A stretch of DNA of 64,000 nucleotides. Origin: Terriglobia bacterium. GTDB lineage: Bacteria; Acidobacteriota; Terriglobia; JAIQFV01. The stretch lies in the NCBI GenBank assembly GCA_020072965.1, contig JAIQFY010000020.1, forward strand, positions 1 through 64,000, read 5' to 3'. Position 1 is the first letter of the stretch, and each line of letters begins with the position of its first letter. The translations under genes were made by a program, and so were the position numbers. The notes below the pieces were generated by a model that had not been told where the DNA came from, did not search any database, and saw only the letters and a list, made by a program, of their open reading frames with translations. This document shows positions 1-64,000 of the stretch, piece after piece.

Positions 1-48
1 TTGAATCTTCATGGCCCGCTCCATCGCGCGCTCCGGGTAGAGCTTCAT
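1..48 (-). CDS. transposase, N-terminal fragment at window edge
   Basis: Only the first 16 codons lie in the window, reading leftward out of it: MKLYPERAMERAMKIQ. A strong ribosome binding site (AGGAGG, about 8 nt before the ATG) supports a real start. The MERAMK.Q opening resembles the start of helix-turn-helix plus integrase-core transposases filed under the ISNCY type, recalled from family knowledge rather than searched. The terminal sequence of the element should lie in the AT-richer DNA just to the right, but I could not identify an inverted repeat. Confidence 0.5.
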   Translation of the reverse strand, partial: MKLYPERAMERAMKIQ

Positions 49-657
49 GTCTTCCTCCTGACAAAAGCCCCACCTTACGCCGCTTCGAGCGGACACTTCA
101 TTTGCTATTTACACCGGACATATCATGTGCTAACGACAGAAATATTTCTCGATTCTTGTGCTCTGCTCCCAACTTGTGCTATATGTGACAAAGTTCTTGG
201 GGATAGCATTCTTGGGGTAGCATTCGCAAATCACCTGACGCACTCAAACCTGGTCACACACAAATTCGGAGTATTAGTTCCTCCAAATTTTCCCCACCTG
301 GACCAATCTGAATCGCTGGCTGTGGTTGAGCGAAGGGTATCTGACGCGACCGTATGAGCATGAAAAGCCGGGCGGTTTCAGATGGCCATCTAGAATGAAG
401 CAAAAGTGGGTCAGATCCTTTCCAACTCTTGTTTAGAAAAAAGCTCTTGGGGTCGAAGAGCCTTTGGGGTCAAGTCTATTTTATTTTCATGTGCAGACCG
501 CATACGCCTCGTGATGGGATAGAAATAGGGCTGTCCTTAACTAATTCGTGCAGGTGAGAGGCCCCCTTAGTGGAGGCAGCGCTGACTATTCCATTGTTTT
601 GCAAAAGTTGTTTTTACTAATGCAGTGCGCACATTTGGGACAATTTCGGAGGGAAGG
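49..657. other. intergenic region right of transposase
   Basis: No supportable gene. The stretch is visibly more AT-rich than the rest of the window and probably contains the right end of the insertion sequence whose transposase starts at position 48. An open frame covering 1-357 on the plus strand has low-complexity, unrecognisable protein and no ribosome binding site. Confidence 0.5.
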
Positions 658-2013
658 ATGAAGGAAGCGCCGGCACCATCTGCAAACCCAGACACAATCG
701 ATCTCCAAGTCAAGGACCTTGTCGCGCGAATGACGGGAATCAGTGATGCGCATAGTATCGACACGTCGAAATCGGTGATTGAATTAATGGATTCGCTCAA
801 AATCCTCGAATTCAGGGAGATTCTCGAAAGGATCTTCCGAGTGTTTATTTCAGACGACGAATGGCTTGGCTTCCGGTCAATCGATCAGTTAATGGGTTTT
901 ATAAACAGCAAACAAGCTCCTTTAAGGACGTCGCCGAGCAGCGCGGCCAGACAACACGAGACCATGCAAACACGGATGAGCTCGTCTGGGTCTCGAGGAT
1001 GGTCGCTCACTCCATCGGGTATATTATACGACGAGATGGAGATCGGGATGCCCTTCACTGGGTTGAACAATCTTTGTGAAGGCCCCCTGCTACAACGCGT
1101 CGGCGACCTCCGATGGAACCAACTTAGCGCGCTTTGTGGGGTTCCCAGCAAAGAGCTTGCCGACAGTGACGGGCAACGACTTTACTCCACATTCTTCTAT
1201 GTCGAGATTGCCTTCCCTGAAGATCGGCCAATGGCATCTTATGGAGAAAATGATCGAATAAAGTTTTTGTGCACGATGAAGAGGTTTGGCTACTCAATGC
1301 TTGATGGTGTGACTTACCTTATGATGCCTGGGGACTCGTCGGAAACGAGCGCTCCTCCCTTTGGGGGGATCGAGGGTGCGGTGGCGGCAGGGATCCCCGC
1401 GGTGCGCCTCTCGAATATCTTTGTCATGCAGTTTGCAGGGGCCGAGTGGCTCAAGAAATCCCGACCTGCGAACCCTGGATTTGAACGGATCCCTGAGAGT
1501 GCGTTGGCGCCGGACTCGTATACTGCCGTGAAACAGGCCGAGAAAGATGGTTATTTTGCTCCTCCAGGGAAAACTTACATTCCTATGACCAGGGGGCCCG
1601 TCAAAATCGAATATCGACTGGTGCCCGATCGGGATCTCAATGGCGCGGGTCTAGTATACTTTGCCAACTACCCGGTCTTTCTCGACATAGGCGAGCGTCC
1701 AGTACTTGGATCGGCAGAATTCCCCCTCTCGGAGGACCTGATCAATCGGCGCACGATTGTCCGTCGTAAGAGCGCATATCTGAACAATGCTTCAGCACGC
1801 GACGTCTTGGACATCGAGGTCGAGCCTTGGATTGAAAATCCATTTCTGACAGGCCATCCGTCCCCCGAGATGGCGCCTATCCGATTGTTTATTAATTGCA
1901 GGATGTATCGTAGGTCGGATCATCGGCTCATGATGGTCTCCACCGCAGAGAAAATAATCTTCAGCAGGCCGATGGAGGAGGTTCCCTTCTTCTCAAGACT
2001 TTCCGGCGCATAA
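658..2013 (+). CDS. acyl carrier protein fused to LnmK-like double hot-dog acyltransferase/decarboxylase
   Basis: A 451-residue protein. Residues 1-80 look like an acyl carrier protein: a helical segment containing LMDSLKILEF, where the DSL serine would carry phosphopantetheine. From about residue 120 the sequence matches the LnmK / Pnap_2097 type of biosynthetic protein (for example MPFTGLNNLCEGPLLQRVGD), a double hot-dog fold. In leinamycin synthesis, LnmK loads and decarboxylates methylmalonyl groups to give propionyl-ACP. The ATG at 658 is chosen over an in-frame GTG at 625 because GGAGGG sits 5 nt before it. No polyketide synthase is adjacent, so the product is unknown. The gene stands alone next to a transposase and may be transferred. 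The family call is from memory of motifs. Confidence 0.6.
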   Translation: MKEAPAPSANPDTIDLQVKDLVARMTGISDAHSIDTSKSVIELMDSLKILEFREILERIFRVFISDDEWLGFRSIDQLMGFINSKQAPLRTSPSSAARQHETMQTRMSSSGSRGWSLTPSGILYDEMEIGMPFTGLNNLCEGPLLQRVGDLRWNQLSALCGVPSKELADSDGQRLYSTFFYVEIAFPEDRPMASYGENDRIKFLCTMKRFGYSMLDGVTYLMMPGDSSETSAPPFGGIEGAVAAGIPAVRLSNIFVMQFAGAEWLKKSRPANPGFERIPESALAPDSYTAVKQAEKDGYFAPPGKTYIPMTRGPVKIEYRLVPDRDLNGAGLVYFANYPVFLDIGERPVLGSAEFPLSEDLINRRTIVRRKSAYLNNASARDVLDIEVEPWIENPFLTGHPSPEMAPIRLFINCRMYRRSDHRLMMVSTAEKIIFSRPMEEVPFFSRLSGA

Positions 2014-2090
2014 TTGGGGACGCAACAATCCTCCCGCCAGCCTGACATCTCATTGGAAAGCAGAATAAAGGATTGGGGTCGTATCTTCGT

Positions 2091-2208
2091 GGGCTGTTGC
2101 TCAAACCCGAGAGCGCCCGGTGAGGGCACCGGGCCTACAACATGACCAAATGATTCGGCGTGGTAGGCCGGGTCCCCCGACCCGGCGATTAGATTTGAGC
2201 AACAGCCC
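2091..2208. repeat. 118-bp element with 15-bp terminal inverted repeats
   Basis: The ends are perfect inverted repeats, GGGCTGTTGCTCAAA at 2091-2105 and TTTGAGCAACAGCCC at 2194-2208. The inside holds further GC-rich palindromes around gtaggccgggt. One end (gtgagcaacagcccgtcccg) recurs at about 39755-39775 behind a similar palindromic stretch, so it is a dispersed family, MITE-like or REP-like. No coding capacity. Confidence 0.6.
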
Positions 2209-2818
2209 GTTTGCATTCTGCATTTCAGCGGCATGATATGGTTTCGGTCGAGTTTTCCCCTGAGTACGATCAACCGTTTCCCCTGATGGAGTTTCCAAGG
2301 GGAGAACGTTGCCGTCATCTGCGCAGGTGCATGTTATCACACCACCGCGGCGGGGGTTCGGGCCGGTAGCACGGGCTAGTTGACCATCTCTCCCCCCGAC
2401 GCCGGTTCTAAGAAAGGGTGGAGAAAGACAAGCAGTTAGCCAAGCTCTTCCATCCAACCATATCCCAATTGAAGATTGCAAAGACACGACCCCATTCATA
2501 CGGGAGTTGATCGGTCCTGAGGGTGCCGAGGACGTGCAAGGCGGAAGACTGCAGAACAACATTTTCCTCGAAGACAAGATTGTGCAAATCGAAATGTGAA
2601 GCACTGAGGCGGCCTCGCATCGTTAGAGCACAACCAATGAGCTGCTCTGGTAGCCCCGGTCCGCCCGCGGCGTCCGCCATTGTTGCTGGCGGATTGTGGC
2701 GGGGGTTTTTGCGGGAGGTATACTAAAAACCCAGTTGGGACCCTCGCGCCTCCCGATCCTGCCTTTACAAAATCGACCGTGTAACGATATTCTACAAGAG
2801 CACCTGAACGTTGCCTGG
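2209..2818. other. intergenic region before the tRNA
   Basis: Several overlapping open frames run through it on both strands, but none has a recognisable protein, a ribosome binding site or gene-like composition. I see nothing I can name here. Confidence 0.5.
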
Positions 2819-2895
2819 GCGCGTGTAGCTCAGCTGGATAGAGCAGCGGTTTCCTAAACCGTTGGTCGGCGGTTCAAGTCCGTCCACGCGCACCA
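2819..2895 (+). tRNA. tRNA-Arg (anticodon CCT)
   Basis: A full cloverleaf can be drawn. The acceptor stem is GCGCGTG at 2819-2825 with CACGCGC at 2885-2891, and the D-arm is GCTC AGCTGGATA GAGC. The anticodon stem GCGGT/ACCGT encloses the loop TTCCTAA, giving anticodon CCT, which reads AGG (Arg). The T-arm contains GGTTCAAGTCC, followed by discriminator A and an encoded CCA at 2893-2895. Confidence 0.95.
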
Positions 2896-2898
2896 ACA

Positions 2899-2982
2899 CG
2901 CCGCCAAAGGCGGCGAAATTCCAAAATCCAAACGCCAAAATCCAAATAAAGACCAAAATCCAAATCCCAAATTGCAATGAAC
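2899..2982. repeat. hairpin and degenerate AATCCAAA tandem repeat after the tRNA
   Basis: CGCCGCC-AAA-GGCGGCG (2899-2915) forms a 7-bp stem directly after the tRNA but has no T run, so termination is uncertain. It is followed by repeated variants of CCAAAATCCAAA. The reverse-complement style of this repeat (attgcggatttgg) recurs near 23250, 42090 and 43890, so it is a dispersed low-complexity family. Confidence 0.55.
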
Positions 2983-3036
2983 GGTTTAGGATCTCAGCAA
3001 AAGATGTGAAGTTCTTAAGGCTCGACGAGAAGAGGA

Positions 3037-3549
3037 ATGAAACTGGAGACCGATTTAACTACGATCAAGGAATTGGCTGATCGGAGGGATGATGAGAACT
3101 GGCGCTTCCGGTCCTTTCTGAAGCACGGCCGCATCAGCTCCCGGGCGGTCGATTCCATGACGCATGAACTCAATCAAGAGGTGTCGTCTCTCATTGATTG
3201 TACCCAGTGCGCCTATTGCTGCAAAGTATTGCGACCCAGCTTGAGCTCCAAGGACATCCGTGTTCTGGCAAAGGCGCTCGGCAAGTCGGTTGAGGAAGTC
3301 CAGGCACAGTTCCTGGTCAAGGGGGAGGGGCCGGGAGAGTTTCAATTCAATCAACTGCCTTGTCCCCTCTTGAAGGACAACCGATGCAGCGTATACGATC
3401 ATCGACCGGAACAGTGCCGGTCGTTTCCTCATCTCCACAAGAAGAGAGTCACATCCCGCCTGTGGGGCATCATTGTGAATTACTCACTCTGCCCCATCGT
3501 CTTTAATGTCTACGAGCAGCTTAAGCAGAGAATGAATTGGCGGGGGTGA
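3037..3549 (+). CDS. YkgJ-family cysteine cluster protein
   Basis: A 170-residue protein with the cysteine pattern of the YkgJ / CxxCxxCC family of putative zinc- or iron-chelating proteins. CTQCAYCCKVL lies near residue 55, CPLLKDNRCSVYDHRPEQCR near residues 109-128, and a final Cys follows in YSLCPI. Length is normal for a family with no settled biochemical role. It is a lone gene between the tRNA and a repeat field. The ATG at 3037 has only a weak purine-rich region upstream (gaagagga). Confidence 0.8.
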   Translation: MKLETDLTTIKELADRRDDENWRFRSFLKHGRISSRAVDSMTHELNQEVSSLIDCTQCAYCCKVLRPSLSSKDIRVLAKALGKSVEEVQAQFLVKGEGPGEFQFNQLPCPLLKDNRCSVYDHRPEQCRSFPHLHKKRVTSRLWGIIVNYSLCPIVFNVYEQLKQRMNWRG

Positions 3550-3710
3550 TTGGGGAGCCATCCGGCCATTGCGGGTGCATCTCTCATTTTCATGTTCTGT
3601 CGCCCCCCCCAGCGGGGCTGGGGTCAAAAGGAGACGGGTGAACCCAGGGTTGCGCGCTCCCGCTGAGCGCATCCGCGTCAACCTGAGACCGGAGTAACGA
3701 GCGGTCCATA

Positions 3711-4506
3711 ATCCCCCCGGCGGAAGCCGGGGGATGATTCAGGTACAGCCTACAGCAGCGATCCCATTTTCATTATCTCCCCTCCCCCCATCCCGCGAAG
3801 CGGGATGGGGGGAGGGGAGTTTATTTTTGGAGCCTGTGTTTGTGGGCTGGACTTGAACTTTCCCCCAGCTTCCGCTGGGGGAATTCGACAGAACCGTCCT
3901 CCTCCCCCTTTAAAATCAATCCTCTCTAGGTTGACGCATATGCGCTGAGCGGGATCGCTCCACCCTGGGCTACTCTATTGCGCCCCGTTGGGACTGGGAG
4001 GGATGGCGCATCTTCGGATATTTTTGTTCCATATGATTTCACATTCATGTTCTGTCGGCACGCCAGAGGGACTCTCCCATTTTCTGTCATGGGTACTCGA
4101 AAGACGATTCTCCTCATCCTATGGAGGCGATTTTCTTTCTGCCGACCCGACGGCGTGGAAATCGATCGTTCGCTCGTGAATCGTTCGCACCAACCAAGCC
4201 TCGAATCCCACCACCGGTAGGTGGTGGAAGGTTCAAGTACGACCTACCGAACGCCCGAGCCCGACATAAGAATTCCACCAGCGGGAGCTGGTGGATCGTT
4301 CATGTCCCACCTTCTGCCCGGCGGGAGGGGCAGAGAGGGCTCGCGTGTTCCACTCATCTAGTGTGTAGTTTTCTTCTCGGAGCGATGAGGTATCGCCCTG
4401 TAGGTGGAACCTGAACGATCCCCCAACTTCCGTTGGGGGAATTGAGGTACGGTGGGGCGTCGGTCCAAGTAGGCAGATTCTGAAGAATCGCCCAACTTCT
4501 GTTGGG
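3711..4506. repeat. field of related stem-loop elements with 4-nt loops
   Basis: Short hairpins of one design recur at 3711-3735, 3861-3882, 4208-4227, 4274-4295, 4419-4440 and 4491-4506. Examples are TCCCCCAGC-TTCC-GCTGGGGGA, CCACCACC-GGTA-GGTGGTGG, TCCACCAGC-GGGA-GCTGGTGGA and TCCCCCAAC-TTCC-GTTGGGGGA. Stem bases differ between copies but pairing is kept, and flanks share gaatt and gttcaagt/gatcgttca. This is a REP-like family. Open frames across it give repetitive PPTEVG-type peptides and are not genes. Confidence 0.75.
3777..3819 (+). terminator. perfect 20-bp hairpin followed by T-rich DNA
   Basis: Positions 3777-3796 and 3800-3819 are perfectly complementary (20 bp) around a GAA loop, and tttattttt follows. 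It has the form of an intrinsic terminator for the plus strand and could end transcription from the YkgJ gene. It also lies within a palindromic repeat field, so it may belong to that family. Confidence 0.5.
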
Positions 4507-4560
4507 GGGATTATCACGACAGGTGAGTTTGGCAGGAGGCCTTAATTCTGAACGCGGTTT

Positions 4561-6114
4561 CTAATTCCAGTGCTTCGAGTGCCACCAGATTTTCTGCAGG
4601 TCGAACAGGGCTCCGCGGCAGAGATAGATCGGGGTGTTCTCCTCACCCATGCCGAATCGTTCATTGTGCTCGAATGCCTGCCATGCGGCACAATTGTCCT
4701 GGACATCTTCACGGCTCCACTGGAGGACAATGAGATTCTTGTAGTGCTCTTTGGGCGGACCCCAGTACCAGTGATTCTGGTGGCGGGAGTAAGCCTCGGG
4801 CAGGCCGTAGCGAGGGCCAAACAAGTTGATCGCTCCGGCCTCGCCGTAGTTGCCCGTGAAGATACCGGTCTGGGCGCGCTCATCCGGCGGCAGCGAGTTG
4901 TAAATCCGGGCAACTTCACCCACCATCTCCGGCCAACCAAACTGGTCGCCCATGGGCTGCGGCAGAAGACCCTCGTGGTGTACCTCCACCTTGCGCGGCT
5001 TGAACCCAATCGCCTCCTCATAGGCGAGGAACCGCTCCGGCTGTAGCATCCACGTTGCCAGTGGGATTGTCGGAACAGCTCCAAGGAGAATGATGGCAAC
5101 CACCCCAGCCCTGGCCCACCTCGAGCGCGCCGCCTGCCACCTCTCTATCGCGACTGCGCCGGCAGCAAAGAGCATGGGATAGATGGGGAAAAGGTAGTAG
5201 TTCTTGGCGTGCGCGATCTCCATGCTCGCGAAAAACATGAGGAAGGTCAGGCCGAGCACTCGCCAGCGGGCCTGCTTGAGGAACGAGATGAGCCCGAGGA
5301 GCCACAATGGGAAGAGGATGGGATGCATGGCGATGATCTGTTCCCTGGTGAACGCCAGCGGGCCCAGAGCAACGTTTTTCCCCTCGCGGCGTACGTTCTC
5401 GAGATCTTCCAGCGTAGGAAAATGATGCCGAACCTGCCAGATCACATTCGGCAGGAACAGCGCTATGGCGATGGCCCCCGCGATCCAGAGCCAAGGCTTG
5501 AGCAGTTCGCGGCGATGTCGCGTTGCGAGGAGGGCGACGGTGACTGCGAATCCGAAGAACAGCGTGGAATGCTTGTTCTCGAGACCGAGGCCGGCGAGGA
5601 CGCCGAACCACACCCACAGCCGCGAGTCGCCGGTGCGTAGGATGCGAGCGACTACAAGAACACAGCCCATCCAGAAGAGCGGTTCGAAGGCGTTCATGGT
5701 CAAGAGGCTGTCCATCGCCAGCACACCGGGGCACAGGAGTACGGCCAGCCCGGTCAGGAACTGGGCAAATCGTCCGGCCCCCAACTCCCGTGCGATCAGG
5801 ATAGATAGAGCAACAAGCGCGGTGCCCGCCAGCGCCGGCAGGATGCGCAAGGCTGCCAGCGAACCGCCCATCCACAGCGCAATCCTGGCGTACAAGCCAA
5901 CCAGCGGCGCACAGTCCACGTATCCCCAATCGAGGTGCCGCGCCAGATCCAGGTAGTACAGCTCATCGCGGAAGTAACCGTAATGCCTGACGCTGGTGAA
6001 GAGGTGGAGAAGGAGCTTGGCTGCGCATAGGGCGATCACAAGGCCCGCGGCGACAGGGGAAAGCTCCTCCTCTGAGCCGGTGAAACGGGGTTGAGCACCG
6101 ACAACGTTGACCAT
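4561..6114 (-). CDS. glycosyltransferase family 39 (ArnT/PMT-like) membrane protein
   Basis: A polytopic membrane protein of about 517 residues of the dolichyl-phosphate-mannose mannosyltransferase type, which moves sugars from polyprenyl-phosphate donors to proteins or lipids on the outer face of the inner membrane. The N-terminal signature HYGYFRDELYYLDLARHL, followed by WGYVDCAPLVG, is characteristic, with the acidic pair (DE) in the first periplasmic loop. About ten hydrophobic segments follow and the C-terminal third is soluble. The frame stays open upstream to 6336, but that extension is low-complexity and non-hydrophobic, so I prefer the ATG at 6114 (MVNVVGAQ). Its ribosome binding site is weak. 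The acceptor is unknown. Confidence 0.75.
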   Translation of the reverse strand: MVNVVGAQPRFTGSEEELSPVAAGLVIALCAAKLLLHLFTSVRHYGYFRDELYYLDLARHLDWGYVDCAPLVGLYARIALWMGGSLAALRILPALAGTALVALSILIARELGAGRFAQFLTGLAVLLCPGVLAMDSLLTMNAFEPLFWMGCVLVVARILRTGDSRLWVWFGVLAGLGLENKHSTLFFGFAVTVALLATRHRRELLKPWLWIAGAIAIALFLPNVIWQVRHHFPTLEDLENVRREGKNVALGPLAFTREQIIAMHPILFPLWLLGLISFLKQARWRVLGLTFLMFFASMEIAHAKNYYLFPIYPMLFAAGAVAIERWQAARSRWARAGVVAIILLGAVPTIPLATWMLQPERFLAYEEAIGFKPRKVEVHHEGLLPQPMGDQFGWPEMVGEVARIYNSLPPDERAQTGIFTGNYGEAGAINLFGPRYGLPEAYSRHQNHWYWGPPKEHYKNLIVLQWSREDVQDNCAAWQAFEHNERFGMGEENTPIYLCRGALFDLQKIWWHSKHWN

Positions 6115-6971
6115 GGCGGGAATCCTGACCCCCCGTTGAATCGAGTTAAAGGGATTTGAAATTGATGCGGCCTCCGGCTTAATCGAAAAATTGTTGTTCT
6201 CGATCTTGAAATCAGAAGCCAGAAGTGGGGCCCCCACTGAAAATCCGGAGCTCGAAGCTACCACACCAGAGAGGGTGTTCTTCCTCTGACTTTTGAATTT
6301 TTCCGTCGCGGCTGATGACTCCGGCAGCATTGACATTAAAGGTCGAACTCTTGGTGCACAGACCTATCAAGTCAGAATCGGACGTTACTTAATTACGGTC
6401 GCTCGGGCCCAGAAGTTTCCCACAGGCGGGACCTGTAGCTCGGGTCACACCTTGTCGGGCCGATCCATTTGTGAACTACTTGTAGTCTCAGCGCCTGTCC
6501 ACCCAATCCAGGTAAACCCCAGGTGCCATTCCCAGGCTCTTACATATCCCCAACGGATGTCAAATTCAAGGCTGATGCAACCTCGATTTCGAATTGATCG
6601 GGAAGGTCCTTCAGATTGCGCTGGGGCTGGCCGGCTGACGCATTTTCTCGTTTTTTTATTCTGTCTCCGCCTCCAGTGGGGCTTGAATCGTGAGAAAATA
6701 ATCTGACTTGGGCTCCGCGACCTGCCTCGCGGGATTGCTTCACTTTGGGCTATGTTTCGCGGCCCATTTCCCCCCTGTGGAGGTTGCCGGGATGAGCGAG
6801 ACTTTCGCAGGCCGCGGGGTGGATTGTAGACGGGCAGTTGACCTTGCCCGGGAGGGTGACACTCTGTCAAAGATCCCTGGTGATGATGGCAAACCGTAGG
6901 TCGACTCTCAAACGCACACTCCGCTGAATGGGAGTCTGTGCCACCAAATTGAAAAATCCATGGAGTTCCTC
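6115..6971. other. intergenic region between divergent genes
   Basis: No supportable gene. It holds one copy of a dispersed motif around 6715-6790 (ctccgcgacctgcctcgcgggattgc, with ggctatgtttcgcgg). Related versions occur near 3945-3985 and 8295-8345, so it belongs to another palindromic repeat family. Promoters for the two divergent neighbours should be here, but I could not place them convincingly. Confidence 0.4.
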
Positions 6972-7655
6972 ATGAAGAGAAAGATCTTTATTCAGAGTAG
7001 CCTCCTATTAGTCCTTTTGCTCGCTGTTGTCTCCGAAGTACTTGCTTTAGATAGTCCGGAGGAACCCCAGCAGGCCATCAATATTCTACGTCGAGTGTCG
7101 GAAACCTATCGAAATCTTAAGAGCTATGAATTGTACGGTGTGATCCGGATGCAGATCGAAGGAATTCCGGACACTTACCTGCGGCCAATCATTGTGACTC
7201 GTGCAGGGACGACAAAGAAGTCGACCGGTGGTTTGACCCCCGCGGTGCAGCCGACGCTTCGAGCTGGGCCTGGAGCATGGGAAGACCGATCCGGCAACGA
7301 AGTTAAGGGACCCCCTTTATCTCCCTTTCCCGGAATGGATTTTTCTCTCGAACGCTTGAGTGAACATGTGAGGACCGCCAAACTCCTGCCCGAGGAGACC
7401 CTCATGGTGGGGGCACAGGATGTCGCCTGTTATGTGATTGAGATCAGGTTTGAACCCAGTTCGCCTCCCAAGGATGGTAAGGATGAGCCTCAGGTGGTCT
7501 GGATTGACAAGGACCGTTTCTTGGTCGTCCGTTTCTTTCAGACGGGAGAAAGTGCTCTGCTAAAGAAAGGGAGGCCCAAGCCAGTCCGGTTTCAATGGAC
7601 GTTGACCTTCAACACCATCAAGCTGAATGAACCCCCTCAGGCAGGGTTACCTTGA
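6972..7655 (+). CDS. secreted protein, possibly LolA/LolB-like fold
   Basis: A 227-residue protein with a clear signal peptide (MKRKIFIQSSLLLVLLLAVV, cleavage near VLA-LD). The mature start AINILRRVSETYRNLKSYEL resembles the opening helix of outer-membrane lipoprotein-sorting (LolA-like) proteins common in Acidobacteria. Later strands (YVIEIRF, VVWIDKDRFLVVRFF) fit an unclosed beta barrel. The ATG at 6972 is chosen over one at 6960 because GGAG lies 6-9 nt before it and the signal peptide then starts normally. Its 3' end overlaps the convergent neighbour by 9 bp. The exact role is unknown. Confidence 0.6.
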   Translation: MKRKIFIQSSLLLVLLLAVVSEVLALDSPEEPQQAINILRRVSETYRNLKSYELYGVIRMQIEGIPDTYLRPIIVTRAGTTKKSTGGLTPAVQPTLRAGPGAWEDRSGNEVKGPPLSPFPGMDFSLERLSEHVRTAKLLPEETLMVGAQDVACYVIEIRFEPSSPPKDGKDEPQVVWIDKDRFLVVRFFQTGESALLKKGRPKPVRFQWTLTFNTIKLNEPPQAGLP

Positions 7656-8213
7656 AAGTGTGGCAGACAACCAATCGCGGACGAAGTTGCGGACCTTGGC
7701 GCCTTCGACGCGACGACGAATCGCATCCATCACCGCCAGTCGAAGATGAGACGGTGAACCCGAGAAACCCACCCAGTAGGGCACGTGAAAATCCAGCGGA
7801 ACCAATTCGGCCCCGATGTCCAGGTCTCTAATCTTGAAGAATCCCCGCGTGAAAACCAGACGGCGAACTCTTTCGACGAGCGCGGCGCGGGCTTGATTCT
7901 CATCGATTCCACGGTGAGGGTGGTTGCGTGTGTCGATCGTGATCAAGCTGCCTGAGTCCGGCATCGAGTCAAACGAGTAAAGATCAAAGTTCCCTCTAAC
8001 GGCATCCAGTCCGAGGATCCTTGCCTCCGTCCGTGAGCGGTTCGTAATGTGTACCCGGAACAGGCGGAAGGGAATATAGATGTCCGCGACGGAGTGGACC
8101 TTCCCAAGTTGCAGGGTCCTGAGCAGGCCGGAGAAGTGTGCGATGGCGTCTTCACGCGTGACGTTGGGTTTGAGAGTCCGGATCGTGGTCATGGGAACCT
8201 GGAGAGATGTCAT
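7647..8213 (-). CDS. conserved hypothetical protein
   Basis: About 188 residues, soluble, with no signal peptide or metal motif. It contains IYIPFRLFRVHITNRS, then GLDAVRGNFDLYSFD, then PYWVGFSG near the C-terminus. I do not recognise the family. The composition (many Arg, Val and Leu) looks like a folded, real protein. An upstream TTG at 8249 is possible, but 8213 is the first ATG and 8190-8192 a further one. It converges on and overlaps the 6972-7655 gene by 9 bp. Confidence 0.55.
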   Translation of the reverse strand: MTSLQVPMTTIRTLKPNVTREDAIAHFSGLLRTLQLGKVHSVADIYIPFRLFRVHITNRSRTEARILGLDAVRGNFDLYSFDSMPDSGSLITIDTRNHPHRGIDENQARAALVERVRRLVFTRGFFKIRDLDIGAELVPLDFHVPYWVGFSGSPSHLRLAVMDAIRRRVEGAKVRNFVRDWLSATLSR

Positions 8214-8497
8214 TCTAAAAGGGAATACGTGGGCCTGCCTTGATCCCAATCTGTCGCCCCCTTCGGGGGGCTCAATCGCATCTTAATTTCGTTGGCCTCG
8301 GGCTCCGCTGCGCTCCACCCGGGGCTATCCGCCTCCGGCGGACCGTCCCTCGGAGACTGGATAAAAATGCGGGAATCAGAGGCATTGTGTGATGCCTACT
8401 TGGAGACACCATGAGAAATCTATTTCGAATCCTGGATCCTTCATGGCGATCTTTGAGTCTCTCGCGGTCAAATCCTGAAATAACCCGCGCTCAATTT

Positions 8498-8534
8498 ACA
8501 AAGAAAACAAGAAGTAACGACTGAAGTCGTTACT
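8498..8534 (-). terminator. intrinsic terminator after the sodium symporter gene
   Basis: On the minus strand, the hairpin AGTAACGAC-TTCA-GTCGTTACT (8513-8534) is followed by a T-rich run (tcttgttttcttt). It begins 5 nt after the stop of the 8539-10251 gene. Confidence 0.6.
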
Positions 8535-8538
8535 ACTC

Positions 8539-10251
8539 TTACCGGAAGTAGATCCACAAACCGATCACGGTTGATGCGAGCAGGATGCTGAATGCTATGT
8601 TGACGGCGTGTTCGCGCGCGGTTTCCGCCGCCGGCTTGTATTGCGGCTCGCGCTGGATGTTGTCCACGACGGACGTATCGATCTTTTCCCGGACCGTGGC
8701 GAACGTCAGTCCCCCCAGTTTGCGGCGCTCCGGCGGGCGCGTCACGAGGCTCACCACCACCAGCACGATTGAGCAGGCCACAAACATCAAAATGGCGTAA
8801 TGCAGGAAATTGATTTCCACAATCCATCGAAGAGCCGGAAAACTAAAGTAGTGGCCGGCGTGGGCGCGCTCGGTGATTTCGAGAATGAATCGGACGGCGC
8901 CGAGCACGAACCCGGTGAGCAGAGAGAAGATGGCCCCTGACCCATTCAGACGAGGCCAGAGGACGCCAAGGATGAAACACGCGGCGATGGGCGGGCTGAT
9001 GTAAGCCTGCACACTCTGGAGATAAATGTAGAGCTGGCTGCTGATCAGATGGATGAAGGGAACCCAGAGAAGCCCGAGAACGACCATGATTCCCGTGGCC
9101 ACGCGGCCGAAGTTCACGAGCCGTGCTTCACTGGCGTCGGGGCGGAGCTTTTTGTAGAAATCGAGCGTCACCAGGGTCGATGCGGAGTTAAACACGGAAC
9201 TCATGGCGCCCATCAGCGCCGCCAGCAGGGCCGCAATCATCAGACCGATCAGCCCTTCCGGCAGGAGGTTGATAATCAGCGTGGGATAGGCGATGTCTCC
9301 ATTTAGAACCTCACCGCCCGGACCCAACCGGAAGAGATTTTTAAAGAGGGCAAACGCCATGATTCCGGGAAGAACGAGAATGAACACCGGCAGGATCTTC
9401 AAGAAACCGGCAAAAATGGTGCCGGCCTTGGCATGCCCTTCATCCTTCGCCGACAGCACTCGCTGGACGATCGATTGGTCGGTGCACCAGTACCAGATTC
9501 CAAGAATGGGCGCACCGAGAAAGATCCCTGTCCAGGGGAATGCGGAGTGAGTGATGGGTTTGATCATGTGGAAGTAATCGGCTGGAACAGCGGCGCGCAG
9601 ACCAGCGAACCCTCCGACCCGATCCAGGCCGATAAAGGTAAGGACAACAGCACCTGCAATCAGAATCAGGGTCTGAACCAGGTCCGTGTAAATCACAGCC
9701 GCCAGGCCTCCGGCGACCGTGTACACACCCGTTGCGATGACCAGGATGACCGCGGCGGTCAGCGGGCTCCATCCCACGACCCGTTCCAGCACCACCGCCG
9801 CCGCGTAAAGGTGCACGGAAATCTTCGTGAACACATAAGCGATAATCGAAATGCTCGCCAGGTAGACAGCACACTGCCGGTTAAACCTTCGCTCCAGAAA
9901 TTCCGGCATCGTGAAGACGTTCGATCGAAGATAGAACGGAACGAAGACCCAACCAAGGATCAACAGGATCAAGCAAGCGAGCCATTCGAAGTGACCGACG
10001 GCCAAACCCGAGGTTGCGCCCGAACCGGCCAGTCCGATGAAATGCTCCGTGGAAATATTGGAGACGAACAGGGAGGCCCCGATCGCGAACCACCCGACAT
10101 TACGGGAGGCCAGGAAGTAATCGGTCGAGGTCTTCTTCCGGCGCGAGAAGTAATAAGCAATCGCAAAGATGATCGCGAAATAAACCGCGATGATCGCGAT
10201 ATCGACCGGGGCCAAGGCGCGGTGGGTCACTTCTCCAGCGGATGGGTTCAT
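8539..10251 (-). CDS. sodium:solute symporter (SSS family), probable sugar transporter
   Basis: A 570-residue inner-membrane protein of the SSS/SGLT family. About 14 transmembrane segments start at residue 15 (PVDIAIIAVYFAIIFAIAYY). The family segment KKTSTDYFLASRNVGWFAIG is near residues 39-58, and SNISTEHFIGLAGSG follows, a region that helps form the sodium site. GGLAAVIYTDLVQTLILI and WYWCTDQSIVQRVLSAK are also typical of the family. It would import a sugar or related solute with sodium. A GGAG site lies 6 nt before the ATG. Next to a TonB receptor and glucan-degrading enzymes, glucose or malto-oligosaccharide is a reasonable but unproven substrate. Confidence 0.85.
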   Translation of the reverse strand: MNPSAGEVTHRALAPVDIAIIAVYFAIIFAIAYYFSRRKKTSTDYFLASRNVGWFAIGASLFVSNISTEHFIGLAGSGATSGLAVGHFEWLACLILLILGWVFVPFYLRSNVFTMPEFLERRFNRQCAVYLASISIIAYVFTKISVHLYAAAVVLERVVGWSPLTAAVILVIATGVYTVAGGLAAVIYTDLVQTLILIAGAVVLTFIGLDRVGGFAGLRAAVPADYFHMIKPITHSAFPWTGIFLGAPILGIWYWCTDQSIVQRVLSAKDEGHAKAGTIFAGFLKILPVFILVLPGIMAFALFKNLFRLGPGGEVLNGDIAYPTLIINLLPEGLIGLMIAALLAALMGAMSSVFNSASTLVTLDFYKKLRPDASEARLVNFGRVATGIMVVLGLLWVPFIHLISSQLYIYLQSVQAYISPPIAACFILGVLWPRLNGSGAIFSLLTGFVLGAVRFILEITERAHAGHYFSFPALRWIVEINFLHYAILMFVACSIVLVVVSLVTRPPERRKLGGLTFATVREKIDTSVVDNIQREPQYKPAAETAREHAVNIAFSILLASTVIGLWIYFR

Positions 10252-10415
10252 GTCATTCTCCGGCTGCGGGTGTGGAAGACGGATCCAGCTTCGGGATCTT
10301 TTCTTGAGCGGTTGCGACTATATCAGGTTTTTGGCGAGGAGGGTATATCAGGGAGACGTCTAAAGGGGTTGGGTTGTCCCGAGTCAATGGGACTTGACCA
10401 AATCATTCCAGCTAG

Positions 10416-10452
10416 AAAAAAGGGCAGGGGAACGGGATCGTTCCCCTGCCCT
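10416..10452 (-). terminator. intrinsic terminator after the TonB-dependent receptor gene
   Basis: Read on the minus strand, the 14-bp perfect stem AGGGCAGGGGAACG/CGTTCCCCTGCCCT with a 4-nt loop is followed by TTTTTT. It sits just after the stop codon of the 10461-13742 gene and before the symporter, so the two are probably separate transcripts. Confidence 0.85.
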
Positions 10453-10460
10453 CAAAATCC

Positions 10461-13400
10461 TCAGAACGAGAAGCGAATGGCAAATTCAATCTGGCGTTCG
10501 GAGCTCAGCCGGGTGTCCGTAATCTGCCCGGCTGTTCCGCTGGTAATGTCGCCATTGGGCTGTGCAAATTGAGGTGTGTTGGTGAAGTTATAAAACTCCA
10601 CGCGGAACTGGGTCACGAACCGCTCCTTGAACTTGAAGTTCTTGAGGATGGAAAGGTCCAGGTTGCTGGTTCCCGGTCCAGTGAAGAGGTTTCGCGCAAC
10701 GTTTCCCGGTCGAAGCCTCACATTTGCGGAGTTATTGGGGGGTTGAGCAAAAGCACTGACATCAAAATACTGGCCTGTGGTGAACTGATTGTTCGGTTCA
10801 CGAATCTGATCGGGATGAGTATTCGGATTTCCCTGTGCGGTCAGGTCAAACGGCAGACCGCTCTGGAAGGTGAGAATACCGTTGACCTGCCATCCTCCCA
10901 GGAGGGCATCGACCGCGCCCGACCAGTCGTGACCATACGTTTTTCCGCGGCCAAAGGGGAGCTCGTACAGCGTGCTGAAGCTAAAGCGTTGCCGCACATC
11001 CAAGCTCGAGTTGCCCCGCTCGAGCCGGAGGTTCTTGAAATCAACGGCACCGCCGTTCCCCTGGTCAAAGGCACCCGGGGAGTCGTCGATGGCATGGGCC
11101 CACGTGTACGCCATGGTGAACTGCCAGCCTGCGGTGAAGCGATGCTCAAGCCGGGTCTGCAAGGCATGGTAGATGGAATTGCCAATCGTGTCCTGGACGT
11201 TCACGTTTGACAGGTTCGGGAAATTGCGCGTTCCGTCCGGTGCGTTGTAGAACTGGCGATTGAAGTTGTAGTACGTCGTCAGCCGGGTCCCCTTGGTTCC
11301 GACATAGCCCACGGACAGCGCTGTATTCGCGCCCAATTCGTGCTGGATTTGCAGGTTCCACTCCTGAACATAAGAATTCCGATTGCTCGGCAGCGCTGCG
11401 AAGACGGTCACATTCTGGGGATTATTCAGGTTGACGTTGTTTACATCGCCTTGAGGCAAGGGCCCAGTGGATTGACGAGAATCATTACTATTCAACGGGG
11501 CCTGGCCGGAGAGTGAGATGCGGAATCCGTTGGTGTATTGGAAGGAAGAGAATCCGCTGAAGGGTGGATTTTGTGCCAACTGATTGTCGATGCCCCCCCG
11601 GTCCACAAAATAGAAGATCCCATAGCCCCCTCGGATGACCGTCTTGCCCTGCCCAGTCAGGTCGTAAGCAAAACCGAAGCGGGGAGCAAAGTTGTTCTTG
11701 TCGGTGGGGACAAAGCTGCGGGACGCCCCCCCTTGGCCCGCCAGCAGAAGCTTACCGGTCGAGATATCGAAGTTTGCCTGGCGGTCAGCAACCTCCACCG
11801 GCCAGGTGTAAAGGTCATAGCGCAGGCCCAAGTTCAAGGTCAAATGGCGACTGACCTTCCAGTCGTCCTGGACGAAGTAGCCGGTTTCCCAGTTTCGCGT
11901 TCCCACCATCCCGAAAGGCGGGCCGATATCATACTGTTGCACGAAGCCCGCCAGAAGGTCTGACACTTCGTAATGAGTCGGGCTCGATCCTCCACCGTTT
12001 CCGAAAAGAACAAAGAACCCCTTGCCGCGGTTTGGGCGAAAGAGGTTTACCTGGCGACGGATAATGCTGGCGCCAAACTTCACGTTATGGCCGCCTTTGA
12101 CCCAGGACAGGGTGTCGGAGTACTGAAAACTATTCTGTGGGACCAGAAAAGGTCCGAAGTCCCCGGTGAACTCGATCTGATTGTTGAACCCTCCGATCAG
12201 GGCTCCTCCCCCCAGCAGGGGGCTGGTATTGGCATTGGGGATGCCCAAATCCGCGGAGATCTGCTGGTCCTGGAATGGAGGAGTGAAACCATACCGCGTG
12301 CGAATATACCCGAACCGGAATTCGTTGACCAGCGAGTTAGAGAAGGTATGCGTTTCGTTGAGGGCGAGACCACGGGGGTTACTAGGGTTCGATCCAGAGC
12401 CGAAACCCGCAGGCAGCGCCGGCAATCGGGAACTCGTCACCGAACTGTCCTGTCCGAAACTAAAGCGGCCAAACATGCTGTCGCGTGTTCCCAAAACCCA
12501 ATCGACGCGAGCGTCGAAGTCGTTGAAATGCTGCGTCTGGTTGCGCGTGACCAGGAAATTCTGAAGGATTCCGGGAGCATTGGGCAGGGGATAAGCATTC
12601 AGATATTTCTGCCCGACAGGGTTGATCCGACCCGTGGGAATGATGTTTCCGGAAAAGGGTTTCCCCGTGAGGGGATCGAAAATCTGAGTGCCCGGAAGCA
12701 ACTCCGAGAAATCTCCGTTTCGCATTTTGGGAGTGGGCACCGTGGCACGATCCAGTCCCAGTGGGAATAACTGGCGGAGTCCCTGATAATCGAAGAAGAA
12801 GAACACCTTGTCTTTGATGATGGGGCCACCAATCGTGCCCCCGAATTGATTCCGGCGGAATTCGCTTTTGCAGTCCTTGCCGGGAGGGCAAGTCGCCCGG
12901 ATGAAGGTTCGAGTCGCATCCAAATTATCATTACGCAGAAATTCAAAGACGGTCCCGTGCAGGGAGTTGGATCCCGATTTGATGGAGGTGCTCACCACCC
13001 CCCCCCCCGCACGACCGAACTCTGCGGGCGCAATGCTGGTGTCGACTCGAAACTCTTCGATGGCCTCCGCAGGAGGGAAGAAGATGATCGTGTTGACAAG
13101 CGATTCGTTGTTGTCAATGCCGTCCAGGATGAAGTTGTTGGCCTGCGGCCGTAAGCCGTTCACCGAAAGCGATGCACCGCCGACATTGCTGAAGCGGAAA
13201 GTCTCTGAGTTGCCACGACCCCCGGACGCATCGCCGTCGATCACACCACGAGTGACCCCGGGAACCAACGTCGCCAATTGGGTAAAATTGCGGCCGTTGA
13301 GTGGGAGCTCAGTGACCTGTCGCCCCACGACCACATCACTAATCGTGGAACTGGCACTCTCGACCAACGGGACATCAGAAGTCACCTCCACACTCGTGGT

Positions 13401-13742
13401 GACATCTCCCGGTTGTAGCTGAAAGTTCAGAGGGGCGATCTGCGAAACTTGGAGGGTGATTTCCTGAGTCACCGCCTTGAAGCCCTGCAATTTGACTTCG
13501 ATTTTGTAATGTCCGGGCGGCAGAGCGGGGACCGAGTAATCTCCCGCCCCACTGCTTTCCACCGTGACAGAGCGTCCGGTGCCCACGTTGGTGACGGTAA
13601 TAGTCGCCCCGTTTACAACTGCGCCTTGAGCATCCGTGATGGTTCCTTGAAGGCGCGCAGTGTCAGTTTGAGCCAGGGCGGTAACTGTGCAGCCCAATAA
13701 GAACACCAGCGCCAGTACTACTACCAACGTAAGTCGGTTCAT
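10461..13742 (-). CDS. Oar-like TonB-dependent receptor with carboxypeptidase-regulatory-like domain
   Basis: A 1093-residue outer-membrane protein. It has a signal peptide (residues 1-25), a carboxypeptidase-regulatory/CnaB-like domain at about 28-110 (ARLQGTITDAQGAVVNGATI), and a plug domain from about 130 with the typical ELPLNGRNFTQLATLVPGV. A large beta barrel ends in IEFAIRFSF, the terminal Phe being the usual outer-membrane assembly signal. A near-ideal site (AGGAGGTG) precedes the ATG. This architecture is greatly expanded in Acidobacteriota. Such receptors import oligosaccharides or other large substrates across the outer membrane. The neighbouring genes suggest malto-oligosaccharides, by inference only. 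Confidence 0.9.
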   Translation of the reverse strand: MNRLTLVVVLALVFLLGCTVTALAQTDTARLQGTITDAQGAVVNGATITVTNVGTGRSVTVESSGAGDYSVPALPPGHYKIEVKLQGFKAVTQEITLQVSQIAPLNFQLQPGDVTTSVEVTSDVPLVESASSTISDVVVGRQVTELPLNGRNFTQLATLVPGVTRGVIDGDASGGRGNSETFRFSNVGGASLSVNGLRPQANNFILDGIDNNESLVNTIIFFPPAEAIEEFRVDTSIAPAEFGRAGGGVVSTSIKSGSNSLHGTVFEFLRNDNLDATRTFIRATCPPGKDCKSEFRRNQFGGTIGGPIIKDKVFFFFDYQGLRQLFPLGLDRATVPTPKMRNGDFSELLPGTQIFDPLTGKPFSGNIIPTGRINPVGQKYLNAYPLPNAPGILQNFLVTRNQTQHFNDFDARVDWVLGTRDSMFGRFSFGQDSSVTSSRLPALPAGFGSGSNPSNPRGLALNETHTFSNSLVNEFRFGYIRTRYGFTPPFQDQQISADLGIPNANTSPLLGGGALIGGFNNQIEFTGDFGPFLVPQNSFQYSDTLSWVKGGHNVKFGASIIRRQVNLFRPNRGKGFFVLFGNGGGSSPTHYEVSDLLAGFVQQYDIGPPFGMVGTRNWETGYFVQDDWKVSRHLTLNLGLRYDLYTWPVEVADRQANFDISTGKLLLAGQGGASRSFVPTDKNNFAPRFGFAYDLTGQGKTVIRGGYGIFYFVDRGGIDNQLAQNPPFSGFSSFQYTNGFRISLSGQAPLNSNDSRQSTGPLPQGDVNNVNLNNPQNVTVFAALPSNRNSYVQEWNLQIQHELGANTALSVGYVGTKGTRLTTYYNFNRQFYNAPDGTRNFPNLSNVNVQDTIGNSIYHALQTRLEHRFTAGWQFTMAYTWAHAIDDSPGAFDQGNGGAVDFKNLRLERGNSSLDVRQRFSFSTLYELPFGRGKTYGHDWSGAVDALLGGWQVNGILTFQSGLPFDLTAQGNPNTHPDQIREPNNQFTTGQYFDVSAFAQPPNNSANVRLRPGNVARNLFTGPGTSNLDLSILKNFKFKERFVTQFRVEFYNFTNTPQFAQPNGDITSGTAGQITDTRLSSERQIEFAIRFSF

Positions 13743-13778
13743 GGAACACCTCCTGAAGATTGGCTATAAGCCTCGATG

Positions 13779-13808
13779 ATTATGCGTTACCACGATGATT
13801 TGGAGCAA
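13779..13808 (-). promoter_or_regulatory. possible sigma-70 promoter of the receptor gene
   Basis: On the minus strand TTGCTC (13803-13808) and CATAAT (13779-13784) are separated by 18 bp, giving a leader of about 30 nt that includes the AGGAGGTG site. Match to consensus is moderate. Confidence 0.4.
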
Positions 13809-14661
13809 TTGTTGGAGGCAAGCGGATCAGCTGCCCCGACTGTGAATCCAACTATCCAAGTATTTCTGAAAGACATCGCTGTCTGCTGCGTGTGAATTTG
13901 ATTCGTAGACATCAATTCGCTTAGACCTAAGCGCATACTTCGCGGAGTAAGGAAGAGCCTTGCCTTTAATACAACGGATGATTCGCGATTCTAATGATCG
14001 AACTTTGTTCTGTCAACAGGCCGTTGCCAAACGCCAGTCCGATCGGATTGTTGACAACTCGGCTTCGACCATTTGACCTGCCAAGCACAATCCGACACAC
14101 CATTAAGAGATCCGTCATCATCGAAAGTGTGCCCCATTGTGAGGAAAGAACCCTATCCTGCAAAATTGGAGTGTCAAATCAATCTTTGCCTATTTGTTTA
14201 TGCCCTATGATAATCATTTTTCGTGCCATTATCTGGTTCCCGAAGGAGCAACCACGCAATCTCTTCAAAACAAATAAGAAAGAATATTAGAGAGGTGGTT
14301 ATGGCGGAATAAATAGAAGTGGAATTCTGGGGATAATACAAAAATCGGTGGAGAGTCTTCCATTTTTAGAATTCTCCTTTTGCTCACGGTTTTTGAGTGG
14401 ATGATTTAGTAAAGACCACAACAAAGTACAGAATTTATTTGCGATCCACCGAGGGTTTGGACCATCTCTGATATAGACTATTGAGAAATACTCAGTGGCC
14501 TTCGCGCAAACAACATACCAACCAGGGCTCTTGAGATCACGGCGGCGCCCCCGTTTGGCCGCCGAATCGTTCAACGTCGTGCCGTATCCTTACTTATCCT
14601 GCCCTTTTTGATTTAGATTTGCCCGCTCCGATGTTCTAACTCGCGATCGTCGCATATCACC
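13809..14661. other. divergent intergenic region of the glucan locus
   Basis: About 850 bp, more AT-rich than the flanking genes, between the receptor gene and malQ. The open frames at 13994-14290 and 14299-14574 have no recognisable protein or ribosome binding site and I do not call them. A regulator binding site would be expected here but I cannot point to a convincing operator. Confidence 0.4.
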
Positions 14662-14690
14662 TTGCCTGGAATTTGAAAACCTCTTAGAAT
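14662..14690 (+). promoter_or_regulatory. sigma-70 promoter immediately upstream of malQ
   Basis: TTGCCT (14662-14667), a 17-bp spacer, and TAGAAT (14685-14690). Only six bases separate the -10 from the GTG start at 14697, so transcription should begin at or within a base or two of the start codon, giving a leaderless message. This fits the absence of a ribosome binding site. Confidence 0.55.
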
Positions 14691-14696
14691 CGGCGC

Positions 14697-16226
14697 GTGA
14701 AATTAGCCCGGTCTAGTGGCATTCTGTTGCATCCCACCTCTCTGCCGGGGCGGTTTGGTATCGGTGATTTCGGTCCCGCCGCTTACCGTTTTGCGGATTT
14801 TCTGGCGGGGTCCAGTCAACGCGCGTGGCAGATGTTGCCCCTTGGACCTACCGGTTATGGAGATTCCCCCTATCAATGCTTTTCTGCCTTTGCTGGGAAT
14901 CCTCTCCTCATCAGCCTGGAAACATTGGTGGAGAAGGGGATTCTATCGTCGAAGGATTTGGGGGGTGCACCTCCCTTCCCGGACCACGAAGTGGATTATG
15001 GAAGGGTGATCGAATATAAGGTCACGCTGCTCAAGAGGGCGTACCACAATTTCAAAAGCCAGGCATCCGGGAGCGAGGGGGATGACCTTGAATTATTCTC
15101 CCGAATGAACTCCTGGTGGCTTGACGATTATAGCCTGTTCATGGCGGTCAAAGAGGCTCACGCAGCAGCAATGTGGACGCGATGGGATGCATCCATCGCC
15201 ATGCGTCAGCCTGAAGCGGTCACGCGTTGGAGCCAAGAGCTTGCGGACAAAATTGAAGCCCGAAAATTCTGGCAGTATTTGTTTTTCACGCAATGGAATG
15301 CCCTGAAGCGATATTGCCATGACCGGGGGATTCAGATCATGGGAGACATCCCCATTTTCGTCGCCCATGACAGCGCTGACGTTTGGGCTCATCGCGGAAT
15401 TTTCTCTCTCGATGACCACGGCAACCCTTTAGTCGTGGCTGGTGTCCCGCCGGACTATTTCAGCGCGACCGGGCAGTTGTGGGGAAATCCATTGTATCGC
15501 TGGGATGTTATCGCCCGCTCCGGGTACAAATGGTGGGTCGACCGCTTCCGTGCTATTCTTTCGCTTGTCGATATCATCCGGCTCGATCACTTCCGAGGCT
15601 TTGAAGCCTACTGGGAAATCCCCTCAACCGAAACGACCGCCATTCGTGGACGTTGGGTCAAAGGTCCCGGCGCTAAGCTTTTTAAAGCTCTTCAAAAAGC
15701 GCTCGGAGAATTGCCCATTGTGGCTGAGAATCTGGGAGTCATTACCCCCGAGGTGGAACAACTCCGGAACCAGTTCGGGTTTCCGGGGATGGCCGTACTT
15801 CAATTCGCCTTCGGCACAGATCCGCAGGCGCCAGGCTTTCGGCCTCACAACTATCCCCGGAACTCGGTGGTGTACACAGGGACTCACGACAACGACACGA
15901 CGATGGGCTGGTGGGCCAGCACGGGAGGGGGCGAGAGCACGCGCAGTTCTGAAGATATTGGGAGGGAAAGGGAGTTTGCGCTCAAGTTTCTCGGAACTGG
16001 CGGCAAGGACATGAATTGGGTTTTCATCCGCTGGGTGCTGGCTTCCGTCGCCGATCTTGCCATGATTCCACTCCAAGATGTCCTGGGTCTGGGAACTGAA
16101 GCACGAATGAACCTGCCTTCGAGACCCCATGGTAACTGGCGCTGGCGCTTTAACTCGAAAATGTTGACCGATAAGATTCGGGAGCGATTGAAGGAGTTGA
16201 CGGTGATCTATGACCGGGGGAATTAG
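14697..16226 (+). CDS. malQ: 4-alpha-glucanotransferase (GH77, amylomaltase)
   Basis: A 509-residue cytoplasmic enzyme that transfers glucan chains between maltodextrins, releasing glucose. The start SSGILLHPTSLPGRFGIGDF and PLGPTGYGDSPYQCFSAFAG are diagnostic for GH77. The catalytic triad is visible: nucleophile D297 in IIRLDHFRGF, acid/base E344 in VAENLG, and D398 in GTHDNDTTMGW. Length is that of the short bacterial MalQ form. The start is a GTG with no Shine-Dalgarno site. It heads the plus-strand glucan genes, which continue after a repeat array with a sugar transporter and two glycoside hydrolases. Confidence 0.95.
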   Translation: MKLARSSGILLHPTSLPGRFGIGDFGPAAYRFADFLAGSSQRAWQMLPLGPTGYGDSPYQCFSAFAGNPLLISLETLVEKGILSSKDLGGAPPFPDHEVDYGRVIEYKVTLLKRAYHNFKSQASGSEGDDLELFSRMNSWWLDDYSLFMAVKEAHAAAMWTRWDASIAMRQPEAVTRWSQELADKIEARKFWQYLFFTQWNALKRYCHDRGIQIMGDIPIFVAHDSADVWAHRGIFSLDDHGNPLVVAGVPPDYFSATGQLWGNPLYRWDVIARSGYKWWVDRFRAILSLVDIIRLDHFRGFEAYWEIPSTETTAIRGRWVKGPGAKLFKALQKALGELPIVAENLGVITPEVEQLRNQFGFPGMAVLQFAFGTDPQAPGFRPHNYPRNSVVYTGTHDNDTTMGWWASTGGGESTRSSEDIGREREFALKFLGTGGKDMNWVFIRWVLASVADLAMIPLQDVLGLGTEARMNLPSRPHGNWRWRFNSKMLTDKIRERLKELTVIYDRGN

Positions 16227-16232
16227 GAGGCG

Positions 16233-16668
16233 GGGAATAGGTGATAGGTAGTAGGTGAGAGGGGAAGGAAGTCAGACATCGGAGATCAGAGGTCGGAAAT
16301 CAGAAGTCGGAAGTCAGAGGGCAGAGGTCAGAGGTCAGAAGTCAGAAGTCGGAGGTCAGAAGTCGGAGGTCAGAAGTCGGAGGTCAGAAGTCGGAGGTCA
16401 GAAGTCAGAGGTCAGAAGTCGGAGGTCAGAAGTCGGAAGTCAGAAGTCAGAGGTCAGAAGTCGGAAGTCAGAAGTCAGAGGTCAGAAGTCGGAGGTCAGA
16501 AGTCGGAAGTCAGAGGGCAGAGGTTGGGAAACTGATGGTTTCGTGTCGGTCAATTCAGATTTGACGCATTTTGTGGTTGACGGTGGGGCTCGAGCTGTTT
16601 CTATCTGACTTCCGACTTCTGACCTCTGACTTCGTTTCCCTCTCACCTACTACCTATCACCTATTCCC
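16233..16668. repeat. GTCAGAAGTCGGAG tandem array inside a 31-bp perfect inverted repeat
   Basis: From about 16270 to 16530, variants of the heptamers aGTCAGA and aGTCGGA alternate in a 14-bp unit (for example ggtcagaagtcgga) about twenty times. The array is bracketed by a perfect 31-bp inverted repeat, starting gggaataggtgatagg at 16233-16263 and its complement at 16638-16668. A stretch complementary to the array units (ctgacttccgacttctgacc) precedes the right arm. A 117-codon open frame inside encodes only a RSEVGSQK-type repeat and is not a gene. No spacers are present, so it is not a CRISPR array. Confidence 0.85.
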
Positions 16669-16710
16669 TGACACCCGGCACCTGACACCTTCTTGAGAAG
16701 GGAACTCATC

Positions 16711-18057
16711 TTGCAGAAACCTCATTTACGATTTTGGCAAGTCTGGAACATGAGCTTCGGCTTTCTGGGCATCCAGTTTGGATGGGGGCTTCAGATGGCC
16801 AACATGAGTGCCATCTATGAATATCTGGGGGCGAAGGCGGATCAGATTCCCATCCTCTGGCTGGCGGCGCCGCTGACCGGTCTGATTGTACAACCCATCA
16901 TCGGCAACATGAGCGACCGCACCTGGGGTCGGTTGGGCCGGCGACGCCCCTATTTCCTGACGGGGGCGATTCTCAGTTCCCTGGCCCTGATTCTGATGCC
17001 GAATTCCTCAGCCCTTTGGATGGCGGCAGGGCTGCTCTGGATCCTGGATGCCTCCATCAACATCAGCATGGAACCGTTTCGAGCCTTTGTCGCCGACCTG
17101 TTGCCGGAGGAGCAGAGGACCAGCGGATTCGCCATGCAGAGCCTCTTCATCGGACTGGGAGCGGTGGTGGCCTCGGCGTTGCCGTGGGTGATGAGCAGGG
17201 TGTTTGCCGTGCAAAGCAACGTTTCAGCCGGTCACGCCATCCCGCTTACGGTAAGACTTTCATTTTACATTGGGGCCGCGACATTCTTCGGTGCCGTCCT
17301 CTGGACCATCACAAAGACGAAGGAGTACCCGCCGGATGATCTCGACGCTTTTAAAAACATGAAGGCGGAGAAACGGGGACTAGCCGCAAATGCCAGCGAA
17401 ATCTTGAATTCCATCTCGGGGATGCCGGCCACGATGCGGCAACTGGCCTGGGTGCAGATATGCACCTGGCTTGGCCTGTTTTGTATGTGGCTCTATTTCC
17501 CTGTCGCCGTGGCTCGTAATGTTTTCGGCGCTCCCAGTGAAACTGCTCCCATTTACACACGGGGCGTAGAATGGGCCGGCATCTGCTTTGCTGTTTACTC
17601 CGCAGTATGCTTCGCCTTTTCGTTTCTTCTGCCGGCGATGGCGCGAAAACTCAGCCGTAAGATGACGCATAGCCTTTGCCTGCTTTGCGGCGCGGCCGGG
17701 TTGCTCTCCGTCTCCTTCATCCACAACCAGTATCTCTTGCTGTTCTCCATGCTCGGAGTGGGCATTGCCTGGGCCAGCATTCTGGCAATGCCCTACGCCA
17801 TCCTGGCGGGGTCGCTGCCTGCCCAGAAGATGGGAGTCTATATGGGCATTTTCAACTTTTTTATCGTAATTCCTGAAATTCTTGCTTCACTCGGCTTGGG
17901 TTGGATCATGAGTCACCTTCTGAATAATAATCGACTGTTGGCGGTGGTGGCGGGAGGCGTTTTCCTGGCATTGGCGGCTGTGCTGATGCAGCGTGTGAGA
18001 GATGTCACGGCAGACCAGGAATATGCAGCCCAGCTTGCAGCCAAACCAATCGTCTGA
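16711..18057 (+). CDS. MFS sugar transporter (SLC45/GPH-like)
   Basis: About 448 residues with 12 predicted membrane segments. The segment MSFGFLGIQFGWGLQMANMS followed by IYEYLG, the MFS loop motif GNMSDRTWGRLGRRRPY and a long central loop match the glycoside/SLC45-like branch of the major facilitator superfamily, whose members take up sucrose, maltose or related sugars with protons. Between malQ and two alpha-glucan hydrolases, maltose or maltodextrin is the likely substrate. A TTG at 16693 is possible, but the TTG at 16711 has GAGAAGGGA at a suitable distance and leaves a normal N-terminus (QKPHLRFWQVWN). Confidence 0.85.
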   Translation: MQKPHLRFWQVWNMSFGFLGIQFGWGLQMANMSAIYEYLGAKADQIPILWLAAPLTGLIVQPIIGNMSDRTWGRLGRRRPYFLTGAILSSLALILMPNSSALWMAAGLLWILDASINISMEPFRAFVADLLPEEQRTSGFAMQSLFIGLGAVVASALPWVMSRVFAVQSNVSAGHAIPLTVRLSFYIGAATFFGAVLWTITKTKEYPPDDLDAFKNMKAEKRGLAANASEILNSISGMPATMRQLAWVQICTWLGLFCMWLYFPVAVARNVFGAPSETAPIYTRGVEWAGICFAVYSAVCFAFSFLLPAMARKLSRKMTHSLCLLCGAAGLLSVSFIHNQYLLLFSMLGVGIAWASILAMPYAILAGSLPAQKMGVYMGIFNFFIVIPEILASLGLGWIMSHLLNNNRLLAVVAGGVFLALAAVLMQRVRDVTADQEYAAQLAAKPIV

Positions 18058-18318
18058 TTGATGATGATCAAATAGTGTGACGTCGGGGGGGGAGAATACG
18101 AAGATGGTGTGCGGCAGAGCCGCAAATTTCAGTCCTAGCCCAATTCGAACTCTCTCCTATCGCTATATTTGTTCATATTCAGTTAATCGGCGACGGATTG
18201 ACCGCTTCCTGCACGGCCACCGCCATTGCGATAGAAGAATTTGAACAGTAAGACGGAATTGTAGAGATAACGAGGTCATGAGTCCTACTCGATATTCCAT
18301 TAATAATGGGGTCTTGAT

Positions 18319-20241
18319 ATGAAACGCGTTCTCATGCGTCAGACTTGGGCGCTCCTCTTACTCCTGCTTGCGCTACTGATCACAGCGGGCAGAAGCTATG
18401 CTGCAAGCCCTCAACCGGCGGGGGCACCGGAAGTTCTCAAGGTGGAACCTCCCAACTGGTGGACCAGCCATTCGATCAATCCAGTGCGGGTCATGATCCG
18501 CGGACGAAATTTGTTGGGGGCCAGGGTCGAGGCCTCCAGGGGTGGGATTCAAATCCGATCCACGCGGGTCAATGAGGCAGGCACCTACGTTTTCGCTGAC
18601 GTCATGATTGAACCGAAGGCAGCAGCGGGTCCGTATCCGTTGAAGATAATCACTGGAACCGGAACTGCCTCGGCCTCGTTTGAGGTTCTTGCCCCTCTCC
18701 CGCGTGCCGGGCGCTTCCAGGGCTTCTCACCGGATGACGTGATCTATTTGATCATGCCGGACCGCTTTGCCGATGGCGATCCGTCCAATGATGATCCGGC
18801 CGTTTCTCATGGTTTGCTCAATCGCCAGAAGCCTCGTTATTATCATGGCGGCGATCTTCAGGGCATCATCAACCACCTGCCCTATCTCAAAGATCTCGGC
18901 GTGACGGCCCTCTGGATGAATCCGATTTACGATAACGTCAACCACCTCAATGAACGTGAGAAATATGACAATGAACCCATCACCGACTACCACGGCTACG
19001 GGGCAATTGATTTTTACGGAGTCGAAGAGCATTTCGGCGACATGACCAAGGTGCGCGAACTGGTCGAGGCCGCGCACCGGCTTGGGATCAAGGTTATTCA
19101 GGATCAAGTGGCGAACCACACCGGCCCGTATCATCCCTGGGTCAAAGATCCTCCGACTCCCACCTGGTACAATGGCACCGAAGCACATCATCTGAACGAA
19201 ACCTGGCAGACATGGACTTTGTTGGACCCGCACGCCACACCCCAGGTTCAAGAATCAACTTTGAGCGGCTGGTTCGTCGACATCCTGCCGGACCTGAACC
19301 AGGACGATCCCGAGACCTCCCGCTACCTTATTCAAAATACCCTGTGGTGGATTGGGATGACGGGTTTTGATGGGATCCGCCAGGATACGCTGCCGTATGT
19401 TCCCCGGCGCTTCTGGCGTGAATGGATGGCGGCGATTAAGCGCCAATACCCCGACGTGAAGGTCGTCGGTGAAATGTGGGATGTGGACGCCTCCCTGGTT
19501 TCTTTTTTTCAGGGGGGGAAAGCACGCTTTGACGGGGTTGACTCGGGAGTTGACGGGCTCTTTGATTTTCCTTTGTACTATCCACTTCGCCGGGCTTTTG
19601 CTGAAGGAAAACCCCTTCGGGATCTTGCGGCCCTTCTGGCCCGCGATTATCTCTATACCAATCCGAATTTGCTGGTCACCTTCCTGGGACTGCACGATGT
19701 GTCCCGATTCATGAACGAGCCGGGAGCAAATGTTGACGGAATAAAGCTGGCCTTCACCTTTCTCATGACCGCGCGCGGGATTCCCCTGATTTACTATGGC
19801 GATGAAATCGGATTGCATGGGGGCAATGATCCGGACAACCGGCGCGACTTTCCGGGCGGGTGGTCAGGCGACCCGCACAATGCATTCGAGGCCTCGGGCC
19901 GTACCTCCGAGGAGCAGGCGATCTTCGACCAGGTCCGGAGATTGGCGAACTTGCGTTCTGAAATTGAGCCTCTGCGGCGCGGAAGAATGGTTAACCTGGC
20001 AGGGAGCGAACAAACGTGGGCTTTTGCGCGAATGACGAAGAGGGCCACTGCCATTGTGGTCTTCAACAACGATGCGAAACCGGCGACGGTTGAGGTTCCA
20101 ATTGTTCCAACCCACCTTGTTAATGGAATCACGCTTGAAGATCGGCTGGGCCAAGCCCCGGAGGTGAAGGTGGAGGACGGGATGATAAAAGTGAATCTCT
20201 CTCCGAGATCAGCGAGTATTTACACGGTCAAGCCCCATTGA
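18319..20241 (+). CDS. secreted cyclomaltodextrinase/neopullulanase-like GH13 enzyme (SusA-like)
   Basis: A 640-residue enzyme with signal peptide (cleavage near residue 28, SYA-AS). An N-terminal beta-sandwich resembling the cyclomaltodextrinase N domain (residues 35-125) precedes a GH13 barrel. Conserved regions are visible: DQVANH near 259, nucleophile D356 in GFDGIRQD, acid/base E385 in VVGEMW, and H459-D460 in LGLHDVSRF. YYHGGDLQGI is typical of the neopullulanase/cyclomaltodextrinase branch. It should cleave maltodextrins, cyclodextrins or pullulan in the periplasm before uptake by the neighbouring transporter. The GH31 gene follows 31 bp downstream. Confidence 0.88.
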   Translation: MKRVLMRQTWALLLLLLALLITAGRSYAASPQPAGAPEVLKVEPPNWWTSHSINPVRVMIRGRNLLGARVEASRGGIQIRSTRVNEAGTYVFADVMIEPKAAAGPYPLKIITGTGTASASFEVLAPLPRAGRFQGFSPDDVIYLIMPDRFADGDPSNDDPAVSHGLLNRQKPRYYHGGDLQGIINHLPYLKDLGVTALWMNPIYDNVNHLNEREKYDNEPITDYHGYGAIDFYGVEEHFGDMTKVRELVEAAHRLGIKVIQDQVANHTGPYHPWVKDPPTPTWYNGTEAHHLNETWQTWTLLDPHATPQVQESTLSGWFVDILPDLNQDDPETSRYLIQNTLWWIGMTGFDGIRQDTLPYVPRRFWREWMAAIKRQYPDVKVVGEMWDVDASLVSFFQGGKARFDGVDSGVDGLFDFPLYYPLRRAFAEGKPLRDLAALLARDYLYTNPNLLVTFLGLHDVSRFMNEPGANVDGIKLAFTFLMTARGIPLIYYGDEIGLHGGNDPDNRRDFPGGWSGDPHNAFEASGRTSEEQAIFDQVRRLANLRSEIEPLRRGRMVNLAGSEQTWAFARMTKRATAIVVFNNDAKPATVEVPIVPTHLVNGITLEDRLGQAPEVKVEDGMIKVNLSPRSASIYTVKPH

Positions 20242-20272
20242 TGCCTGAAAAATTGGCTTTAGCCACGGAGAT

Positions 20273-22813
20273 ATGATGACAGGTCGGCAACGAACAACAA
20301 GGATGATGATGCGAATCCGGAATTCACGAAGGGCGACTAGTCTCGTCGCCCTACGTCTCATCCAGGTATTATCCCTCCTCCTGTTTTTGGCCGTTCCAGC
20401 ATCGGCCCAGTGGCAGTCGGTCGGAAACCTCAAATCGGTCAAGCGCGAAGCCGAGCGCGTCACCCTTAACTGCGAAAATGCTGAAATTCAAATCACCTCG
20501 CTGGCAGCGGACTTGATCCGCATCCGCATGACCCCGGGCCATGTATTCGGCCGGGACGAAAGCTGGGCGGTCGTGAAGACTGACTGGCCTCGTATTCCGG
20601 TTGAAATTAGCGAAAGCGGGGACAAGCTCCGGGTTGCCACGGCGGAGATTTCAGTCGAGGTGGCCAGGGCACACTGCGGCATCACCTTTCGCGATAAGAG
20701 CGGGGGCATTATCAGTCAGGATGATCCAGGGAAAGGCATGGGTTGGGAGGGGAAGGAGGTGCGCGTCTGGAAGGTAATGCCGGCGGATGAATATTATTAC
20801 GGCTTGGGCGAAAAGGCCGGTCCGTTGGAACACAACCACCAGGCCTTTGTCAATTGGAACACAGATGCCTATGGGTACCGCTGGGGAACTGATCCCGTCT
20901 ATCAAACTATCCCATTCCTGCTCGCGCTGCACGGGGGGCGAAGCTACGGAATTTTTTTTGACAACACCTACCGCTCCACGTTTGACCTGGGAAAATCGCG
21001 GCGTGACCAGTACTCGTTCGGAGCCGAGGCGGGTGAACTCAACTATTATTTTTTTTATGGCCCGACTCCCCGAAAGGTGATCGAGCGTTATACCGATCTC
21101 ACTGGCCGCATGCCGCTGCCGCCGCGATGGGCCCTGGGATATCAGCAAAGCCGCTATAGCTACGAGCCGGAAAGCCGGGTTCGGGAGATAGTCAAAGGTT
21201 TTCGCCAACGAGGTATTCCGTTGGATGTGATTTACCTCGACATCGATTACATGGACGGCTATCGAATCTTTACAGTCGATCCGAAGAAGTTTCCGCATTT
21301 CCGCGAAATGATTTCCGATTTTGCAGATCTCGGAATCAAAGTCGTGACCATCATTGATCCCGGAATCAAACAGGAGCCGGGTTACTGGGTGTACGACGAA
21401 GGATTAAAAGGGAACCAATTCGTCACCATGCCCGATGGAAAGCCTTTCGTCGGCAATGTCTGGCCGGGCCAATGCGTGTTTCCCGATTTCACCCGCGGCG
21501 CCACGCGGCAGTGGTGGGGAGGGCTTTACAAGGGACTGGTGGATGCGGGGATCAAGGGTTTCTGGAATGACATGAATGAGCCGGCGGTTTTTGCCAACAC
21601 CGATGATCAAACGGCTCGAACGATGCCTCTGGACGCAGTCCACGATGACAACGGCCAGAACTCCAGCCATCGCAAGTCACACAATGTTTATGGGATGTTG
21701 ATGGCTCGCGCGACGTTTGAGGGAGTCATGGACCTGCGGCCCGCCGAAAGGCCCTTCGTGTTGACGCGGGCTTCTTATGCAGGAGGCCAGCGCTATGCGG
21801 CGGCGTGGACAGGTGACAACAGCAGTGATTGGGCGCATCTTCATTTATGGCTTCCCATGACTTTGAACCTGGGGTTGTCGGGGCAGCCCTTCGCTGGACC
21901 CGATATTGGAGGCTTCTCGGGAAATCCCTCCGCCGAGCTGTACACTCGCTTTATGGAGGCGGGGACATTCAGCCCCTTCATGCGAGAACATTCAGATAAA
22001 AGGACCCGCGACCGGGAACCTTGGTCTTACGGCCCCGAATACGAGATGATTAATCGCCGTTATATTCAGACGCGTTACCGCCTCATGCCTTACATCTATT
22101 CGGCATTCGAAGAGGCCGCACGGACCGGCCTGCCGGTGATGCGGCCTCTCTTTCTGGAATTTCCATCCGATCCCAGAACCTACCGCATGGATACGGAATA
22201 TTTCTTTGGCCCGGACTTAATTGTGGCGCCGGTACTCAATGAGGGGGGGAGGCGGCGTTCAATTTATCTCCCGGCAGGGGACTGGTACAATTTCTGGACT
22301 GGGGAAAGGTTGACCGGGCCGGCGGACATCATCGCAGAGGCCCCCCTCGATAGCGTGCCCCTCTTCGCACGAGGGGGCGCTATTATCCCGACCCAACAGA
22401 TATTGCAGTATACCGATGAAGCCCCGATCGATCCGCTCACGCTTGACGTTTTTCCGGGTGCCGATTCCAGCGGATCACTTTATGAGGATGATGGGTTGAC
22501 TTATGAGTATCAACATGGAAAGACAGCCCGCACCCATTTCCATTGTCGCTCCACGACGCAACAGATTGTCTTTGAGATGGGTAACCGGGAAGGAGGCTAT
22601 GTGCCCGCCCCCCGATCTGATCTGCTGAAGTTTAACGCCGTGGATGGCGCTCCGAAAGGGGTTCAATTGGAGGGACGAGAGCTTCCAAGCGTCAGAAGCC
22701 TCGGGGAGCTTCGCCAACGGGAGAGCGGCTGGACCTATGATAGCGTGATGAAGATCGCGTGGGTCAAGTTCACTGATGACCCATCAGCCAAGACCGTAGT
22801 TCTGGTCAAGTGA
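20273..22813 (+). CDS. secreted alpha-glucosidase (GH31)
   Basis: Up to 846 residues. The nucleophile is D433 in FWNDMNEPAVF and the acid/base is D515 in WTGDNSSDW, both classic GH31 signatures. PLPPRWALGYQQSRYSYE marks the barrel start. A hydrophobic signal (LIQVLSLLLFLAVPASA) ends near residue 46. Several ATGs lie close together. The one at 20309 (MRIRNS), preceded by AAGG, would give a more normal signal peptide than 20273. It releases glucose from non-reducing ends of malto- or isomalto-oligosaccharides and probably works with the GH13 enzyme in the periplasm. It is the last gene of the glucan operon. Confidence 0.92.
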   Translation: MMTGRQRTTRMMMRIRNSRRATSLVALRLIQVLSLLLFLAVPASAQWQSVGNLKSVKREAERVTLNCENAEIQITSLAADLIRIRMTPGHVFGRDESWAVVKTDWPRIPVEISESGDKLRVATAEISVEVARAHCGITFRDKSGGIISQDDPGKGMGWEGKEVRVWKVMPADEYYYGLGEKAGPLEHNHQAFVNWNTDAYGYRWGTDPVYQTIPFLLALHGGRSYGIFFDNTYRSTFDLGKSRRDQYSFGAEAGELNYYFFYGPTPRKVIERYTDLTGRMPLPPRWALGYQQSRYSYEPESRVREIVKGFRQRGIPLDVIYLDIDYMDGYRIFTVDPKKFPHFREMISDFADLGIKVVTIIDPGIKQEPGYWVYDEGLKGNQFVTMPDGKPFVGNVWPGQCVFPDFTRGATRQWWGGLYKGLVDAGIKGFWNDMNEPAVFANTDDQTARTMPLDAVHDDNGQNSSHRKSHNVYGMLMARATFEGVMDLRPAERPFVLTRASYAGGQRYAAAWTGDNSSDWAHLHLWLPMTLNLGLSGQPFAGPDIGGFSGNPSAELYTRFMEAGTFSPFMREHSDKRTRDREPWSYGPEYEMINRRYIQTRYRLMPYIYSAFEEAARTGLPVMRPLFLEFPSDPRTYRMDTEYFFGPDLIVAPVLNEGGRRRSIYLPAGDWYNFWTGERLTGPADIIAEAPLDSVPLFARGGAIIPTQQILQYTDEAPIDPLTLDVFPGADSSGSLYEDDGLTYEYQHGKTARTHFHCRSTTQQIVFEMGNREGGYVPAPRSDLLKFNAVDGAPKGVQLEGRELPSVRSLGELRQRESGWTYDSVMKIAWVKFTDDPSAKTVVLVK

Positions 22814-23383
22814 TTCCCTGAATGTGTCTCCCTGGACTTTCAAAACTAGATCTTTCCGGGCATCGGCACCAGGATATATCTCGGTGCGATCGAGATTCCA
22901 ATATGTGCTCCCTTTGCGTTCTTAGCGCCTTCATGGCGGACTTTGCGGTTGATCGTTGCGCCACTCAATTTTCCGAAGTCCCCCGAAAAATGAATTTCCA
23001 AGTCTGAACCGCTAAACTTCGGAATGGATCTCCCTCCATCAATCTGCTGCCCCTTACATGCGCGCCGGTCGGGCGCGGTGGTTTCCCTTTGCCAATTTGT
23101 ATCTTCCGCGGCCCGGGCCTTTGTCTCGTTCATTCTGTCCCAGAAGCCCAAACTCCAGGAAATGGCGGTTGGGGTGACCTCCCTCAAATAGATATTTTCT
23201 TTTTAGATCTGTTTGAAACTGCCCTCACTGCGTCTTGTGGCACCCGTCCCAACTGCGGATTGCGAATTTCGGATTGTGAAAGAGATTTTGGTAGTGTCAC
23301 AAATCTGATTGATAAGGTCCTGTATATCCTTATAAGTAAAGCTATTGGCTAATCGCATGGGAAAATGGTTCATTCTTTTATGC
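22814..23383. other. intergenic region with dispersed low-complexity repeats
   Basis: No gene. It contains a copy of the tttgcgttcttagcgcc / atggcggactttgcggttg type of repeat at about 22912-22955, and gcggattgcgaatttcggat at about 23255. Both families recur elsewhere in the window (39640, 42090, 43890, 45440). Confidence 0.5.
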
Positions 23384-23420
23384 TTGACATAATATGCCAC
23401 ACATAATATATTTTCTATGT
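23384..23420 (+). promoter_or_regulatory. higBA promoter with likely HigA operator
   Basis: TTGACA (23384-23389), 17-bp spacer, TATATT (23407-23412): a nearly ideal sigma-70 promoter whose start point would coincide with the higB GTG at 23419. CATAATAT occurs twice in direct repeat, and ACATA...TATGT (23401-23405 / 23416-23420) is an inverted repeat over the -10 and start. Either could be the autoregulatory operator. Confidence 0.65.
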
Positions 23421-23697
23421 GATTAAATCTTTTCGTTGTACCGACACCGAAAAGAGTCACAATCGCGTCTCCGTTACGAAGTTTAAGGCAATCGAGAGGA
23501 TATCTCTCCGGAAGCTTCGGCAGATCGACGCGGCAGCGGAGTTAAGAGATTTGTCGGTGCCGCCAGGAAACAGATTAGAGAGGCTCCATGGAGACCGCGA
23601 GGGACAACATAGCATTCGCATCAACGAACAATGGCGAATCTGCTTCGAATGGAAAGATGGGGATGCCTACTTTGTCGAAATTGTCGATTATCACTAG
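23419..23697 (+). CDS. higB: HigB-type toxin (RelE superfamily)
   Basis: A 92-residue protein of the plasmid-maintenance killer type. The N-terminus IKSFRCTDTEK and the central PPGNRLERLHGDREGQHSIR match HigB, as does the C-terminal INEQWRICFEWKDGDAYFVEIVDYH stretch. HigB toxins cut mRNA on the ribosome. The gene lies 9 bp before its antitoxin gene, in the toxin-first order usual for higBA. It starts with GTG, has no Shine-Dalgarno site and sits right behind the promoter -10, so translation is probably leaderless. Confidence 0.9.
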   Translation: MIKSFRCTDTEKSHNRVSVTKFKAIERISLRKLRQIDAAAELRDLSVPPGNRLERLHGDREGQHSIRINEQWRICFEWKDGDAYFVEIVDYH

Positions 23698-23706
23698 AGG
23701 GCAAGA

Positions 23707-24015
23707 ATGTCTAAACTGAAGCCAGTCCATCCTGGTGAGATTTTAGTGGAAGACTTTCTCCGTCCACTCGGCTTGACCGCTAATAAGCTGGCCATCGAAT
23801 TACGCGTCGCTCCGCACAGACTTTATCAAATTGTTAACTGCGAGCGCAGGATCACGGCCGACACGGCGTTACGTCTGGGGCGTTACTTTGGCACAACGGC
23901 GGCGTTCTGGATGAATCTCCAAACTCAGTTTGATCTGGATTCGGCAGAAGACCAAATGGCCGAGGAAATAAATCAAGCCGTGAGGCCGAGAGATTCCCGT
24001 GTGACAACGCAGTAG
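23707..24015 (+). CDS. higA: HigA-type antitoxin, XRE-family helix-turn-helix
   Basis: A 102-residue DNA-binding antitoxin. KPVHPGEILVEDFLRPLGLT, then NKLAIELRVAPHRLYQIVN (the helix-turn-helix) and ITADTALRLGRYFGTTAAFW, are hallmark HigA segments. It neutralises HigB and represses the operon. A GAGGG site precedes the ATG. It is translated from the same message as higB. Confidence 0.93.
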   Translation: MSKLKPVHPGEILVEDFLRPLGLTANKLAIELRVAPHRLYQIVNCERRITADTALRLGRYFGTTAAFWMNLQTQFDLDSAEDQMAEEINQAVRPRDSRVTTQ

Positions 24016-24171
24016 CGTTATTGTGAAATACCCCTCCCTTCTTATCCCTAATCGAAATGCCCTCCTACCGTTCGTTCACAGAATATTAACGGGGCCACTC
24101 GTCTGGCGGACAATATCCACCCTTGTACCTTTGTGAATCTAAATTACGGCACGACCGAAATTTTTACCCTC

Positions 24172-24200
24172 TTGACATCGGTTTAGGCGTGAACTATATT
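24172..24200 (+). promoter_or_regulatory. strong sigma-70 promoter ahead of the respiratory operon
   Basis: TTGACA (24172-24177), exactly 17 bp, TATATT (24195-24200). Transcription would start near 24207, giving an untranslated leader of about 350 nt before the Rieske gene at 24558. Confidence 0.65.
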
Positions 24201-24206
24201 TTTGGT

Positions 24207-24557
24207 TTCATTCACTACGATAGGAATTGATAAGCTGAGTAAGAGCCATTCTTGAGTAGCGTCACTGCGACCCATACAAGCTCAGTGCTCCAGGTTACAC
24301 AATACTTTTCACCATTTTTGAATCTCTTATTTCAGCCCGATCACCAATCTTCCCGCATTTAAATCCGGTGCTGAGGGATGCTGCCGACAACAGAGAATCA
24401 ATGTGTGGAGGGAGTTGTCGGAATGGATGGGGCGGGGGGTGTCTGTGCGGGCAACCCGACCCACAGAGACGTCGCTGAGGGGGCCTCGATCCGACGCCGT
24501 ATTCATTAGTATGTCCTTGAATTATCTGGCTGCGTGCCAGACAGGGTGAAGGGTACT
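24207..24557 (+). other. long untranslated leader of the bc operon, possibly structured
   Basis: No open frame with a ribosome binding site is apparent. The second half contains possible stems: GCCGACAAC with GTTGTCGG (about 24390-24430), GTCTGTG...CACAGAGAC around CGGGcaaCCCG (about 24440-24472), and CTGGCtgcgtGCCAG (24526-24540). It could be a regulatory leader or contain a second promoter. Confidence 0.35.
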
Positions 24558-25154
24558 ATGGCAGAATCAACGGATGCAACAGTTCTCGGCCAGAATTCGA
24601 AGCCGGAGGTAAATCCGGCGCCGGCCAAGCCCGCCGCCAAGCCGGCCAAGACCGGGGCTGGCGAGGGGGAAGACGAGATCCTCGGAAAGCGGCGCCGCAT
24701 CATCTGGGCTTGCATCGTGGGCTATCTTAGTGTCAGTTTCCTGATGTTCCTCCGTTTTTTCTTCCCGCGCACCCTGTTTGAACCGAGCACCATCTTCAAG
24801 GTCGGTTATCCTTCGGACTTCTCCATTGGCGTCGATACCAAGTTCCAGAAAGCCTACCGGATTGCCGTGGTGAGGGAGCCGGAGCGTTTGTTCGTCATCT
24901 ATTTGAAATGCACCCATCTAGGATGCACTCCCGACTGGAAGCCCGCGGAGGATAAATTCAAGTGCCCGTGTCATGGAAGCGGCTACACCAGCGAGGGAGT
25001 CAACTTCGAGGGGCCCGCGCCTCGCCCGATGGATCGCGCCCGGGTGGAGCTGGATGCGGAGGGGCAGATCGTGGTGGATACAGGAAGGGTCTATTCCTGG
25101 CCCAAGGGACAGCCGTCGCACTTCAATGATCCGGGAGCTTTCATCGCCGTCTAG
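24558..25154 (+). CDS. Rieske [2Fe-2S] protein of a b6-type cytochrome bc complex
   Basis: A 198-residue membrane-anchored subunit that takes the first electron from quinol and passes it to cytochrome c. An Ala/Pro/Lys-rich N-terminus is followed by one membrane helix (about 48-69). The cluster motifs are CTHLGC (C118, H120, C123) and CPCHGS (C136, C138, H139). GPAPRPMDRARVEL after the second motif is typical of bacterial b6f/bc Rieske domains. The ATG at 24558 follows GAAGGG with good spacing, so I reject the upstream GTG at 24534. First gene of the bc operon. Confidence 0.93.
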   Translation: MAESTDATVLGQNSKPEVNPAPAKPAAKPAKTGAGEGEDEILGKRRRIIWACIVGYLSVSFLMFLRFFFPRTLFEPSTIFKVGYPSDFSIGVDTKFQKAYRIAVVREPERLFVIYLKCTHLGCTPDWKPAEDKFKCPCHGSGYTSEGVNFEGPAPRPMDRARVELDAEGQIVVDTGRVYSWPKGQPSHFNDPGAFIAV

Positions 25155-25218
25155 GTTTGGAAAGTCGTTGAAAAATCGTTTTCCCTTGTCGTGAATCTCA
25201 TAATCCTCGGAGTGATGG

Positions 25219-26157
25219 ATGGCAGACGAGAACGGCAACAATAAAGGCCAGAAGGGGCTGACTTCGGTCCTTGACAAAGTCAAGGAAGATACCCGCGCCC
25301 TCAAGGACAAAGCTGCCGAAGAGTTCAAGACTTACAAGGATTTTGACCGCACCCAGTTGTTCAAGTCCGTGTTCCGGGTGAAGCACGACGACACCCCGCG
25401 TGGGCGTGCCCTGGGCATCCTCACCAATGTTTTTCTTCACCTCCACCCGGCCAAAATCAACCGTGACGCCGTTCGTTACAGCTACACCTGGGGAATGGGA
25501 GGGATCTCCTTCTACCTCTTTATTGTTCTGACCTTCACCGGGGTCCTGCTGATGTTTTATTACCACCCCACGAAAGGGCAGGCCTTCCGCGACATCCTTT
25601 ATCTGGAGGCGGATGTTCCGTTTGGAATGCTGTTGCGCAACATGCACCGGTGGGCGGCGCACCTCATGGTCATTACAGTATGGCTGCATATGTTCCGCGT
25701 TTTCCTGACGGGGTCTTACAAGAAGCCGCGAGAATTTAATTGGGTGGTCGGGGTCGTCCTCATGTTACTGACCCTGCTCCTTTCCTTTACCGGCTACCTG
25801 CTGCCGGACGACCAGTTGGGTTTCTGGGCCGTGACGGTGGGGACCGGTATGGCTCGTGCTACGCCTCTGCTCGGCAATGAGGGGCCGTTTGGCCCGCAAC
25901 TCGGAATGAACCCGTTCAATGACATTCGATTCGCGCTGCTGGGCGGATCGATCGTGGATGCCAACGCGTTGCTGCGGTCTTATATCTGGCATTGCATCGG
26001 GATCCCCATCCTCATCTCGATCTTCATGGCGGTGCACTTCTGGCGCGTTCGAAAGGACGGGGGCATCTCCGGTCCGGCGCCGGTCATGCTGGAGTCTGAA
26101 ATCAAGGAATTGAAGCGGGGCGCTGTGGCCGCGCCGACCAAGGCGGGAGGGCACTGA
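25219..26157 (+). CDS. cytochrome b, N-terminal (b6-like) subunit
   Basis: A 312-residue membrane protein carrying the two b haems. Ligands are H143 and H157 (14 apart) and H258 and H273 (15 apart). The 15-residue spacing in the second helix is the b6f type rather than bc1. [17 protein letters not shown] is the quinol-site region, with PDDQ where most relatives have PWDQ. There is a charged N-terminal extension of about 75 residues before the first helix. CGGAG precedes the ATG. The stop overlaps the next start (TGATG), so the two halves of cytochrome b are translationally coupled. Confidence 0.92.
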
Positions 26158-27092
26158 TGGACTGGCAACAACTTTGGCAAATTGCTTCCACGCCCGATAA
26201 TATCCCCATTGTGGCGCTCTTGTTTCTTATACCGTTCTATACGTGGTATGCCTTCCGTCAAGCCCGCGCCAATGATCGTTTAATCGGGGCTTTAGAGGGG
26301 AATCCCGAACTCGCCAAGACCCATCATCGAAAGACACTTCCTTTCAAACCCGAGTGGCCCCGGGAAGTGCATGTCTGGCCCTACCTGCTCCGGATCGAAT
26401 TCTTGGCGGCCATTATCGTGACAGTGGTCTTGATGATTTGGTCCATCACGTTGAATGCCCCGTTGGAGGAACCGGCCAACCCCAATTTCACCATGAACCC
26501 GGCCAAGGCCCCCTGGTATTTTCTCGGCTTGCAGGAGATGCTGGTTTACTTCGATCCCTGGATGGCAGGAGTTGTTCTCCCCAGCCTGATCCTGGTGGGT
26601 CTGGCGGCCATTCCCTACATGGACGAAAACCCGCTGGGCGCGGGCTACTACACCCTCAAGCAGCGCAAGTGGTCCATTGGTGCTTTCTGTTTCGGTTTTT
26701 TAGTCCTGTGGCTGATCATGATCTTTATCGGGACTTTTATCCGCGGCCCGGGGTGGATGTGGTTCTGGCCGGGACAAACCTGGGACCACAGCCGCGTCGT
26801 CTTTGAGGTGAACCGCGACTTGCCTGACTTCCTATTAATTACGAGTGCGTGGGGGAAGGGCATTTTCGGCGCCATTGTCATGGGCGTTTACTATGGGCTC
26901 GCGGGCCTGCTGGTTCACAAGGTCGTTACGCTGAATGATTTTAACCGGAAGATTTTCAAGCGGATGAGCGTGCTGCAGTATCTCACGTTGCAGTTTTTCC
27001 TGATCACCATGATGCTACTCCCGCTGAAGATCTTCATCCGTCACGCATTTCGTATCAAATACATCTGGATCACACCATGGTTCAATATCTGA
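26157..27092 (+). CDS. cytochrome b, C-terminal (subunit IV-like) subunit
   Basis: A 311-residue membrane protein corresponding to subunit IV of b6f complexes and completing the quinol-oxidising site. The segment [19 protein letters not shown] near residue 115 is the PEWY-loop region, here APWY. It is longer than usual subunit IV and than its counterpart at 60.7-61.4 kb (232 residues): extra helices (ISAWGKGIFGAIVMGVYY-like region and YLTLQFFLITMMLLPLKIF) follow the GPGWMWFWPGQ segment. Start overlaps the previous stop by 1 nt. Confidence 0.9.
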   Translation: MDWQQLWQIASTPDNIPIVALLFLIPFYTWYAFRQARANDRLIGALEGNPELAKTHHRKTLPFKPEWPREVHVWPYLLRIEFLAAIIVTVVLMIWSITLNAPLEEPANPNFTMNPAKAPWYFLGLQEMLVYFDPWMAGVVLPSLILVGLAAIPYMDENPLGAGYYTLKQRKWSIGAFCFGFLVLWLIMIFIGTFIRGPGWMWFWPGQTWDHSRVVFEVNRDLPDFLLITSAWGKGIFGAIVMGVYYGLAGLLVHKVVTLNDFNRKIFKRMSVLQYLTLQFFLITMMLLPLKIFIRHAFRIKYIWITPWFNI

Positions 27093-27125
27093 ATTTGCTC
27101 TGCCACAGCGTGAAGGAGGGTCCCG

Positions 27126-30100
27126 GTGCCTGAGACACCGACGCCTGCGCCCGAAGAGCAAGATCCGGTTACGAGCAATTCCTACAGTGTCATTTATCTT
27201 GTCGCCTCGGTCCTTCTGATCCTGACCCTGTTCTGGGCGCTGTACGACGAAGTGTATGGATTGCGTCCGTGGAAGGGTTATCAGAAGGAATTTGTCTCTC
27301 GCTACCTGGCCCATTTGAAGAAGTTGAAACCCCAGGAAAAGGGCGCGGAAGAAGAGATCAAGAAGACCGAGGGATACCAGGAACTGGACCGCGCCTATAA
27401 ATCCGCGGAACTGGAAGCCGCCCCCCGCGTCAAGGAGATTGATCGGCAGGTGGGTCTGATCGATGACCGGGCAACGGCTTTGACCGATACCTTCCAGACC
27501 CGGCGGAGTGAAGTGAGCGCGAAGATTTACGAGATCGAGCACGCCTCGGCGCGCTCGAAGGTTTCGTTGGAAAAAGACCTTGAAGGCATCAAGAAAGAAG
27601 CCCCTTCAATAGAGTTGCCTTTGCTCGATGGTTCGGGAAAAAGAGAAAAGGTCAGCTACACGTTCGAACAGTTGGAAAAGGAGTTCGACCGCCTGAAAGG
27701 AATGAAAGCCGATCTGCTCTCGCAGCGACTGGAGACTCTGAAACAAGCCAGTGATCTCCGCAAGAAGCGGGATCAATACCTTGAAGACCGCATGATCGGT
27801 TTGACGGAGCAGCAGGTGAACTCCTTGATCTCGAAGATGGAGGATTTCAAGGTCGAAATCAAGCAGATCAATGTGCCCGAGTATGGCATCGTGGATCGGT
27901 GCGAGTCGTGTCACGTGGGCATCCGCGAGCCCCTGGTCCTCGAGGCCAAGGACATGGGGGGCGAGAAGGCCTTCACGTCGCATCCCGATAATGAGCTTCT
28001 CAAAATTCACGACCCCGACCGCTTCGGGTGCACTCCCTGCCACAACGGAAATGGTCGCGCCACCATCAGCGCGGAGCGGGGTCACGGTCAATTCGAGCAT
28101 TGGCTTTGGCCGATGTACGCCACGAAGAACGCCGAGTCGGGTTGCGTGCAGTGTCATCTCAGTGATATTGTGCTCGACCACGCCGACACGCTGAATTATG
28201 GCCGGGAGATGTATTGGGAACGCGGTTGCATGGGCTGCCATCGATATGAGGGATACGACAAGGAGCCGGAGCAGTTGCTGGCGGTGAACCAGACTCTCCG
28301 CTCGCTGGAGGGCCAAAAGAAGGAGGATCAGAAGCAGATCACGGCTTTGGAAAAGGAGTCTGAAAACGCGGCCACCAACGAAGAGGCGCGGCGGCTTCTG
28401 GCCAAGGCCCAAGAGATCCCCATGAAGATCAGCCTGCTGGATGCCCAGATGGAGCAGCTCGACATGCAATCCAAGAGCCTGTTGAGGGAACAGAAAAAAA
28501 TCGGCCCGAACCTCAAGGATGTCCGTCTCAAATTGAAGAAGGAATGGATCCCCGTGTGGCTGGAGCAGCCGACGGCGTTTCGTCCCACCACCAAGATGCC
28601 CAATTTCCGCCTGTCACAGGAGCAACGCGAGGCCATCGCCGCTTTCGTCTGGCAGTCGGGGACGGGAACGGCACCTCCCGCCCAGCCTGCGGGAGATTCA
28701 CAAAGCGGCAAGGAGCTTTTCGAGACACGGGGTTGCCTCGCCTGCCATTCGATCGGGGAGGGCAGCGACAAGACGGGCGGAACCTTTGCGGCGAATCTGA
28801 GCCGCGTCGGTGAAAAGGCAAGCTACGATTACCTGGTGCGCTGGGTTCACAACCCGCGGGAACGAACACTGCCATACTGCCCTTACGAGAAGAAAGACAT
28901 CACGGCGGCCGACTATGCCAAGCACGGCCTGCCGTACGTTTTTGACCCTGACCACTCCAAGTGTCCCAACGACGGGCATGAGCTCCAGGTGCAACAAACC
29001 ACCGTCATGCCGAGTTTGCGGCTGTCGTGGAAGGAGGCGCAGGATATTGCCTCCTACCTCGTGACCCAGCGGCGCCCTAATGCTTCGTATCCCGCGGCCC
29101 CTTTCATGGATGACCCCGGGTTGAAGGCTAAGGGGGAGCAGTATGTGAAGTTCTACGGATGCGCCAGCTGCCACGAAATTGCGGGGCTGGAGGAGGAAGG
29201 TCGCATCGGGACGGAGCTGACGAAGGAAGGCAGCAAGCCCATCGATAATTTCGACTTTGCGCTTCAAACACGCAAGGCCAGGAACGAAAGTTGGTACACC
29301 GCGAAGGGCTTCATCGAGCACAAGCTGCAACAACCGGAGGTTTACGATACCGGGATGGTCAAGGCGCCGCTCGAAAAGCTCCGGATGCCCAATCCGCACC
29401 TCGATGATCAACAGCGATCGGCCATCACCACGTTTCTGATTGGCAGTGTGGATTCCTCATGGCCCAAAGAAATCTTTTACAATCCTTCCGGGCAGGGAAA
29501 AGACATCCAGGAGGGTTGGTGGATCGTCAGAAAGTACAATTGCATGGGGTGTCATCAAGTCCGCCTGGGACAGCGGTCGGTGCTTATGGATTTGCCGCGG
29601 TACCAGAATCCGGATTGGCGGGAACAGTTGCCTCCGCGGCTGGTCGGCGAAGGGGCCCGGGTGAACCCCCAGTGGTTAGAACAATTCCTGGCGAACCCGG
29701 CGCTCAGCATGACTGAGACGGACCGCAACGGCGTCCGGCCTTATCTCAAGGCTCGCATGCCGACCTTTTTCTTTTCGCCCGACGAAATCCGAAAACTGGT
29801 GCGCTTCTTCATGGCGTTGTCGACGCAGGCCGAGCCTTATATTCCGCAGAAGCTGGAAGCCTTGTCCCCCCAGGAAACGCAAATGGCGAGAGAGCTTTTC
29901 ACTTCCAAAGCGGCCCCCTGCTTGAAGTGTCATGCCACCGGCGAACTAACGCATGACAAGAGCGCCACCGCCCCGAATTTCCTCCTGGCCAGGGACCGGT
30001 TGAAGCCGAATTGGACCGGGCGCTGGATTGCAGACCCGGCGGTGATTAGTCCGGGCACATCGATGCCCTCGAACCTGTTTAAAGTGCAGGAGGGACGGTA

Positions 30101-30224
30101 CGTCTTTTCCGGACCGCTGCCGGATATTTTCAAAGGGTATGACAAGGACCAGATTGCATTACTGGTCCGCTATATGTTTGAGCTGACCCCGGAGGAGCAG
30201 CGACAGCTCTTGTCGCGGCGATGA
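27126..30224 (+). CDS. octaheme cytochrome c of the bc complex, with coiled-coil insert
   Basis: A 1032-residue membrane-anchored, periplasm-facing cytochrome. One helix (about 20-42) is followed by a charged, heptad-like helical region from about 55 to 245. Eight CXXCH motifs start at C259, C302, C340, C368, C537, C679, C806 and C932: four clustered, then four single-heme modules. A second helical stretch lies at about 385-465. GTG start after AGGAGGG. It probably replaces cytochrome c1 and a soluble cytochrome c, conducting electrons from Rieske to the oxidase. The homologous 708-residue protein at 58.6-60.7 kb lacks the long coiled coil. Confidence 0.88.
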   Translation: MPETPTPAPEEQDPVTSNSYSVIYLVASVLLILTLFWALYDEVYGLRPWKGYQKEFVSRYLAHLKKLKPQEKGAEEEIKKTEGYQELDRAYKSAELEAAPRVKEIDRQVGLIDDRATALTDTFQTRRSEVSAKIYEIEHASARSKVSLEKDLEGIKKEAPSIELPLLDGSGKREKVSYTFEQLEKEFDRLKGMKADLLSQRLETLKQASDLRKKRDQYLEDRMIGLTEQQVNSLISKMEDFKVEIKQINVPEYGIVDRCESCHVGIREPLVLEAKDMGGEKAFTSHPDNELLKIHDPDRFGCTPCHNGNGRATISAERGHGQFEHWLWPMYATKNAESGCVQCHLSDIVLDHADTLNYGREMYWERGCMGCHRYEGYDKEPEQLLAVNQTLRSLEGQKKEDQKQITALEKESENAATNEEARRLLAKAQEIPMKISLLDAQMEQLDMQSKSLLREQKKIGPNLKDVRLKLKKEWIPVWLEQPTAFRPTTKMPNFRLSQEQREAIAAFVWQSGTGTAPPAQPAGDSQSGKELFETRGCLACHSIGEGSDKTGGTFAANLSRVGEKASYDYLVRWVHNPRERTLPYCPYEKKDITAADYAKHGLPYVFDPDHSKCPNDGHELQVQQTTVMPSLRLSWKEAQDIASYLVTQRRPNASYPAAPFMDDPGLKAKGEQYVKFYGCASCHEIAGLEEEGRIGTELTKEGSKPIDNFDFALQTRKARNESWYTAKGFIEHKLQQPEVYDTGMVKAPLEKLRMPNPHLDDQQRSAITTFLIGSVDSSWPKEIFYNPSGQGKDIQEGWWIVRKYNCMGCHQVRLGQRSVLMDLPRYQNPDWREQLPPRLVGEGARVNPQWLEQFLANPALSMTETDRNGVRPYLKARMPTFFFSPDEIRKLVRFFMALSTQAEPYIPQKLEALSPQETQMARELFTSKAAPCLKCHATGELTHDKSATAPNFLLARDRLKPNWTGRWIADPAVISPGTSMPSNLFKVQEGRYVFSGPLPDIFKGYDKDQIALLVRYMFELTPEEQRQLLSRR

Positions 30225-30371
30225 AAATTTTCCATGGGACCGGAATTGCGGCCGGTGATCCACCCGGACTCAGTGAAAGGGAAGTTTCCAATGGGTGCAT
30301 CTTGCGCCAGGCAAAAAAGTGATGATAAGAACTTAACTCTTAACTGAACATTCAACCATCAAGGGAAGGCT

Positions 30372-31157
30372 ATGACCAAAATCAAAGTTGTTTCATTCCT
30401 AATCGTCTCTGTCCTGATTATGGCGATGTTTGTCTCGGGGTGCGCTAAGAAGTCCGAACCCAGTGAAGAAACCGCCGCCCCCGCGCAGAAGGCGCCGACA
30501 GCGATCGATCAAGCCACAGTCGGAACCATCACCGGCAAGATCTCTTACAGCGGCGCAAAACCCACGCCAAAAGTAATTCACATGGATACGGAGCCTGCAT
30601 GTGTGTCGTCGAACTCCGGTCCCGTGTACACGCAGGACCTGGAAGTGAATTCCAACAACACCTTGAAAGACGTGTTTGTGTCGGTGAGCGGGGGGGTGGA
30701 CAATTACACCTTCACGGTCCCCACCACACCCGCCACACTCGACCAGAGGGGATGCACGTATCATCCGCATGTATTGGGGGTGATGGCCGGGCAGGCCCTC
30801 CAGGTCCTGAACAGCGACAACACCACGCATAACATTCATCCCATCCCAAAGGAGAATCCGGAATGGAACACCTCCATGCCCCCCAAGGCACAGCCGCTGG
30901 ACAAGAAATTCAATCGTCCCGAGACGATGATTCCGGTGAAGTGCAATGTGCATCCTTGGATGAAGGCCTACATTGGGGTCGTGAAGAATCCCTTCTTCAG
31001 CGTGACGGGGGACGACGGGAGTTTTGAGATTAAGGGTTTGCCCCCGGGGGACTATACCGTTTCGGCGTGGCAGGAGAAGCTTGGAACCCAGACGATGAAG
31101 GTCACGGTGGGACCCAAAGAAAGCAAGACCGTCGATTTTTCGTTCAAGGGCGAGTAA
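30372..31157 (+). CDS. lipoprotein with cupredoxin-like copper motif and carboxypeptidase-regulatory-like domain
   Basis: A 261-residue lipoprotein (lipobox FVSGC at residues 20-24). The central domain has features of a blue-copper fold: NSDNTTHNIH supplies a His, and VKCNVHPWMKAYIGV gives the C-x2-H-x2-M order of a type 1 copper site. The last 60 residues (SFEIKGLPPGDYTVSAWQEK) form a carboxypeptidase-regulatory-like beta-sandwich. It lies between the bc-complex and oxidase genes on the same strand, so it may shuttle electrons between them. That role is inferred. Similar proteins without copper exist, so metal binding needs proof. Confidence 0.7.
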   Translation: MTKIKVVSFLIVSVLIMAMFVSGCAKKSEPSEETAAPAQKAPTAIDQATVGTITGKISYSGAKPTPKVIHMDTEPACVSSNSGPVYTQDLEVNSNNTLKDVFVSVSGGVDNYTFTVPTTPATLDQRGCTYHPHVLGVMAGQALQVLNSDNTTHNIHPIPKENPEWNTSMPPKAQPLDKKFNRPETMIPVKCNVHPWMKAYIGVVKNPFFSVTGDDGSFEIKGLPPGDYTVSAWQEKLGTQTMKVTVGPKESKTVDFSFKGE

Positions 31158-31202
31158 ACCGGGGATCGACAGCGGTGATCGCTTCTAGAAGAGACCGTTG
31201 CC

Positions 31203-32159
31203 TTGATCAAAGGGGTGGCATTGAAGAGTCCGTTGAAGCAGGATGCGGCCAGCGGTCGCGGGATGGGACTGCATCGATTTCTTGTCTTCCTGTCGTTGGC
31301 GACGCTGTTTCTGATTGTGGCGGGAGCCCTGGTGACCAGCAACGATGCGGGACTGTCCGTCCCGGACTGGCCGACGTCCTTCGGCAGTTTCCGCATGCCG
31401 CCCATGGTGGGCGGGGTAATGTACGAACATGGGCACCGCATGATTGCGGCAAGTGTCGGGCTGCTGACCGTCATCTTGACCGTCTGGGTGTTGTGGAAGG
31501 AGCACCGCCGCTGGATCCGAAGGCTGGGAGTGATTGCGCTGCTGGCGGTAATTGTCCAGGGTGCTTTCGGGGGGATCACGGTACGTTATTTTCTGCCCCC
31601 GCCGGTCTCGACGCTTCATGCCTGTTTGGCGCAACTGTTTTTTGCTTTAATCGTCAGTCTGGCGGTGTTCACAGCCCCCAGTTGGATCGAGGCCCGGGCG
31701 CGCCTCGAAGAGCCCGCAGGGTTCTCTTTGCGATCACTCTCGGTGGGCGCAGTCAGCACGACCCTGCTCCAGCTTCTCCTGGGGGCAGCGTTCCGCCATC
31801 ACTGGTTTAATTTGATTCCCCATATGATCGGGGCGGGTCTGGTTTCAGTGTTAGCGGCGTGGACGATCGTCACGGTGTTTCGCCGATATGGCGAAGAGCA
31901 ATACCTGACGCGTCCTGCCTGGGTGGCTGGCGTGCTGCTGGTAGGGCAACTGATTTTAGGGCCCAGCGCGTATTTCCTTCTGTCCTCCAGCGCTGCGGCG
32001 CCGCAGCCCACGGGGCCGATGGTCGAAGTCACCGTGGCGCATGTCGCCGTGGGAGCTTTGACCTTGGCAGCCCTTCTCGTTTTAACGTTGCGTGTGTTCC
32101 GGGTGGTCATTCCGCAGCGGCGACCGGTCGATGCAGCGACTTTAGTGCGAAGTACGTAA
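31203..32159 (+). CDS. ctaA: haem A synthase
   Basis: A 318-residue, eight-helix membrane enzyme of the COX15/CtaA family, which oxidises the methyl group of haem O to give haem A for the aa3 oxidase. Four conserved His are visible: MYEHGHRMIA, VSTLHACLAQ, HHWFNLIPHMIGAG and VTVAHVAVG. SNDAGLSVPDWPTSFG is the family signature. The start is a TTG at 31203, but GTG at 31215 or ATG at 31263 (MGLHRF) are alternatives. It is followed by ctaB in the expected biosynthetic order. Confidence 0.92.
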   Translation: MIKGVALKSPLKQDAASGRGMGLHRFLVFLSLATLFLIVAGALVTSNDAGLSVPDWPTSFGSFRMPPMVGGVMYEHGHRMIAASVGLLTVILTVWVLWKEHRRWIRRLGVIALLAVIVQGAFGGITVRYFLPPPVSTLHACLAQLFFALIVSLAVFTAPSWIEARARLEEPAGFSLRSLSVGAVSTTLLQLLLGAAFRHHWFNLIPHMIGAGLVSVLAAWTIVTVFRRYGEEQYLTRPAWVAGVLLVGQLILGPSAYFLLSSSAAAPQPTGPMVEVTVAHVAVGALTLAALLVLTLRVFRVVIPQRRPVDAATLVRST

Positions 32160-32437
32160 CATGAAGTCGTTCCAGTTCATTTGAACCCCTTCTCCTCGAT
32201 AGATTTTGCTTTCACCTGCACAGGATGCAGGGATGGGGACCGTGAACAAATTGAAGAATTCGGGTTACTCGAATTCTGTCTTTGTGGAATTTGGGATCAT
32301 GAGCCGTATCCCCTGGCGCCGGAGCGGAGGCGGGCGGATGATTCCTCCTGATTACCGGGATTTGCGTGGGAGGAGGTTCCCTCCCCGTCGCGGTTCCGAT
32401 TTTTAAAATTTGACTCAATTAATTCCGGGAGAGCTCA
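32160..32437. other. gap between ctaA and ctaB
   Basis: No gene seen. It includes small palindromes (cctgcacaggatgcagg near 32214; gcgccggagcggaggcg near 32317). ctaB may have its own promoter here but I cannot place one. Confidence 0.4.
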
Positions 32438-33376
32438 TTGAGTACACCATCAATTGTTCTCGACAAGAAGCAACCCTTGCGCGACCCAATCTTCAAATTG
32501 GGCCGATCGCGTAGCCTTCTAAAGACACTGACCGATTATTCCGAACTCACCAAGCCGAATATCACGTTCCTGGTCGTCCTGAGTAGTACGGCAGGTTTCT
32601 GTTTGGGGACCGCCGGGCCGCTGAGCTATCTTCGACTCCTTCATCTAATGGCGGCTGTCGCCCTCCTCTCGAGCGGCATTGGTGCGTTGAACCAATATAT
32701 GGAGCGGGACCTGGATGGGCGGATGCACCGGACCGAGCATCGCCCCCTCCCGATGGGGAAGATCTCGCCTCTGCCCGCTTTGTTGTTTGGAATGGGAATC
32801 ACCGTGGCCGCCGAGGCGTATCTCGCCCTTGTCCTGAATCCCCTGTCCGCATTGCTCGGATTGCTCACGGTCATGACTTACCTTCTGATTTACACGCCCC
32901 TCAAGACGCGGACTCCCTGGTGCACCTTTCTGGGTGCGTTTCCCGGGGCGATGCCTCCTCTGGTTGGTTGGGTTGCCATCCGGGGGTCGATTTCCCTGGA
33001 GGCATGGGTCCTCTTCGGGATTGTTTTTCTGTGGCAGTTCCCGCACTTCCATTCCATTGCCATGATGTACCGGGAGGATTACGCTCGCGCCGGCATTCGC
33101 ATGCTCCCGGTGGTCGAACCCGATGGCAAGGCCACCGGGAGGCAAATTGTCGGGTACACGCTGGCGCTTCTTCCGCTCAGCCTGATGCCGGCGTTTTTGA
33201 AGATCTCGGGGACGGTTTATCTTGCGGGCGCGGTCCTTCTCGGTGTGGGGTTTCTCTACTATGCCATTCGCTGCGCACAGGATAAGACCAAGTCGCGGGC
33301 ACGCTATCTTTTGCAGGCCTCGGTTTTCTACTTGCCCCTCTTGTTTGGACTGATGGTTCTGAATCAGATGGGGTAA
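32438..33376 (+). CDS. ctaB: protohaem IX farnesyltransferase (haem O synthase)
   Basis: A 312-residue UbiA-superfamily membrane enzyme that adds a farnesyl chain to protohaem, making haem O for CtaA. The signatures are KPNITFLVVLSSTAGF near residue 40, NQYMERDLDGRMHRTEHRPL (the first Asp-rich motif, residues about 86-105) and WQFPHFHSIAMMYREDYARAG. Initiation is at a TTG preceded by GGGAGAG. Its stop overlaps the region of the coxB gene only if the latter's upstream GTG/ATG is used. Confidence 0.94.
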   Translation: MSTPSIVLDKKQPLRDPIFKLGRSRSLLKTLTDYSELTKPNITFLVVLSSTAGFCLGTAGPLSYLRLLHLMAAVALLSSGIGALNQYMERDLDGRMHRTEHRPLPMGKISPLPALLFGMGITVAAEAYLALVLNPLSALLGLLTVMTYLLIYTPLKTRTPWCTFLGAFPGAMPPLVGWVAIRGSISLEAWVLFGIVFLWQFPHFHSIAMMYREDYARAGIRMLPVVEPDGKATGRQIVGYTLALLPLSLMPAFLKISGTVYLAGAVLLGVGFLYYAIRCAQDKTKSRARYLLQASVFYLPLLFGLMVLNQMG

Positions 33377-33438
33377 TGGTCGGGCTGCGCTCCGGAACGC
33401 GTGACGCGGGTCAGATTGATCAACGGGAGGATGTAAAC

Positions 33439-34233
33439 ATGGGTTTGGCGATTGCGCTGGTGCTTGTGCTGTTATGCGTGGTGAGCGTCATCATGTTTTC
33501 GGGGCATTATTGGTGGTTTCCCCCGCTTATCTCCACCTACACGGGCTACGACAAGCAATTCATGCTGACACTGATAATTGTGGCGATCGTGTTCATCCTG
33601 GCGCAGCTTGCGCTGGGCTACTTTGTTTGGAAGTACCGCGACCGGGCGGGCCGGAAGGCCACGTACGTCGAAGGCAACAATACGATGGAGGTCTTGTGGA
33701 CCAGTATCACCTTTGTGATTTTCATCGGGTTGGGAATCCTGGGCCAGAGAGTGTGGGCACAATTCCATTTTGCCGAGCCGCCGGCCAACGCCATGGAAGT
33801 CGAAGTGACCGGGCAACAGTTCCAGTGGAACATCCGATACCCCGGAGCGGACGGACAGTTCGGTCGGACGGAAGCGAAATACGTGGATGAATCCGCACTG
33901 AACTTTGTGGGAGTCGATCCCCATGACCCCGCCGGAAAGGATGACATCGCCAGCATCAATCGCATGGTGATCCCGGTCAATCAGCCAGTCAAAGTCCTCC
34001 TCCACTCGAAGGACGTCACGCACAGCTTCTTCGTCCCCGGGCTGCGAATCAAACAGGATGCGGTCCCCGGGATGACCATTACCATCCATTTCACTGCCAC
34101 CAAGACCGGTGAGTACGAAATCCCCTGTGCCGAACTGTGCGGCCTCGGGCATTACAAAATGCGCGGAATCCTCGATGTGAGGACACCCGTCGAATACCAG
34201 CAGTGGTTGAAGAAGCAGGCGAGCCAGGAATAG
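33439..34233 (+). CDS. ctaC: cytochrome c oxidase subunit II (CuA)
   Basis: A 264-residue subunit with two N-terminal helices and a periplasmic cupredoxin domain. The CuA centre is complete: His in KDVTHSFFVPGL, then CAELCGLGHYKM (two Cys, His, Met). WNIRYPGADG is the aromatic electron-entry region. No CXXCH is fused to its C-terminus, so this is a plain aa3-type subunit II rather than a caa3 form. The ATG at 33439 follows GGGAGG. An upstream in-frame ATG at 33376 overlaps ctaB and has no site. Confidence 0.93.
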   Translation: MGLAIALVLVLLCVVSVIMFSGHYWWFPPLISTYTGYDKQFMLTLIIVAIVFILAQLALGYFVWKYRDRAGRKATYVEGNNTMEVLWTSITFVIFIGLGILGQRVWAQFHFAEPPANAMEVEVTGQQFQWNIRYPGADGQFGRTEAKYVDESALNFVGVDPHDPAGKDDIASINRMVIPVNQPVKVLLHSKDVTHSFFVPGLRIKQDAVPGMTITIHFTATKTGEYEIPCAELCGLGHYKMRGILDVRTPVEYQQWLKKQASQE

Positions 34234-34251
34234 ACAGCACTCACGCAGGGA

Positions 34252-34325
34252 GATCCGCCGCGGCGGATCGGTTTGACGGTTAGTTTCGGATTCGTAGGGT
34301 GATCCGCCGCGGCGGATCGCCCTAC
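34252..34325. repeat. two copies of GATCCGCCGCGGCGGATC hairpin between ctaC and ctaD
   Basis: Perfect palindrome at 34252-34269 and again at 34301-34318. The second is extended by GTAGGG...CCCTAC (34294-34325). A relative with the same outer arms lies at 38544-38580. These are REP-like elements. The second ends 15 nt before the ctaD ribosome binding site and could tune relative expression of the two subunits. Confidence 0.7.
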
Positions 34326-34352
34326 ATGAGCAGACCAACAGGGAGAAGACTA

Positions 34353-36128
34353 ATGGGAGAACCGACACACGCGGTTCATGTGCATCACGCACCGAAAGGA
34401 TTCATCCGGAAGTACATCTTCAGCACCGATCACAAGGTGATCGGGATCCAGTACTACTTTCTCGCTCTGTTTTCCGTGGTCCTGGGAATGCTGTTGTCGG
34501 TGCTCTTTCGGCTCCACCTTGCCTGGCCCAACGCTAATTGGGATCTTCTGGGCAAGTTATTTCCGACTGGAATGGCGGGGGGATTGATGACCCCCGAGTT
34601 TTACCTTTCGCTCGTGACGATGCACGGGACCTTGATGGTATTCTTCGTCCTGACGACCGCGCCGCAGAGTGGATTTGGAAATTATTTTCTGCCCATTCAG
34701 ATCGGGGCGGACGACATGGCCTTCCCCGTTCTCAACATGCTTTCGTTCTGGATCACGTTCGTTGCGCTCGTGGTGATGGTGATGGCGCTGTTTGCGACCG
34801 GAGGGGCTCCGCTGTCGGGATGGACCGCATATCCGCCGCTCAGTGCGCTCGGAAAGATCTCAGGTCCCGGCGAGGGACTGGGGCAAACGCTATGGGTCAT
34901 CAGTCTCGCCATTTTCTGTGTCGGCTCATTGCTGGGGGCCCTGAACTTCATTACCACTACCCTGAATCTGCGGGCCAAAGGGATGACGTTGTTGCGGATG
35001 CCCCTGACCGTGTGGGCTTGGTTCACCACGTCCATCCTGGCGCTTCTGGCGTTTCCGGTGCTGCTGGCCGGCGGCATCCTCCTTGTTTTGGATCGGGTGG
35101 GTGGAACCAGCTTTTTCATCCCGGCGGGCCTGGTCGTGAATGAACAGCTCGTCAATCACAGTGGCGGCTCACCGCTCCTCTGGCAGCATCTGTTCTGGTT
35201 CTTCGGTCACCCTGAGGTCTACATCGCCATTCTCCCCGGGATGGGGGTGGCTTCACAGTTGCTGTCCACGTTTTCCCGCAAGCCGGTGTTCGGGTACAAG
35301 GCCATGTTTTCCGCCATGCTTGCCATCGGATTTCTGGGGTTCTTCGTCTGGGGCCACCACATGTTTATCAGCGGCATGAGCCCTTACTCGGCGGTGGCCT
35401 TCTCGTTGCTGACCCTGGCGATAGGGGTCCCCTCCGCCATCAAGACCTTTAACTGGCTCGGCACGCTCTGGCAGGGCAAGATTCAATTCACCTCGGCGAT
35501 GCTCTTTGCCATCGGATTTGTCTCCCTGTTTGTGACGGGCGGAGTGAGCGGGATCTTCCTGGGTCAGACCAGCCTCGACCTCTACCTGCATGATACCTAT
35601 TTCGTGGTCGGTCACTTCCACATGATCATGGGTGTGGCGGCGCTCTTTGGGATCTTTGGCGCCACTTACTATTGGTTCCCGAAAATGTTTGGACGCATGC
35701 TGAACGAACCGCTCGGAAAGATCCACTTCTGGTTCACGTTTATCGGGGTCAATGCGATCTTCTTTCCGATGCATATCATGGGGGTTGCCGGGCACCCGCG
35801 GCGCTATTCCGACGCCAGTAATTTCAACTATCTTTCCTCCATGCATCCCTTGCACGAATTTATCACCGTAGCTGCGATCGTCACCGCCACGGCCCAACTG
35901 TTCTTCCTTCTGAATTTCTTCTGGAGCTTGTGGAAGGGGAAGAAGGCGGAAATGAATCCGTGGAATGCCACCACGCTGGAGTGGACGGTCCCGTCACCAC
36001 CGCCTCATGACAATTTCGGCGGAAAACTTCCGGTGGTTTATCACGGAGCTTATGAATACAGCGTCCCGGGGGCCAAGCAGGATTTCATCATGCAGGATTC
36101 TCCGGAAAAGATAATCGAGGCAACGTAG
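34353..36128 (+). CDS. ctaD: cytochrome c oxidase subunit I
   Basis: The 591-residue catalytic subunit (haem a, haem a3-CuB), with 12 or more helices. Visible motifs are FSTDHKVIGIQYYF near the start, MHGTLMVFF (haem a His), GHPEVYIAILPGMGV (CuB His, cross-linked Tyr and the Glu of the proton path), WGHHMFISGM (two CuB His) and HDTYFVVGHFHMIMG (haem a and a3 His). IGADDMAFPVLNMLSFW has Val where PRLN is usual. GGGAG lies 7 nt before the ATG at 34353. In-frame starts further up run through the hairpin repeat and are rejected. Confidence 0.95.
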   Translation: MGEPTHAVHVHHAPKGFIRKYIFSTDHKVIGIQYYFLALFSVVLGMLLSVLFRLHLAWPNANWDLLGKLFPTGMAGGLMTPEFYLSLVTMHGTLMVFFVLTTAPQSGFGNYFLPIQIGADDMAFPVLNMLSFWITFVALVVMVMALFATGGAPLSGWTAYPPLSALGKISGPGEGLGQTLWVISLAIFCVGSLLGALNFITTTLNLRAKGMTLLRMPLTVWAWFTTSILALLAFPVLLAGGILLVLDRVGGTSFFIPAGLVVNEQLVNHSGGSPLLWQHLFWFFGHPEVYIAILPGMGVASQLLSTFSRKPVFGYKAMFSAMLAIGFLGFFVWGHHMFISGMSPYSAVAFSLLTLAIGVPSAIKTFNWLGTLWQGKIQFTSAMLFAIGFVSLFVTGGVSGIFLGQTSLDLYLHDTYFVVGHFHMIMGVAALFGIFGATYYWFPKMFGRMLNEPLGKIHFWFTFIGVNAIFFPMHIMGVAGHPRRYSDASNFNYLSSMHPLHEFITVAAIVTATAQLFFLLNFFWSLWKGKKAEMNPWNATTLEWTVPSPPPHDNFGGKLPVVYHGAYEYSVPGAKQDFIMQDSPEKIIEAT

Positions 36129-36365
36129 CAAAGCGCCTCCCGCGGGCGCTCTCCCTGCCAGATGGAGGCGCGGGAACGCGGGAGATGATTTTTATAAAAG
36201 GCGGACGGATCCGAATGGCGCTTAGTTAAGAGATTGAGATGGAGATTGACCCGCTTCCCCGCCGCGGCGGGGGAAGTCTTCAATAGCCCAGGGTCGGCCG
36301 CCTTGCGGCCTACTCTGGGTGGGGGATCGCCCCAAGAGAAGAAGGAACCTTAAGGAGTTTCAGAC
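36129..36365. repeat. palindromic repeats between ctaD and the first subunit III gene
   Basis: Contains CTTCCCCGCCGCGGCGGGG (about 36253-36271) and CCCAGGGTCGGCCGCCTTGC with its imperfect complement ending ctctgggt (about 36286-36321), plus gcgcctcccgcggg/cgcgggaacgcgggag stretches. No coding sequence. The true ribosome binding site (AAGGAG) for the next gene is at its right end. Confidence 0.6.
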
Positions 36366-37022
36366 GTGCCGACAGTGACCATGCCTGAAGTGGAGATTGG
36401 TCCTCGACGAACCGGGGGCGGGGCTTCAGATTTTGGAGGTGGTGGGCGAGATGATTTTCGAGGGCGTGGGGGACCGCACGTACCGGTCAACAGCTATCGG
36501 CTCGGGGTGTGGTTTGGCCTTGGGGCCATTCTCATGCTGTTTGTCGCATTTACCAGCGCGTACATCTACCGCCAGGGTCTCTCATTTGATTGGCAGCCGC
36601 TCAGCCCGCTGCCGATCTTATGGTTTAACACCGGAGTCCTGGTGCTCAGCAGCCTTACTTTTGAATTGGGACGCCGCGCGCTCAGGCAGGATCTCACCGG
36701 CGCCTTCGGTCGCTGGTTGACGATGACAACAATCTTCGGGATCGCGTTTCTGACGGGCCAGTACTTGGCATGGAAACAACTGGCGGCGAGCGGGATTTTC
36801 CTGGGAACTAATCCGCACAGCTCTTTTTTCTACGTGCTGACAGGCACGCATGCGCTGCATTTGGTGGGGGGCGTCCTGGCCCTGGCCTACGTCCTGGTGG
36901 GTGCATGGCGACAGAAGTACACATCCCGGGAGTGTGCCGCAGTTGACGTCACGGCAGTGTACTGGCATTTCATGGATGGTCTTTGGATCTATCTCTTCCT
37001 GTTGCTCTTCCTGTGGAGGTAA
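36366..37022 (+). CDS. cytochrome c oxidase subunit III (first copy)
   Basis: A 218-residue membrane protein of the oxidase subunit III family. It has a Gly-rich N-terminus (GGGASDFGGGGRDDF), then five or six helices with WFNTGVLVLSS, FYVLTGTHALHLVGG and VYWHFMDGLWIYLFLLLFL, the segments that bind lipid in the family. GTG start after AAGGAG. It is followed 3 bp later by a second, different subunit III gene. Confidence 0.88.
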   Translation: MPTVTMPEVEIGPRRTGGGASDFGGGGRDDFRGRGGPHVPVNSYRLGVWFGLGAILMLFVAFTSAYIYRQGLSFDWQPLSPLPILWFNTGVLVLSSLTFELGRRALRQDLTGAFGRWLTMTTIFGIAFLTGQYLAWKQLAASGIFLGTNPHSSFFYVLTGTHALHLVGGVLALAYVLVGAWRQKYTSRECAAVDVTAVYWHFMDGLWIYLFLLLFLWR

Positions 37023-37025
37023 CGA

Positions 37026-37664
37026 ATGAGTGATGCTGAAGTGAGGGTGGAAGCGCTGGGCGCAGGCGACTGGGGAGGCGGCTCGCTTCCCTACGCAGTC
37101 GGATCGAAGAAATTCGGGATGTGGCTGTTCATCATTTCCGACGCCCTGACGTTTTCAGCGCTGTTGATTGCCTACGGTTACGTGCGTTTGGCGAACAAGA
37201 ATTGGCCGGAACCCTTTGAATTTTACCCAAGCCTGGTAACTGCCACCGTCATGACCCTGTGCCTCCTTTCGAGCAGTCTGACGATGGTCATGGCCGTGGC
37301 CGCCCGGAAGCGAGAGGATCGGCCTGCCACCATGAAATGGCTCTGGGCGACGATCGCAGGCGGGCTGGCTTTTCTTGTTCTGCACGCCAACGAGTGGCTG
37401 AAGCTCATCGGAGAAGGAATGCGCCCCTTTTCCAATCCCTGGGGGTCGCCGCTCTTCGGCGCCTCTTTTTTTACCCTGACCGGACTTCACATGTTTCACG
37501 TGGTCACGGGAGTATGTTTCCTCGGCGTCGTGGCCGTGGCCACCGGCCGGGGGAAGTTCACTTCCGAGGACGTTGAGATGAGTGGGCTGTACTGGCACTT
37601 CGTCGATCTGGTCTGGATGTTCATCTTTCCACTGGTCTATGTGCTGTCGATCCATCATGGATGA
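37026..37664 (+). CDS. cytochrome c oxidase subunit III (second copy)
   Basis: A 212-residue relative of the preceding protein but clearly diverged. It has KKFGMWLFIISDALTFSALL near the N-terminus (the usual bacterial CtaE start), then FFTLTGLHMFHVVTG and GLYWHFVDLVWMFIFPLVY. By sequence this is the more canonical subunit III. Both copies may be present in one oxidase, resembling the split arrangement of some haem-copper oxidases, or serve different enzymes. Confidence 0.88.
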   Translation: MSDAEVRVEALGAGDWGGGSLPYAVGSKKFGMWLFIISDALTFSALLIAYGYVRLANKNWPEPFEFYPSLVTATVMTLCLLSSSLTMVMAVAARKREDRPATMKWLWATIAGGLAFLVLHANEWLKLIGEGMRPFSNPWGSPLFGASFFTLTGLHMFHVVTGVCFLGVVAVATGRGKFTSEDVEMSGLYWHFVDLVWMFIFPLVYVLSIHHG

Positions 37665-37728
37665 GCATGGAACAACGTAGCGCGGCTGAGTCGAAGCCGT
37701 TGGATCCCAATCGAGGAGAATCGATTCT

Positions 37729-38049
37729 ATGAGCCACCCTGCAGGCGCGGAACATGCCGAACCCGCTTCAAAGCTTTTCATCTGGGTGTGGATTTGGCTA
37801 TTGCTGCTGACGGCAGTGGAAGTCGTCCTGGGATACGAACAATATCCGGTGAAGCTGATGTTGACGATGCTGATGTCGCTATCGGTGATCAAAGCGGCCT
37901 TGATCATGGCGTACTTTATGCATTTGCGGTTTGAGAAATTGAAATTGGTCTTGACCCTGGTCCCGGCGCTCGTCGTCATCCTTTGCCTGTTCTCAATCTT
38001 CTTCTTCCCCGACAGCCTGCGGCTCATGAATCTCGGTTGGGGGAGATAG
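37729..38049 (+). CDS. cytochrome c oxidase subunit IV (prokaryotic type)
   Basis: A 106-residue protein with three predicted helices. The segment SVIKAALIMAYFMHLRFEK is the signature of the small prokaryotic subunit IV family (CyoD/CtaF-like), which stabilises the CuB site during assembly. It lies 64 bp after the second subunit III gene. The final member of the oxidase gene set apart from the small protein that follows. Confidence 0.88.
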   Translation: MSHPAGAEHAEPASKLFIWVWIWLLLLTAVEVVLGYEQYPVKLMLTMLMSLSVIKAALIMAYFMHLRFEKLKLVLTLVPALVVILCLFSIFFFPDSLRLMNLGWGR

Positions 38050-38116
38050 ATCTACCGCCTTATCCGGCGTAGTGGTGAGTCAAGAAATCGGGGCCCGTTT
38101 CTTCATGGAGGTCAGA

Positions 38117-38494
38117 ATGAAGCATTTCAGATCGGCAAGGCGATCCCTCGTTGTGTTCATCGGGTTGTGGCTGCTGCTTTCAGCGGCGGTGCAGTATGGT
38201 CAGGGCTGCGCAATGTGTTACACCTCGATGGCAAACTCGACCCAGGCGAAGCGGGCAGAAAAAACGCTGAATGCCGCCATTTTGATCTTGCTGCTCCCGG
38301 CCGCGACAATGTTTGCCGGTATTTTTCTTGTGGCCTACAAGTATCGCAATGCCTTCAACTCTGAGGCCGGATCGGAGACGCTGTCTCTTTCCCTTGAGAG
38401 CTATCCGATGCTGGCACCCCCGAATAACCTCTTGCGGTCTGACCGAGAGACCTCCCTCAATGATGACACCACAGCGTGCAAGCGGGTCGCCTAG
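38117..38494 (+). CDS. small membrane protein with CAMCYTS motif, oxidase-associated
   Basis: About 125 residues. A signal or first helix (VVFIGLWLLLSAAVQYGQ) ends at GCAMCYTSMANSTQAKRAEK, followed by a second helix (LILLLPAATMFAGIFLVAYK) and a polar tail. The paired Cys (CxxC) just outside the first helix suggests metal or thiol chemistry. I do not know a named family, but its place at the end of the oxidase genes suggests an assembly role. GGAGG precedes the ATG at 38117, so the upstream GTG at 38072 is not used. Confidence 0.6.
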   Translation: MKHFRSARRSLVVFIGLWLLLSAAVQYGQGCAMCYTSMANSTQAKRAEKTLNAAILILLLPAATMFAGIFLVAYKYRNAFNSEAGSETLSLSLESYPMLAPPNNLLRSDRETSLNDDTTACKRVA

Positions 38495-38543
38495 AACAAA
38501 CGTTGGAATTGGAGTTACATGGGGTAATTGTTGAATTTTCGCG

Positions 38544-38580
38544 GTAGGGGCGTATAGTCCGCCACGGCGGACGCCCCTAC
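38544..38580. repeat. GTAGGGGC...GTCCGCC/GGCGGAC...GCCCCTAC hairpin
   Basis: Outer arms 38544-38551 and 38573-38580 and inner arms 38557-38563 and 38566-38572 pair perfectly with one small bulge. It is related to the element at 34294-34325 and could close the oxidase transcript. Confidence 0.6.
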
Positions 38581-38688
38581 GTTGATTCATGCGCGATTTT
38601 GTAACAATTTCAATGACGTTTGTCTTCGTTACGCGAGCCCGGATTCAGGGCCTTGTTTCCGGATTCCTTCCAGTGTCGTTCGATTCCC

Positions 38689-39624
38689 ATGACTGAAAAG
38701 CCCGTCGTCGAAGTGAACAAGCTGACCTGCCGTTATGGGAAGCGTGTGGCGCTGAGAGAGATCACCTTCACGGTCGAGCGCGGTGAAATCTTTGGATTGC
38801 TCGGACCGAATGGAAGCGGAAAGACCACCCTGTTCAGATTTCTTTCGACCCTCCTCCCGGTGGCTGAGCCCGGGATGGTCCGGCTTTTCGATCGGGACTT
38901 GGCCGGATCCGCGAAGGCTGTGCGTCACCTCCTCGGTGTGGTCTTCCAATCCAACAGTCTCGATTTGGAATTGACGGTCGCCGAAAATCTCCGTCACCAG
39001 GGGTTCTTGTACGGGCTTCACGGGGAAATGCTGCAAGGTCGAACTGCGGAGCTGCTGCGACAATTCGGAGTGAATGACCGAGGCGGGGAACTGGCGGGAA
39101 CGCTTTCAGGAGGTCTCCGTCGCCGTGTGGAGATTGCCAAGGCCCTTCTGCACCGGCCGCGCTTGTTGTTGCTCGACGAGCCGAGCGCAGGGCTTGATCC
39201 GTCGGCCCGCGCTGAGCTGTGGCGGTATTTGCTCCAGTTGCGGAACCAGGATCAAACAACGATCATTGTGACCACGCATATTCTCGAAGAGGCTGAATTC
39301 TGCAATCGACTGGGAATATTGGATGAAGGCGTTTTGGTGACTACAGGCTCCCCTGGGACGCTGAAAGCATCGATCCAGGGCGACGTGGTCACCGTATCCA
39401 GCCGCAATGCCGAACGATTGCGAGCTCTGATCGTCGAACAATTTGGCGGCGAACCACGAATCTTCGGAACCACCTTGCGCCTCGAACGCCCCAATGGGCA
39501 CGAGTTCATTCCACAACTTGTGAAGGCCTTTCCTGATCTCATTGAGTCGATTTCCCTGGGACATCCCACGTTGGAAGACGTTTTCATTTCCCGAACGGGT
39601 CATCATTTCCAGGAGGAGAAATGA
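38689..39624 (+). CDS. ABC transporter ATP-binding protein (ABC-2 exporter type)
   Basis: About 311 residues. It has Walker A GPNGSGKTT near residue 40, signature LSGGLRRRVEIAKALL near 138, Walker B LLLLDEPSAGLDP near 160 and a switch His in TTHILEEAE. The C-terminal 90 residues (substrate-linked extension ending TLEDVFISRTGHHF) are typical of ATPases that work with ABC-2 permeases for drugs, lipids or polysaccharides. The start MTEKPVVEVN is preferred to an upstream in-frame GTG-type start at 38620. No permease gene follows (see next entry). Confidence 0.88.
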   Translation: MTEKPVVEVNKLTCRYGKRVALREITFTVERGEIFGLLGPNGSGKTTLFRFLSTLLPVAEPGMVRLFDRDLAGSAKAVRHLLGVVFQSNSLDLELTVAENLRHQGFLYGLHGEMLQGRTAELLRQFGVNDRGGELAGTLSGGLRRRVEIAKALLHRPRLLLLDEPSAGLDPSARAELWRYLLQLRNQDQTTIIVTTHILEEAEFCNRLGILDEGVLVTTGSPGTLKASIQGDVVTVSSRNAERLRALIVEQFGGEPRIFGTTLRLERPNGHEFIPQLVKAFPDLIESISLGHPTLEDVFISRTGHHFQEEK

Positions 39625-39758
39625 ATAGGTTATTGGTGCTTATACCGCCGAGACGCAGAGTGTTTATGGCGGGGGCACCCCGCCTGCTACCCATAATCAT
39701 GAAACTATGTTGTAGGCCCTCCCGCAGGTGCGGGATCACCGGGGCCTCTCGAGTGTGA
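39621..39758 (+). pseudogene. apparent permease start cut off by repeat DNA
   Basis: AGGAGG followed by ATG at 39621 overlaps the ATPase stop (ATGA), the usual coupling between ABC-2 ATPase and permease. The frame opens MNRLLVLIPP, then runs straight into dispersed repeats (ccgagacgcagag, then palindromes ending gtgagcaacagcccgt) and stops after 45 codons. No membrane protein follows. I read it as the remains of a lost permease gene. Confidence 0.5.
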
Positions 39759-39822
39759 GCAACAGCCCGTCCCGATTTGACCCCTTCAATCCAATTTGGA
39801 TATCTACTATCCCCGTTTTCGA

Positions 39823-39850
39823 TTGCACTTGGAAAGCTTCCAGGTATAAT
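39823..39850 (+). promoter_or_regulatory. sigma-70 promoter upstream of the DUF6599-like gene
   Basis: TTGCAC (39823-39828), 16-bp spacer, TATAAT (39845-39850). The leader to the ATG at 40156 would be about 300 nt with no clear gene in it. It probably drives the Fe-S redox module downstream. Confidence 0.55.
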
Positions 39851-40155
39851 CTCTTGGAGTGGGGCTTTATTTGGAACCGTTTTGCCACGAACTCTGACGG
39901 TTCTTGTGACTTTCCCGGGAAACAACATTCTTGCTTGCCACCGTATTTCAAGGTTCTTCCCGGGGCGTCAATCTGCTTTGACGACGACCACGTCGAGAAG
40001 CATGCCATTTGAAAGAGGAGGCTGCTCCAAGAGCCGCGTTTGCGGAAAGTGCCAATCTGCCTGCCCCTGGGAACTCCATTCGTCCAACGATTTGCCGCTC
40101 GAAGGGAGTTGTTTGCCTGCCTTCTTCAGAGCCCTGAACGGAGCAAATCAGAACC

Positions 40156-41106
40156 ATGCGGAAAATGCTTTTATACCTGTCGGTGACTTTTCTGATGGCG
40201 ATACCACTTTTGGGCCAGGAGAAGTCCGGCGGGAGACTGGGCCCTTCACCGGCGCCGATTCCTCCCAGTATCAAGGACAAACTCGCGAGTCTGTTGCCGG
40301 AGCCGGCAGAGCTCGGTGCAGAGCGGTCAGGCCGATATAAGTTCTACTCGTCGGATCTTTATGAATACATCGACGGGGCGGCAGATGGATTTCACTCCTA
40401 TGATTTGGTCGCCTTGATCCACCAGGAGTACAAGACGCAGGACGCGGAAATCACCCTGGATATCTACCACATGGGGAAACCGCTGAATGCCTTTGGGATC
40501 TATGCCTCGGAGCGGTCGCCGCATTATCACTTTCTCCCCATCGGCGCCGAAGGGTATAGCGACGATTATGTTCTGAACTTTTTCCAGGCCGAGTTTTACG
40601 TGAAGGTTTCCGCCTTCAGCGAGAAGGGAGTGACGAAGCCGGTGATGGAGCGCTTCGCGCAAAAGGTTTCGCAGAGGATCGGATCAGGAAGGGTGATGCC
40701 AGAGATCCTTGCTCTCTTTCCCACAGAGAACCTTGTTGATCACTCTCAAAAGTTCTTGAACAAATCCCCGCTGGGGCACGACTTCCTGGGACCCGCGATC
40801 ATGGCTTCCTACTCCTTCGGAGGACAGGAGGCTGCACTTCTGATCTCCAGGGCGCCGGACTTAGCGAGTGCAACGCAAACAGTCGAGCGCCTCCAGAAAC
40901 ACTTCAGCAGAACCGGGACCTTGAGCCGCCAACCAGACCTCGGTGCAGGCAGCTTTCGTGGGTCAAATCCGTATGAGGGAGACATCCTATTCCTTTCGCG
41001 GGGGCGGTACACCATCCTCTGCTTGAAACCTCCGTCCCAACCGAAAGCATTTCTCAACGCGGTCGTGGACCATATTGAGAAGGCGGGAGCTGATTTGACG
41101 TTTTAA
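40156..41106 (+). CDS. DUF6599-like secreted protein
   Basis: A 316-residue protein with a signal peptide (cleavage near LLG-QE, residues 20-21). The segment FYSSDLYEYIDGAADGFHSY, then DITLDIYHMG-like text and FGIYASERS, resembles the DUF6599 family, of unknown function and common in Acidobacteria and some deltaproteobacteria. The family name is recalled, not searched. It is 11 bp before the DUF362 gene, so the two are very likely cotranscribed and act in the same periplasmic process. Confidence 0.65.
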   Translation: MRKMLLYLSVTFLMAIPLLGQEKSGGRLGPSPAPIPPSIKDKLASLLPEPAELGAERSGRYKFYSSDLYEYIDGAADGFHSYDLVALIHQEYKTQDAEITLDIYHMGKPLNAFGIYASERSPHYHFLPIGAEGYSDDYVLNFFQAEFYVKVSAFSEKGVTKPVMERFAQKVSQRIGSGRVMPEILALFPTENLVDHSQKFLNKSPLGHDFLGPAIMASYSFGGQEAALLISRAPDLASATQTVERLQKHFSRTGTLSRQPDLGAGSFRGSNPYEGDILFLSRGRYTILCLKPPSQPKAFLNAVVDHIEKAGADLTF

Positions 41107-41117
41107 GGGGTTCTCTT

Positions 41118-42062
41118 ATGGCAGATTATGATCGGCGAGATTTTCTGAAAGCGGGCGTCATCGCAAGTGCAGGACTGCGATTCGGTTGGCTCGACTCTGA
41201 AATCCTGCGCGCGGCGACCCCGCAGCCCGTGCCATCTCTTAGCATTGCGCATTTCAAGAGTTCACCCATTGCACCGGACGCGATTGCTGATGAGGCGAGA
41301 CAGCTGACTCGAAAAGTCGTCGAAGGCCTCGGAGGGATGGGGCGGTTTGTTTCCCGGGGAAACGTTGTCTGGATCAAGCCCAATATCGGGTGGGATCGTC
41401 GACCCGAGCAAGCCGCGACCACGAATCCGGATGTCGTCGCTACTCTCGTGCAAATGTGCTTTCAGGCCGGAGCCGGCAAGGTATTGGTCAGCGACAACCC
41501 TTGCAATTCAGCCCAACGAACTTTTCCTCGAAGTGGAATTCAACAGGCCGCTGAGAGAGCGGGTGCACAGGTTTTCTTCATGGACGAACGAAAGTTCCGG
41601 AAGATGGCGATCCATGGAAAGGTCCTCCGGGAGTGGGAGATCTATCAGGATGTTGTTCAGGCAGACCGTCTGATCAACGTCGCCATCGTTAAACACCACA
41701 ACCTTTCCAAAGCCACCTTGGGCATGAAGAACCTGATGGGAGTGACGGGGGGCGCCCGGAACCGGATGCATCAGGACATCGATAACGCCCTGGTGGACCT
41801 GGCTGCTTTTCTGAAACCGCAGCTGGTGGTGCTCGATGCGATCCGTTTGTTAACCGCCAACGGTCCGGTCGGTGGGAACCTTGCCGACGTGAAGCGAAAG
41901 GACACCCTGGTGGCCGGCGTGGATCAGGTGGCCGTGGATGCCTTCGGCGCCACTTTGCTTGGCTACAAGCCCGAAAGCATCGGACACATCGTGCAGGGAA
42001 ATACCCGGGGGCTGGGCACGATCAATTTCAATGCGCTTTCCCCGAGAGTGATTGAATTGTGA
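41118..42062 (+). CDS. DUF362 family protein with Tat signal
   Basis: A 314-residue protein beginning DRRDFLKAGVIASAG, a twin-arginine export signal. VVWIKPNIGWDRRPEQAATT, then NVAIVKHHNLSKATLGMKNLMG, are the conserved blocks of DUF362, whose members are often fused to or encoded with [4Fe-4S] ferredoxins. Here the Cys-rich part is absent, so it probably depends on the neighbouring Fe-S proteins. GVDQVAVDAFGATLLGY is near the C-terminus. The biochemical function of the family is unsettled. Confidence 0.85.
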   Translation: MADYDRRDFLKAGVIASAGLRFGWLDSEILRAATPQPVPSLSIAHFKSSPIAPDAIADEARQLTRKVVEGLGGMGRFVSRGNVVWIKPNIGWDRRPEQAATTNPDVVATLVQMCFQAGAGKVLVSDNPCNSAQRTFPRSGIQQAAERAGAQVFFMDERKFRKMAIHGKVLREWEIYQDVVQADRLINVAIVKHHNLSKATLGMKNLMGVTGGARNRMHQDIDNALVDLAAFLKPQLVVLDAIRLLTANGPVGGNLADVKRKDTLVAGVDQVAVDAFGATLLGYKPESIGHIVQGNTRGLGTINFNALSPRVIEL

Positions 42063-42084
42063 GACCCCTCCGGGAAGGATAAAA

Positions 42085-42205
42085 CAGCGGAATTCGGATT
42101 GCGGATTTTGGATTGTAAGGTTGAAACAGGGATAAACAGGACGAACAGGGTTTTGTTGGAGTTTAAGTCATCCTGTTCATACTTGTTCCTTGTTCTTGAA
42201 TTCAA
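42085..42205. repeat. dispersed repeat: attgcggattttgg plus acaggg...cctgt stem
   Basis: Tandem variants of gGATTGCGGATTTTGGATTG are followed by cagggataaacaggacgaac and, about 50 nt on, the imperfect complement catcctgttcatacttgttc. A closely similar unit lies at 43888-44015, so copies flank the NapH/NapG-like gene pair. No gene in it. Confidence 0.6.
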
Positions 42206-42210
42206 GCATC

Positions 42211-43188
42211 ATGGCAAAACGAGAAAAAGCTTCATGGGTCGTCTGGCTGCGCAGGCTTGTGCAGACCGCCTTCCTTCTGCTCTTCTTCTATCTTTTCCTT
42301 GAGACCGCCTACCATCCCATCAATAAAGCCGGAGAACACGTCACCCTCTTCTTCAACCTGGATCCGCTCGTTGCCCTCACTTCGTGGCTCGCTTCGCACA
42401 CCCTCGTTCGGGCGATGCTGCTTTCACTGGTTACCCTGGGCGTGACCCTGCTCGCCGGTCGTTGGTTTTGCGGATGGATCTGTCCGTTGGGATCATTGCA
42501 CCATTTCATTACGAGCCTCCGGGGCGGGAGCGCCAGGCAGAAAATTGAAGTCGGCGGTTACCATCCATGGCAAAAAGCCAAGTATTACATCTTGGCGGCA
42601 TTCCTTGTGGTCTCAGTGCTCGGAGCGAATGTGGTGGGCTGGCTGGACCCGCTCTCCTTCTTTGTCCGTTCCCTTTCCACCGCCGTTTACCCCGCGATCA
42701 ACTCGGCTATCGTCTCAATGTTTACCTGGGTCTACAACGTGAATCCGGGCATCGGACCCGTTCGGCTGACGGCGGTGACAGAGCCTGTCTATGACGTCTT
42801 GCGGAAACATTTTCTGGCGCCTCATCAGCCGTATTACTGGGGCGGCATGCTGATTGGAGTTCTCTTTGTAGCCGTGGTGGCGCTCAATTTCTACCGGGCC
42901 CGGTTCTGGTGCCGGTATGTCTGTCCGCTAGGTGCCTTGCTGGGGGTCGTGGCAAAGAATCCTTTGGTCCGATTGAGGAGGGACGAGGAGAAGTGCAACG
43001 ACTGCGGGCTGTGCCTGGTTAATTGCCAGGGTGGTGAGACCCTGGGCGCTCACGCGGAATGGAAACCCTCCGAATGTTTTTATTGTTGGAACTGCAAGTC
43101 CGATTGCCCATCCCATGCGATCTCTTTCGCGTGGCAGCCGGGGCGGGAGCAAAAGCATGATGAAACCCTTGTTTCAGTGGATCACTAA
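42211..43188 (+). CDS. NapH-like membrane ferredoxin (polyferredoxin)
   Basis: A 325-residue inner-membrane iron-sulfur protein with about five helices. The paired membrane-edge motifs WFCGWICPLGSL and FWCRYVCPLGALLG are typical of the NapH/MauN/RdxA group. At the C-terminus are two [4Fe-4S] motifs, CNDCGLCLVNCQ and CFYCWNCKSDCP, the first ending in Gln instead of Pro. Such proteins pass electrons from the quinone pool to periplasmic Fe-S enzymes. The ATG at 42211 (MAKREK) is the sensible start. The last 32 bp overlap the NapG-like gene. Confidence 0.87.
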   Translation: MAKREKASWVVWLRRLVQTAFLLLFFYLFLETAYHPINKAGEHVTLFFNLDPLVALTSWLASHTLVRAMLLSLVTLGVTLLAGRWFCGWICPLGSLHHFITSLRGGSARQKIEVGGYHPWQKAKYYILAAFLVVSVLGANVVGWLDPLSFFVRSLSTAVYPAINSAIVSMFTWVYNVNPGIGPVRLTAVTEPVYDVLRKHFLAPHQPYYWGGMLIGVLFVAVVALNFYRARFWCRYVCPLGALLGVVAKNPLVRLRRDEEKCNDCGLCLVNCQGGETLGAHAEWKPSECFYCWNCKSDCPSHAISFAWQPGREQKHDETLVSVDH

Positions 43189-43885
43189 CTTCGTAAGACC
43201 TCGCAAAGAGTCTCAACTGGACTTGAACCGCCGTTGGGTTTTGGCGGCGGGCCTTTCCGGATTGGGCAGTGGGCTGCTCTTCACAATTCATCCACAGCTT
43301 TCGAAGAGGTCCTTTAACCCGGCGTTGATTCGTCCCCCAGGAGCGATTGGGGAAGCAGAGTTCCTGGCGAAGTGCATCCGTTGCGGCGAATGTATGAAGG
43401 TTTGTCCCACGAATGCCATTCAGCCAGCCGCTTTGGAAGCGGGATTAGAGGGGGCATGGTCCCCCGTCCTGAACATGACCATCGGCTATTGTGAATACGA
43501 GTGTAATCTGTGCGCACAGGTCTGTCCCAGCCGGGCAATTCGCTCGATTGATGTCCCCGAAAAACAGAAGGTCAAGATCGGCCTGGCCTACATCGACAAG
43601 AACCGCTGCTTGCCTTATGCCTACTCGCGAACTTGCATTGTGTGCGAGGAGCATTGTCCGACCTCGAAGAAGGCGATCTGGTTTGAGGAAGTTGAAGTTC
43701 GCAACATTCAGGGAGAGAAAATAGTCGTAAAACAACCCCGCGTGGACCCCGACCTTTGCATCGGGTGCGGCATCTGTGAGTACAAGTGTCCGGTGAAAGG
43801 GCAGGCAGCGGTTCGTGTGGCCAGCGTCGGCGAAACTCGAAATCCCGAAAACCAGATCTTGCTTTCAGATGGATACGGAGGGTAG
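43157..43885 (+). CDS. NapG-like ferredoxin with four [4Fe-4S] motifs
   Basis: A 242-residue protein. LNRRWVLAAGLSGLGSGLLF looks like a twin-arginine-type signal or anchor. Four cluster motifs follow: CIRCGECMKVCP, CEYECNLCAQVCP, CIVCEEHCP (with an extra CLPYAYSR upstream) and CIGCGICEYKCP. This is the NapG arrangement, an extracytoplasmic electron carrier that partners with a NapH-like membrane protein, and the two genes overlap. GGGAG lies before the ATG at 43157. The open frame further upstream belongs to the neighbour's sequence. Confidence 0.87.
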   Translation: MMKPLFQWITNFVRPRKESQLDLNRRWVLAAGLSGLGSGLLFTIHPQLSKRSFNPALIRPPGAIGEAEFLAKCIRCGECMKVCPTNAIQPAALEAGLEGAWSPVLNMTIGYCEYECNLCAQVCPSRAIRSIDVPEKQKVKIGLAYIDKNRCLPYAYSRTCIVCEEHCPTSKKAIWFEEVEVRNIQGEKIVVKQPRVDPDLCIGCGICEYKCPVKGQAAVRVASVGETRNPENQILLSDGYGG

Positions 43886-43887
43886 GA

Positions 43888-44015
43888 ATTGCGAAATGCG
43901 GATTTGGGATTGCGGATAGAGACAGGGATTGAGAGGATGGACAGGGTTTCCCGGGTTTTTCCTATATCGTGTCCATCCTGTCTATCTTGTTTCACTCTTT
44001 TGAAAAGCACTTCCT
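43888..44015. repeat. second copy of the attgcggattt / cagggattgagagg repeat
   Basis: Contains gcgaaatgcggatttgggat, then gagacagggattgagaggat, a short spacer and the complementary gtgtccatcctgtc. GGATGGAC and GTCCATCC form the stem. Same family as 42085-42205. Confidence 0.6.
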
Positions 44016-44036
44016 CAATCATAGGAGGCCACGGCC

Positions 44037-45257
44037 ATGACTTCCCGCTCTAAAAACTACACTCGAAGAGAATTCATGAGCAAACCCGTCGGTTACATCG
44101 CATCAGCCCGACTGCTGAGCATTGCCACGGATTTGTGCGGCAGCGAGGTGATGAAAGCGGAAAAATCTCCGCCAGCCTCGAAGCTGATTCAACGGCCGCT
44201 GGGGAAGACCGGCGTCTCTTTGCCGATCGTGAGCATGGGTGTTATGAATGCCGATGCCCCCGGGCTGATTGCACGCTCCTACGAGCTGGGGATCCGCCAC
44301 TTCGATACGGCGGCCGGATACCAGGGCGGGAGAAACGAAACAATGTTAGGTGACATGATCCGGCAACTCAAAGCACGGGACAAGGTTGTCATTGCGACCA
44401 AGGCAGGTGTGCACGGTCTGGGGCGACGCGATGCTGCGGAGATAAAAACCGACTTCCTGCGGACATTTGAAGGCAGCCTGAAGAGGCTGCAGATGGATTA
44501 CGTGGATATTTTATACGTCCATGGGGTCAGCACCAGCCGGGAGGTGGATGAAAAGGGAGTTCAAGACGCTCTGGCGCAACTGAAGAAGGAGAAAAAGGTC
44601 CGGTTTGCCGGAGTTTCCACGCATTCGGGCCAGACAGAAGTCCTGAACGCCTTGCTCCGCGGCGGCTTCTACGAAGTTGCCCTCGTGGCGTTCAATTACA
44701 CCATGTCGAGTAACAAGGAGCTGCTGGATGCGATGAAGCTCTGCGCCTCTAAGGGCGTGGGGCTCATCGCCATGAAGACCCAGGCGGGTGGGTCGAGAAG
44801 GCGTCGCGACGAGGCCTCGGCGAAACAGCCCATCAATCAAACGGCGGCACTCAAGTGGGTTCTGCAGAATGAGTACGTCACGACAGCGGTGCCGGGATAC
44901 ACCCAGTTCGATCAGATCGATGAGGACATGACGGTGGCTTCGAGCTTGGGGCTGACGGAGAAGGAACGGGATTTCCTTTCGAACAACACCTTGAAGGCGA
45001 GCCTGGAATTCTGCCAGCAATGTGGCGAGTGCGTAGGAACCTGTCCGAAGCGGGTGGAGATTCCCGCCCTGATGCGGACCCATATGTACGCATTCCAATA
45101 TGCGAATATGGACCAGGCTCGATTCACCCAGGCTGAGGTTCCGAAAGGCGCCGGCATTGATGTCTGCCGGTTATGCCCTGAGTGCAGTGCCTCCTGTGCG
45201 AATACTGTGAATATCCCCCGCAAGGTCGACGAATTAAAGACAGCTTGGCTTGTGTGA
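44037..45257 (+). CDS. aldo/keto reductase with C-terminal Fe-S domain
   Basis: A 406-residue protein. TRREFMSKPVGYIASAR resembles a twin-arginine signal, unusual for the family. Residues about 50-310 form an aldo/keto reductase barrel: LIQRPLGKTGVSLPIVSMG, then HFDTAAGY (catalytic Asp/Tyr region) and YVDILYVHGV. The C-terminal 85 residues carry CQQCGECVGTCPKRVEIP and CRLCPECSASCANTVNIP, two Cys-rich clusters. AGGAGG precedes the ATG. It closes the DUF6599/DUF362/NapH/NapG-like gene group and may be its terminal reductase. Substrate unknown. Confidence 0.87.
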   Translation: MTSRSKNYTRREFMSKPVGYIASARLLSIATDLCGSEVMKAEKSPPASKLIQRPLGKTGVSLPIVSMGVMNADAPGLIARSYELGIRHFDTAAGYQGGRNETMLGDMIRQLKARDKVVIATKAGVHGLGRRDAAEIKTDFLRTFEGSLKRLQMDYVDILYVHGVSTSREVDEKGVQDALAQLKKEKKVRFAGVSTHSGQTEVLNALLRGGFYEVALVAFNYTMSSNKELLDAMKLCASKGVGLIAMKTQAGGSRRRRDEASAKQPINQTAALKWVLQNEYVTTAVPGYTQFDQIDEDMTVASSLGLTEKERDFLSNNTLKASLEFCQQCGECVGTCPKRVEIPALMRTHMYAFQYANMDQARFTQAEVPKGAGIDVCRLCPECSASCANTVNIPRKVDELKTAWLV

Positions 45258-45369
45258 CGCGGCGGTTGTTATAGGACTAGCCTGCCGAGGCGGCCGTCGA
45301 ACGAGCCCAGTCATCCTCCTCCATCCCTTAACTTCGTACCATTCGTGACTGTCTCTGTTTATTGTGTTG

Positions 45370-45511
45370 AGATGATCTCGCATTTCCCGAACGGGCATCA
45401 CTTTCGGGTTGAGAAATATATGGTTTATTATAGCGCGTACACCGACGAGGCACAGAGTGATCAAGGCCGGAACGACCGTCTCTGCGCCTCAGCGGTGGTC
45501 AGAGTGATTCG
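45370..45511. pseudogene. decayed copy of the ABC ATPase gene end plus repeat
   Basis: The stretch gcatttcccgaacgggcatc (45375-45394) and following bases to about 45465 align, with scattered differences, to 39591-39675: the end of the ABC ATPase gene, the ATG region and the ccgagacgcagagtg repeat. Then ctctgcgcctcagcggtg is an imperfect inverted partner of caccgacgaggcacagag. It looks like a degraded duplicate of that junction, not a gene. Confidence 0.5.
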
Positions 45512-45529
45512 AAATTACAATAGGCTATC

Positions 45530-46138
45530 ATGGGAAAAAAACAAATAGAACCTCGGATGGCCCCGCACAAAGCGTTGACGATTCGCCCTCTGACTCCAAG
45601 TCGCTGGAAGGATCTTGAGTTGCTGTTCGGTCAGCGTGGGGCGTGCGGCGGGTGTTGGTGCATGTGGTGGCGGTTGAAGCGATCGCAATTCGTCGCACAA
45701 AAGGGAGAAGGGAATCGGCGGGCCTTCAGGAGAATCGTGGAGTCGGGCGAAGTCCCAGGCCTACTTGCCTACCTCGACAGAAGACCCATCGCCTGGTGCG
45801 CTCTTTCCCCTCGCGAGGAACTCCCGGTGCTGGAGCGGTCGCGCATCCTCCAGCCTGTGGATGATCAGCCCACGTGGTCAGTGGTCTGCTTTTTTGTATC
45901 CAAACCATTCCGGCGTCAGGGGATCACGACCGAACTGCTGAAGGCCGCCGTGGATTATGCCCGGAAGCGTGGGGCCCGGATAGTCGAGGGATATCCGGTG
46001 GAGACCCGAACAGGGCGCCTGCCGGATCCCTTCGTTTATACAGGGCTACCCTCGGCATTTCAGAAAGCCGGGTTTGTCGAGGCCCTGCGCCGGTCACCTA
46101 CCCGTCCCATCATGCGATACGCGATCGACAAAGGTTGA
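45530..46138 (+). CDS. GNAT-family N-acetyltransferase
   Basis: A 202-residue enzyme. The acetyl-CoA binding segment is VVCFFVSKPFRRQGITTELL (motif A, R/Q-x-x-G-x-G/T form) at about residues 122-141. An unusual Cys/Trp-rich stretch, GACGGCWCMWWR, lies near residues 37-48 and is shared by a subgroup of bacterial GNAT proteins. PSAFQKAGFVEALRR is the usual C-terminal region. Substrate unknown. Alone between repeat-rich gaps. Confidence 0.85.
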   Translation: MGKKQIEPRMAPHKALTIRPLTPSRWKDLELLFGQRGACGGCWCMWWRLKRSQFVAQKGEGNRRAFRRIVESGEVPGLLAYLDRRPIAWCALSPREELPVLERSRILQPVDDQPTWSVVCFFVSKPFRRQGITTELLKAAVDYARKRGARIVEGYPVETRTGRLPDPFVYTGLPSAFQKAGFVEALRRSPTRPIMRYAIDKG

Positions 46139-46976
46139 GATCGGCGGAGGATGGGTGGCGCACACACGCGTTCTTGGCGTGTGTGCGATTCCTCTTTTCT
46201 GGTAAATAATTGGCATGAGTCACTCATGTTAAAACTAACTTACCTTCATGTACCCGGTTCCTTTGAATCTGCGGAGACATCGTTCTGAACTCGGATTGGA
46301 ACTCTATTCCCTCAGATAACTCGCACACATCGCACAAAACGCGATGTATGCGCCACCCGGCGGCTGCGGACTGGGCTCCCCTGAGTTGGCCCTCACGAGA
46401 TTTAATATAACTCCGTGTTTGAGTGAACCCCTTCAGGGTAGTCCATGAGCGCACTGAAAATCTCGAACCCAGGGTTGCCCCAGGGGCAACCCTGGGCTAT
46501 TGAAGGCTTCCCCTTCGGGGAAGCGGATCAATCCACAACTCTATTTCTTAAGTACGCGACATTCAGATCGGTTGAACCTCTTGATCGTCTCGCTGATGCG
46601 CTCCCGCCGCGAGAACCAGAAACGAACACGGTGTCATGCCTGGGCCCGAATTCTGGCATCCCTGTTCATTGCGGGACTCACGGCATCGAATGGCAGCTAC
46701 CCCATCCGGTAGGACACGGCTCCCGGCCCGATGGAACAAGACATTTCATTTCGATGGGTATTTTGTTGTAGAATACGGGCTTGTCTGGGAATGGGGTTTT
46801 ATCTAAGGCATTCCCTGGGGTGGCTGGCCTCTATAGCCTGCAGATCCACGAGCTCATTGAATCTTTGAGCCTCACATATCCCGAGCGGTCCTCAAGGCCC
46901 CCCTGCGAGTGGTCGGGCGAGGAACCGGCATTCCGCTGAACGCCAATTTCCGAATGTTATGTGAAGGAGAGGCAAC
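46139..46976. other. 838-bp intergenic gap with palindromes
   Basis: No convincing gene. It holds the hairpins CCCAGGGTTGCC/GGCAACCCTGGG (46468-46496) and GCTTCCCC-TTC-GGGGAAGC (46506-46524), a REP-like pair related to those at 55.0-55.4 kb. An open frame at 46445-46771 runs across these and is rejected. Confidence 0.5.
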
Positions 46977-49900
46977 GTGTCGATCCCGACGCGAGGATAT
47001 GGCGATCTTCTAAGGAATCGCGGATTCACATCGCTGTTGGCAGCGCAGGCGCTGGGCGTTTTCAATGACAGCGCCTTCAAAACCACGCTGACCCTCTACA
47101 TCATCTCGAAAACCATCTCGACGACTCGGGTGAGCTTAATTCTCACCACGTGCGGAATTCTCTTCGTCCTGCCGTATCTCCTTTTTTCCTCTTATGCAGG
47201 CCAGTTATCGGACCTGTGGAGCAAGCGGCGCATGATCATCACCATGAAGCTGAGCGAAACGGCGGTGATGATTTTTGGGACGCTGGCGATGTTTTCCGGA
47301 AACATCCTGGCCATGTTTGTGATGCTGTTTCTCATGGGGACGGTCAGTGCCTTTGTTTCCCCGGCACGCGAGGGCATTTTGCCGGAGATGCTGCCGGACG
47401 AGAATCTTTCGCGCGCCAACGGCCTCCTCCAACTCACCATTTACGCGATGTTATTTGTCGGGCCACTGACCGCCGGGGTCCTGCTGCCATTCTTCCCGGA
47501 GCGGCCCTACATCACCGCGGCTTTTCTGGTTGCAGTGGCCCTGGCCGGATTTGCCTTCAGTCTGCGAATCGACCGTGTTCCCCCCAGCGGCTACCGGGAG
47601 CGATTTCGGTGGAACATTGCGGGCGAGTTCTGGCGCGCCTTGACTGAAATCCGAACGACGCGGGCCCTTCTGCTGACGGTCCTGGGAATCGCTTATTTCT
47701 GGTTGTTAGGCGCCGCCTATACGCTCGGCGTCATGATTTATGGCCGGGGGCAGTTGCACCTGGGAAACCACTCGCTGAGTGTCCTGAATGGATGCATTTG
47801 CCTGAGCATTGGGGCCGGCGCCATCCTGGCGGGAATTCTCTCCAAGGATAAAGTCGAACAAGGACTCGTTCCGATCGGTTCCATCGGCATGGCCATTTTT
47901 GGGCTCGATTTGTTTGTCGCCCGGCACTCTTACTGGCACACCCTGATTGGTGTGTGTCTTTTAGGGGTCTTTGGCGGCGTCTACCTGGTCCCGCTCAAAG
48001 CGTTTCTTCAACAACGCGCTGGCGTGAAGTCCAAGGGCCGGACCGTTGCAGCTTCTTATATTCTGGCTTATGCCGGGGTCTTCCTGGGGTGGGCCCTGTT
48101 GGGGCTGCTTTCAGGTCCTTTGAAGCTTGGGCCCAATCAGGTCATGCTCGTGATGGCCGCGGCGTCGGTCGGAGTCACCGTCTATGTCCTGACGCTTCTT
48201 CCGGATTTCATGATCCGGCTTGTCCTTTGGCTTCTCACGAACACCCTGTATCGAATTCAAGTTCGTGGCGCTGAGAACCTCCCGAAACGCGGGCCTGCCG
48301 TCCTCGTCTGCAATCATATCTCTTTCGTGGATCCGTACTTGATTGCAGCGTGTACTCAGCGCTTTATCCGATTCATGATTTACCGGCGCTTTTACAATAT
48401 CCCGGGGATTCACTGGTTCACGAAATTGATGGGCGCCATTCCCATTTCGGAGAAGGATCCGCCCCGGCTGATGGTAAAGTCCCTCCACGAGGCGCAGCAG
48501 CGACTGCGGGAAGGCCGTCTTGTCTGCCTCTTTGCCGAGGGGGCGACGACGCGCACCGGGAATTTGCTTCGCTTCCGCCGCGGGTTTGAGCACATTATGC
48601 ACGGGATGTCGGTGCCCATCATCCCAATCCATATCGACCGCGTGTGGGGCAGCCCGTTCAGCTACGACCGGGGTCGCATCTTCTTCAGGATGCCGAAACG
48701 TTTTCCCTATCCGGTGACTGTCAGTTTTGGGGCCCCCCTTCCTCCCGAGTCCAAAGTGTTTGAGGTGCGTCAGGCGGTCATGAGGCTGAGCGCCGAAGCC
48801 TTCGCTCAACGGGCAGCCACACAGCGTCCGTTGCAGGAGCTGTTGATCGACTCCGCCCGCCGGCACTGGCGTCGTTTTGCCATGGCAGATTCCTTCGGAC
48901 GGGAAATCAACTTCGGGAAGATCCTCGTGGGGGCGATGGTTTTTCGCCGCGTGATCCGCGAGCGGTGTCCGGATGAAAAAATGATCGGGATCCTCCTCCC
49001 GCCCTCGGTGCCGACCGCGTTACTGAATCTGGGCCTCAGTTTGGAAGGCCGGATTCCGGTGAACTTGAATTATACGAGCTCCCAGGACTCAATTTCCGTT
49101 GCCATTGAGCGTTGCCAGATCAAGACCATTTTTACCTCCGAGAAACTGCTGGAACGATTCAACATGGAAAAGCGCCCCGGCATGGTGATGTTGGAAGAGG
49201 TCGCCGAATCGATCACCAAGGGAACTAAGCTGCTCCACCTGATCGCGGCGCGCCTCCTGCCCCGATTCGTGTTGCATCGGTGGCTGGTGCCGAAGGATGT
49301 GAAACTGGATTCCCTGGCTACTGTGATCTTCTCGAGTGGCAGCACCGGCAGGCCCAAAGGAGTCATGCTCAGCCATCGCAACATTGTGGCCAACCTGGAG
49401 GGCATCCAACAGGCCATCAGCGTGGATGGGCGGGACCGCCTGCTCGGCATCCTCCCTTTCTTCCATGTGTTCGGTTTTACCGTCTCCCTGTGGCTGCCGG
49501 CGCTCTCAGGCTTTGGGGTGATCTACCATGCCAATCCGTTGGAGGCGAAGACGATCGGTGAGTTGTGTAAGAAGTACGGGGTCACGATCATGATCGCGAC
49601 ACCGACGTTCTGTTGGGAGTACGTGCGACGATGCCCTTCTGATGTGTTCAAAACCATGCGACTGGCCATCGTGGGGGCCGAAAAAATGAAACCGGAACTT
49701 GCCCGGGCATTCAAGGAGAAGTTTGGCGTGGAGTTGTACGAAGGATACGGATGCACCGAGCTTTCACCCGTCGTGGCCGTGGGAACCGCCGGCTACACCA
49801 GCCGCGAGGAACGCCAGATCGGCTACAAGCCGGGGACGATCGGACATCCTATCCCCGGCGTCGCTGTGCGCATCGTGAATCCGGAGACATGGGAGGATCT

Positions 49901-50414
49901 TGGCCCGGGTGTGGAAGGCATGTTGATGGTGAAGAGCCCCAGCGTGATGCTGGGATATCTTGACGACCCGGAACTGACGCGTCAGGTGATCCGCGAGGAC
50001 GGGTGGTACATCACCGGTGACATTGCGCGGATGGATTACGACGGATTTGTGACTATCACGGATCGTCTCTCCCGGTTTTCAAAAATTGGGGGTGAAATGG
50101 TTCCGCACATTCAAGTCGAAGACGCCCTTCAGAAAGCCCTGGGGACGCATGAACCGAAGGTCGCTGTTACGTCCGTCCCCGATGAGTACAAGGGCGAAAA
50201 ACTGGTGGTCCTCCACACGGACCTCGAAATGCCGGTTGAGGAGTTGCTGAAACGATTGCGTGATCAGAATCTGCCGCGATTGTGGGCCCCCCGGCGTGAG
50301 AATTTCTTCCACGTCGAAGCCCTCCCGGTGCTCGGGAGCGGCAAACTTGATCTCCATCACCTCAAGGAAACGGCCAAGAAACTTTCCCTCCCCGTCACCA
50401 CCCCGCAAAGTTAA
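46977..50414 (+). CDS. fused LplT-like transporter, PlsC-like acyltransferase and acyl-ACP synthetase
   Basis: An 1145-residue three-part protein. Residues 1-420 form an MFS transporter like LplT (lysophospholipid import), about 430-620 a PlsC/LPLAT acyltransferase with H447-x4-D452 in NHISFVDP and FAEGATTRTG, and about 640-1140 an AMP-binding acyl-ACP synthetase with SSGSTGRPKG near 786 and GYGCTELSP. In E. coli the same functions sit in lplT and aas. The fusion would take up lysophospholipids and re-acylate them at the inner membrane. GTG start after AAGGAGAGG. Its MFS-PlsC-AMP order is known in other bacteria. Confidence 0.9.
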   Translation: MSIPTRGYGDLLRNRGFTSLLAAQALGVFNDSAFKTTLTLYIISKTISTTRVSLILTTCGILFVLPYLLFSSYAGQLSDLWSKRRMIITMKLSETAVMIFGTLAMFSGNILAMFVMLFLMGTVSAFVSPAREGILPEMLPDENLSRANGLLQLTIYAMLFVGPLTAGVLLPFFPERPYITAAFLVAVALAGFAFSLRIDRVPPSGYRERFRWNIAGEFWRALTEIRTTRALLLTVLGIAYFWLLGAAYTLGVMIYGRGQLHLGNHSLSVLNGCICLSIGAGAILAGILSKDKVEQGLVPIGSIGMAIFGLDLFVARHSYWHTLIGVCLLGVFGGVYLVPLKAFLQQRAGVKSKGRTVAASYILAYAGVFLGWALLGLLSGPLKLGPNQVMLVMAAASVGVTVYVLTLLPDFMIRLVLWLLTNTLYRIQVRGAENLPKRGPAVLVCNHISFVDPYLIAACTQRFIRFMIYRRFYNIPGIHWFTKLMGAIPISEKDPPRLMVKSLHEAQQRLREGRLVCLFAEGATTRTGNLLRFRRGFEHIMHGMSVPIIPIHIDRVWGSPFSYDRGRIFFRMPKRFPYPVTVSFGAPLPPESKVFEVRQAVMRLSAEAFAQRAATQRPLQELLIDSARRHWRRFAMADSFGREINFGKILVGAMVFRRVIRERCPDEKMIGILLPPSVPTALLNLGLSLEGRIPVNLNYTSSQDSISVAIERCQIKTIFTSEKLLERFNMEKRPGMVMLEEVAESITKGTKLLHLIAARLLPRFVLHRWLVPKDVKLDSLATVIFSSGSTGRPKGVMLSHRNIVANLEGIQQAISVDGRDRLLGILPFFHVFGFTVSLWLPALSGFGVIYHANPLEAKTIGELCKKYGVTIMIATPTFCWEYVRRCPSDVFKTMRLAIVGAEKMKPELARAFKEKFGVELYEGYGCTELSPVVAVGTAGYTSREERQIGYKPGTIGHPIPGVAVRIVNPETWEDLGPGVEGMLMVKSPSVMLGYLDDPELTRQVIREDGWYITGDIARMDYDGFVTITDRLSRFSKIGGEMVPHIQVEDALQKALGTHEPKVAVTSVPDEYKGEKLVVLHTDLEMPVEELLKRLRDQNLPRLWAPRRENFFHVEALPVLGSGKLDLHHLKETAKKLSLPVTTPQS

Positions 50415-50489
50415 GCTTTGGCGTTAGCATAGGGAATTTGGACGCCGACAAACACGGACGACACGGAGCAGCAATAGTCAGGATCCGTT

Positions 50490-50978
50490 TCATGCATCGC
50501 CTTGCCGGTGCGATTCATTTTCGGGGGGTGTCTTGCTGTGCGGCGCCCACAGTGCGGGTTGAAAGACGAATTGATCGCTCACGATGAAATTGAGGAGCGA
50601 ACACGAAGCAATGGAGAGCATGTTGCCGATGAGGTAGGGCAGGTGGGCCCATCCCACGAACACCCGCATAAAGAGGAGATTTCCGAGAATCGAGATGGCC
50701 CCGGTCGTGCCATTGAAACGGAGAAGCCTCCAGAAAACGCCACTGCGGTTCAAACGCGTCCGGTCCACCCACGTCCAGCGCTCGTGCCAAATGAAGTTAT
50801 GCAGAACAGCGGTTTCAACCGCCAGCGCCGTTGCCACCAGGTAGTTTAGTTTCAAGCCGCTGTCAAAGATGACGAGCGCCGTCAATTGCACGACGATGCC
50901 CATGGCGCCCACAGCATTGAATTTCAACCAATGCCGCATCGTCCCACGCCAGCCCTTTACCCCGTCTTGTCGCGTCAC
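50490..50978 (-). CDS. GtrA-family membrane protein
   Basis: A 162-residue protein with four helices. FNAVGAMGIVVQLTALVIFD and TAVLHNFIWHERWTW, then FNGTTGAISILGNLLFMRVF, are GtrA-like (flippase or accessory protein for polyprenyl-linked sugars). The start overlaps the stop of the CDP-alcohol phosphatidyltransferase gene by 4 bp, so the two are translationally coupled and likely act on the same lipid. Confidence 0.85.
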   Translation of the reverse strand: MTRQDGVKGWRGTMRHWLKFNAVGAMGIVVQLTALVIFDSGLKLNYLVATALAVETAVLHNFIWHERWTWVDRTRLNRSGVFWRLLRFNGTTGAISILGNLLFMRVFVGWAHLPYLIGNMLSIASCSLLNFIVSDQFVFQPALWAPHSKTPPENESHRQGDA

Positions 50979-51655
50979 GGAAGCGGCTCCGCGCGATAGA
51001 GCGTTCGGGTGTTCCGGATGACTCCCGCGATCATCATGACGACGATTCCGATGATACCCACCACCCCTCCGACATCGAATAACGGATAGCGCCGGCCGAA
51101 GACCGTTGCCATGGGGTGAGACAACAAAACGACATTGCCTACGGCCAGAAGAATTCTGAGCTCGGTGGGGCCAAGTTTCCAGTGGGAGAGGTGGAATACG
51201 CCGACCGTGTAGGCGGCAAGATACACTTCGATTGAAATCCCATAGAAGGCGATCAACAGCCCCATGGCGACCTTCCAGTGCATATATCCTGAAAGGGCGA
51301 GTCCGGTCAACAGGAAGAAGGCCCCGAAGGTGTCAACAACATGGTCGACGTAAAAACCGTAACGGGGTCGCTGCTGGTTTCGGACCCGCGCCAGGGTGCC
51401 ATCGAGGCTGTCTCCAAACCAGTTGACTCCGAGCCAGAAAATCGCCAGTAACAACGCATAACGGTTCCATCGCGCCAGCCAGTAGGATGCCCCCGTAAAC
51501 AACATCCCAAGAGAGCCCAGGATCGTCAGGTGGTCGGAATTGACCCATCGAGGCATACGGTGGGCCAGCCAGACGAGGCATCTTTTTTCCAGGGTGGCGA
51601 CAATGCTGAGTTGAGCCCGGGTCGCATCGCTAAAAGCGGGTTTTTCTTTGTCCAC
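50975..51655 (-). CDS. CDP-alcohol phosphatidyltransferase family protein
   Basis: A 226-residue, six-helix membrane enzyme. The full catalytic motif is visible: GDSLDGTLARVRN followed by GFYVDHVVD (D-x2-D-G-x2-A-R...G-x3-D-x3-D). It would join a CDP-activated lipid and an alcohol to make a phospholipid or related lipid. The alcohol is unknown. Upstream of gtrA in a two-gene operon, opposite the LplT-PlsC-acyl-ACP synthetase gene. Confidence 0.88.
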   Translation of the reverse strand: MDKEKPAFSDATRAQLSIVATLEKRCLVWLAHRMPRWVNSDHLTILGSLGMLFTGASYWLARWNRYALLLAIFWLGVNWFGDSLDGTLARVRNQQRPRYGFYVDHVVDTFGAFFLLTGLALSGYMHWKVAMGLLIAFYGISIEVYLAAYTVGVFHLSHWKLGPTELRILLAVGNVVLLSHPMATVFGRRYPLFDVGGVVGIIGIVVMMIAGVIRNTRTLYRAEPLP

Positions 51656-52040
51656 GTCAGGAGGGTCCTTTTTGAAATTTGGGTAGGAGTGACATTCGAA
51701 ATGAGCTTATTCGAGTGGCAGGGAGAAATCAAGGAGAGAAGCAGGGAACCTTCTGCTGCTGCCAGTCCCGCTCGACCCTCCTCTGGCAATAGCTGAGATC
51801 AAACCTTGCAGCCGTTGTCGGATTCTGCACCCGGAGGTTCGATCCTCGCGCCGCCGTTTGTACTTTGGGATTAAGGTTTAGAGATGATTCTGGGAGGGTG
51901 CCAAGGGATGTCCGGATTGACTTCGTCTCCATCAATCTATAGAATCGGCAAAGTCTCAAGCATAATTTCGAGGCAAATAAGACTGGAGCGGACCTGAGAT
52001 CACCTGGCCCGTTGGGTAAGGCGACCCTGGATCCGGACAG
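51656..52040. other. divergent promoter region
   Basis: About 385 bp between the minus-strand lipid genes and the SpoIIE-type phosphatase gene. The right part holds the promoter given separately. No gene seen. Confidence 0.5.
51917..51945 (+). promoter_or_regulatory. sigma-70 promoter of the SpoIIE-type phosphatase gene
   Basis: TTGACT (51917-51922), 17-bp spacer, TAGAAT (51940-51945), about 90 nt before the start codon. Confidence 0.55.
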
Positions 52041-54881
52041 ATGGAGCTCGACCCCCACTTTCGTATGAGCAAACGCCTACTGATCCTACTGATCCTGTGT
52101 TTTATAACCATTGCATACCGCGGCACCGGTATCTACAGCTTCTTCTTCTCTAACTCCATCACGGGGTCGGACACAGGTATAGGGCTTGATGTGAAGGGAA
52201 GTCTTCTGGTCGTGAATTCAGTCCGCGAGAAGATGCCGGGCGGAGCCCCGTCGCCCTCATTTCGAGCAGGTCTCAGACCGGGAGACCAAATCCTGGCGCT
52301 ATACAACTCCCGAGGCGAGGGGAAACGCATCCTCAGCTTGTTCGATAGTGGTTCGGCGATGCATTCAGTTCATTTTGGCGAGCCGTGGACGCTGGTTATT
52401 GGCCGCGAGGGACAGAACGGGGCGGTCCTCGAATCAAGGGTCGACATGCCGCCAGTGCCCAGGCAGGCCGTCATTTTGTGGGCTCTCCGCCTTCTGACCA
52501 ATGTCATCCTGCCCCTGATCGTCATTGTGACTGCTTTCTTCACGGGGTTCATGAAACCGGAAGATGACCATGCCTTTCTCGCATGTCTCCTTTTTCTTTC
52601 CTTTTCGTCTATCTTCGGCCCCGAGTTTACGACCTTTCCCAGGGGACTTCGGGAGTTTGGCCTGGTCTTTAGCACGACTTTGAGCGTTTCACTGATTTAT
52701 TTGTTTATGCGGTTTTTTCTCCTCTTTCCTTCGCCCTCCCTGATTGATCGGAAGGCGCCGTGGTTGAAGCATGCCGTCTCGATTGCATTCATTCCGGTAT
52801 GGGCCGCTGACATGTTTGGCAGTTATGCGGCGTGCACTTCCTTCGGTCTCTTCGAAAAATTCAAGAACTCTCTGCCCGGATTCGGAGTCATCGTCAGTTC
52901 TTTCATCGGGGTTGTGATCACCATTGGCTTTGCTTCGCTCGTTTTGAATACGGTAAAAGCCGGCACCAAGGATGAGAGGAGAAGGATGACCATCCTGCTG
53001 GCGGGAACCATGGCGGGCCTCCTTCCTCTCGTTGCACTCGCTGTTTATGTGGGGATTAATCCGTCGCGCATTCCTCCCTTGTGGATCGTTGGCGTGGTAG
53101 TAGCGACTCTGGGTATCTTTCCCATCTCATTTGTGTATGTCGTGATCAAGCACCGCGTCCTCGGGATCCGGATGTTTGTGCGCCGGGGGTTGCAGTACGC
53201 CCTGATTTCGAGAGGATATCGAATTGTTGCGGGGGTTGTGATTTTTCTCATCCTCGATCTCATTTCCATTGAAATTTTTCAGAGGTTTCTGCCCAACGCT
53301 TCCACGGCGACCGTGGTTATTTACACATTGTTTCTGGCCGCGGTAGTAAGCATCGGGATGCCCAAGATTAATCGACCGGTGATCCGGGCGATAGATCGAC
53401 GCTTTTTCCGGGAGGCTTACAATGCGCAGAAGGTCCTGACTGACTTGAGCCGCGCAGTCCGGCAGTTGGCGGCTCAGCCCGACAAACTGCTTGAAATGGT
53501 CACTGATCAGATCAGCGACTCTTTGTTAGCCGATCAGGTGGCAATTTTCCTTCGCGGTGCCGCGATGCGTCGCCTGCCGGCATCAGAAAGCTCTGCCGCG
53601 GGTTCCGCGCTGAAACTCCAACCGTCTGGAAACGGGAACTATCACTGTGAATGGCACCGGATGCGGGCGGGGGTTCATGGAGGAACGTCGATTTCCTTGG
53701 ACAAGGCGCGACAACTCACCTTTGCCTCGACGGGCTTTGTATCGCGCACCCTGGAGACAATGTTGGGGGAAGAACATGAGCCCCTGGAAGTTTACTTCGA
53801 CGATCCGAATTCCTGGGCAAACGCCCTCATCAAAGGCCGCAGCGCCGCGGGGGAGCTTTATCAGGAAAGAGAGCTTCTCGAGCAGTTGAACACACGGTTG
53901 ATCGTCCCATTGGTGAGTAACCATCACTCGTTGGGTTTCATGAGTTTGGGAGAGAGGCTTTCGGAGGAGCCTTACTCCAAGGAGGACAAGGAACTGCTGC
54001 TCACCGTCGCGGATCAGACGGCGATCGCCCTCGATTACGCCAAGCTCATCGATCAGGTTGCGGAACAGGAAAAGCTGAATCGGGAAATAGAGATCGCCAA
54101 GGAAGTGCAGCAGCAGCTGTTTCCCCAGGTCCTTCCCCCCATGAAGAGCCTCGATTACACGGGGATGTGCCGACCGGCACGTGGCGTGGGAGGGGATTAC
54201 TACGACTTTCTATTGCTGGGATCGGGAAAGTTGGGGGTGGCCCTGGGCGATATCGCCGGCAAAGGCATTTCGGCTTCCCTTTTGATGGCCAGCCTGCAGG
54301 CGTTGTTGCGAAGCCAAGCCCCCTCCCAGGGGGAGCGGCTCGATGAGTTGATGCTACAGATTAATCGTTTGATGTGGGACTCGACTGCCAGCAACCGGTA
54401 TGCCACTTTCTTTTATGGTCTCTATGACGATACCCGGCGGCAGTTAACTTACGTCAATGCGGGTCACAATCCCCCCATGATTGTTCGAGCGTGCGGCGTC
54501 GAGACCGGTTACTCCGCTGGAAGCCGTTCGGTGGGCGGCCCTGTCACTTCGCTGGCGCTCCCCCGCGCGGCTGAGTGTGAAACGATACGCTTGGAATCCG
54601 GTGGTCCTGTGGTGGGAGCATTTCCCAATTCCTTGTACGAACAGGCGTGCATTCAGTTGTTCCCCGGCGACGTCCTGTTGGTTTATTCCGATGGAATTTC
54701 AGAGGCCATGACCGCCGAGGAAGAGGAATTCGGAGAGGCACGCCTCGCTTCCCTGATCAGCGCCAATCTCGAATTGCCTGCGACCGAGCTGTGCGACTTG
54801 ATCCTGCAAGAGGTGGACAATTTTGTCAGCGGGTCCCCGCAGTACGACGACATGACCCTGGTCGTCGCAAAAGTGGTTTGA
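52041..54881 (+). CDS. membrane SpoIIE/PP2C-type serine phosphatase with PDZ-like and GAF domains
   Basis: A 946-residue signalling protein. Helix 1 is at about 12-30. A PDZ-like periplasmic domain follows (SFRAGLRPGDQILALYN near residue 75), then about eight further helices (150-460), a GAF-like domain (about 480-680) and a coiled linker NREIEIAKEVQQQLFPQVLP. The C-terminal PP2C/SpoIIE phosphatase has GVGGDYYDF, LGDIAGKGISASLLMA, YVNAGHNPP and QYDDMTLVVAKV (metal Asp residues). Such RsbU-like enzymes dephosphorylate anti-sigma antagonists. No partner gene is adjacent. ATG 52065 (MSKRLL) is an alternative start. Confidence 0.88.
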   Translation: MELDPHFRMSKRLLILLILCFITIAYRGTGIYSFFFSNSITGSDTGIGLDVKGSLLVVNSVREKMPGGAPSPSFRAGLRPGDQILALYNSRGEGKRILSLFDSGSAMHSVHFGEPWTLVIGREGQNGAVLESRVDMPPVPRQAVILWALRLLTNVILPLIVIVTAFFTGFMKPEDDHAFLACLLFLSFSSIFGPEFTTFPRGLREFGLVFSTTLSVSLIYLFMRFFLLFPSPSLIDRKAPWLKHAVSIAFIPVWAADMFGSYAACTSFGLFEKFKNSLPGFGVIVSSFIGVVITIGFASLVLNTVKAGTKDERRRMTILLAGTMAGLLPLVALAVYVGINPSRIPPLWIVGVVVATLGIFPISFVYVVIKHRVLGIRMFVRRGLQYALISRGYRIVAGVVIFLILDLISIEIFQRFLPNASTATVVIYTLFLAAVVSIGMPKINRPVIRAIDRRFFREAYNAQKVLTDLSRAVRQLAAQPDKLLEMVTDQISDSLLADQVAIFLRGAAMRRLPASESSAAGSALKLQPSGNGNYHCEWHRMRAGVHGGTSISLDKARQLTFASTGFVSRTLETMLGEEHEPLEVYFDDPNSWANALIKGRSAAGELYQERELLEQLNTRLIVPLVSNHHSLGFMSLGERLSEEPYSKEDKELLLTVADQTAIALDYAKLIDQVAEQEKLNREIEIAKEVQQQLFPQVLPPMKSLDYTGMCRPARGVGGDYYDFLLLGSGKLGVALGDIAGKGISASLLMASLQALLRSQAPSQGERLDELMLQINRLMWDSTASNRYATFFYGLYDDTRRQLTYVNAGHNPPMIVRACGVETGYSAGSRSVGGPVTSLALPRAAECETIRLESGGPVVGAFPNSLYEQACIQLFPGDVLLVYSDGISEAMTAEEEEFGEARLASLISANLELPATELCDLILQEVDNFVSGSPQYDDMTLVVAKVV

Positions 54882-55560
54882 AGAGGACTTGCAACCCCCG
54901 GGAATCGAACGCCGAGTGCTGCAGGCATTGTGCCCTTTATACTGCCTGCGAACAGGGTTCCGTTTCATTATTTGGGTCATCCGGAAGTTGTGTGCATCAG
55001 AACAGGGATGGCGGGTCCGCGTGCCCTGCAAGGGCACTCTCCAAAAGCCCAGGGCATCGCCCTGGGGCCGATCGTCATTTCATATTCTTGGCTTGCCCTG
55101 TAAGGGCAATCTCATGGTGACGGGTACGGGGCGTTTTCGGTGAGCCCCTCGCAGGTGGCGTCCGTCCGAAGTAAATTCGAAACCAGGAGCAACATCATCG
55201 GCGGATCACGTTTCAGGAAAAGTTTCGACGAATCCTTAAGAAGCACGGGGTCAACTACGATGAACGGTATTTGTGGGACTGAGGAGTTTCAACCAATCAC
55301 GTCCCTGGTCCTCGAATGGTCCTCCCTCACTGGCGAATTTAGAGAACCCGCCGAGGCGGGTTCGGGGGCCGATGGGAGGGGTCGCCCCAGGGCGTTGCCC
55401 TGGGCTTTTGAAGATTGCCCTTTCAGGGCATGGGCACGGAACCAGTCACCCTGGGTGTAGGGAATTTAATATATGCTGGCTCGGCGTTCTCGAAGCTAGC
55501 TCCGCGAACCCGTCGCCCAGAGGGTTCGCTCTTTACGCACACCCTTTCCGGAAGCACCCC
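54882..55560. repeat. GCCCAGGGC/GCCCTGGGC palindrome field
   Basis: Hairpins at 55021-55037 (GTGCCCT-GCA-AGGGCAC), 55048-55066 (CCCAGGGC-ATC-GCCCTGGG), 55093-55109 (TTGCCCT-GTA-AGGGCAA) and 55385-55437 (gccccagggcgttgccctgg, then TGCCCTTTCAGGGCA). They share the inter-hairpin text ...ttgaagattgcc / ggctattgaagg with 46468-46524. No gene: open frames here repeat the same palindromes. Confidence 0.65.
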
Positions 55561-56496
55561 TTAATTCTTGAGAAATTTGTTCTTCACCAGGAATGCCGTC
55601 AACGCCTCATTAAAACGCTCCGGCACTTCGAGCATGATGAAGTGTCCGACCCCATCCCACGCCTGATAATCGAGGTTGGTAATTAGAGACCGCATGAAGC
55701 GTTCGTTGTCCGCAGGGATATAAGGCGTCTTGGAATAAATCCCCAAGACCGGAACGGAGATCGGATCCTGTCGCCAGATTTTGGGATCGGCCATCTGCTC
55801 CTGAGAGCTGACCAACACGTTTTGCGGTGTGTTCAGGATCTTCGTCAGGATTTCCTCACGAAGCGAGGAAGGGGTCTGGGGCGTGAACAGAATCCCGAAT
55901 GTCTGCCGCACATGTTCCTTGTAGTCGGGGCCGCGCATGGGCGCCACTACTTTTTCGAGGAACTCCTTGGGATCGAAAGGCCGAAGCGGCATATCCACGA
56001 TGACCAACGCCTTCGTCATTTTGGGATACATCCGGTAAAACTGCCGCGCCACCAGGCCTCCCATGCTGTTTCCCACGAGGACGGCCTGATGCACGCCCGC
56101 CTCCCGAAGCACCGCTCGAACCGAGCTCGCAAACAACTCCTGCGTGTATGCAATGAGCGGTTTGTCGCTTCGGCCGTGACCGGGAAGGTCAATGAGGATG
56201 ACCCGCGTTTTTCCCTCAAATGCCGGCACTTGAAAGCGCCAGAAACTTACATCGCCGCCCCAGGGATGGATGAAGACCAGCGCTTCGCGCCCCGTGCCGT
56301 AACTCTCGTAGTGCACAGCAGTACCCGCGAACGTCGCGAAATGCAAAACTTCTTTGGTGGTTGAATCTTTGGAGGTCTTTTCCTGGTCAGCCCGGAGGAT
56401 TCCCGGCGACGACATCATCAGGAGCAGGAGAACACAGCAAAAAAGACGGCCGGACGGACTGAAGGGCCGGATGGTCGTCCCGCGGAGTGTCAACAT
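55561..56496 (-). CDS. secreted alpha/beta hydrolase
   Basis: About 311 residues with a signal segment (LFCCVLLLLMMSSPGILRADQ region). The alpha/beta hydrolase fold is clear: ALVFIHPWGGDVSFWRFQ (oxyanion region), VILIDLPGHGRSDKP, nucleophile Ser144 in VGNSMGGLVA, and catalytic His in WDGVGHFIMLE near the C-terminus. It is close to the haloalkane dehalogenase/esterase group, but the substrate cannot be told. The first ATG is at 56496, with CGAGG before it. A TTG at 56532 is in frame. It lies 219 bp after the bc operon's last gene, on the same strand. Confidence 0.82.
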   Translation of the reverse strand: MLTLRGTTIRPFSPSGRLFCCVLLLLMMSSPGILRADQEKTSKDSTTKEVLHFATFAGTAVHYESYGTGREALVFIHPWGGDVSFWRFQVPAFEGKTRVILIDLPGHGRSDKPLIAYTQELFASSVRAVLREAGVHQAVLVGNSMGGLVARQFYRMYPKMTKALVIVDMPLRPFDPKEFLEKVVAPMRGPDYKEHVRQTFGILFTPQTPSSLREEILTKILNTPQNVLVSSQEQMADPKIWRQDPISVPVLGIYSKTPYIPADNERFMRSLITNLDYQAWDGVGHFIMLEVPERFNEALTAFLVKNKFLKN

Positions 56497-56715
56497 TGGC
56501 AAACCTCGAACTTTTGATTTCCTGACTAACAATGGACCACTTGAGGATGAACTGTCGACACAGGATAGCCCACCCTCCCCTTGGCGTAAAGACTTTATCC
56601 TGAGCCTGCCACCCGCACGAGCGGAAACCCAAACCAGATTTTATTAGGAAGCCAGGAAACCGGAGAATCGATCGTTGATGGAAAGGTCAATCCCGGGGGA
56701 TAATCTCATTCCTCG

Positions 56716-58068
56716 TCATTCCACTTGCTGCAAATTCAGCGCCACTCTCACACCATTGACCAGCACGATGCTCTGGTCGATCAATTCCTGATTGGTGATT
56801 TCCGCGTTCACAAATCGTCGAAGGGCTTTGAGGGGAGCCACAAACTCGAGAGCCTCGGATGAGTGCGCCGTCTTCGAGACCAGGTCATTGAGGACCGTCA
56901 CATCGAGGCCTGCAAAGTCAGCGTCCTCCGGGATCTTGTCCAGGATGGGTTTGAGTTGAGGAGCCAGGAACAGATCAAAACTTCGGGCGGCGCGCCTGTA
57001 AATGGAAGTGCCCTCCATGTCGAAACTGGCGGGATTGCGAAGGGTCAACTGGAGAAAGATCTTTTTTTGGAATACCACAAAAGAAGGCGGCGCATATTCA
57101 ACGAAATGATATTTTGCCAACCCCTCTTTCGCCATTGCGTCGATCTGAGACCGGAACTTGTCCTGCATTGCATCTACATCGGCCTGCGTTGGCGTCGCGG
57201 CGGGCACGGGAACTGATCCGGTTTGCCCCTCTCCCGCTCGATCCCCCAGGCTCAGCGTCCGGTAACCCCCCGCCTCTTCGCCGGTTTTATCTGGCCCCCG
57301 AGAATCCTTGGAAGAAGCAATGAGCCCCTGGGCAGAAGCCAGAAGGGCGGGGTTGACGGAAGTATGATCACGGGTTTCAAGGTCAATCGAATCCTTCTGC
57401 CCCAGTGCGAGCACAAATTCCTTCCCATTGAGGTAGGTCTCCGAACGGCTGAGGGCCTCTTGCTTCAAGGAACCCTCCTTGAGAGCGGAGTAGCCGAGGG
57501 CGTCCGATCGATTCATGACCAGAACAAAATTTTCCCTGCCTTCATACTCGTATCCCTGAGTGCGTCTGCGGACATGGTATGAGATTTCAAAGCCAAGAAA
57601 GTTGAACCCATCCCGATTGGAAAAATAGGTCGGAAGGATTCGGAGAATTGGGGCGATGATTTCATCGAAAACCCGGTTTGTGCGTTGGTTTGAGGTGAGG
57701 AGGTCGGCACTGTAAGACGCGTTGTAGTTTCCGGTGATCTTCAGGACAGTCCGGCCGTGAAAATTTACAAATTCCAAGCCCCGCTGGTCTGCCCCGACCT
57801 GCTCTTTGGGATCGAGTCCGGCATAGCGGTTCAGGAAGAATTCAAAGGGGAATTGCAACTTTCCGATGCCTCGTTTCAGCTCGATGAGTGATTTCAAATA
57901 AGTCTTCTCAAGAGCCTTGAGCTGAGGGTCCTTGATCTCATCGGGACTGACCTGGCCATAACTGAACTGGGGGATGGACAAAAGGCATATCAATACCAAA
58001 CCTGCACGGAGGTAAGTCTGAGTGCGTGTGAACACAGTGCTTGTTGATTGGTTCCAAAGTCCCCTCAT
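56716..58068 (-). CDS. secreted protein of unknown function, last gene of the bc operon
   Basis: A 450-residue protein with a signal peptide (GLVLICLLSIPQFSYGQ). I do not recognise a family. Two similarly organised halves may be present: each contains an R-x-F-D-x-x-x-A/L-P-I/Q-L-x-x-I-L segment (NRVFDEIIAPILRILPTYF near 120-140 and ARSFDLFLAPQLKPILDKI near 355-375) followed by FLGFEISYHV or FAGLDVTVLN. A low-complexity linker (Gly/Pro/Ala-rich) separates them. Only 7 bp separate it from the monohaem cytochrome gene, so it is probably cotranscribed with the bc complex. Confidence 0.6.
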   Translation of the reverse strand: MRGLWNQSTSTVFTRTQTYLRAGLVLICLLSIPQFSYGQVSPDEIKDPQLKALEKTYLKSLIELKRGIGKLQFPFEFFLNRYAGLDPKEQVGADQRGLEFVNFHGRTVLKITGNYNASYSADLLTSNQRTNRVFDEIIAPILRILPTYFSNRDGFNFLGFEISYHVRRRTQGYEYEGRENFVLVMNRSDALGYSALKEGSLKQEALSRSETYLNGKEFVLALGQKDSIDLETRDHTSVNPALLASAQGLIASSKDSRGPDKTGEEAGGYRTLSLGDRAGEGQTGSVPVPAATPTQADVDAMQDKFRSQIDAMAKEGLAKYHFVEYAPPSFVVFQKKIFLQLTLRNPASFDMEGTSIYRRAARSFDLFLAPQLKPILDKIPEDADFAGLDVTVLNDLVSKTAHSSEALEFVAPLKALRRFVNAEITNQELIDQSIVLVNGVRVALNLQQVE

Positions 58069-58075
58069 CCTCTCC

Positions 58076-58597
58076 TCACTTGGTTGAACCCTCCTCCTTG
58101 GAGGTCTGCTTGACGGAATATTGTGAGGCTGGCCGGGCCGGAGGATGGTAAGGAGGCTGCGCCACTGCGCGGGTGTATGCGATGACGGCTCGGATTTCCT
58201 CTTGTGAGAGCGTTCGGCCCCAGGGAGGCATCATAGCGGATTTTCCCATAGCACTGCCCCCGAGCGTGATGATGTTCCGGAGGAATTCATCACTCAAAGG
58301 GTTCAGAATGGACCCATCATTAATGAGTGAAGGAGTGGGGCTGACGTTCGAACGGTTTGAGGGGCCGGCTGGCGTCGCCTCTGCATGGCACCAAACGCAT
58401 TTCTCATAGAATACCCGTTTACCCTGGGACTGTTCGAAATTCAGCGGAATGAGGCGATCGGGGTTTGTCCAGTCTCGCTCCACATCGTAAGCAGTGATGG
58501 TGGGATCAGTCTGGGCTGAGGAAGTTTTTCCCCGGCAGGAACACTGGACCGCGAGCATTACAAAGGCAAGTAAGAGCAGCAACCCACTCCGCTTCAT
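58076..58597 (-). CDS. monohaem cytochrome c lipoprotein
   Basis: A 173-residue protein with an N-terminal signal and a lipobox-like sequence (LAVQCSC near residue 19). One haem motif, CVWCHAEATP (C67), with the Met ligand probably in MMPPWGRTLSQEE, and RAVIAYTRAVAQ as the final helix: a class I cytochrome c. It overlaps the octaheme gene by 4 bp (ATGA), so it is a partner of the second bc complex and may carry electrons onward from it. Confidence 0.88.
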   Translation of the reverse strand: MKRSGLLLLLAFVMLAVQCSCRGKTSSAQTDPTITAYDVERDWTNPDRLIPLNFEQSQGKRVFYEKCVWCHAEATPAGPSNRSNVSPTPSLINDGSILNPLSDEFLRNIITLGGSAMGKSAMMPPWGRTLSQEEIRAVIAYTRAVAQPPYHPPARPASQYSVKQTSKEEGSTK

Positions 58598-60720
58598 CGG
58601 CTGCCTCCGGGTGTGCCAACCGTTCCGCGAGGGGCTGGGATGTGGGGGTTCTGCCGGAGTGTTGTCAGGTAGGCCGTCAGTGACTTTATTTCCTCATCAG
58701 TGAAATCACGGCGGGGCTCGATGGTATCTGGAACAAGGGCCTGGGGATTCTTCAGCCACGCGGTGATCCAGGCGGCATTCATCCAGTTCCCCACATTATT
58801 GAGATTCGGTCCCACATATCCCCCGGTCGCTCCGATGGTATGGCAAGACTGACATTGGTATTTCACTTCATAAAGCTGCTTGCCCAGGTTGGCCATCTCC
58901 GGGGTGAATTCCTTGGGACTCACGCTGTCCGGATTCACAGAAGGACTCTGGGTAACCATCCCGAGATAATCCGCCAGAATGGCAGCCTCTTCCTCAGTCA
59001 TTCCGAACTGGGGCATCCGGGAGGTGAGAGCGGGGCGCAAGGTTTGCGGGTTCCTCAGGAAGGCGATGAGCCAGGGCCGTTGCGCGCGGCTGCCTTCAAA
59101 CGAGAGATCCGGTGCTAGGGTGCCCCCGAAACCATTGAAGCGATGGCACACATAGCATTTGTATCGTTCGTAGACCTCGCCAAATTTTCCGGCGGGGCGG
59201 AACCTTGCTTGTGGAGCCGGCACAACGAGCTGGGCATAGGCGGCAGTTGCCGGCTGGCCCGTCATACTCAACAAGGCCGCGGTCAGGGCCTCCAGATCCT
59301 CGGGCTTGAGATGATATTGGGGCATTCGGGCCGCAGGATTGACAGAGACAGGGTCGGCGATCTTTGCCCGGATATAGGCAACAAGGGTGTGGGGAATCCT
59401 TGCCTCGCCAAATAGCAATTGCGAAACCGTTTTGCTGCCCAACTGGGAGAGGTCCGGACCAAAATCCGATGGCGACTTCACGCCCTTGATGGCATGGCAA
59501 CTGGCACAACCTTTCTCCAGGAAAAGTCGTTGTCCCAATTGAATTTCATCGGGCCGGGGTGGACCCAGCGATGGAAGGTTGCTCAACAAGTCCGGGTCGG
59601 TCAGATTCGATTGAATGTACCGGGTGACTTTGAAGAGATCTTCGTCGGTCCACTGGTATTGTGGCATCAGTGCATGAGGTAAGTATTCACCCGGATTCCG
59701 CAGCCAGGCGATCAGCCAGTCGCCATTGACCTTGCTCCCAACTTTGGAGAGCTCGGGCCCAATATCCCCGCCGATGAGTTTGGTCTCTCCGGCGCGGGTG
59801 ACCGCCAGGGAGTGGCAAGTGACACAAAACATCTGACGGAAGCGCACTTCTCCTTGTTGTGCGAGGTCAGCCTTTTTTTCCCAGGCTGCGATGACACGGG
59901 CATCGAACTTATAGGGCTCGAGGGGCTTACTCTTGAGCGAACTGAGATAACCGGAAAGGGCCCTGAGCTCCTGCTCATTCAGTCGGAACTGAGGCATTCG
60001 GGGTTCTTCTTCATTCTCGTAGCCATTCACCACCACGTTGCCGTTGCTATCCGTGATGGTGCGCGGCTCCTTGAGCCACTTGTAAACCCACTCCCGGCTG
60101 ACCTTGTTGCCCACTTCGGTAAGGTCCGGGCCGATCATTGCGGGGCGCTCAATTCCCTGCAAACGATGACATCCCACACAGTTGAGGTCTTCCAGGAGTT
60201 CGCGACCCCGATTGAGCTTGGGCGTGTCCGGAATCTCGCTGCGATGGCAGACCCCGCATGAAGCCTGGATGTATCCGACGGGCAAAAGGGGCTGTTCCCA
60301 CGCCAGGGTGGTTTGATGTGCTTCTTTCACTTCAGTGGCAAGACCCTGGCCCCGATGACACACGACGCATCCCCATTCCTTTGCCCGGTGTGGGATTGTG
60401 GGATGACCCCGGAAAGGCTCGGGAACCGAGCTATCAAGCAGGCTCGGTTGCGTGATTCCGAGGTGGCACGTGGAGCAACGGTCCACTACATTGAGGTTCG
60501 GAATCCAAATCTGGTCGATTCCGGAATGGAAATCAGCCAGAAGCCTCTTGGTATCCGGGCGAGTCTGGGCGAAGTGCACAAACTCCTTTTTGTATCGCTT
60601 CCATTGCTGGAGCAGATCCTTCAGGGGAGAGATGGCCAGGACGACCAAAAAGAGCACACTGGTAATCGCAAATGCCAGACGAAGGCCCTTCGATGGTTTT
60701 CCCATTTCTTCGTAATTCAT
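58594..60720 (-). CDS. octaheme cytochrome c of the second bc complex
   Basis: A 708-residue, N-terminally anchored cytochrome (helix about 12-31). The eight CXXCH motifs start at C82, C118, C155, C181, C299, C405, C522 and C623. The first four are clustered. The rest sit in four class I-like modules, each with a Met-containing MPQF/MPQY-type ligand loop. It aligns in plan with the 1032-residue protein at 27.1-30.2 kb. The ATG at 60720 follows GGAG, so an upstream start at 60777 inside the neighbour is rejected. It replaces cytochrome c1 in this operon. Confidence 0.9.
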   Translation of the reverse strand: MNYEEMGKPSKGLRLAFAITSVLFLVVLAISPLKDLLQQWKRYKKEFVHFAQTRPDTKRLLADFHSGIDQIWIPNLNVVDRCSTCHLGITQPSLLDSSVPEPFRGHPTIPHRAKEWGCVVCHRGQGLATEVKEAHQTTLAWEQPLLPVGYIQASCGVCHRSEIPDTPKLNRGRELLEDLNCVGCHRLQGIERPAMIGPDLTEVGNKVSREWVYKWLKEPRTITDSNGNVVVNGYENEEEPRMPQFRLNEQELRALSGYLSSLKSKPLEPYKFDARVIAAWEKKADLAQQGEVRFRQMFCVTCHSLAVTRAGETKLIGGDIGPELSKVGSKVNGDWLIAWLRNPGEYLPHALMPQYQWTDEDLFKVTRYIQSNLTDPDLLSNLPSLGPPRPDEIQLGQRLFLEKGCASCHAIKGVKSPSDFGPDLSQLGSKTVSQLLFGEARIPHTLVAYIRAKIADPVSVNPAARMPQYHLKPEDLEALTAALLSMTGQPATAAYAQLVVPAPQARFRPAGKFGEVYERYKCYVCHRFNGFGGTLAPDLSFEGSRAQRPWLIAFLRNPQTLRPALTSRMPQFGMTEEEAAILADYLGMVTQSPSVNPDSVSPKEFTPEMANLGKQLYEVKYQCQSCHTIGATGGYVGPNLNNVGNWMNAAWITAWLKNPQALVPDTIEPRRDFTDEEIKSLTAYLTTLRQNPHIPAPRGTVGTPGGSR

Positions 60721-60721
60721 G

Positions 60722-61420
60722 CTATCTCCACGGCCAGACCCAGGACCAACCGGGTCCACGGAAGAAGGTGCCGACAATAGTCAGGATAATGGCGACCGTG
60801 ATGAACCAGGTCATCACCCACCAGGAAAGAGGGCGAGAACCCAGGAACTCGAGGAAGCGTCCGCGACCCGCTGCGGGAACGTAGGCGGTTAGAGCGAGAC
60901 CGGAGATGACCACCGTCGGGATGATGACGGTCCACGCGTGGTAAATCCCGAAGAATACCAGGAGGACCACGATACAGCCCAGGAACAAGTTGAGACGCCT
61001 TCGAGGGTGATTCGCCCAGAGCGGTTCGCCCTGGATATTGACATTGAAATAGGGGATGAAGACGAGAGCGACCACCACCAGTCCGGGGATGAGGACCCCT
61101 GCGACGATGGGCGGAAAGTAGTGCAACAATTCCTGCAATCCCAGGAAGTACCACGGGGCCTTGGCGGGGTTTGGAGTCAAGAGGGGATTTGCCAGTTGCT
61201 CGAGGGGGGCATCCCAGAGAAGTGCGATCACAACCAGGACGATCGTCAGGATCTCGAAGGCAATGGCTTCCCGCAGGATGAGCTGGGGATAGGACATCAC
61301 CTGCCGTCCAACCTCGCCCTTCACCTTGGCTGAGGTTTTCTTCGTGATAAAAACAATTCGACGCGGTTCCTTCTGGGCGTCGGAACCAAAGCCGGCTTCG
61401 TATCTATTTTTCTCGCTCAT
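60722..61420 (-). CDS. cytochrome b subunit IV-like protein (second bc complex)
   Basis: A 232-residue membrane protein. [19 protein letters not shown] near residue 80 is the PEWY-loop region, again APWY. About five helices, ending [15 protein letters not shown], a segment also present in the 26.2-27.1 kb protein. It overlaps the cytochrome b gene by 17 bp and lies directly before the octaheme gene. The shorter of the two subunit IV-like proteins. Confidence 0.9.
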
Positions 61421-62156
61421 GGTCCTCTTTTACGGTCAAGCCGCCATCCTTTTGAACCCGCCAGAGATGGATGGCAATCAACATCACGGCGGCGAGGGGA
61501 AGGATCACAACGTGAAGCACATAGAAACGTAGTAGCGCGTTTTCGCCGATTTGATGACCTCCGAGCAACAGAAAGCGCATCGGTTGTCCTAAGAGGGGTA
61601 CGTAAGAAATGATGTTGGTTCCCACGGTAATGGCCCAGAAGGCCAACTGATCCCACGGCAGCAGGTACCCGGTGTAGCTCAGAAAGAGAGTAATCAAGAG
61701 CAGTCCAACCCCCACTACCCAGTTGAACTGATGGGGTGGTTTGTAGCCGCCGCGGTAGAAGACATGGAACATGTGCCAGAAGACAGCGATCACCATCGCT
61801 TCCGCACCAAACCGATGGAGGTTGCGCAGGAACACGCCATTGGACACAACGAAACGAAGATCCTTCATGTCGCGATACGCCTGGGGCACGGCCGGATGGT
61901 AATAGAGCATCAAAAGGATACCCGTGACGGACAGGAGCAGGAACAGAAAGAATGAGAATGAGCCCAGGTAATACGTTGCGCGGACTCGCAGGGACTTGTC
62001 GCGGACTTTGACCGGCAGGACGTGCAGGAAGAGGTTGCCGAAAACGGCCAGGCTGCGGGTGCGATTCGTGCGTGCGGGGCCGCGTCGGAAGATGGATTTC
62101 CAAACACGAGTGCTCCTCAACTGATCGAGTGCGCGCTGCGCCGAATTCATGATCAT
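61404..62156 (-). CDS. cytochrome b, b6-like subunit (second bc complex)
   Basis: About 250 residues, four core helices. Haem ligands: [17 protein letters not shown] gives two His 14 apart, and [19 protein letters not shown] two His 15 apart, the b6f-type spacing. [19 protein letters not shown] is the usual PWDQ quinol region. The start [10 protein letters not shown] at 62156 is preceded by GAGG within the end of the Rieske gene. The longer frame to 62378 overlaps the Rieske gene and is not used. Confidence 0.92.
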
Positions 62157-62164
62157 CGGTTTCC

Positions 62165-62674
62165 TCAGACTTTCAAAACCTGCGTCTGCTGGACGATCTC
62201 CAGAGTGTCCACGAGCAGATCGCCATCGGGGGTCAACCGGACGGCGAAATGGGTCAGGGGGCGAGGAGCGGGACCCGCCTCTACCGAGCCTTCGCGTTTG
62301 AATTTGCTCCCGTGACAGGGGCAAGCGATCATATTGAGTTCCGGTTTCCACTGCGTGATACAGCCGAGGTGCGTGCAAATGGCTGACTCAGCGTAAAAAC
62401 CTTCCGGCGTTCTGACGATATACACCTGTTGATCCGGCAGATAGGTGACTGAATTCACCGGGTAGTCATCCGGCGGGCCGATTCGAAAACTCGTGGGAGG
62501 CTCAAACAGAACATTGGGGGAAAGGTACCGTGTGGTCACCACGATCGAGCCAATCCCTGCGACCCCCAGTGCCATCGCCGTAATTTCACTGAGAAAGTTA
62601 CGCCGGGAGGAACCCGATGCTTCCTCCGCCGGGTTCGGGACCTGCGCTCCGGTTGAATCCTTGGGATTGGTCAC
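62165..62674 (-). CDS. Rieske [2Fe-2S] protein (second bc complex)
   Basis: A 169-residue protein. [19 protein letters not shown] is a twin-arginine-type anchor. Cluster motifs [10 protein letters not shown] and CPCHGSKF are complete. [20 protein letters not shown] follows. It overlaps the upstream oxidoreductase gene by 4 bp, linking that enzyme to the bc complex. It is more canonical than the 24.6-kb Rieske protein, which has a long Ala/Pro N-terminus instead of a Tat signal. Confidence 0.93.
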
Positions 62675-63348
62675 GGCTGGGACACCTCAAGTTCGATGAC
62701 ATCAGGATCGTGTTCGAAAACTTCGAAGGCTTCCATGGTGATCGTCTGGACAGGACACCGTTCCGCACACAAGCCGCACCGAATACAAATGGTTTCATCT
62801 TTCACCATCATGGAGCCTTCGGAAGCCGGGAGATCCGCGGCATCCAAATGCTGCAAGGTTCCTTCAAGCGAGGGGGCTTCGGCGACGAGGCGTGCCTGGG
62901 TCTCGCCTGAAACTTCCAGTTGGCTCAGCGGAACAAGCGTCAGGCAGTTCTCAGGGCATACATCCACGCAGCCGCCGCATAAAATACACTCGGTGCCTTT
63001 GTCTTCATTCCCCTCAAAGATAGTGTTGATCCAGCACTGGAGGCATCGCGACGCCTCCTGCTTCGCTTGCTCTTCGGTATAACCGCTCTCAACCTCCGTA
63101 ATGCCCGTTCTCCGATCGAGGGGGATCGTGGGAACGGGAAGACGGGAATACTCATCGTAGTTGTCGACCATCTGGTGATGGTCGAGCACGGTGATCTGCA
63201 CATACTTGGGTTTGGGTATCCACTGACCACCCTGCAGGTACCGGTCGATCTGTTCTGCGGCTTTTTTCCCGTCCGCGACGGCGCTGATAATCAAACGAGG
63301 GCCGAAGGCGATGTCTCCTGCGGTGAAGATCCCCGGGGCAGTGGTCAT
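62671..63348 (-). CDS. GltD-like oxidoreductase, C-terminal part with ferredoxin domain
   Basis: The C-terminal part of an FAD/NAD(P)-dependent oxidoreductase. TTAPGIFTAGDIAFGPRLII is the second FAD-binding motif, here at the start of the fragment. A Cys pair (RCLQCW), then CILCGGCVDVCPENCL and CIRCGLCAERCPVQTI form a two-[4Fe-4S] ferredoxin domain. In the next frame, DFDPETL directly precedes the ATG and continues the 63348-64000 fragment. The two pieces are therefore one gene split by a frameshift. If not an error, TGATG coupling could make two chains, but the break is inside a folded domain. Confidence 0.85.
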   Translation of the reverse strand: MTTAPGIFTAGDIAFGPRLIISAVADGKKAAEQIDRYLQGGQWIPKPKYVQITVLDHHQMVDNYDEYSRLPVPTIPLDRRTGITEVESGYTEEQAKQEASRCLQCWINTIFEGNEDKGTECILCGGCVDVCPENCLTLVPLSQLEVSGETQARLVAEAPSLEGTLQHLDAADLPASEGSMMVKDETICIRCGLCAERCPVQTITMEAFEVFEHDPDVIELEVSQP

Positions 63349-64000
63349 CAGCGTTTCGGGATCGAAATCCCGTCCTCGGAGCGAAGAAACGAAAGGTCAG
63401 AAGCCTGTCCAATAGCGAGGATGACGGTGTCACAGGTTATGATGCTTTCCGTCCCCTCCTCGAACGTCGGATTAAAACGATGCTGGGAGTCGAAAACCGA
63501 AGTGCAGTGGACCGTCTCCAGCCCGGTCACCTTGCCGTTCTGGCCCGTAAATCGCTTGGGCCCCCGCGAAGGATGAATGGTCAGCCCCTCGCGCTGCGCC
63601 TCTTCGATCTCCTCCTCGAAGGCCGGCATCTCCTTTCGGGATTCAAGGCACACCATGTGGACCTCAAGGGCACCCAGGCGCAACGCCGTCCGCGTGACGT
63701 CAGTCAACTCTTTCATGGCCACCTGCAGTTCGCTGTCGCTCAAGCTATCCGGCAAGAGAGATGATGTGAGCGTCTCCAGGGTCTGTTGCTGCTGCTGGCG
63801 CAGGGCAGAGCGGGCGACATCGATGGCGACGTTGCCGCCCCCGATTACCGCCACCCGTTTACCGATAGAAAACCGGTACCCGAGATTGACATTCAACAAG
63901 AAATCGACGCCCTTGATAACGCCGTCCAGGTCGTGACCCGGGATCGGCAAGTCCCGGCTGCGGTGCAGCCCGATGGCAAGAAGGATGGCTTTGAATCCTT
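63348..64000 (-). CDS. GltD-like NAD(P)/FAD oxidoreductase, N-terminal part missing, frameshifted end
   Basis: It enters from the right edge in an open frame (GFKAILLAIGLHRSRDLPIPG) and continues VDFLLNVNLGY, then VAVIGGGNVAIDVARSALR (the NAD(P)H-binding fold, G-x-G-x-x-A) and CDTVILAIGQASDLSFL. This is the small-subunit type of glutamate synthase and related electron-transfer flavoproteins. It stops early at 63348-63350 after SIPKR. The homologous sequence carries on in the -1 frame. As the first gene of the bc operon visible here, it may feed electrons from NAD(P)H or ferredoxin to quinone. That is inference. Confidence 0.85.
   Translation of the reverse strand, partial: GFKAILLAIGLHRSRDLPIPGHDLDGVIKGVDFLLNVNLGYRFSIGKRVAVIGGGNVAIDVARSALRQQQQQTLETLTSSLLPDSLSDSELQVAMKELTDVTRTALRLGALEVHMVCLESRKEMPAFEEEIEEAQREGLTIHPSRGPKRFTGQNGKVTGLETVHCTSVFDSQHRFNPTFEEGTESIITCDTVILAIGQASDLSFLRSEDGISIPKR

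Follow-up and report, generated by a model that had tools for sequence, protein, structure and literature searches.

Why should one bacterium keep two octaheme cytochromes c, each beside its own set of Rieske/cytochrome b genes? The question is raised by the window analysed here, a stretch of 64,000 nucleotides from a Terriglobia bacterium, which encodes one such protein of 1032 residues (A) and another of 708 (B). A first-pass annotation had taken them for diverged paralogues of one architecture, working in complexes specialised for different partners. We therefore consider how the two proteins are built, whether they descend from a common octaheme ancestor, what kind of complex each belongs to, and which partners their gene neighbourhoods suggest.

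Two octaheme loci in one window

In both loci the octaheme gene lies downstream of genes for a Rieske protein, a b6-type cytochrome b and a subunit IV, on their own strand. Listed in gene order, locus A (locus 1) comprises:

24534-25154, + strand, Rieske [2Fe-2S] subunit of complex A (Pfam Rieske; CTHLGC/CPCHGS)
25219-26157, + strand, b6-type cytochrome b of complex A (Pfam PF00033; H-13-H and H-14-H heme pairs)
26157-27092, + strand, subunit IV of complex A, extended, about 6 hydrophobic segments (Pfam PF00032; Qo motif APWY)
27126-30224, + strand, octaheme cytochrome c A (OCTA; intact ORF, 1032 aa)
30372-31157, + strand, lipoprotein of cupredoxin / carboxypeptidase-regulatory type (Pfam: regulatory domain only)
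31203-32159, + strand, CtaA, heme A synthesis (sequence and conserved order in relatives)
32438-33376, + strand, CtaB, heme A synthesis (sequence and conserved order in relatives)
33376-38049, + strand, aa3-type cytochrome c oxidase: CoxB, CoxA, two CoxC and CoxD, in this order (NCBIfam TIGR02866 for CoxB)

Locus B (locus 2), likewise in gene order, comprises:

62671-63950, - strand, FAD/NAD(P) oxidoreductase with 4Fe-4S clusters, GltD/PRK12771-like, running beyond the window end
62165-62674, - strand, Rieske subunit of complex B (CTHxGC...CPCHGS)
61404-62168, - strand, b6-type cytochrome b of complex B (H-13-H and H-14-H heme pairs)
60722-61420, - strand, subunit IV of complex B, about 5 hydrophobic segments (Qo motif APWY)
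58594-60720, - strand, octaheme cytochrome c B (OCTB; 708 aa from ATG)
58076-58597, - strand, monoheme class-I cytochrome c of complex B (Pfam Cytochrome_CBB3)

The position and length given for protein B in the first-pass annotation stand, with the correction that its gene is on the minus strand.

Domain plan of the octaheme proteins

In both proteins a c7-like triheme domain, anchored in the membrane, comes first, and five class-I cytochrome c domains come after it. Each has a single N-terminal transmembrane segment (residues 15-33) and eight CXXCH motifs, where its own composition would lead one to expect fewer than 0.01. In protein A the motifs are at residues 259, 302, 340, 368, 537, 679, 806 and 932. 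The anchor leads into a long predicted helical stretch (residues 48-222) that precedes all of the hemes, then the triheme domain (240-355), and then the class-I domains of hemes 368, 537, 679, 806 and 932, the first of which is interrupted by a coiled-coil insert at residues of about 378-456. In protein B, with motifs at residues 82, 118, 155, 181, 299, 405, 522 and 623, the anchor is followed by the triheme domain (60-166) and the class-I domains of hemes 181, 299, 405, 522 and 623. Pfam assigns the first part of protein B to Cytochrome_C7 and the sequence from heme 4 onward to Cytochrom_C. The eight motifs and the anchor had already been recognised in the first-pass annotation, but its division into four clustered and four single hemes does not hold: the plan is 3+5, because the fourth CXXCH sits in a class-I domain with an invariant methionine (Met491 in A, Met242 in B).

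The likely axial ligands were read from alignments. Those of A were aligned together with A', a type of 950-1000 aa found elsewhere in the phylum that lacks the coiled-coil insert. Among 19 A/A' proteins a Met-Pro pair is invariant after each of hemes 4-8 (Met491, 628, 754, 878 and 980), and exactly three histidines outside the motifs are invariant (286, 295 and 320), which makes them available as distal ligands for the first three hemes. The B alignment has the class-I methionine after hemes 4-7 (Met242, 352, 466 and 569); at heme 8 it is replaced by Glu, Cys, Asp or Gln in 14 of 15 distinct sequences, and protein B of the window lacks it there. All eight hemes are present in every aligned B protein and are retained in 75 of 80 A loci, the remainder being mostly truncated by contig ends.

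Heme-free AlphaFold2 models of the two proteins were moderate (mean pLDDT 70 and 71), with the triheme part poorly predicted. Searches with Foldseek and VIA-align returned noise arising from the long helices for the A model. For the B model, the matches covered one class-I c domain or two at a time (SoxX, Kustd1711, QcrC) and never a longer string, though with models of this quality the lack of a multi-domain match carries no weight.

Descent of the two proteins

A common plan might have arisen by convergence, with two independent proteins each stacking class-I c domains behind a c7-like anchor. Class-I c domains occur everywhere, and in related complexes of the phylum (types C, H and D) the same triheme anchor is followed by other C-terminal domains. 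The sequences outside the heme motifs argue against it. Unmasked BLASTP of A against B gives 130-132 bits, and with all CXXCH motifs masked the best segment still reaches 66 bits (E 4e-15), where the best of 100 masked shuffles reached 25 bits. In a masked profile-profile matrix of six A/A' domains against six B domains, each diagonal score is the highest of both its row and its column (122, 131, 129, 126, 108 and 83). Each domain is thus paired with its positional counterpart, which is why we conclude that there was one octaheme ancestor. In the same kind of profile comparison the hexa/heptaheme relatives have the triheme domain in common with the octaheme types (scores 63-112) and do not share the string of class-I domains.

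The complexes that contain the two proteins are also neighbours. In a cytochrome b tree, built without two mis-framed rows, A is monophyletic (100/98), as are A' (98/93) and B (90/89); A and A' group together (100/99) as sister to B, the three forming one clade (96/93) that leaves the hexa/heptaheme C and H complexes outside. The triheme domain by itself gives an alignment that is too short and a tree with long branches, whose inner order we do not trust. On the masked domain matrix and the cytochrome b tree, convergent domain accretion is rejected as very improbable, and the A and B octaheme proteins are true paralogues, whose common octaheme ancestor already had this order of domains. The domain matrix and alignments place A, A' and B in one family, having the triheme anchor and five class-I domains in the same order, so that the paralogy proposed in the first-pass annotation is borne out both by homology outside the motifs and by the relatedness of the complexes.

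Both types are widespread in Acidobacteriota. Some match to A occurs in 47 of 61 relatives, with full-length orthologues at 47-94% identity, and of the best 80 matches of a collection-wide scan for A almost every one bears the label Acidobacteria, Terriglobia or Bryobacterales. Full-length orthologues of B are found in 28 of 296 other genomes of the phylum. The few other taxon labels among the best 80 A matches may be misbinnings. On this distribution the window most probably comes from a Terriglobia-type acidobacterium.

What kind of complex

The redox sites of a quinol-oxidising complex are in place in both loci. Both Rieske subunits have the motifs CTHxGC...CPCHGS, and the Rieske ligands, both b-heme histidine pairs and the class-I methionine ligands are conserved in A and B. 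A serine lies beside the Rieske cluster in both; at the position of the potential-raising tyrosine A has Tyr, and B has Phe. All of the b6-multiheme loci read carry APWY as their Qo motif, with Pro in place of the Glu of PEWY; this four-residue motif is known to vary among lineages (PMC9162462). The histidine of an N-terminal FLHxxP stretch in cytochrome b is conserved in B, and the same histidine is found in A.

In both loci cytochrome b is split into b6 and subunit IV, and the best PDB matches are cytochrome b6. Pfam and NCBIfam profiles found no cytochrome f match in either locus, the c-type subunit being the octaheme protein. Large cytochromes in place of c1 or f are known in some bacteria, as the first-pass annotation had noted, and octaheme Rieske/b complexes are known from Kuenenia, Nitrospina and Methylomirabilis. 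At the position of the heme c_i (c_n) cysteine, b6 has Gly in A, Tyr in B and Gly in C, and Cys in eight of eight A' proteins. Because this cysteine is absent from A and B, neither is a b6f complex sensu stricto. The genes adjacent to the two loci include neither ActB (MoCo-like/FeS) nor NrfD-type ActC or ActF, the marks of Alternative complex III, and matches to the diheme QcrC of the actinobacterial bcc complex (NCBIfam NF050122) reach 39 and 69 bits, below the cut-off of 200.

The genome holds five Rieske/cytochrome b loci, including A and B. The third encodes an NAD(P) oxidoreductase, a fused b/IV protein, a hexaheme cytochrome c and an alpha/beta pair of the type II DMSO-reductase family that scores above NCBIfam cut-offs. 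A fourth cytochrome b lies with HmcB-like, NrfD-like, pentaheme and nonaheme proteins, and a fifth is fused to a diheme cytochrome c. A further complex type, in L113, adjoins a CcoN-like oxidase subunit.

Gene neighbourhoods

The A and B loci are conserved but different operons. We compared 80 A loci, of which 63 or 57 had enough flanking sequence, depending on the feature. Rieske, b6 and subunit IV genes lie upstream of OCTA in 63/63, the cupredoxin-like gene lies next to OCTA in 56/57, and at least one of CtaA, CtaB, CoxA and CoxB is in the flank in 54/57. CoxA is found there in 18/57 and CoxB in 18/57; the other A loci have only CtaA/CtaB, or an oxidase farther away. An NAD(P) oxidoreductase gene was found in 0/80. 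In the window, CoxB of locus A has the CuA site and no CXXCH, and no soluble cytochrome c gene is encoded in the locus. The cupredoxin-like lipoprotein may be a soluble carrier. A paralogue of this lipoprotein at L014:8652-9290 matches Pfam Copper-bind.

In B the constant neighbour is the NAD(P) oxidoreductase, which directly precedes the Rieske gene in 12/12 loci (11 relatives and the window itself), and the monoheme cytochrome c gene is found in most of the B loci examined. In the window's assembly the oxidoreductase gene is split at 63348, owing to a 28-bp difference from a close relative. An aa3 oxidase beside A and an NAD(P) enzyme beside B suggest that a single core complex was adapted to different partners; synteny thus speaks for the specialisation that the first-pass annotation had suggested.

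Proposed function and alternatives

We think it fairly probable that both loci encode quinol-oxidising Rieske/b6-type complexes with an octaheme cytochrome c in place of c1 or f, A serving the aa3 oxidase and B coupled to NAD(P). In each, the Rieske head would donate the high-potential electron to the octaheme chain, and the second quinol electron would pass through the b hemes by a Q-cycle or a variant of it. Complex A would act as a wire from quinol to the aa3 oxidase, probably within a supercomplex, its electrons reaching CuA of the heme-less CoxB either directly or with the cupredoxin-like protein as intermediary. The partners of complex B would be the NAD(P) oxidoreductase at its cytoplasmic face and, on the outer side, a monoheme cytochrome c of its own.

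For A, a competing reading is that the octaheme protein reduces a diffusible carrier, which could be the cupredoxin-like lipoprotein or else a cytochrome c whose gene lies outside the locus, with synteny reflecting co-regulation only. The near-constant cupredoxin-type gene after OCTA fits this, as does the presence of structural cox genes within reach in fewer than a third of the A loci. Eight hemes, however, would seem to exceed the need of a donor to a soluble carrier, and bc-oxidase supercomplexes are known in actinobacteria and have been proposed for acidobacteria (PMC8407424). We consider the diffusible carrier a plausible alternative, less probable than the wire.

For B, coupling to NAD(P) could run in either direction. 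As proposed for Kuenenia, one quinol electron might be passed through the oxidoreductase to NAD(P)+, driven by the other as it falls through the Rieske protein and the octaheme chain, so that NAD(P)H is made by bifurcation. In its favour, the oxidoreductase gene stands directly before the Rieske gene in all 12 B loci, the conserved serine beside the Rieske cluster is as in the high-potential Kuenenia proteins, and the N-terminal histidine of FLHxxP is conserved. However, A shares that histidine although it lacks an NAD(P) oxidoreductase, the heme c_N cysteine of the Kuenenia models is absent from all B and C cytochromes b seen, and the oxidoreductase gene is interrupted in the window's assembly. 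We hold bifurcation in B to be less likely than not. Somewhat less likely still, the oxidoreductase may work as an alternative dehydrogenase, delivering electrons from NAD(P)H to the complex or to the quinone pool. NADPH is a common donor for related GltD-type modules, but some other reason would then have to be found for the constant pairing with a Rieske/b core.

Returning to the reading of A as an oxidase wire and B as an NAD(P)-coupled complex, quinol electrons in a dominant soil phylum would leave through an eight-heme wire connected to an oxidase, and the same core, duplicated long ago, would have been re-coupled to NAD(P). A wider and more speculative scheme, which we hold with considerable doubt, is that an ancestral Rieske/b6 core with a triheme "socket" anchored in the membrane received, in Acidobacteriota, various cytochrome tails and was joined to various partners: to aa3 oxidase (A), to an NAD(P) oxidoreductase and monoheme cytochrome c (B), to a type II DMSO-reductase-family enzyme together with an NAD(P) oxidoreductase (C/H), and to a cbb3-like oxidase (D), with the B and C types making NAD(P)H by quinol bifurcation. 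Bifurcation of this kind has so far been proposed for anammox bacteria, and if true of B and C it would also occur outside that group. On the main reading, since A and B differ in partner and not in domain plan, the unexplained occurrence of multiple Rieske/b complexes in one cell would become open to comparative test, and the debated NAD(P)-linked complexes of anammox bacteria would be extended to a phylum with some culturable members.

Comparison with known systems

Among the closest known systems are those of Kuenenia, which has two such complexes with NAD(P) oxidoreductases for which electron bifurcation has been proposed, and for which the idea of several partner-specific Rieske/b complexes in one cell has already been published (PMC12954380). 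Sequence kinship was judged on the Rieske parts only. On this basis the best solved relative of the A Rieske is Kustd1480 (9rk3; E 1.2e-40, 142 bits versus 86 for Kuste4569), which the Rieske tree places firmly inside the A/A' clade. For the B Rieske it is Kuste4569 (9rk4; E 1.7e-27, 100 bits versus 67 for Kustd1480), which the tree does not place inside B. The Kustd1480-1485 complex resembles A in its b6-type cytochrome b, extended subunit IV and large multiheme cytochrome c with long helices, which in Kustd1485 wrap the complex (PMC12954380) and in A are predicted at residues 48-222. Its locus has an NAD(P) oxidoreductase (PMC12954380), whereas A lacks one and adjoins aa3-oxidase genes instead, and heme c_N is modelled in Kuenenia (PMC12954380), whereas the cytochromes b of A, B and C have no cysteine at that position. 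The Kuste4569-4574 complex is like B in having a b6-type cytochrome b, a hexa/octaheme cytochrome c and an NAD(P) oxidoreductase, but its locus includes a HAO-like octaheme enzyme (PMC12954380) that locus B lacks.

Octaheme-linked b6-like operons have been reported for Nitrospina, Kuenenia and Methylomirabilis (PMC3578206). Those of Nitrospina gracilis and Methylomirabilis oxyfera combine, like A and B, a Rieske protein, a split b6/IV and an atypical octaheme cytochrome c. The comparison is one of operon content, and for Nitrospina the passage concerned states no oxidase or NAD(P) coupling (PMC3578206). In Geobacter, the Ext complex (ExtO/P/Q with multiheme cytochromes), which has been tied to selenite/tellurite and Fe(III) work, supplies in ExtP and ExtQ the best NCBIfam matches, below cut-off, of both cytochromes b and subunits IV; its cytochromes have 4, 5, 10 and 12 hemes (PMC5877670), compared with the 3+5 of A and B. 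Within acidobacteria, a bc1-caa3 "superoperon" with a proposed supercomplex has been published (Trojan et al. 2021, PMC8407424). As in locus A, genes for complex III and for an A1-type oxidase adjoin each other, but its complex III is described as bc1, with no mention of a multiheme subunit (PMC8407424). Octaheme Rieske/b complexes and the acidobacterial bc-oxidase superoperon are therefore already known, and the pair of complexes in this window is a variation on that known theme.

Heme sites of the octaheme complexes

The cysteine for heme c_i is kept in all eight cytochromes b of A', the sister type of complex A found elsewhere in the phylum (for example on the DNA stretches L078, L081 and L083 of relatives), whereas glycine occupies this position in all ten cytochromes b of A, a sequence difference from which we infer a gain or loss of heme c_i as the two sister complexes diverged. 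In the octaheme cytochromes of the B family heme 8 is without a methionine ligand (window 58594-60720 (-), residues about 665-672). Because the methionine is replaced by Glu, Cys, Asp or Gln in 14 of the 15 distinct aligned members, the alignment suggests a different ligation of heme 8, or a reactive heme.

Reading frames in the window

The NAD(P) oxidoreductase gene ahead of complex B consists of two overlapping reading frames that break at window position 63348 (L014, 6671-8589). In a relative of the same genus (L097) it is a single frame of 648 amino acids, 28 bp longer at this site; the break is either a true gene split or an assembly error. Two other frames are:

56716-58068 (-), 450-amino-acid protein behind the B complex
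16255-16608, low-complexity frame in which a short peptide (GQKSEVRSRRSEV...) is repeated in tandem

The former has no matches in Pfam or NCBIfam and is kept after the B complex in several relatives at 29-85% identity, while the latter is probably not a gene.

Further Rieske/b loci

Two further loci lie in the same genome (G000) and one in a relative:

L015 (contig C1), 330-9563, third multiheme Rieske/b locus
L016 (contig C106), 1999-9234, fourth Rieske/b locus
L113 (relative), 6006-14170, Rieske protein, fused b/IV and a heptaheme cytochrome c of the triheme family shared with A and B

The third locus encodes an NAD(P) oxidoreductase, a Rieske protein, a fused b/IV, a hexaheme cytochrome c and type II DMSO-reductase-family alpha (with Tat signal) and FeS beta subunits, in a gene order identical in four relatives. 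Besides its Rieske/b genes, the fourth has genes for an FeS protein resembling HmcB, an NrfD-like protein, a NapC-like pentaheme protein and a nonaheme cytochrome that carries a hydrophobic stretch at its C-terminal end. The neighbours of the L113 genes code for an oxidase subunit resembling CcoN (cbb3), a monoheme cytochrome c and an NAD(P) oxidoreductase.

Follow-up and report, generated by a model that had tools for sequence, protein, structure and literature searches.

The 64,000-nucleotide window analysed here, from a Terriglobia bacterium, carries between positions 40,156 and 45,257 five consecutive plus-strand genes whose products support the picture of an Fe-S-rich redox unit sited at the membrane or outside the cytoplasm, which raises the question of what chemistry such a unit performs and which protein lies at its centre. 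The genes, and the DUF362 codons discussed below, are:

40156..41106, plus strand: DUF6599 protein, 316 aa, with a signal-peptide-like N-terminus (Pfam PF20244, 132 bits, E 1.8e-38)
41118..42062, plus strand: DUF362 protein, 314 aa, with the Tat leader RRDFLK (PF04015, 172 bits, E 1.7e-50)
41691..41771, plus strand: DUF362 codons K192-x-H194 ... K204-N205 ... H218, aligned to LarA functional residues
42211..43188, plus strand: NapH-like membrane protein (Fer4_5/NapH-like), 325 aa from ATG, with two [4Fe-4S] and two CxxxCP motifs
43148..43885, plus strand: NapG-like polyferredoxin, 245 aa, with about four [4Fe-4S] sites and an RR plus hydrophobic leader
44037..45257, plus strand: Tat-leader aldo/keto reductase (AKR), 406 aa, with a C-terminal two-cluster [4Fe-4S] region (PF00248, E 9.5e-33)

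The original prediction had described exported or membrane-bound products with at least eight [4Fe-4S] motifs over this span, and the description held. Motif scanning and sequence reading gave two motifs in the NapH-like protein, three canonical and one irregular in the NapG-like protein, and two in the AKR. The Tat-like leaders of DUF362 and of the AKR (TRREFM) are well conserved, and NRRWVL precedes a short hydrophobic stretch in the NapG-like protein; a single hydrophobic N-terminal segment was seen in DUF6599, and about five hydrophobic segments in the NapH-like protein. The five families recur together well beyond chance, so that the arrangement is not peculiar to this genome, and a literature search returned no description of such a pathway. 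The proposed delivery of electrons from NapHG to the AKR, by contrast, found no support and is probably wrong (see below).

The core of the module is the triad DUF362-NapH-NapG: among the distinct loci that leave 2.2 kb or more of sequence downstream, 69 of 74 have NapH and NapG after DUF362, whereas an AKR lies near the module in only 20 of 87 loci. (The initial set comprised 88 loci, L003-L049 and L153-L193; L049 was dropped since the profile found no DUF362 in it, and one locus appears twice, as L022 and as L192, which turns 70/75 into 69/74.) DUF362 is therefore the constant partner of the NapHG relay and the AKR an accessory; both the AKR and DUF6599 are optional members of the module.

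The relay proteins score far below the NCBIfam equivalog cut-offs (85 bits against 234 for the NapH-like protein, 108 against 269 for the NapG-like protein) and are thus NapH-like and NapG-like rather than the NapH and NapG of nitrate reductase. They share with the NapG/NapH and MauM/MauN relays a membrane protein carrying CxxxCP and two [4Fe-4S] motifs together with a four-cluster partner, but differ from NapG/NapH in having DUF362 rather than NapA as partner and in being usually fused in relatives, where one open frame encodes both in 72 of 78 cases. In the window, the NapH frame is open from a TTG at 42190, upstream of the ATG at 42211, and the NapG gene overlaps the NapH gene in a different frame. 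The NRRWVL region corresponds to an internal RR segment of the fused NapHG of relatives, a crude scan finding RR in 35 of 72 fused proteins.

The DUF362 score, set against a Pfam gathering cut-off of 24 bits, places the protein in the family, while NCBIfam Npun_F2552 gives it 88 bits for a cut-off of 500. It shows the K-x-H...KN...G...H signature common to DUF362 proteins, ferredoxin-fused forms included, but differs from the family at large in being short, in lacking clusters of its own and in being Tat-exported, as judged from its leader, whose RR motif is present in 43 of 48 relative segments. The predicted AF2 model (pLDDT 90.3) adopts the fold of the N-domain of the lactate racemase LarA: the top 18 Foldseek matches are all LarA-family, and VIA gave Z scores of 16.5-18.9 with 11 LarA-family entries over about 207 residues at about 2.8 A (Z around 18 for the racemases/epimerases 5huq, 9eia and 6d6z, which depend on the nickel-pincer nucleotide, NPN) and 15.5 with 4nar, compared to 5.6 for the best non-LarA fold. 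Since sequence searches of the PDB with DUF362, by phmmer and by profile, returned nothing useful, it is the predicted fold that carries the proposed homology to LarA. The Pfam scan at E 0.001 matched PF04015 and not Lar_N in the window protein, and hhalign against LarA was non-significant for the narrow alignment (0.3% probability) and reached only 46% for the wide one.

The residues conserved in DUF362 are consistent with this fold assignment. K87, N89, K192, H194, K204, H218, D240 and D274 are invariant in 74 of 74 proteins, N205 is kept in 73, and D126 is a nearly invariant acid. The wide profile alignment pairs H194, K204 and H218 with H172, K182 and H198 of the LarA of L124, which are H174, K184 and H200 in 5huq, that is, the catalytic histidine, the NPN-anchoring lysine and the nickel-ligand histidine (PMC7583248, PMC12611868). 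By alignment and invariance, K204 and H218 would thus be the LarA-type anchor and ligand. The likeness stops there: the places of the NPN-contacting R75 and of the catalytic D72 and H108 of LarA hold no invariant Arg or His in DUF362, K87-N89 and D126-N127 lying in or near them; the LarA C-domain with K298 is absent, only LarA residues ~33-270 being aligned.

The module is also linked to the NPN biosynthesis genes larB, larC and larE, in two unrelated lineages and in different gene orders. In G027, G496 and G501, DUF362-NapH-NapG-AKR-DUF6599-LarE-LarB-LarC lie on one strand in a predicted eight-gene operon, and G503 shows the same order up to LarE, where the contig ends. In three Syntrophaceae loci (L010, L012 and L017), LarC-LarB-LarE adjoin AKR-DUF6599-DUF362-NapH-NapG, with LarE on the opposite strand, and in a fourth (L015) a LarE fragment directly follows NapG. 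NCBIfam models confirmed the identities of the linked LarB, LarC and LarE. LarA gave no match in G008, G013, G015 and G027, the genomes G496, G501 and G503 lying outside this search. The genome of the window encodes LarB, LarC and LarE, and hence the NPN gene set, unlinked to the module. In its phylum, loci from 11 genomes have no lar gene near the triad, and G024 and G043, which belong to the phylum of G027 and carry the same five-gene module, have neither LarC nor LarE above the cut-off. G000 has a LarA-type protein, and its lar genes lie apart from the module. These cases, and the restriction of the linkage to two lineages, count against a role of DUF362 in NPN use.

We propose, with a probability of roughly 0.45, that the module is an exported oxidoreductase built around DUF362, its least understood member, as a Tat-exported candidate NPN redox protein that exchanges electrons with the quinone pool. 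The NPN of LarA returns the hydride that it has accepted straight to the substrate. In DUF362, exported in folded form via Tat, K204 would anchor NPN, H218 would ligate nickel, and H194 and D126 would serve as acid/base; the NapG clusters and the membrane protein NapH would carry electrons between NPN and the quinones, a path whose gene linkage is observed and whose course and direction we infer. DUF6599 and the AKR, which has clusters of its own, may act outside the cytoplasm on the same substrate as DUF362, probably a hydroxy acid or a sugar-like carbonyl/alcohol pair.

To our knowledge, NPN, a rare nickel cofactor, has so far been encountered only in lactate-racemase-like enzymes. Yet, according to PMC11796402, about 15% of the genomes it considers, many cyanobacteria among them, have larBCE but no larA, and the protein that uses NPN there has yet to be named. 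For this long-missing user, DUF362 offers a concrete candidate with named residues. If the proposal is correct, NPN would carry out redox reactions with a net outcome beyond the cytoplasm, and a large family that has no name would gain a function. The extension to DUF362 proteins as a whole is more doubtful: they might be the missing non-LarA clients of NPN, catalysing redox reactions instead of racemisation and connected to Fe-S relays through a fused ferredoxin domain (forms without an exported leader) or, as in the exported form described here, through an adjacent NapHG quinone relay.

We consider it unlikely, and slightly less probable than that extension, that the LarA fold of DUF362 binds some other ligand or metal. 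DUF362-NapHG would then be a quinone relay of the ordinary Fe-S type, with the lar neighbours as bystanders or servants of another protein. Genome-level co-occurrence speaks rather for NPN use. Among the 247 genomes of the window's phylum, DUF362 and LarC are associated (OR 9.1, p 6e-12); LarC alone is a poor test since 183 of the 247 have it, and we therefore split the genomes by LarA status and counted by family. Without any LarA match, 52 of 67 LarC-positive genomes have DUF362, against 10 of 52 LarC-negative ones. The 148 genomes of a second phylum, around G008, gave an OR of 15.7 (124/7/9/8). Against NPN use, no association between DUF362 and LarC was seen within families (CMH OR 0.76), in counts that leave out 29 unlabelled genomes, all negative for LarC, DUF362 and LarA. 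LarC and LarE above the cut-off are missing in 11 of 48 module genomes (one of which, G013, has a LarE fragment), and LarE is also missing in 13 of the 20 DUF362-positive, LarC-negative genomes tested. Such lineages (families f14, f44 and f51), the f14 members L107 and L114 among them with the key residues still kept, speak for another ligand, as do the unmatched H108, R75 and C-domain. Control genomes point both ways: in Synechococcus elongatus and Haloferax volcanii, DUF362, LarC and LarE are present with no LarA match, while two count against NPN use, Bacteroides ihuae with DUF362 and neither LarC nor LarE, and Methanocaldococcus jannaschii with LarC and LarE and neither DUF362 nor LarA. 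Against another ligand argue the joining of all three NPN genes to the module in two lineages, the lack of a LarA match in G008, G013, G015 and G027 and the fact that the three matching residues are precisely the functional ones of LarA.

Less probable still is that DUF362 works outside the cytoplasm as an NPN racemase or epimerase whose hydride cycle is closed, the NapHG electrons only activating or repairing the cofactor or a partner. There is a precedent, the NapGH-like MauMN serving maturation. Moreover, the known NPN enzymes are racemases and epimerases (PMC7583248, PMC12611868). However, DUF362 matches just one of the two catalytic histidines of LarA, has no C-domain with K298 and is accompanied by the relay in almost all loci. 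Its Tat-like leader and its regular association with a relay of the Fe-S quinone type also set it apart from the LarA superfamily.

The model of the original prediction, in which NapHG passes quinol electrons to the exported AKR as terminal enzyme with DUF362 as an accessory, is very improbable: the leader and the two C-terminal clusters of the AKR would suit it, as would what we take to be its Asp/Tyr/Lys/His active-site tetrad, seemingly intact in the window protein, but the AKR is far less regular a member of the module than NapH and NapG, and several relatives show reduced forms of its cluster motifs.

The main new result, the LarA fold and putative NPN-anchoring residues of DUF362, did not figure in the original prediction, nor did the link to NPN biosynthesis genes. 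As regards minor observations, a sigma-70 scan gave no promoter-like site, and terminators were at chance level. The DUF6599 model, predicted with confidence (pLDDT 89), had no convincing fold relative in the PDB. The AKR clusters lie at aa 326 and 377, with a weak Fer4_17 match (Pfam, E 7.4e-5), and the RR motif of its leader is present in 14 of 16 relatives.

The DUF362 protein of the window is predicted to have the fold of LarA, the lactate racemase whose cofactor is the nickel-pincer nucleotide (NPN). In our best reading, the module encodes an exported NPN redox protein that is coupled to the quinone pool via NapHG, with the aldo/keto reductase (AKR) and DUF6599 in accessory roles. All five genes are confirmed in the window, on its plus strand:

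40156-41106, plus strand: DUF6599 gene, present
41118-42062, plus strand: DUF362 gene, present
42211-43188 (frame open from TTG 42190), plus strand: NapH-like gene, present
43148-43885, plus strand: NapG-like gene, present
44037-45257, plus strand: AKR gene, present

The original prediction was thus sound as an observation, and the eight [4Fe-4S] clusters and the leaders that it described hold at the level of cluster motifs and hydrophobic segments. Compared to the NapH and NapG equivalogs, the window proteins score far under the cut-offs, hence 'like' only.

To assess conservation, 51 loci were taken from a public-genome scan using the window DUF362 as query (by record title Acidobacteriota, delta-proteobacteria, Hydrogenedentota, Planctomycetota, Krumholzibacteriota, Sumerlaeota, Verrucomicrobia and others), and this set was enlarged by 11 from the phylum of the window and 30 from that of genome G027. 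Scored with one profile per gene, NapH and NapG lie downstream of DUF362 on the same strand in 69 of the 74 distinct loci with at least 2.2 kb of downstream room (70/75 before removal of one duplicate locus). AKR is found within 7 kb in 20/87 loci; among the 49 loci with 5 kb on either side, 14 have AKR and 23 DUF6599. Since NapH and NapG are near-constant and the other two genes occur in fewer loci, the core is the triad DUF362-NapH-NapG, of which the window is a five-gene form.

Some loci link the module to LarB, LarC and LarE, the NPN biosynthesis proteins. G027 carries on one strand DUF362-NapH-NapG-AKR-DUF6599-LarE-LarB-LarC (L029 5266-12757), an order repeated in G496 and G501 and, up to LarE, where the contig ends, in G503. 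Three Syntrophaceae loci (L010, L012, L017) read LarC-LarB, LarE (opposite strand), AKR-DUF6599-DUF362-NapH-NapG, and in a fourth (L015) a LarE fragment begins directly after NapG. LarB, LarC and LarE exceed the NCBIfam cut-off in L029 and L010. A lar gene lies within 10 kb in 7/20 AKR-bearing loci vs 0/67 others (L015 fragment not counted); as the seven loci represent two lineages, the Fisher value for this association is not independent evidence. Genome searches gave no LarA match in G008, G013, G015 and G027, and one in G010.

Among 48 module genomes, 33 have LarC and 34 have LarE over the cut-off. Both are missing in 11, one of which (G013) has a LarE fragment; three of these 11 (G007, G014, G022) have strong LarA matches, so assembly gaps may account for part of the absences. 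DUF362 and LarC are associated in the window's phylum (128/13/55/51, 247 genomes); in its genomes without any LarA match, DUF362 occurs in 52/67 with LarC vs 10/52 without. By family majority the counts are 45/4/12/9 (p 0.0015), and 13/4/2/6 (p 0.028) for LarA-free families only; inside families the association gave no signal. A second phylum, centred on G008, gave 124/7/9/8 (p 2e-5). LarE is also absent from 13/20 genomes having DUF362 and lacking LarC; strict NPN dependence of every DUF362 is therefore not supported. These 13 genomes speak for a rival reading, an NPN-free relay.

The window's genome encodes LarC, LarE and LarB on contigs other than the module's. Its LarA-type protein (L141 434-1711, minus strand, contig C63) has LarA-like His/Lys motifs; its closest NCBIfam model is 'nickel-dependent putative hexonate epimerase', whose cut-off it does not reach. 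A second DUF362 (L142 8102-9085, contig C89) has a weak Tat-signal match, and no other profiled module or lar gene was found in its 17 kb stretch.

The DUF362 model (built from 43 sequences; pLDDT 90.3, pTM 0.86) was compared with the PDB. The top 18 Foldseek matches were LarA-family (E 4.5e-7 to 5.2e-5; next match 5.6e-4), and VIA gave Z 16.5-18.9 for 11 LarA-family entries, 15.5 for 4nar, then 5.6. The match covers LarA residues about 33-270 only, indicating that DUF362 is missing the C-domain. According to excerpts of PMC11770544, DUF362 and DUF2088 belong to one Pfam clan, and DUF362 served there as outgroup.

In LarA, NPN is held covalently on K184, H200 is a nickel ligand, R75 touches NPN, and D72, H108, H174 and K298 are catalytic (excerpts of PMC7583248, PMC12611868). 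K87, N89, K192, H194, K204, H218, G208, D240 and D274 are invariant in 74/74 DUF362 proteins (43 window-type and 31 others). Profile–profile alignment (E 2.1e-4, probability 46%) pairs H194, K204 and H218 with H172, K182 and H198 of the L124 LarA, equivalent to H174, K184 and H200 of 5huq, and DUF362 may, judging from these residues, work like LarA. In the same alignment D126/N127 occupy the place of H108; R75 has no invariant counterpart in the 74 proteins, and K298 falls within the domain that DUF362 is without. These three being unmatched, DUF362 is not a LarA; the lack of H108 and K298 counterparts also speaks against a second rival, in which DUF362 is a racemase working outside the cytoplasm and the relay serves for repair. 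Many of the 31 others have two further [4Fe-4S] motifs. Two such motifs are also present within the polypeptide of many of the phylum's DUF362 proteins (L090-L119), which means that fusion of DUF362 to a ferredoxin part is common.

To return to an NPN redox protein, DUF362 would be loaded with NPN and exported, and would exchange electrons with the quinone pool by way of NapHG, the path and direction being putative; AKR and DUF6599 would act on the same presumed substrate. What this builds on directly is gene content, linkage, predicted fold and residue conservation. An AKR working outside the cytoplasm would need a bound nicotinamide. The original prediction, a relay with AKR as the terminal enzyme, is the third rival and was right in part: the relay is kept, and AKR, found in 20/87 loci, would be an accessory.

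Searches of the open-licence literature returned neither a description of the module nor one of an NPN role for DUF362, and its listings for NapH/NapG with aldo keto reductase no account of the module. Excerpts of PMC11796402 expect a non-LarA NPN protein whose identity is still to be found, and those of PMC8305020 describe larBCE with a possible NPN enzyme in Haloferax volcanii; the module supplies a named, testable candidate for this missing NPN client.

One open frame holds both NapH and NapG in 72/78 loci; the window has them as two genes in different, overlapping frames (43148-43188), with 46 extra bases vs the relative L003 (4169-5734). L044 has a second DUF362 (11822-12484, minus strand) within the module, its NapH/NapG lying about 4 kb beyond. 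The AKRs of L036, L038, L039, L040, L042, L043 and L044 have a reduced C-terminal cysteine pattern, not two full [4Fe-4S] motifs. In the window, the gaps before NapH (42087-42150) and AKR (43898-43990) contain similar copies of a 20-nt repeat, together with elements of the ACAGGAT type (4 in the window vs 0.2 expected), perhaps an interspersed repeat.
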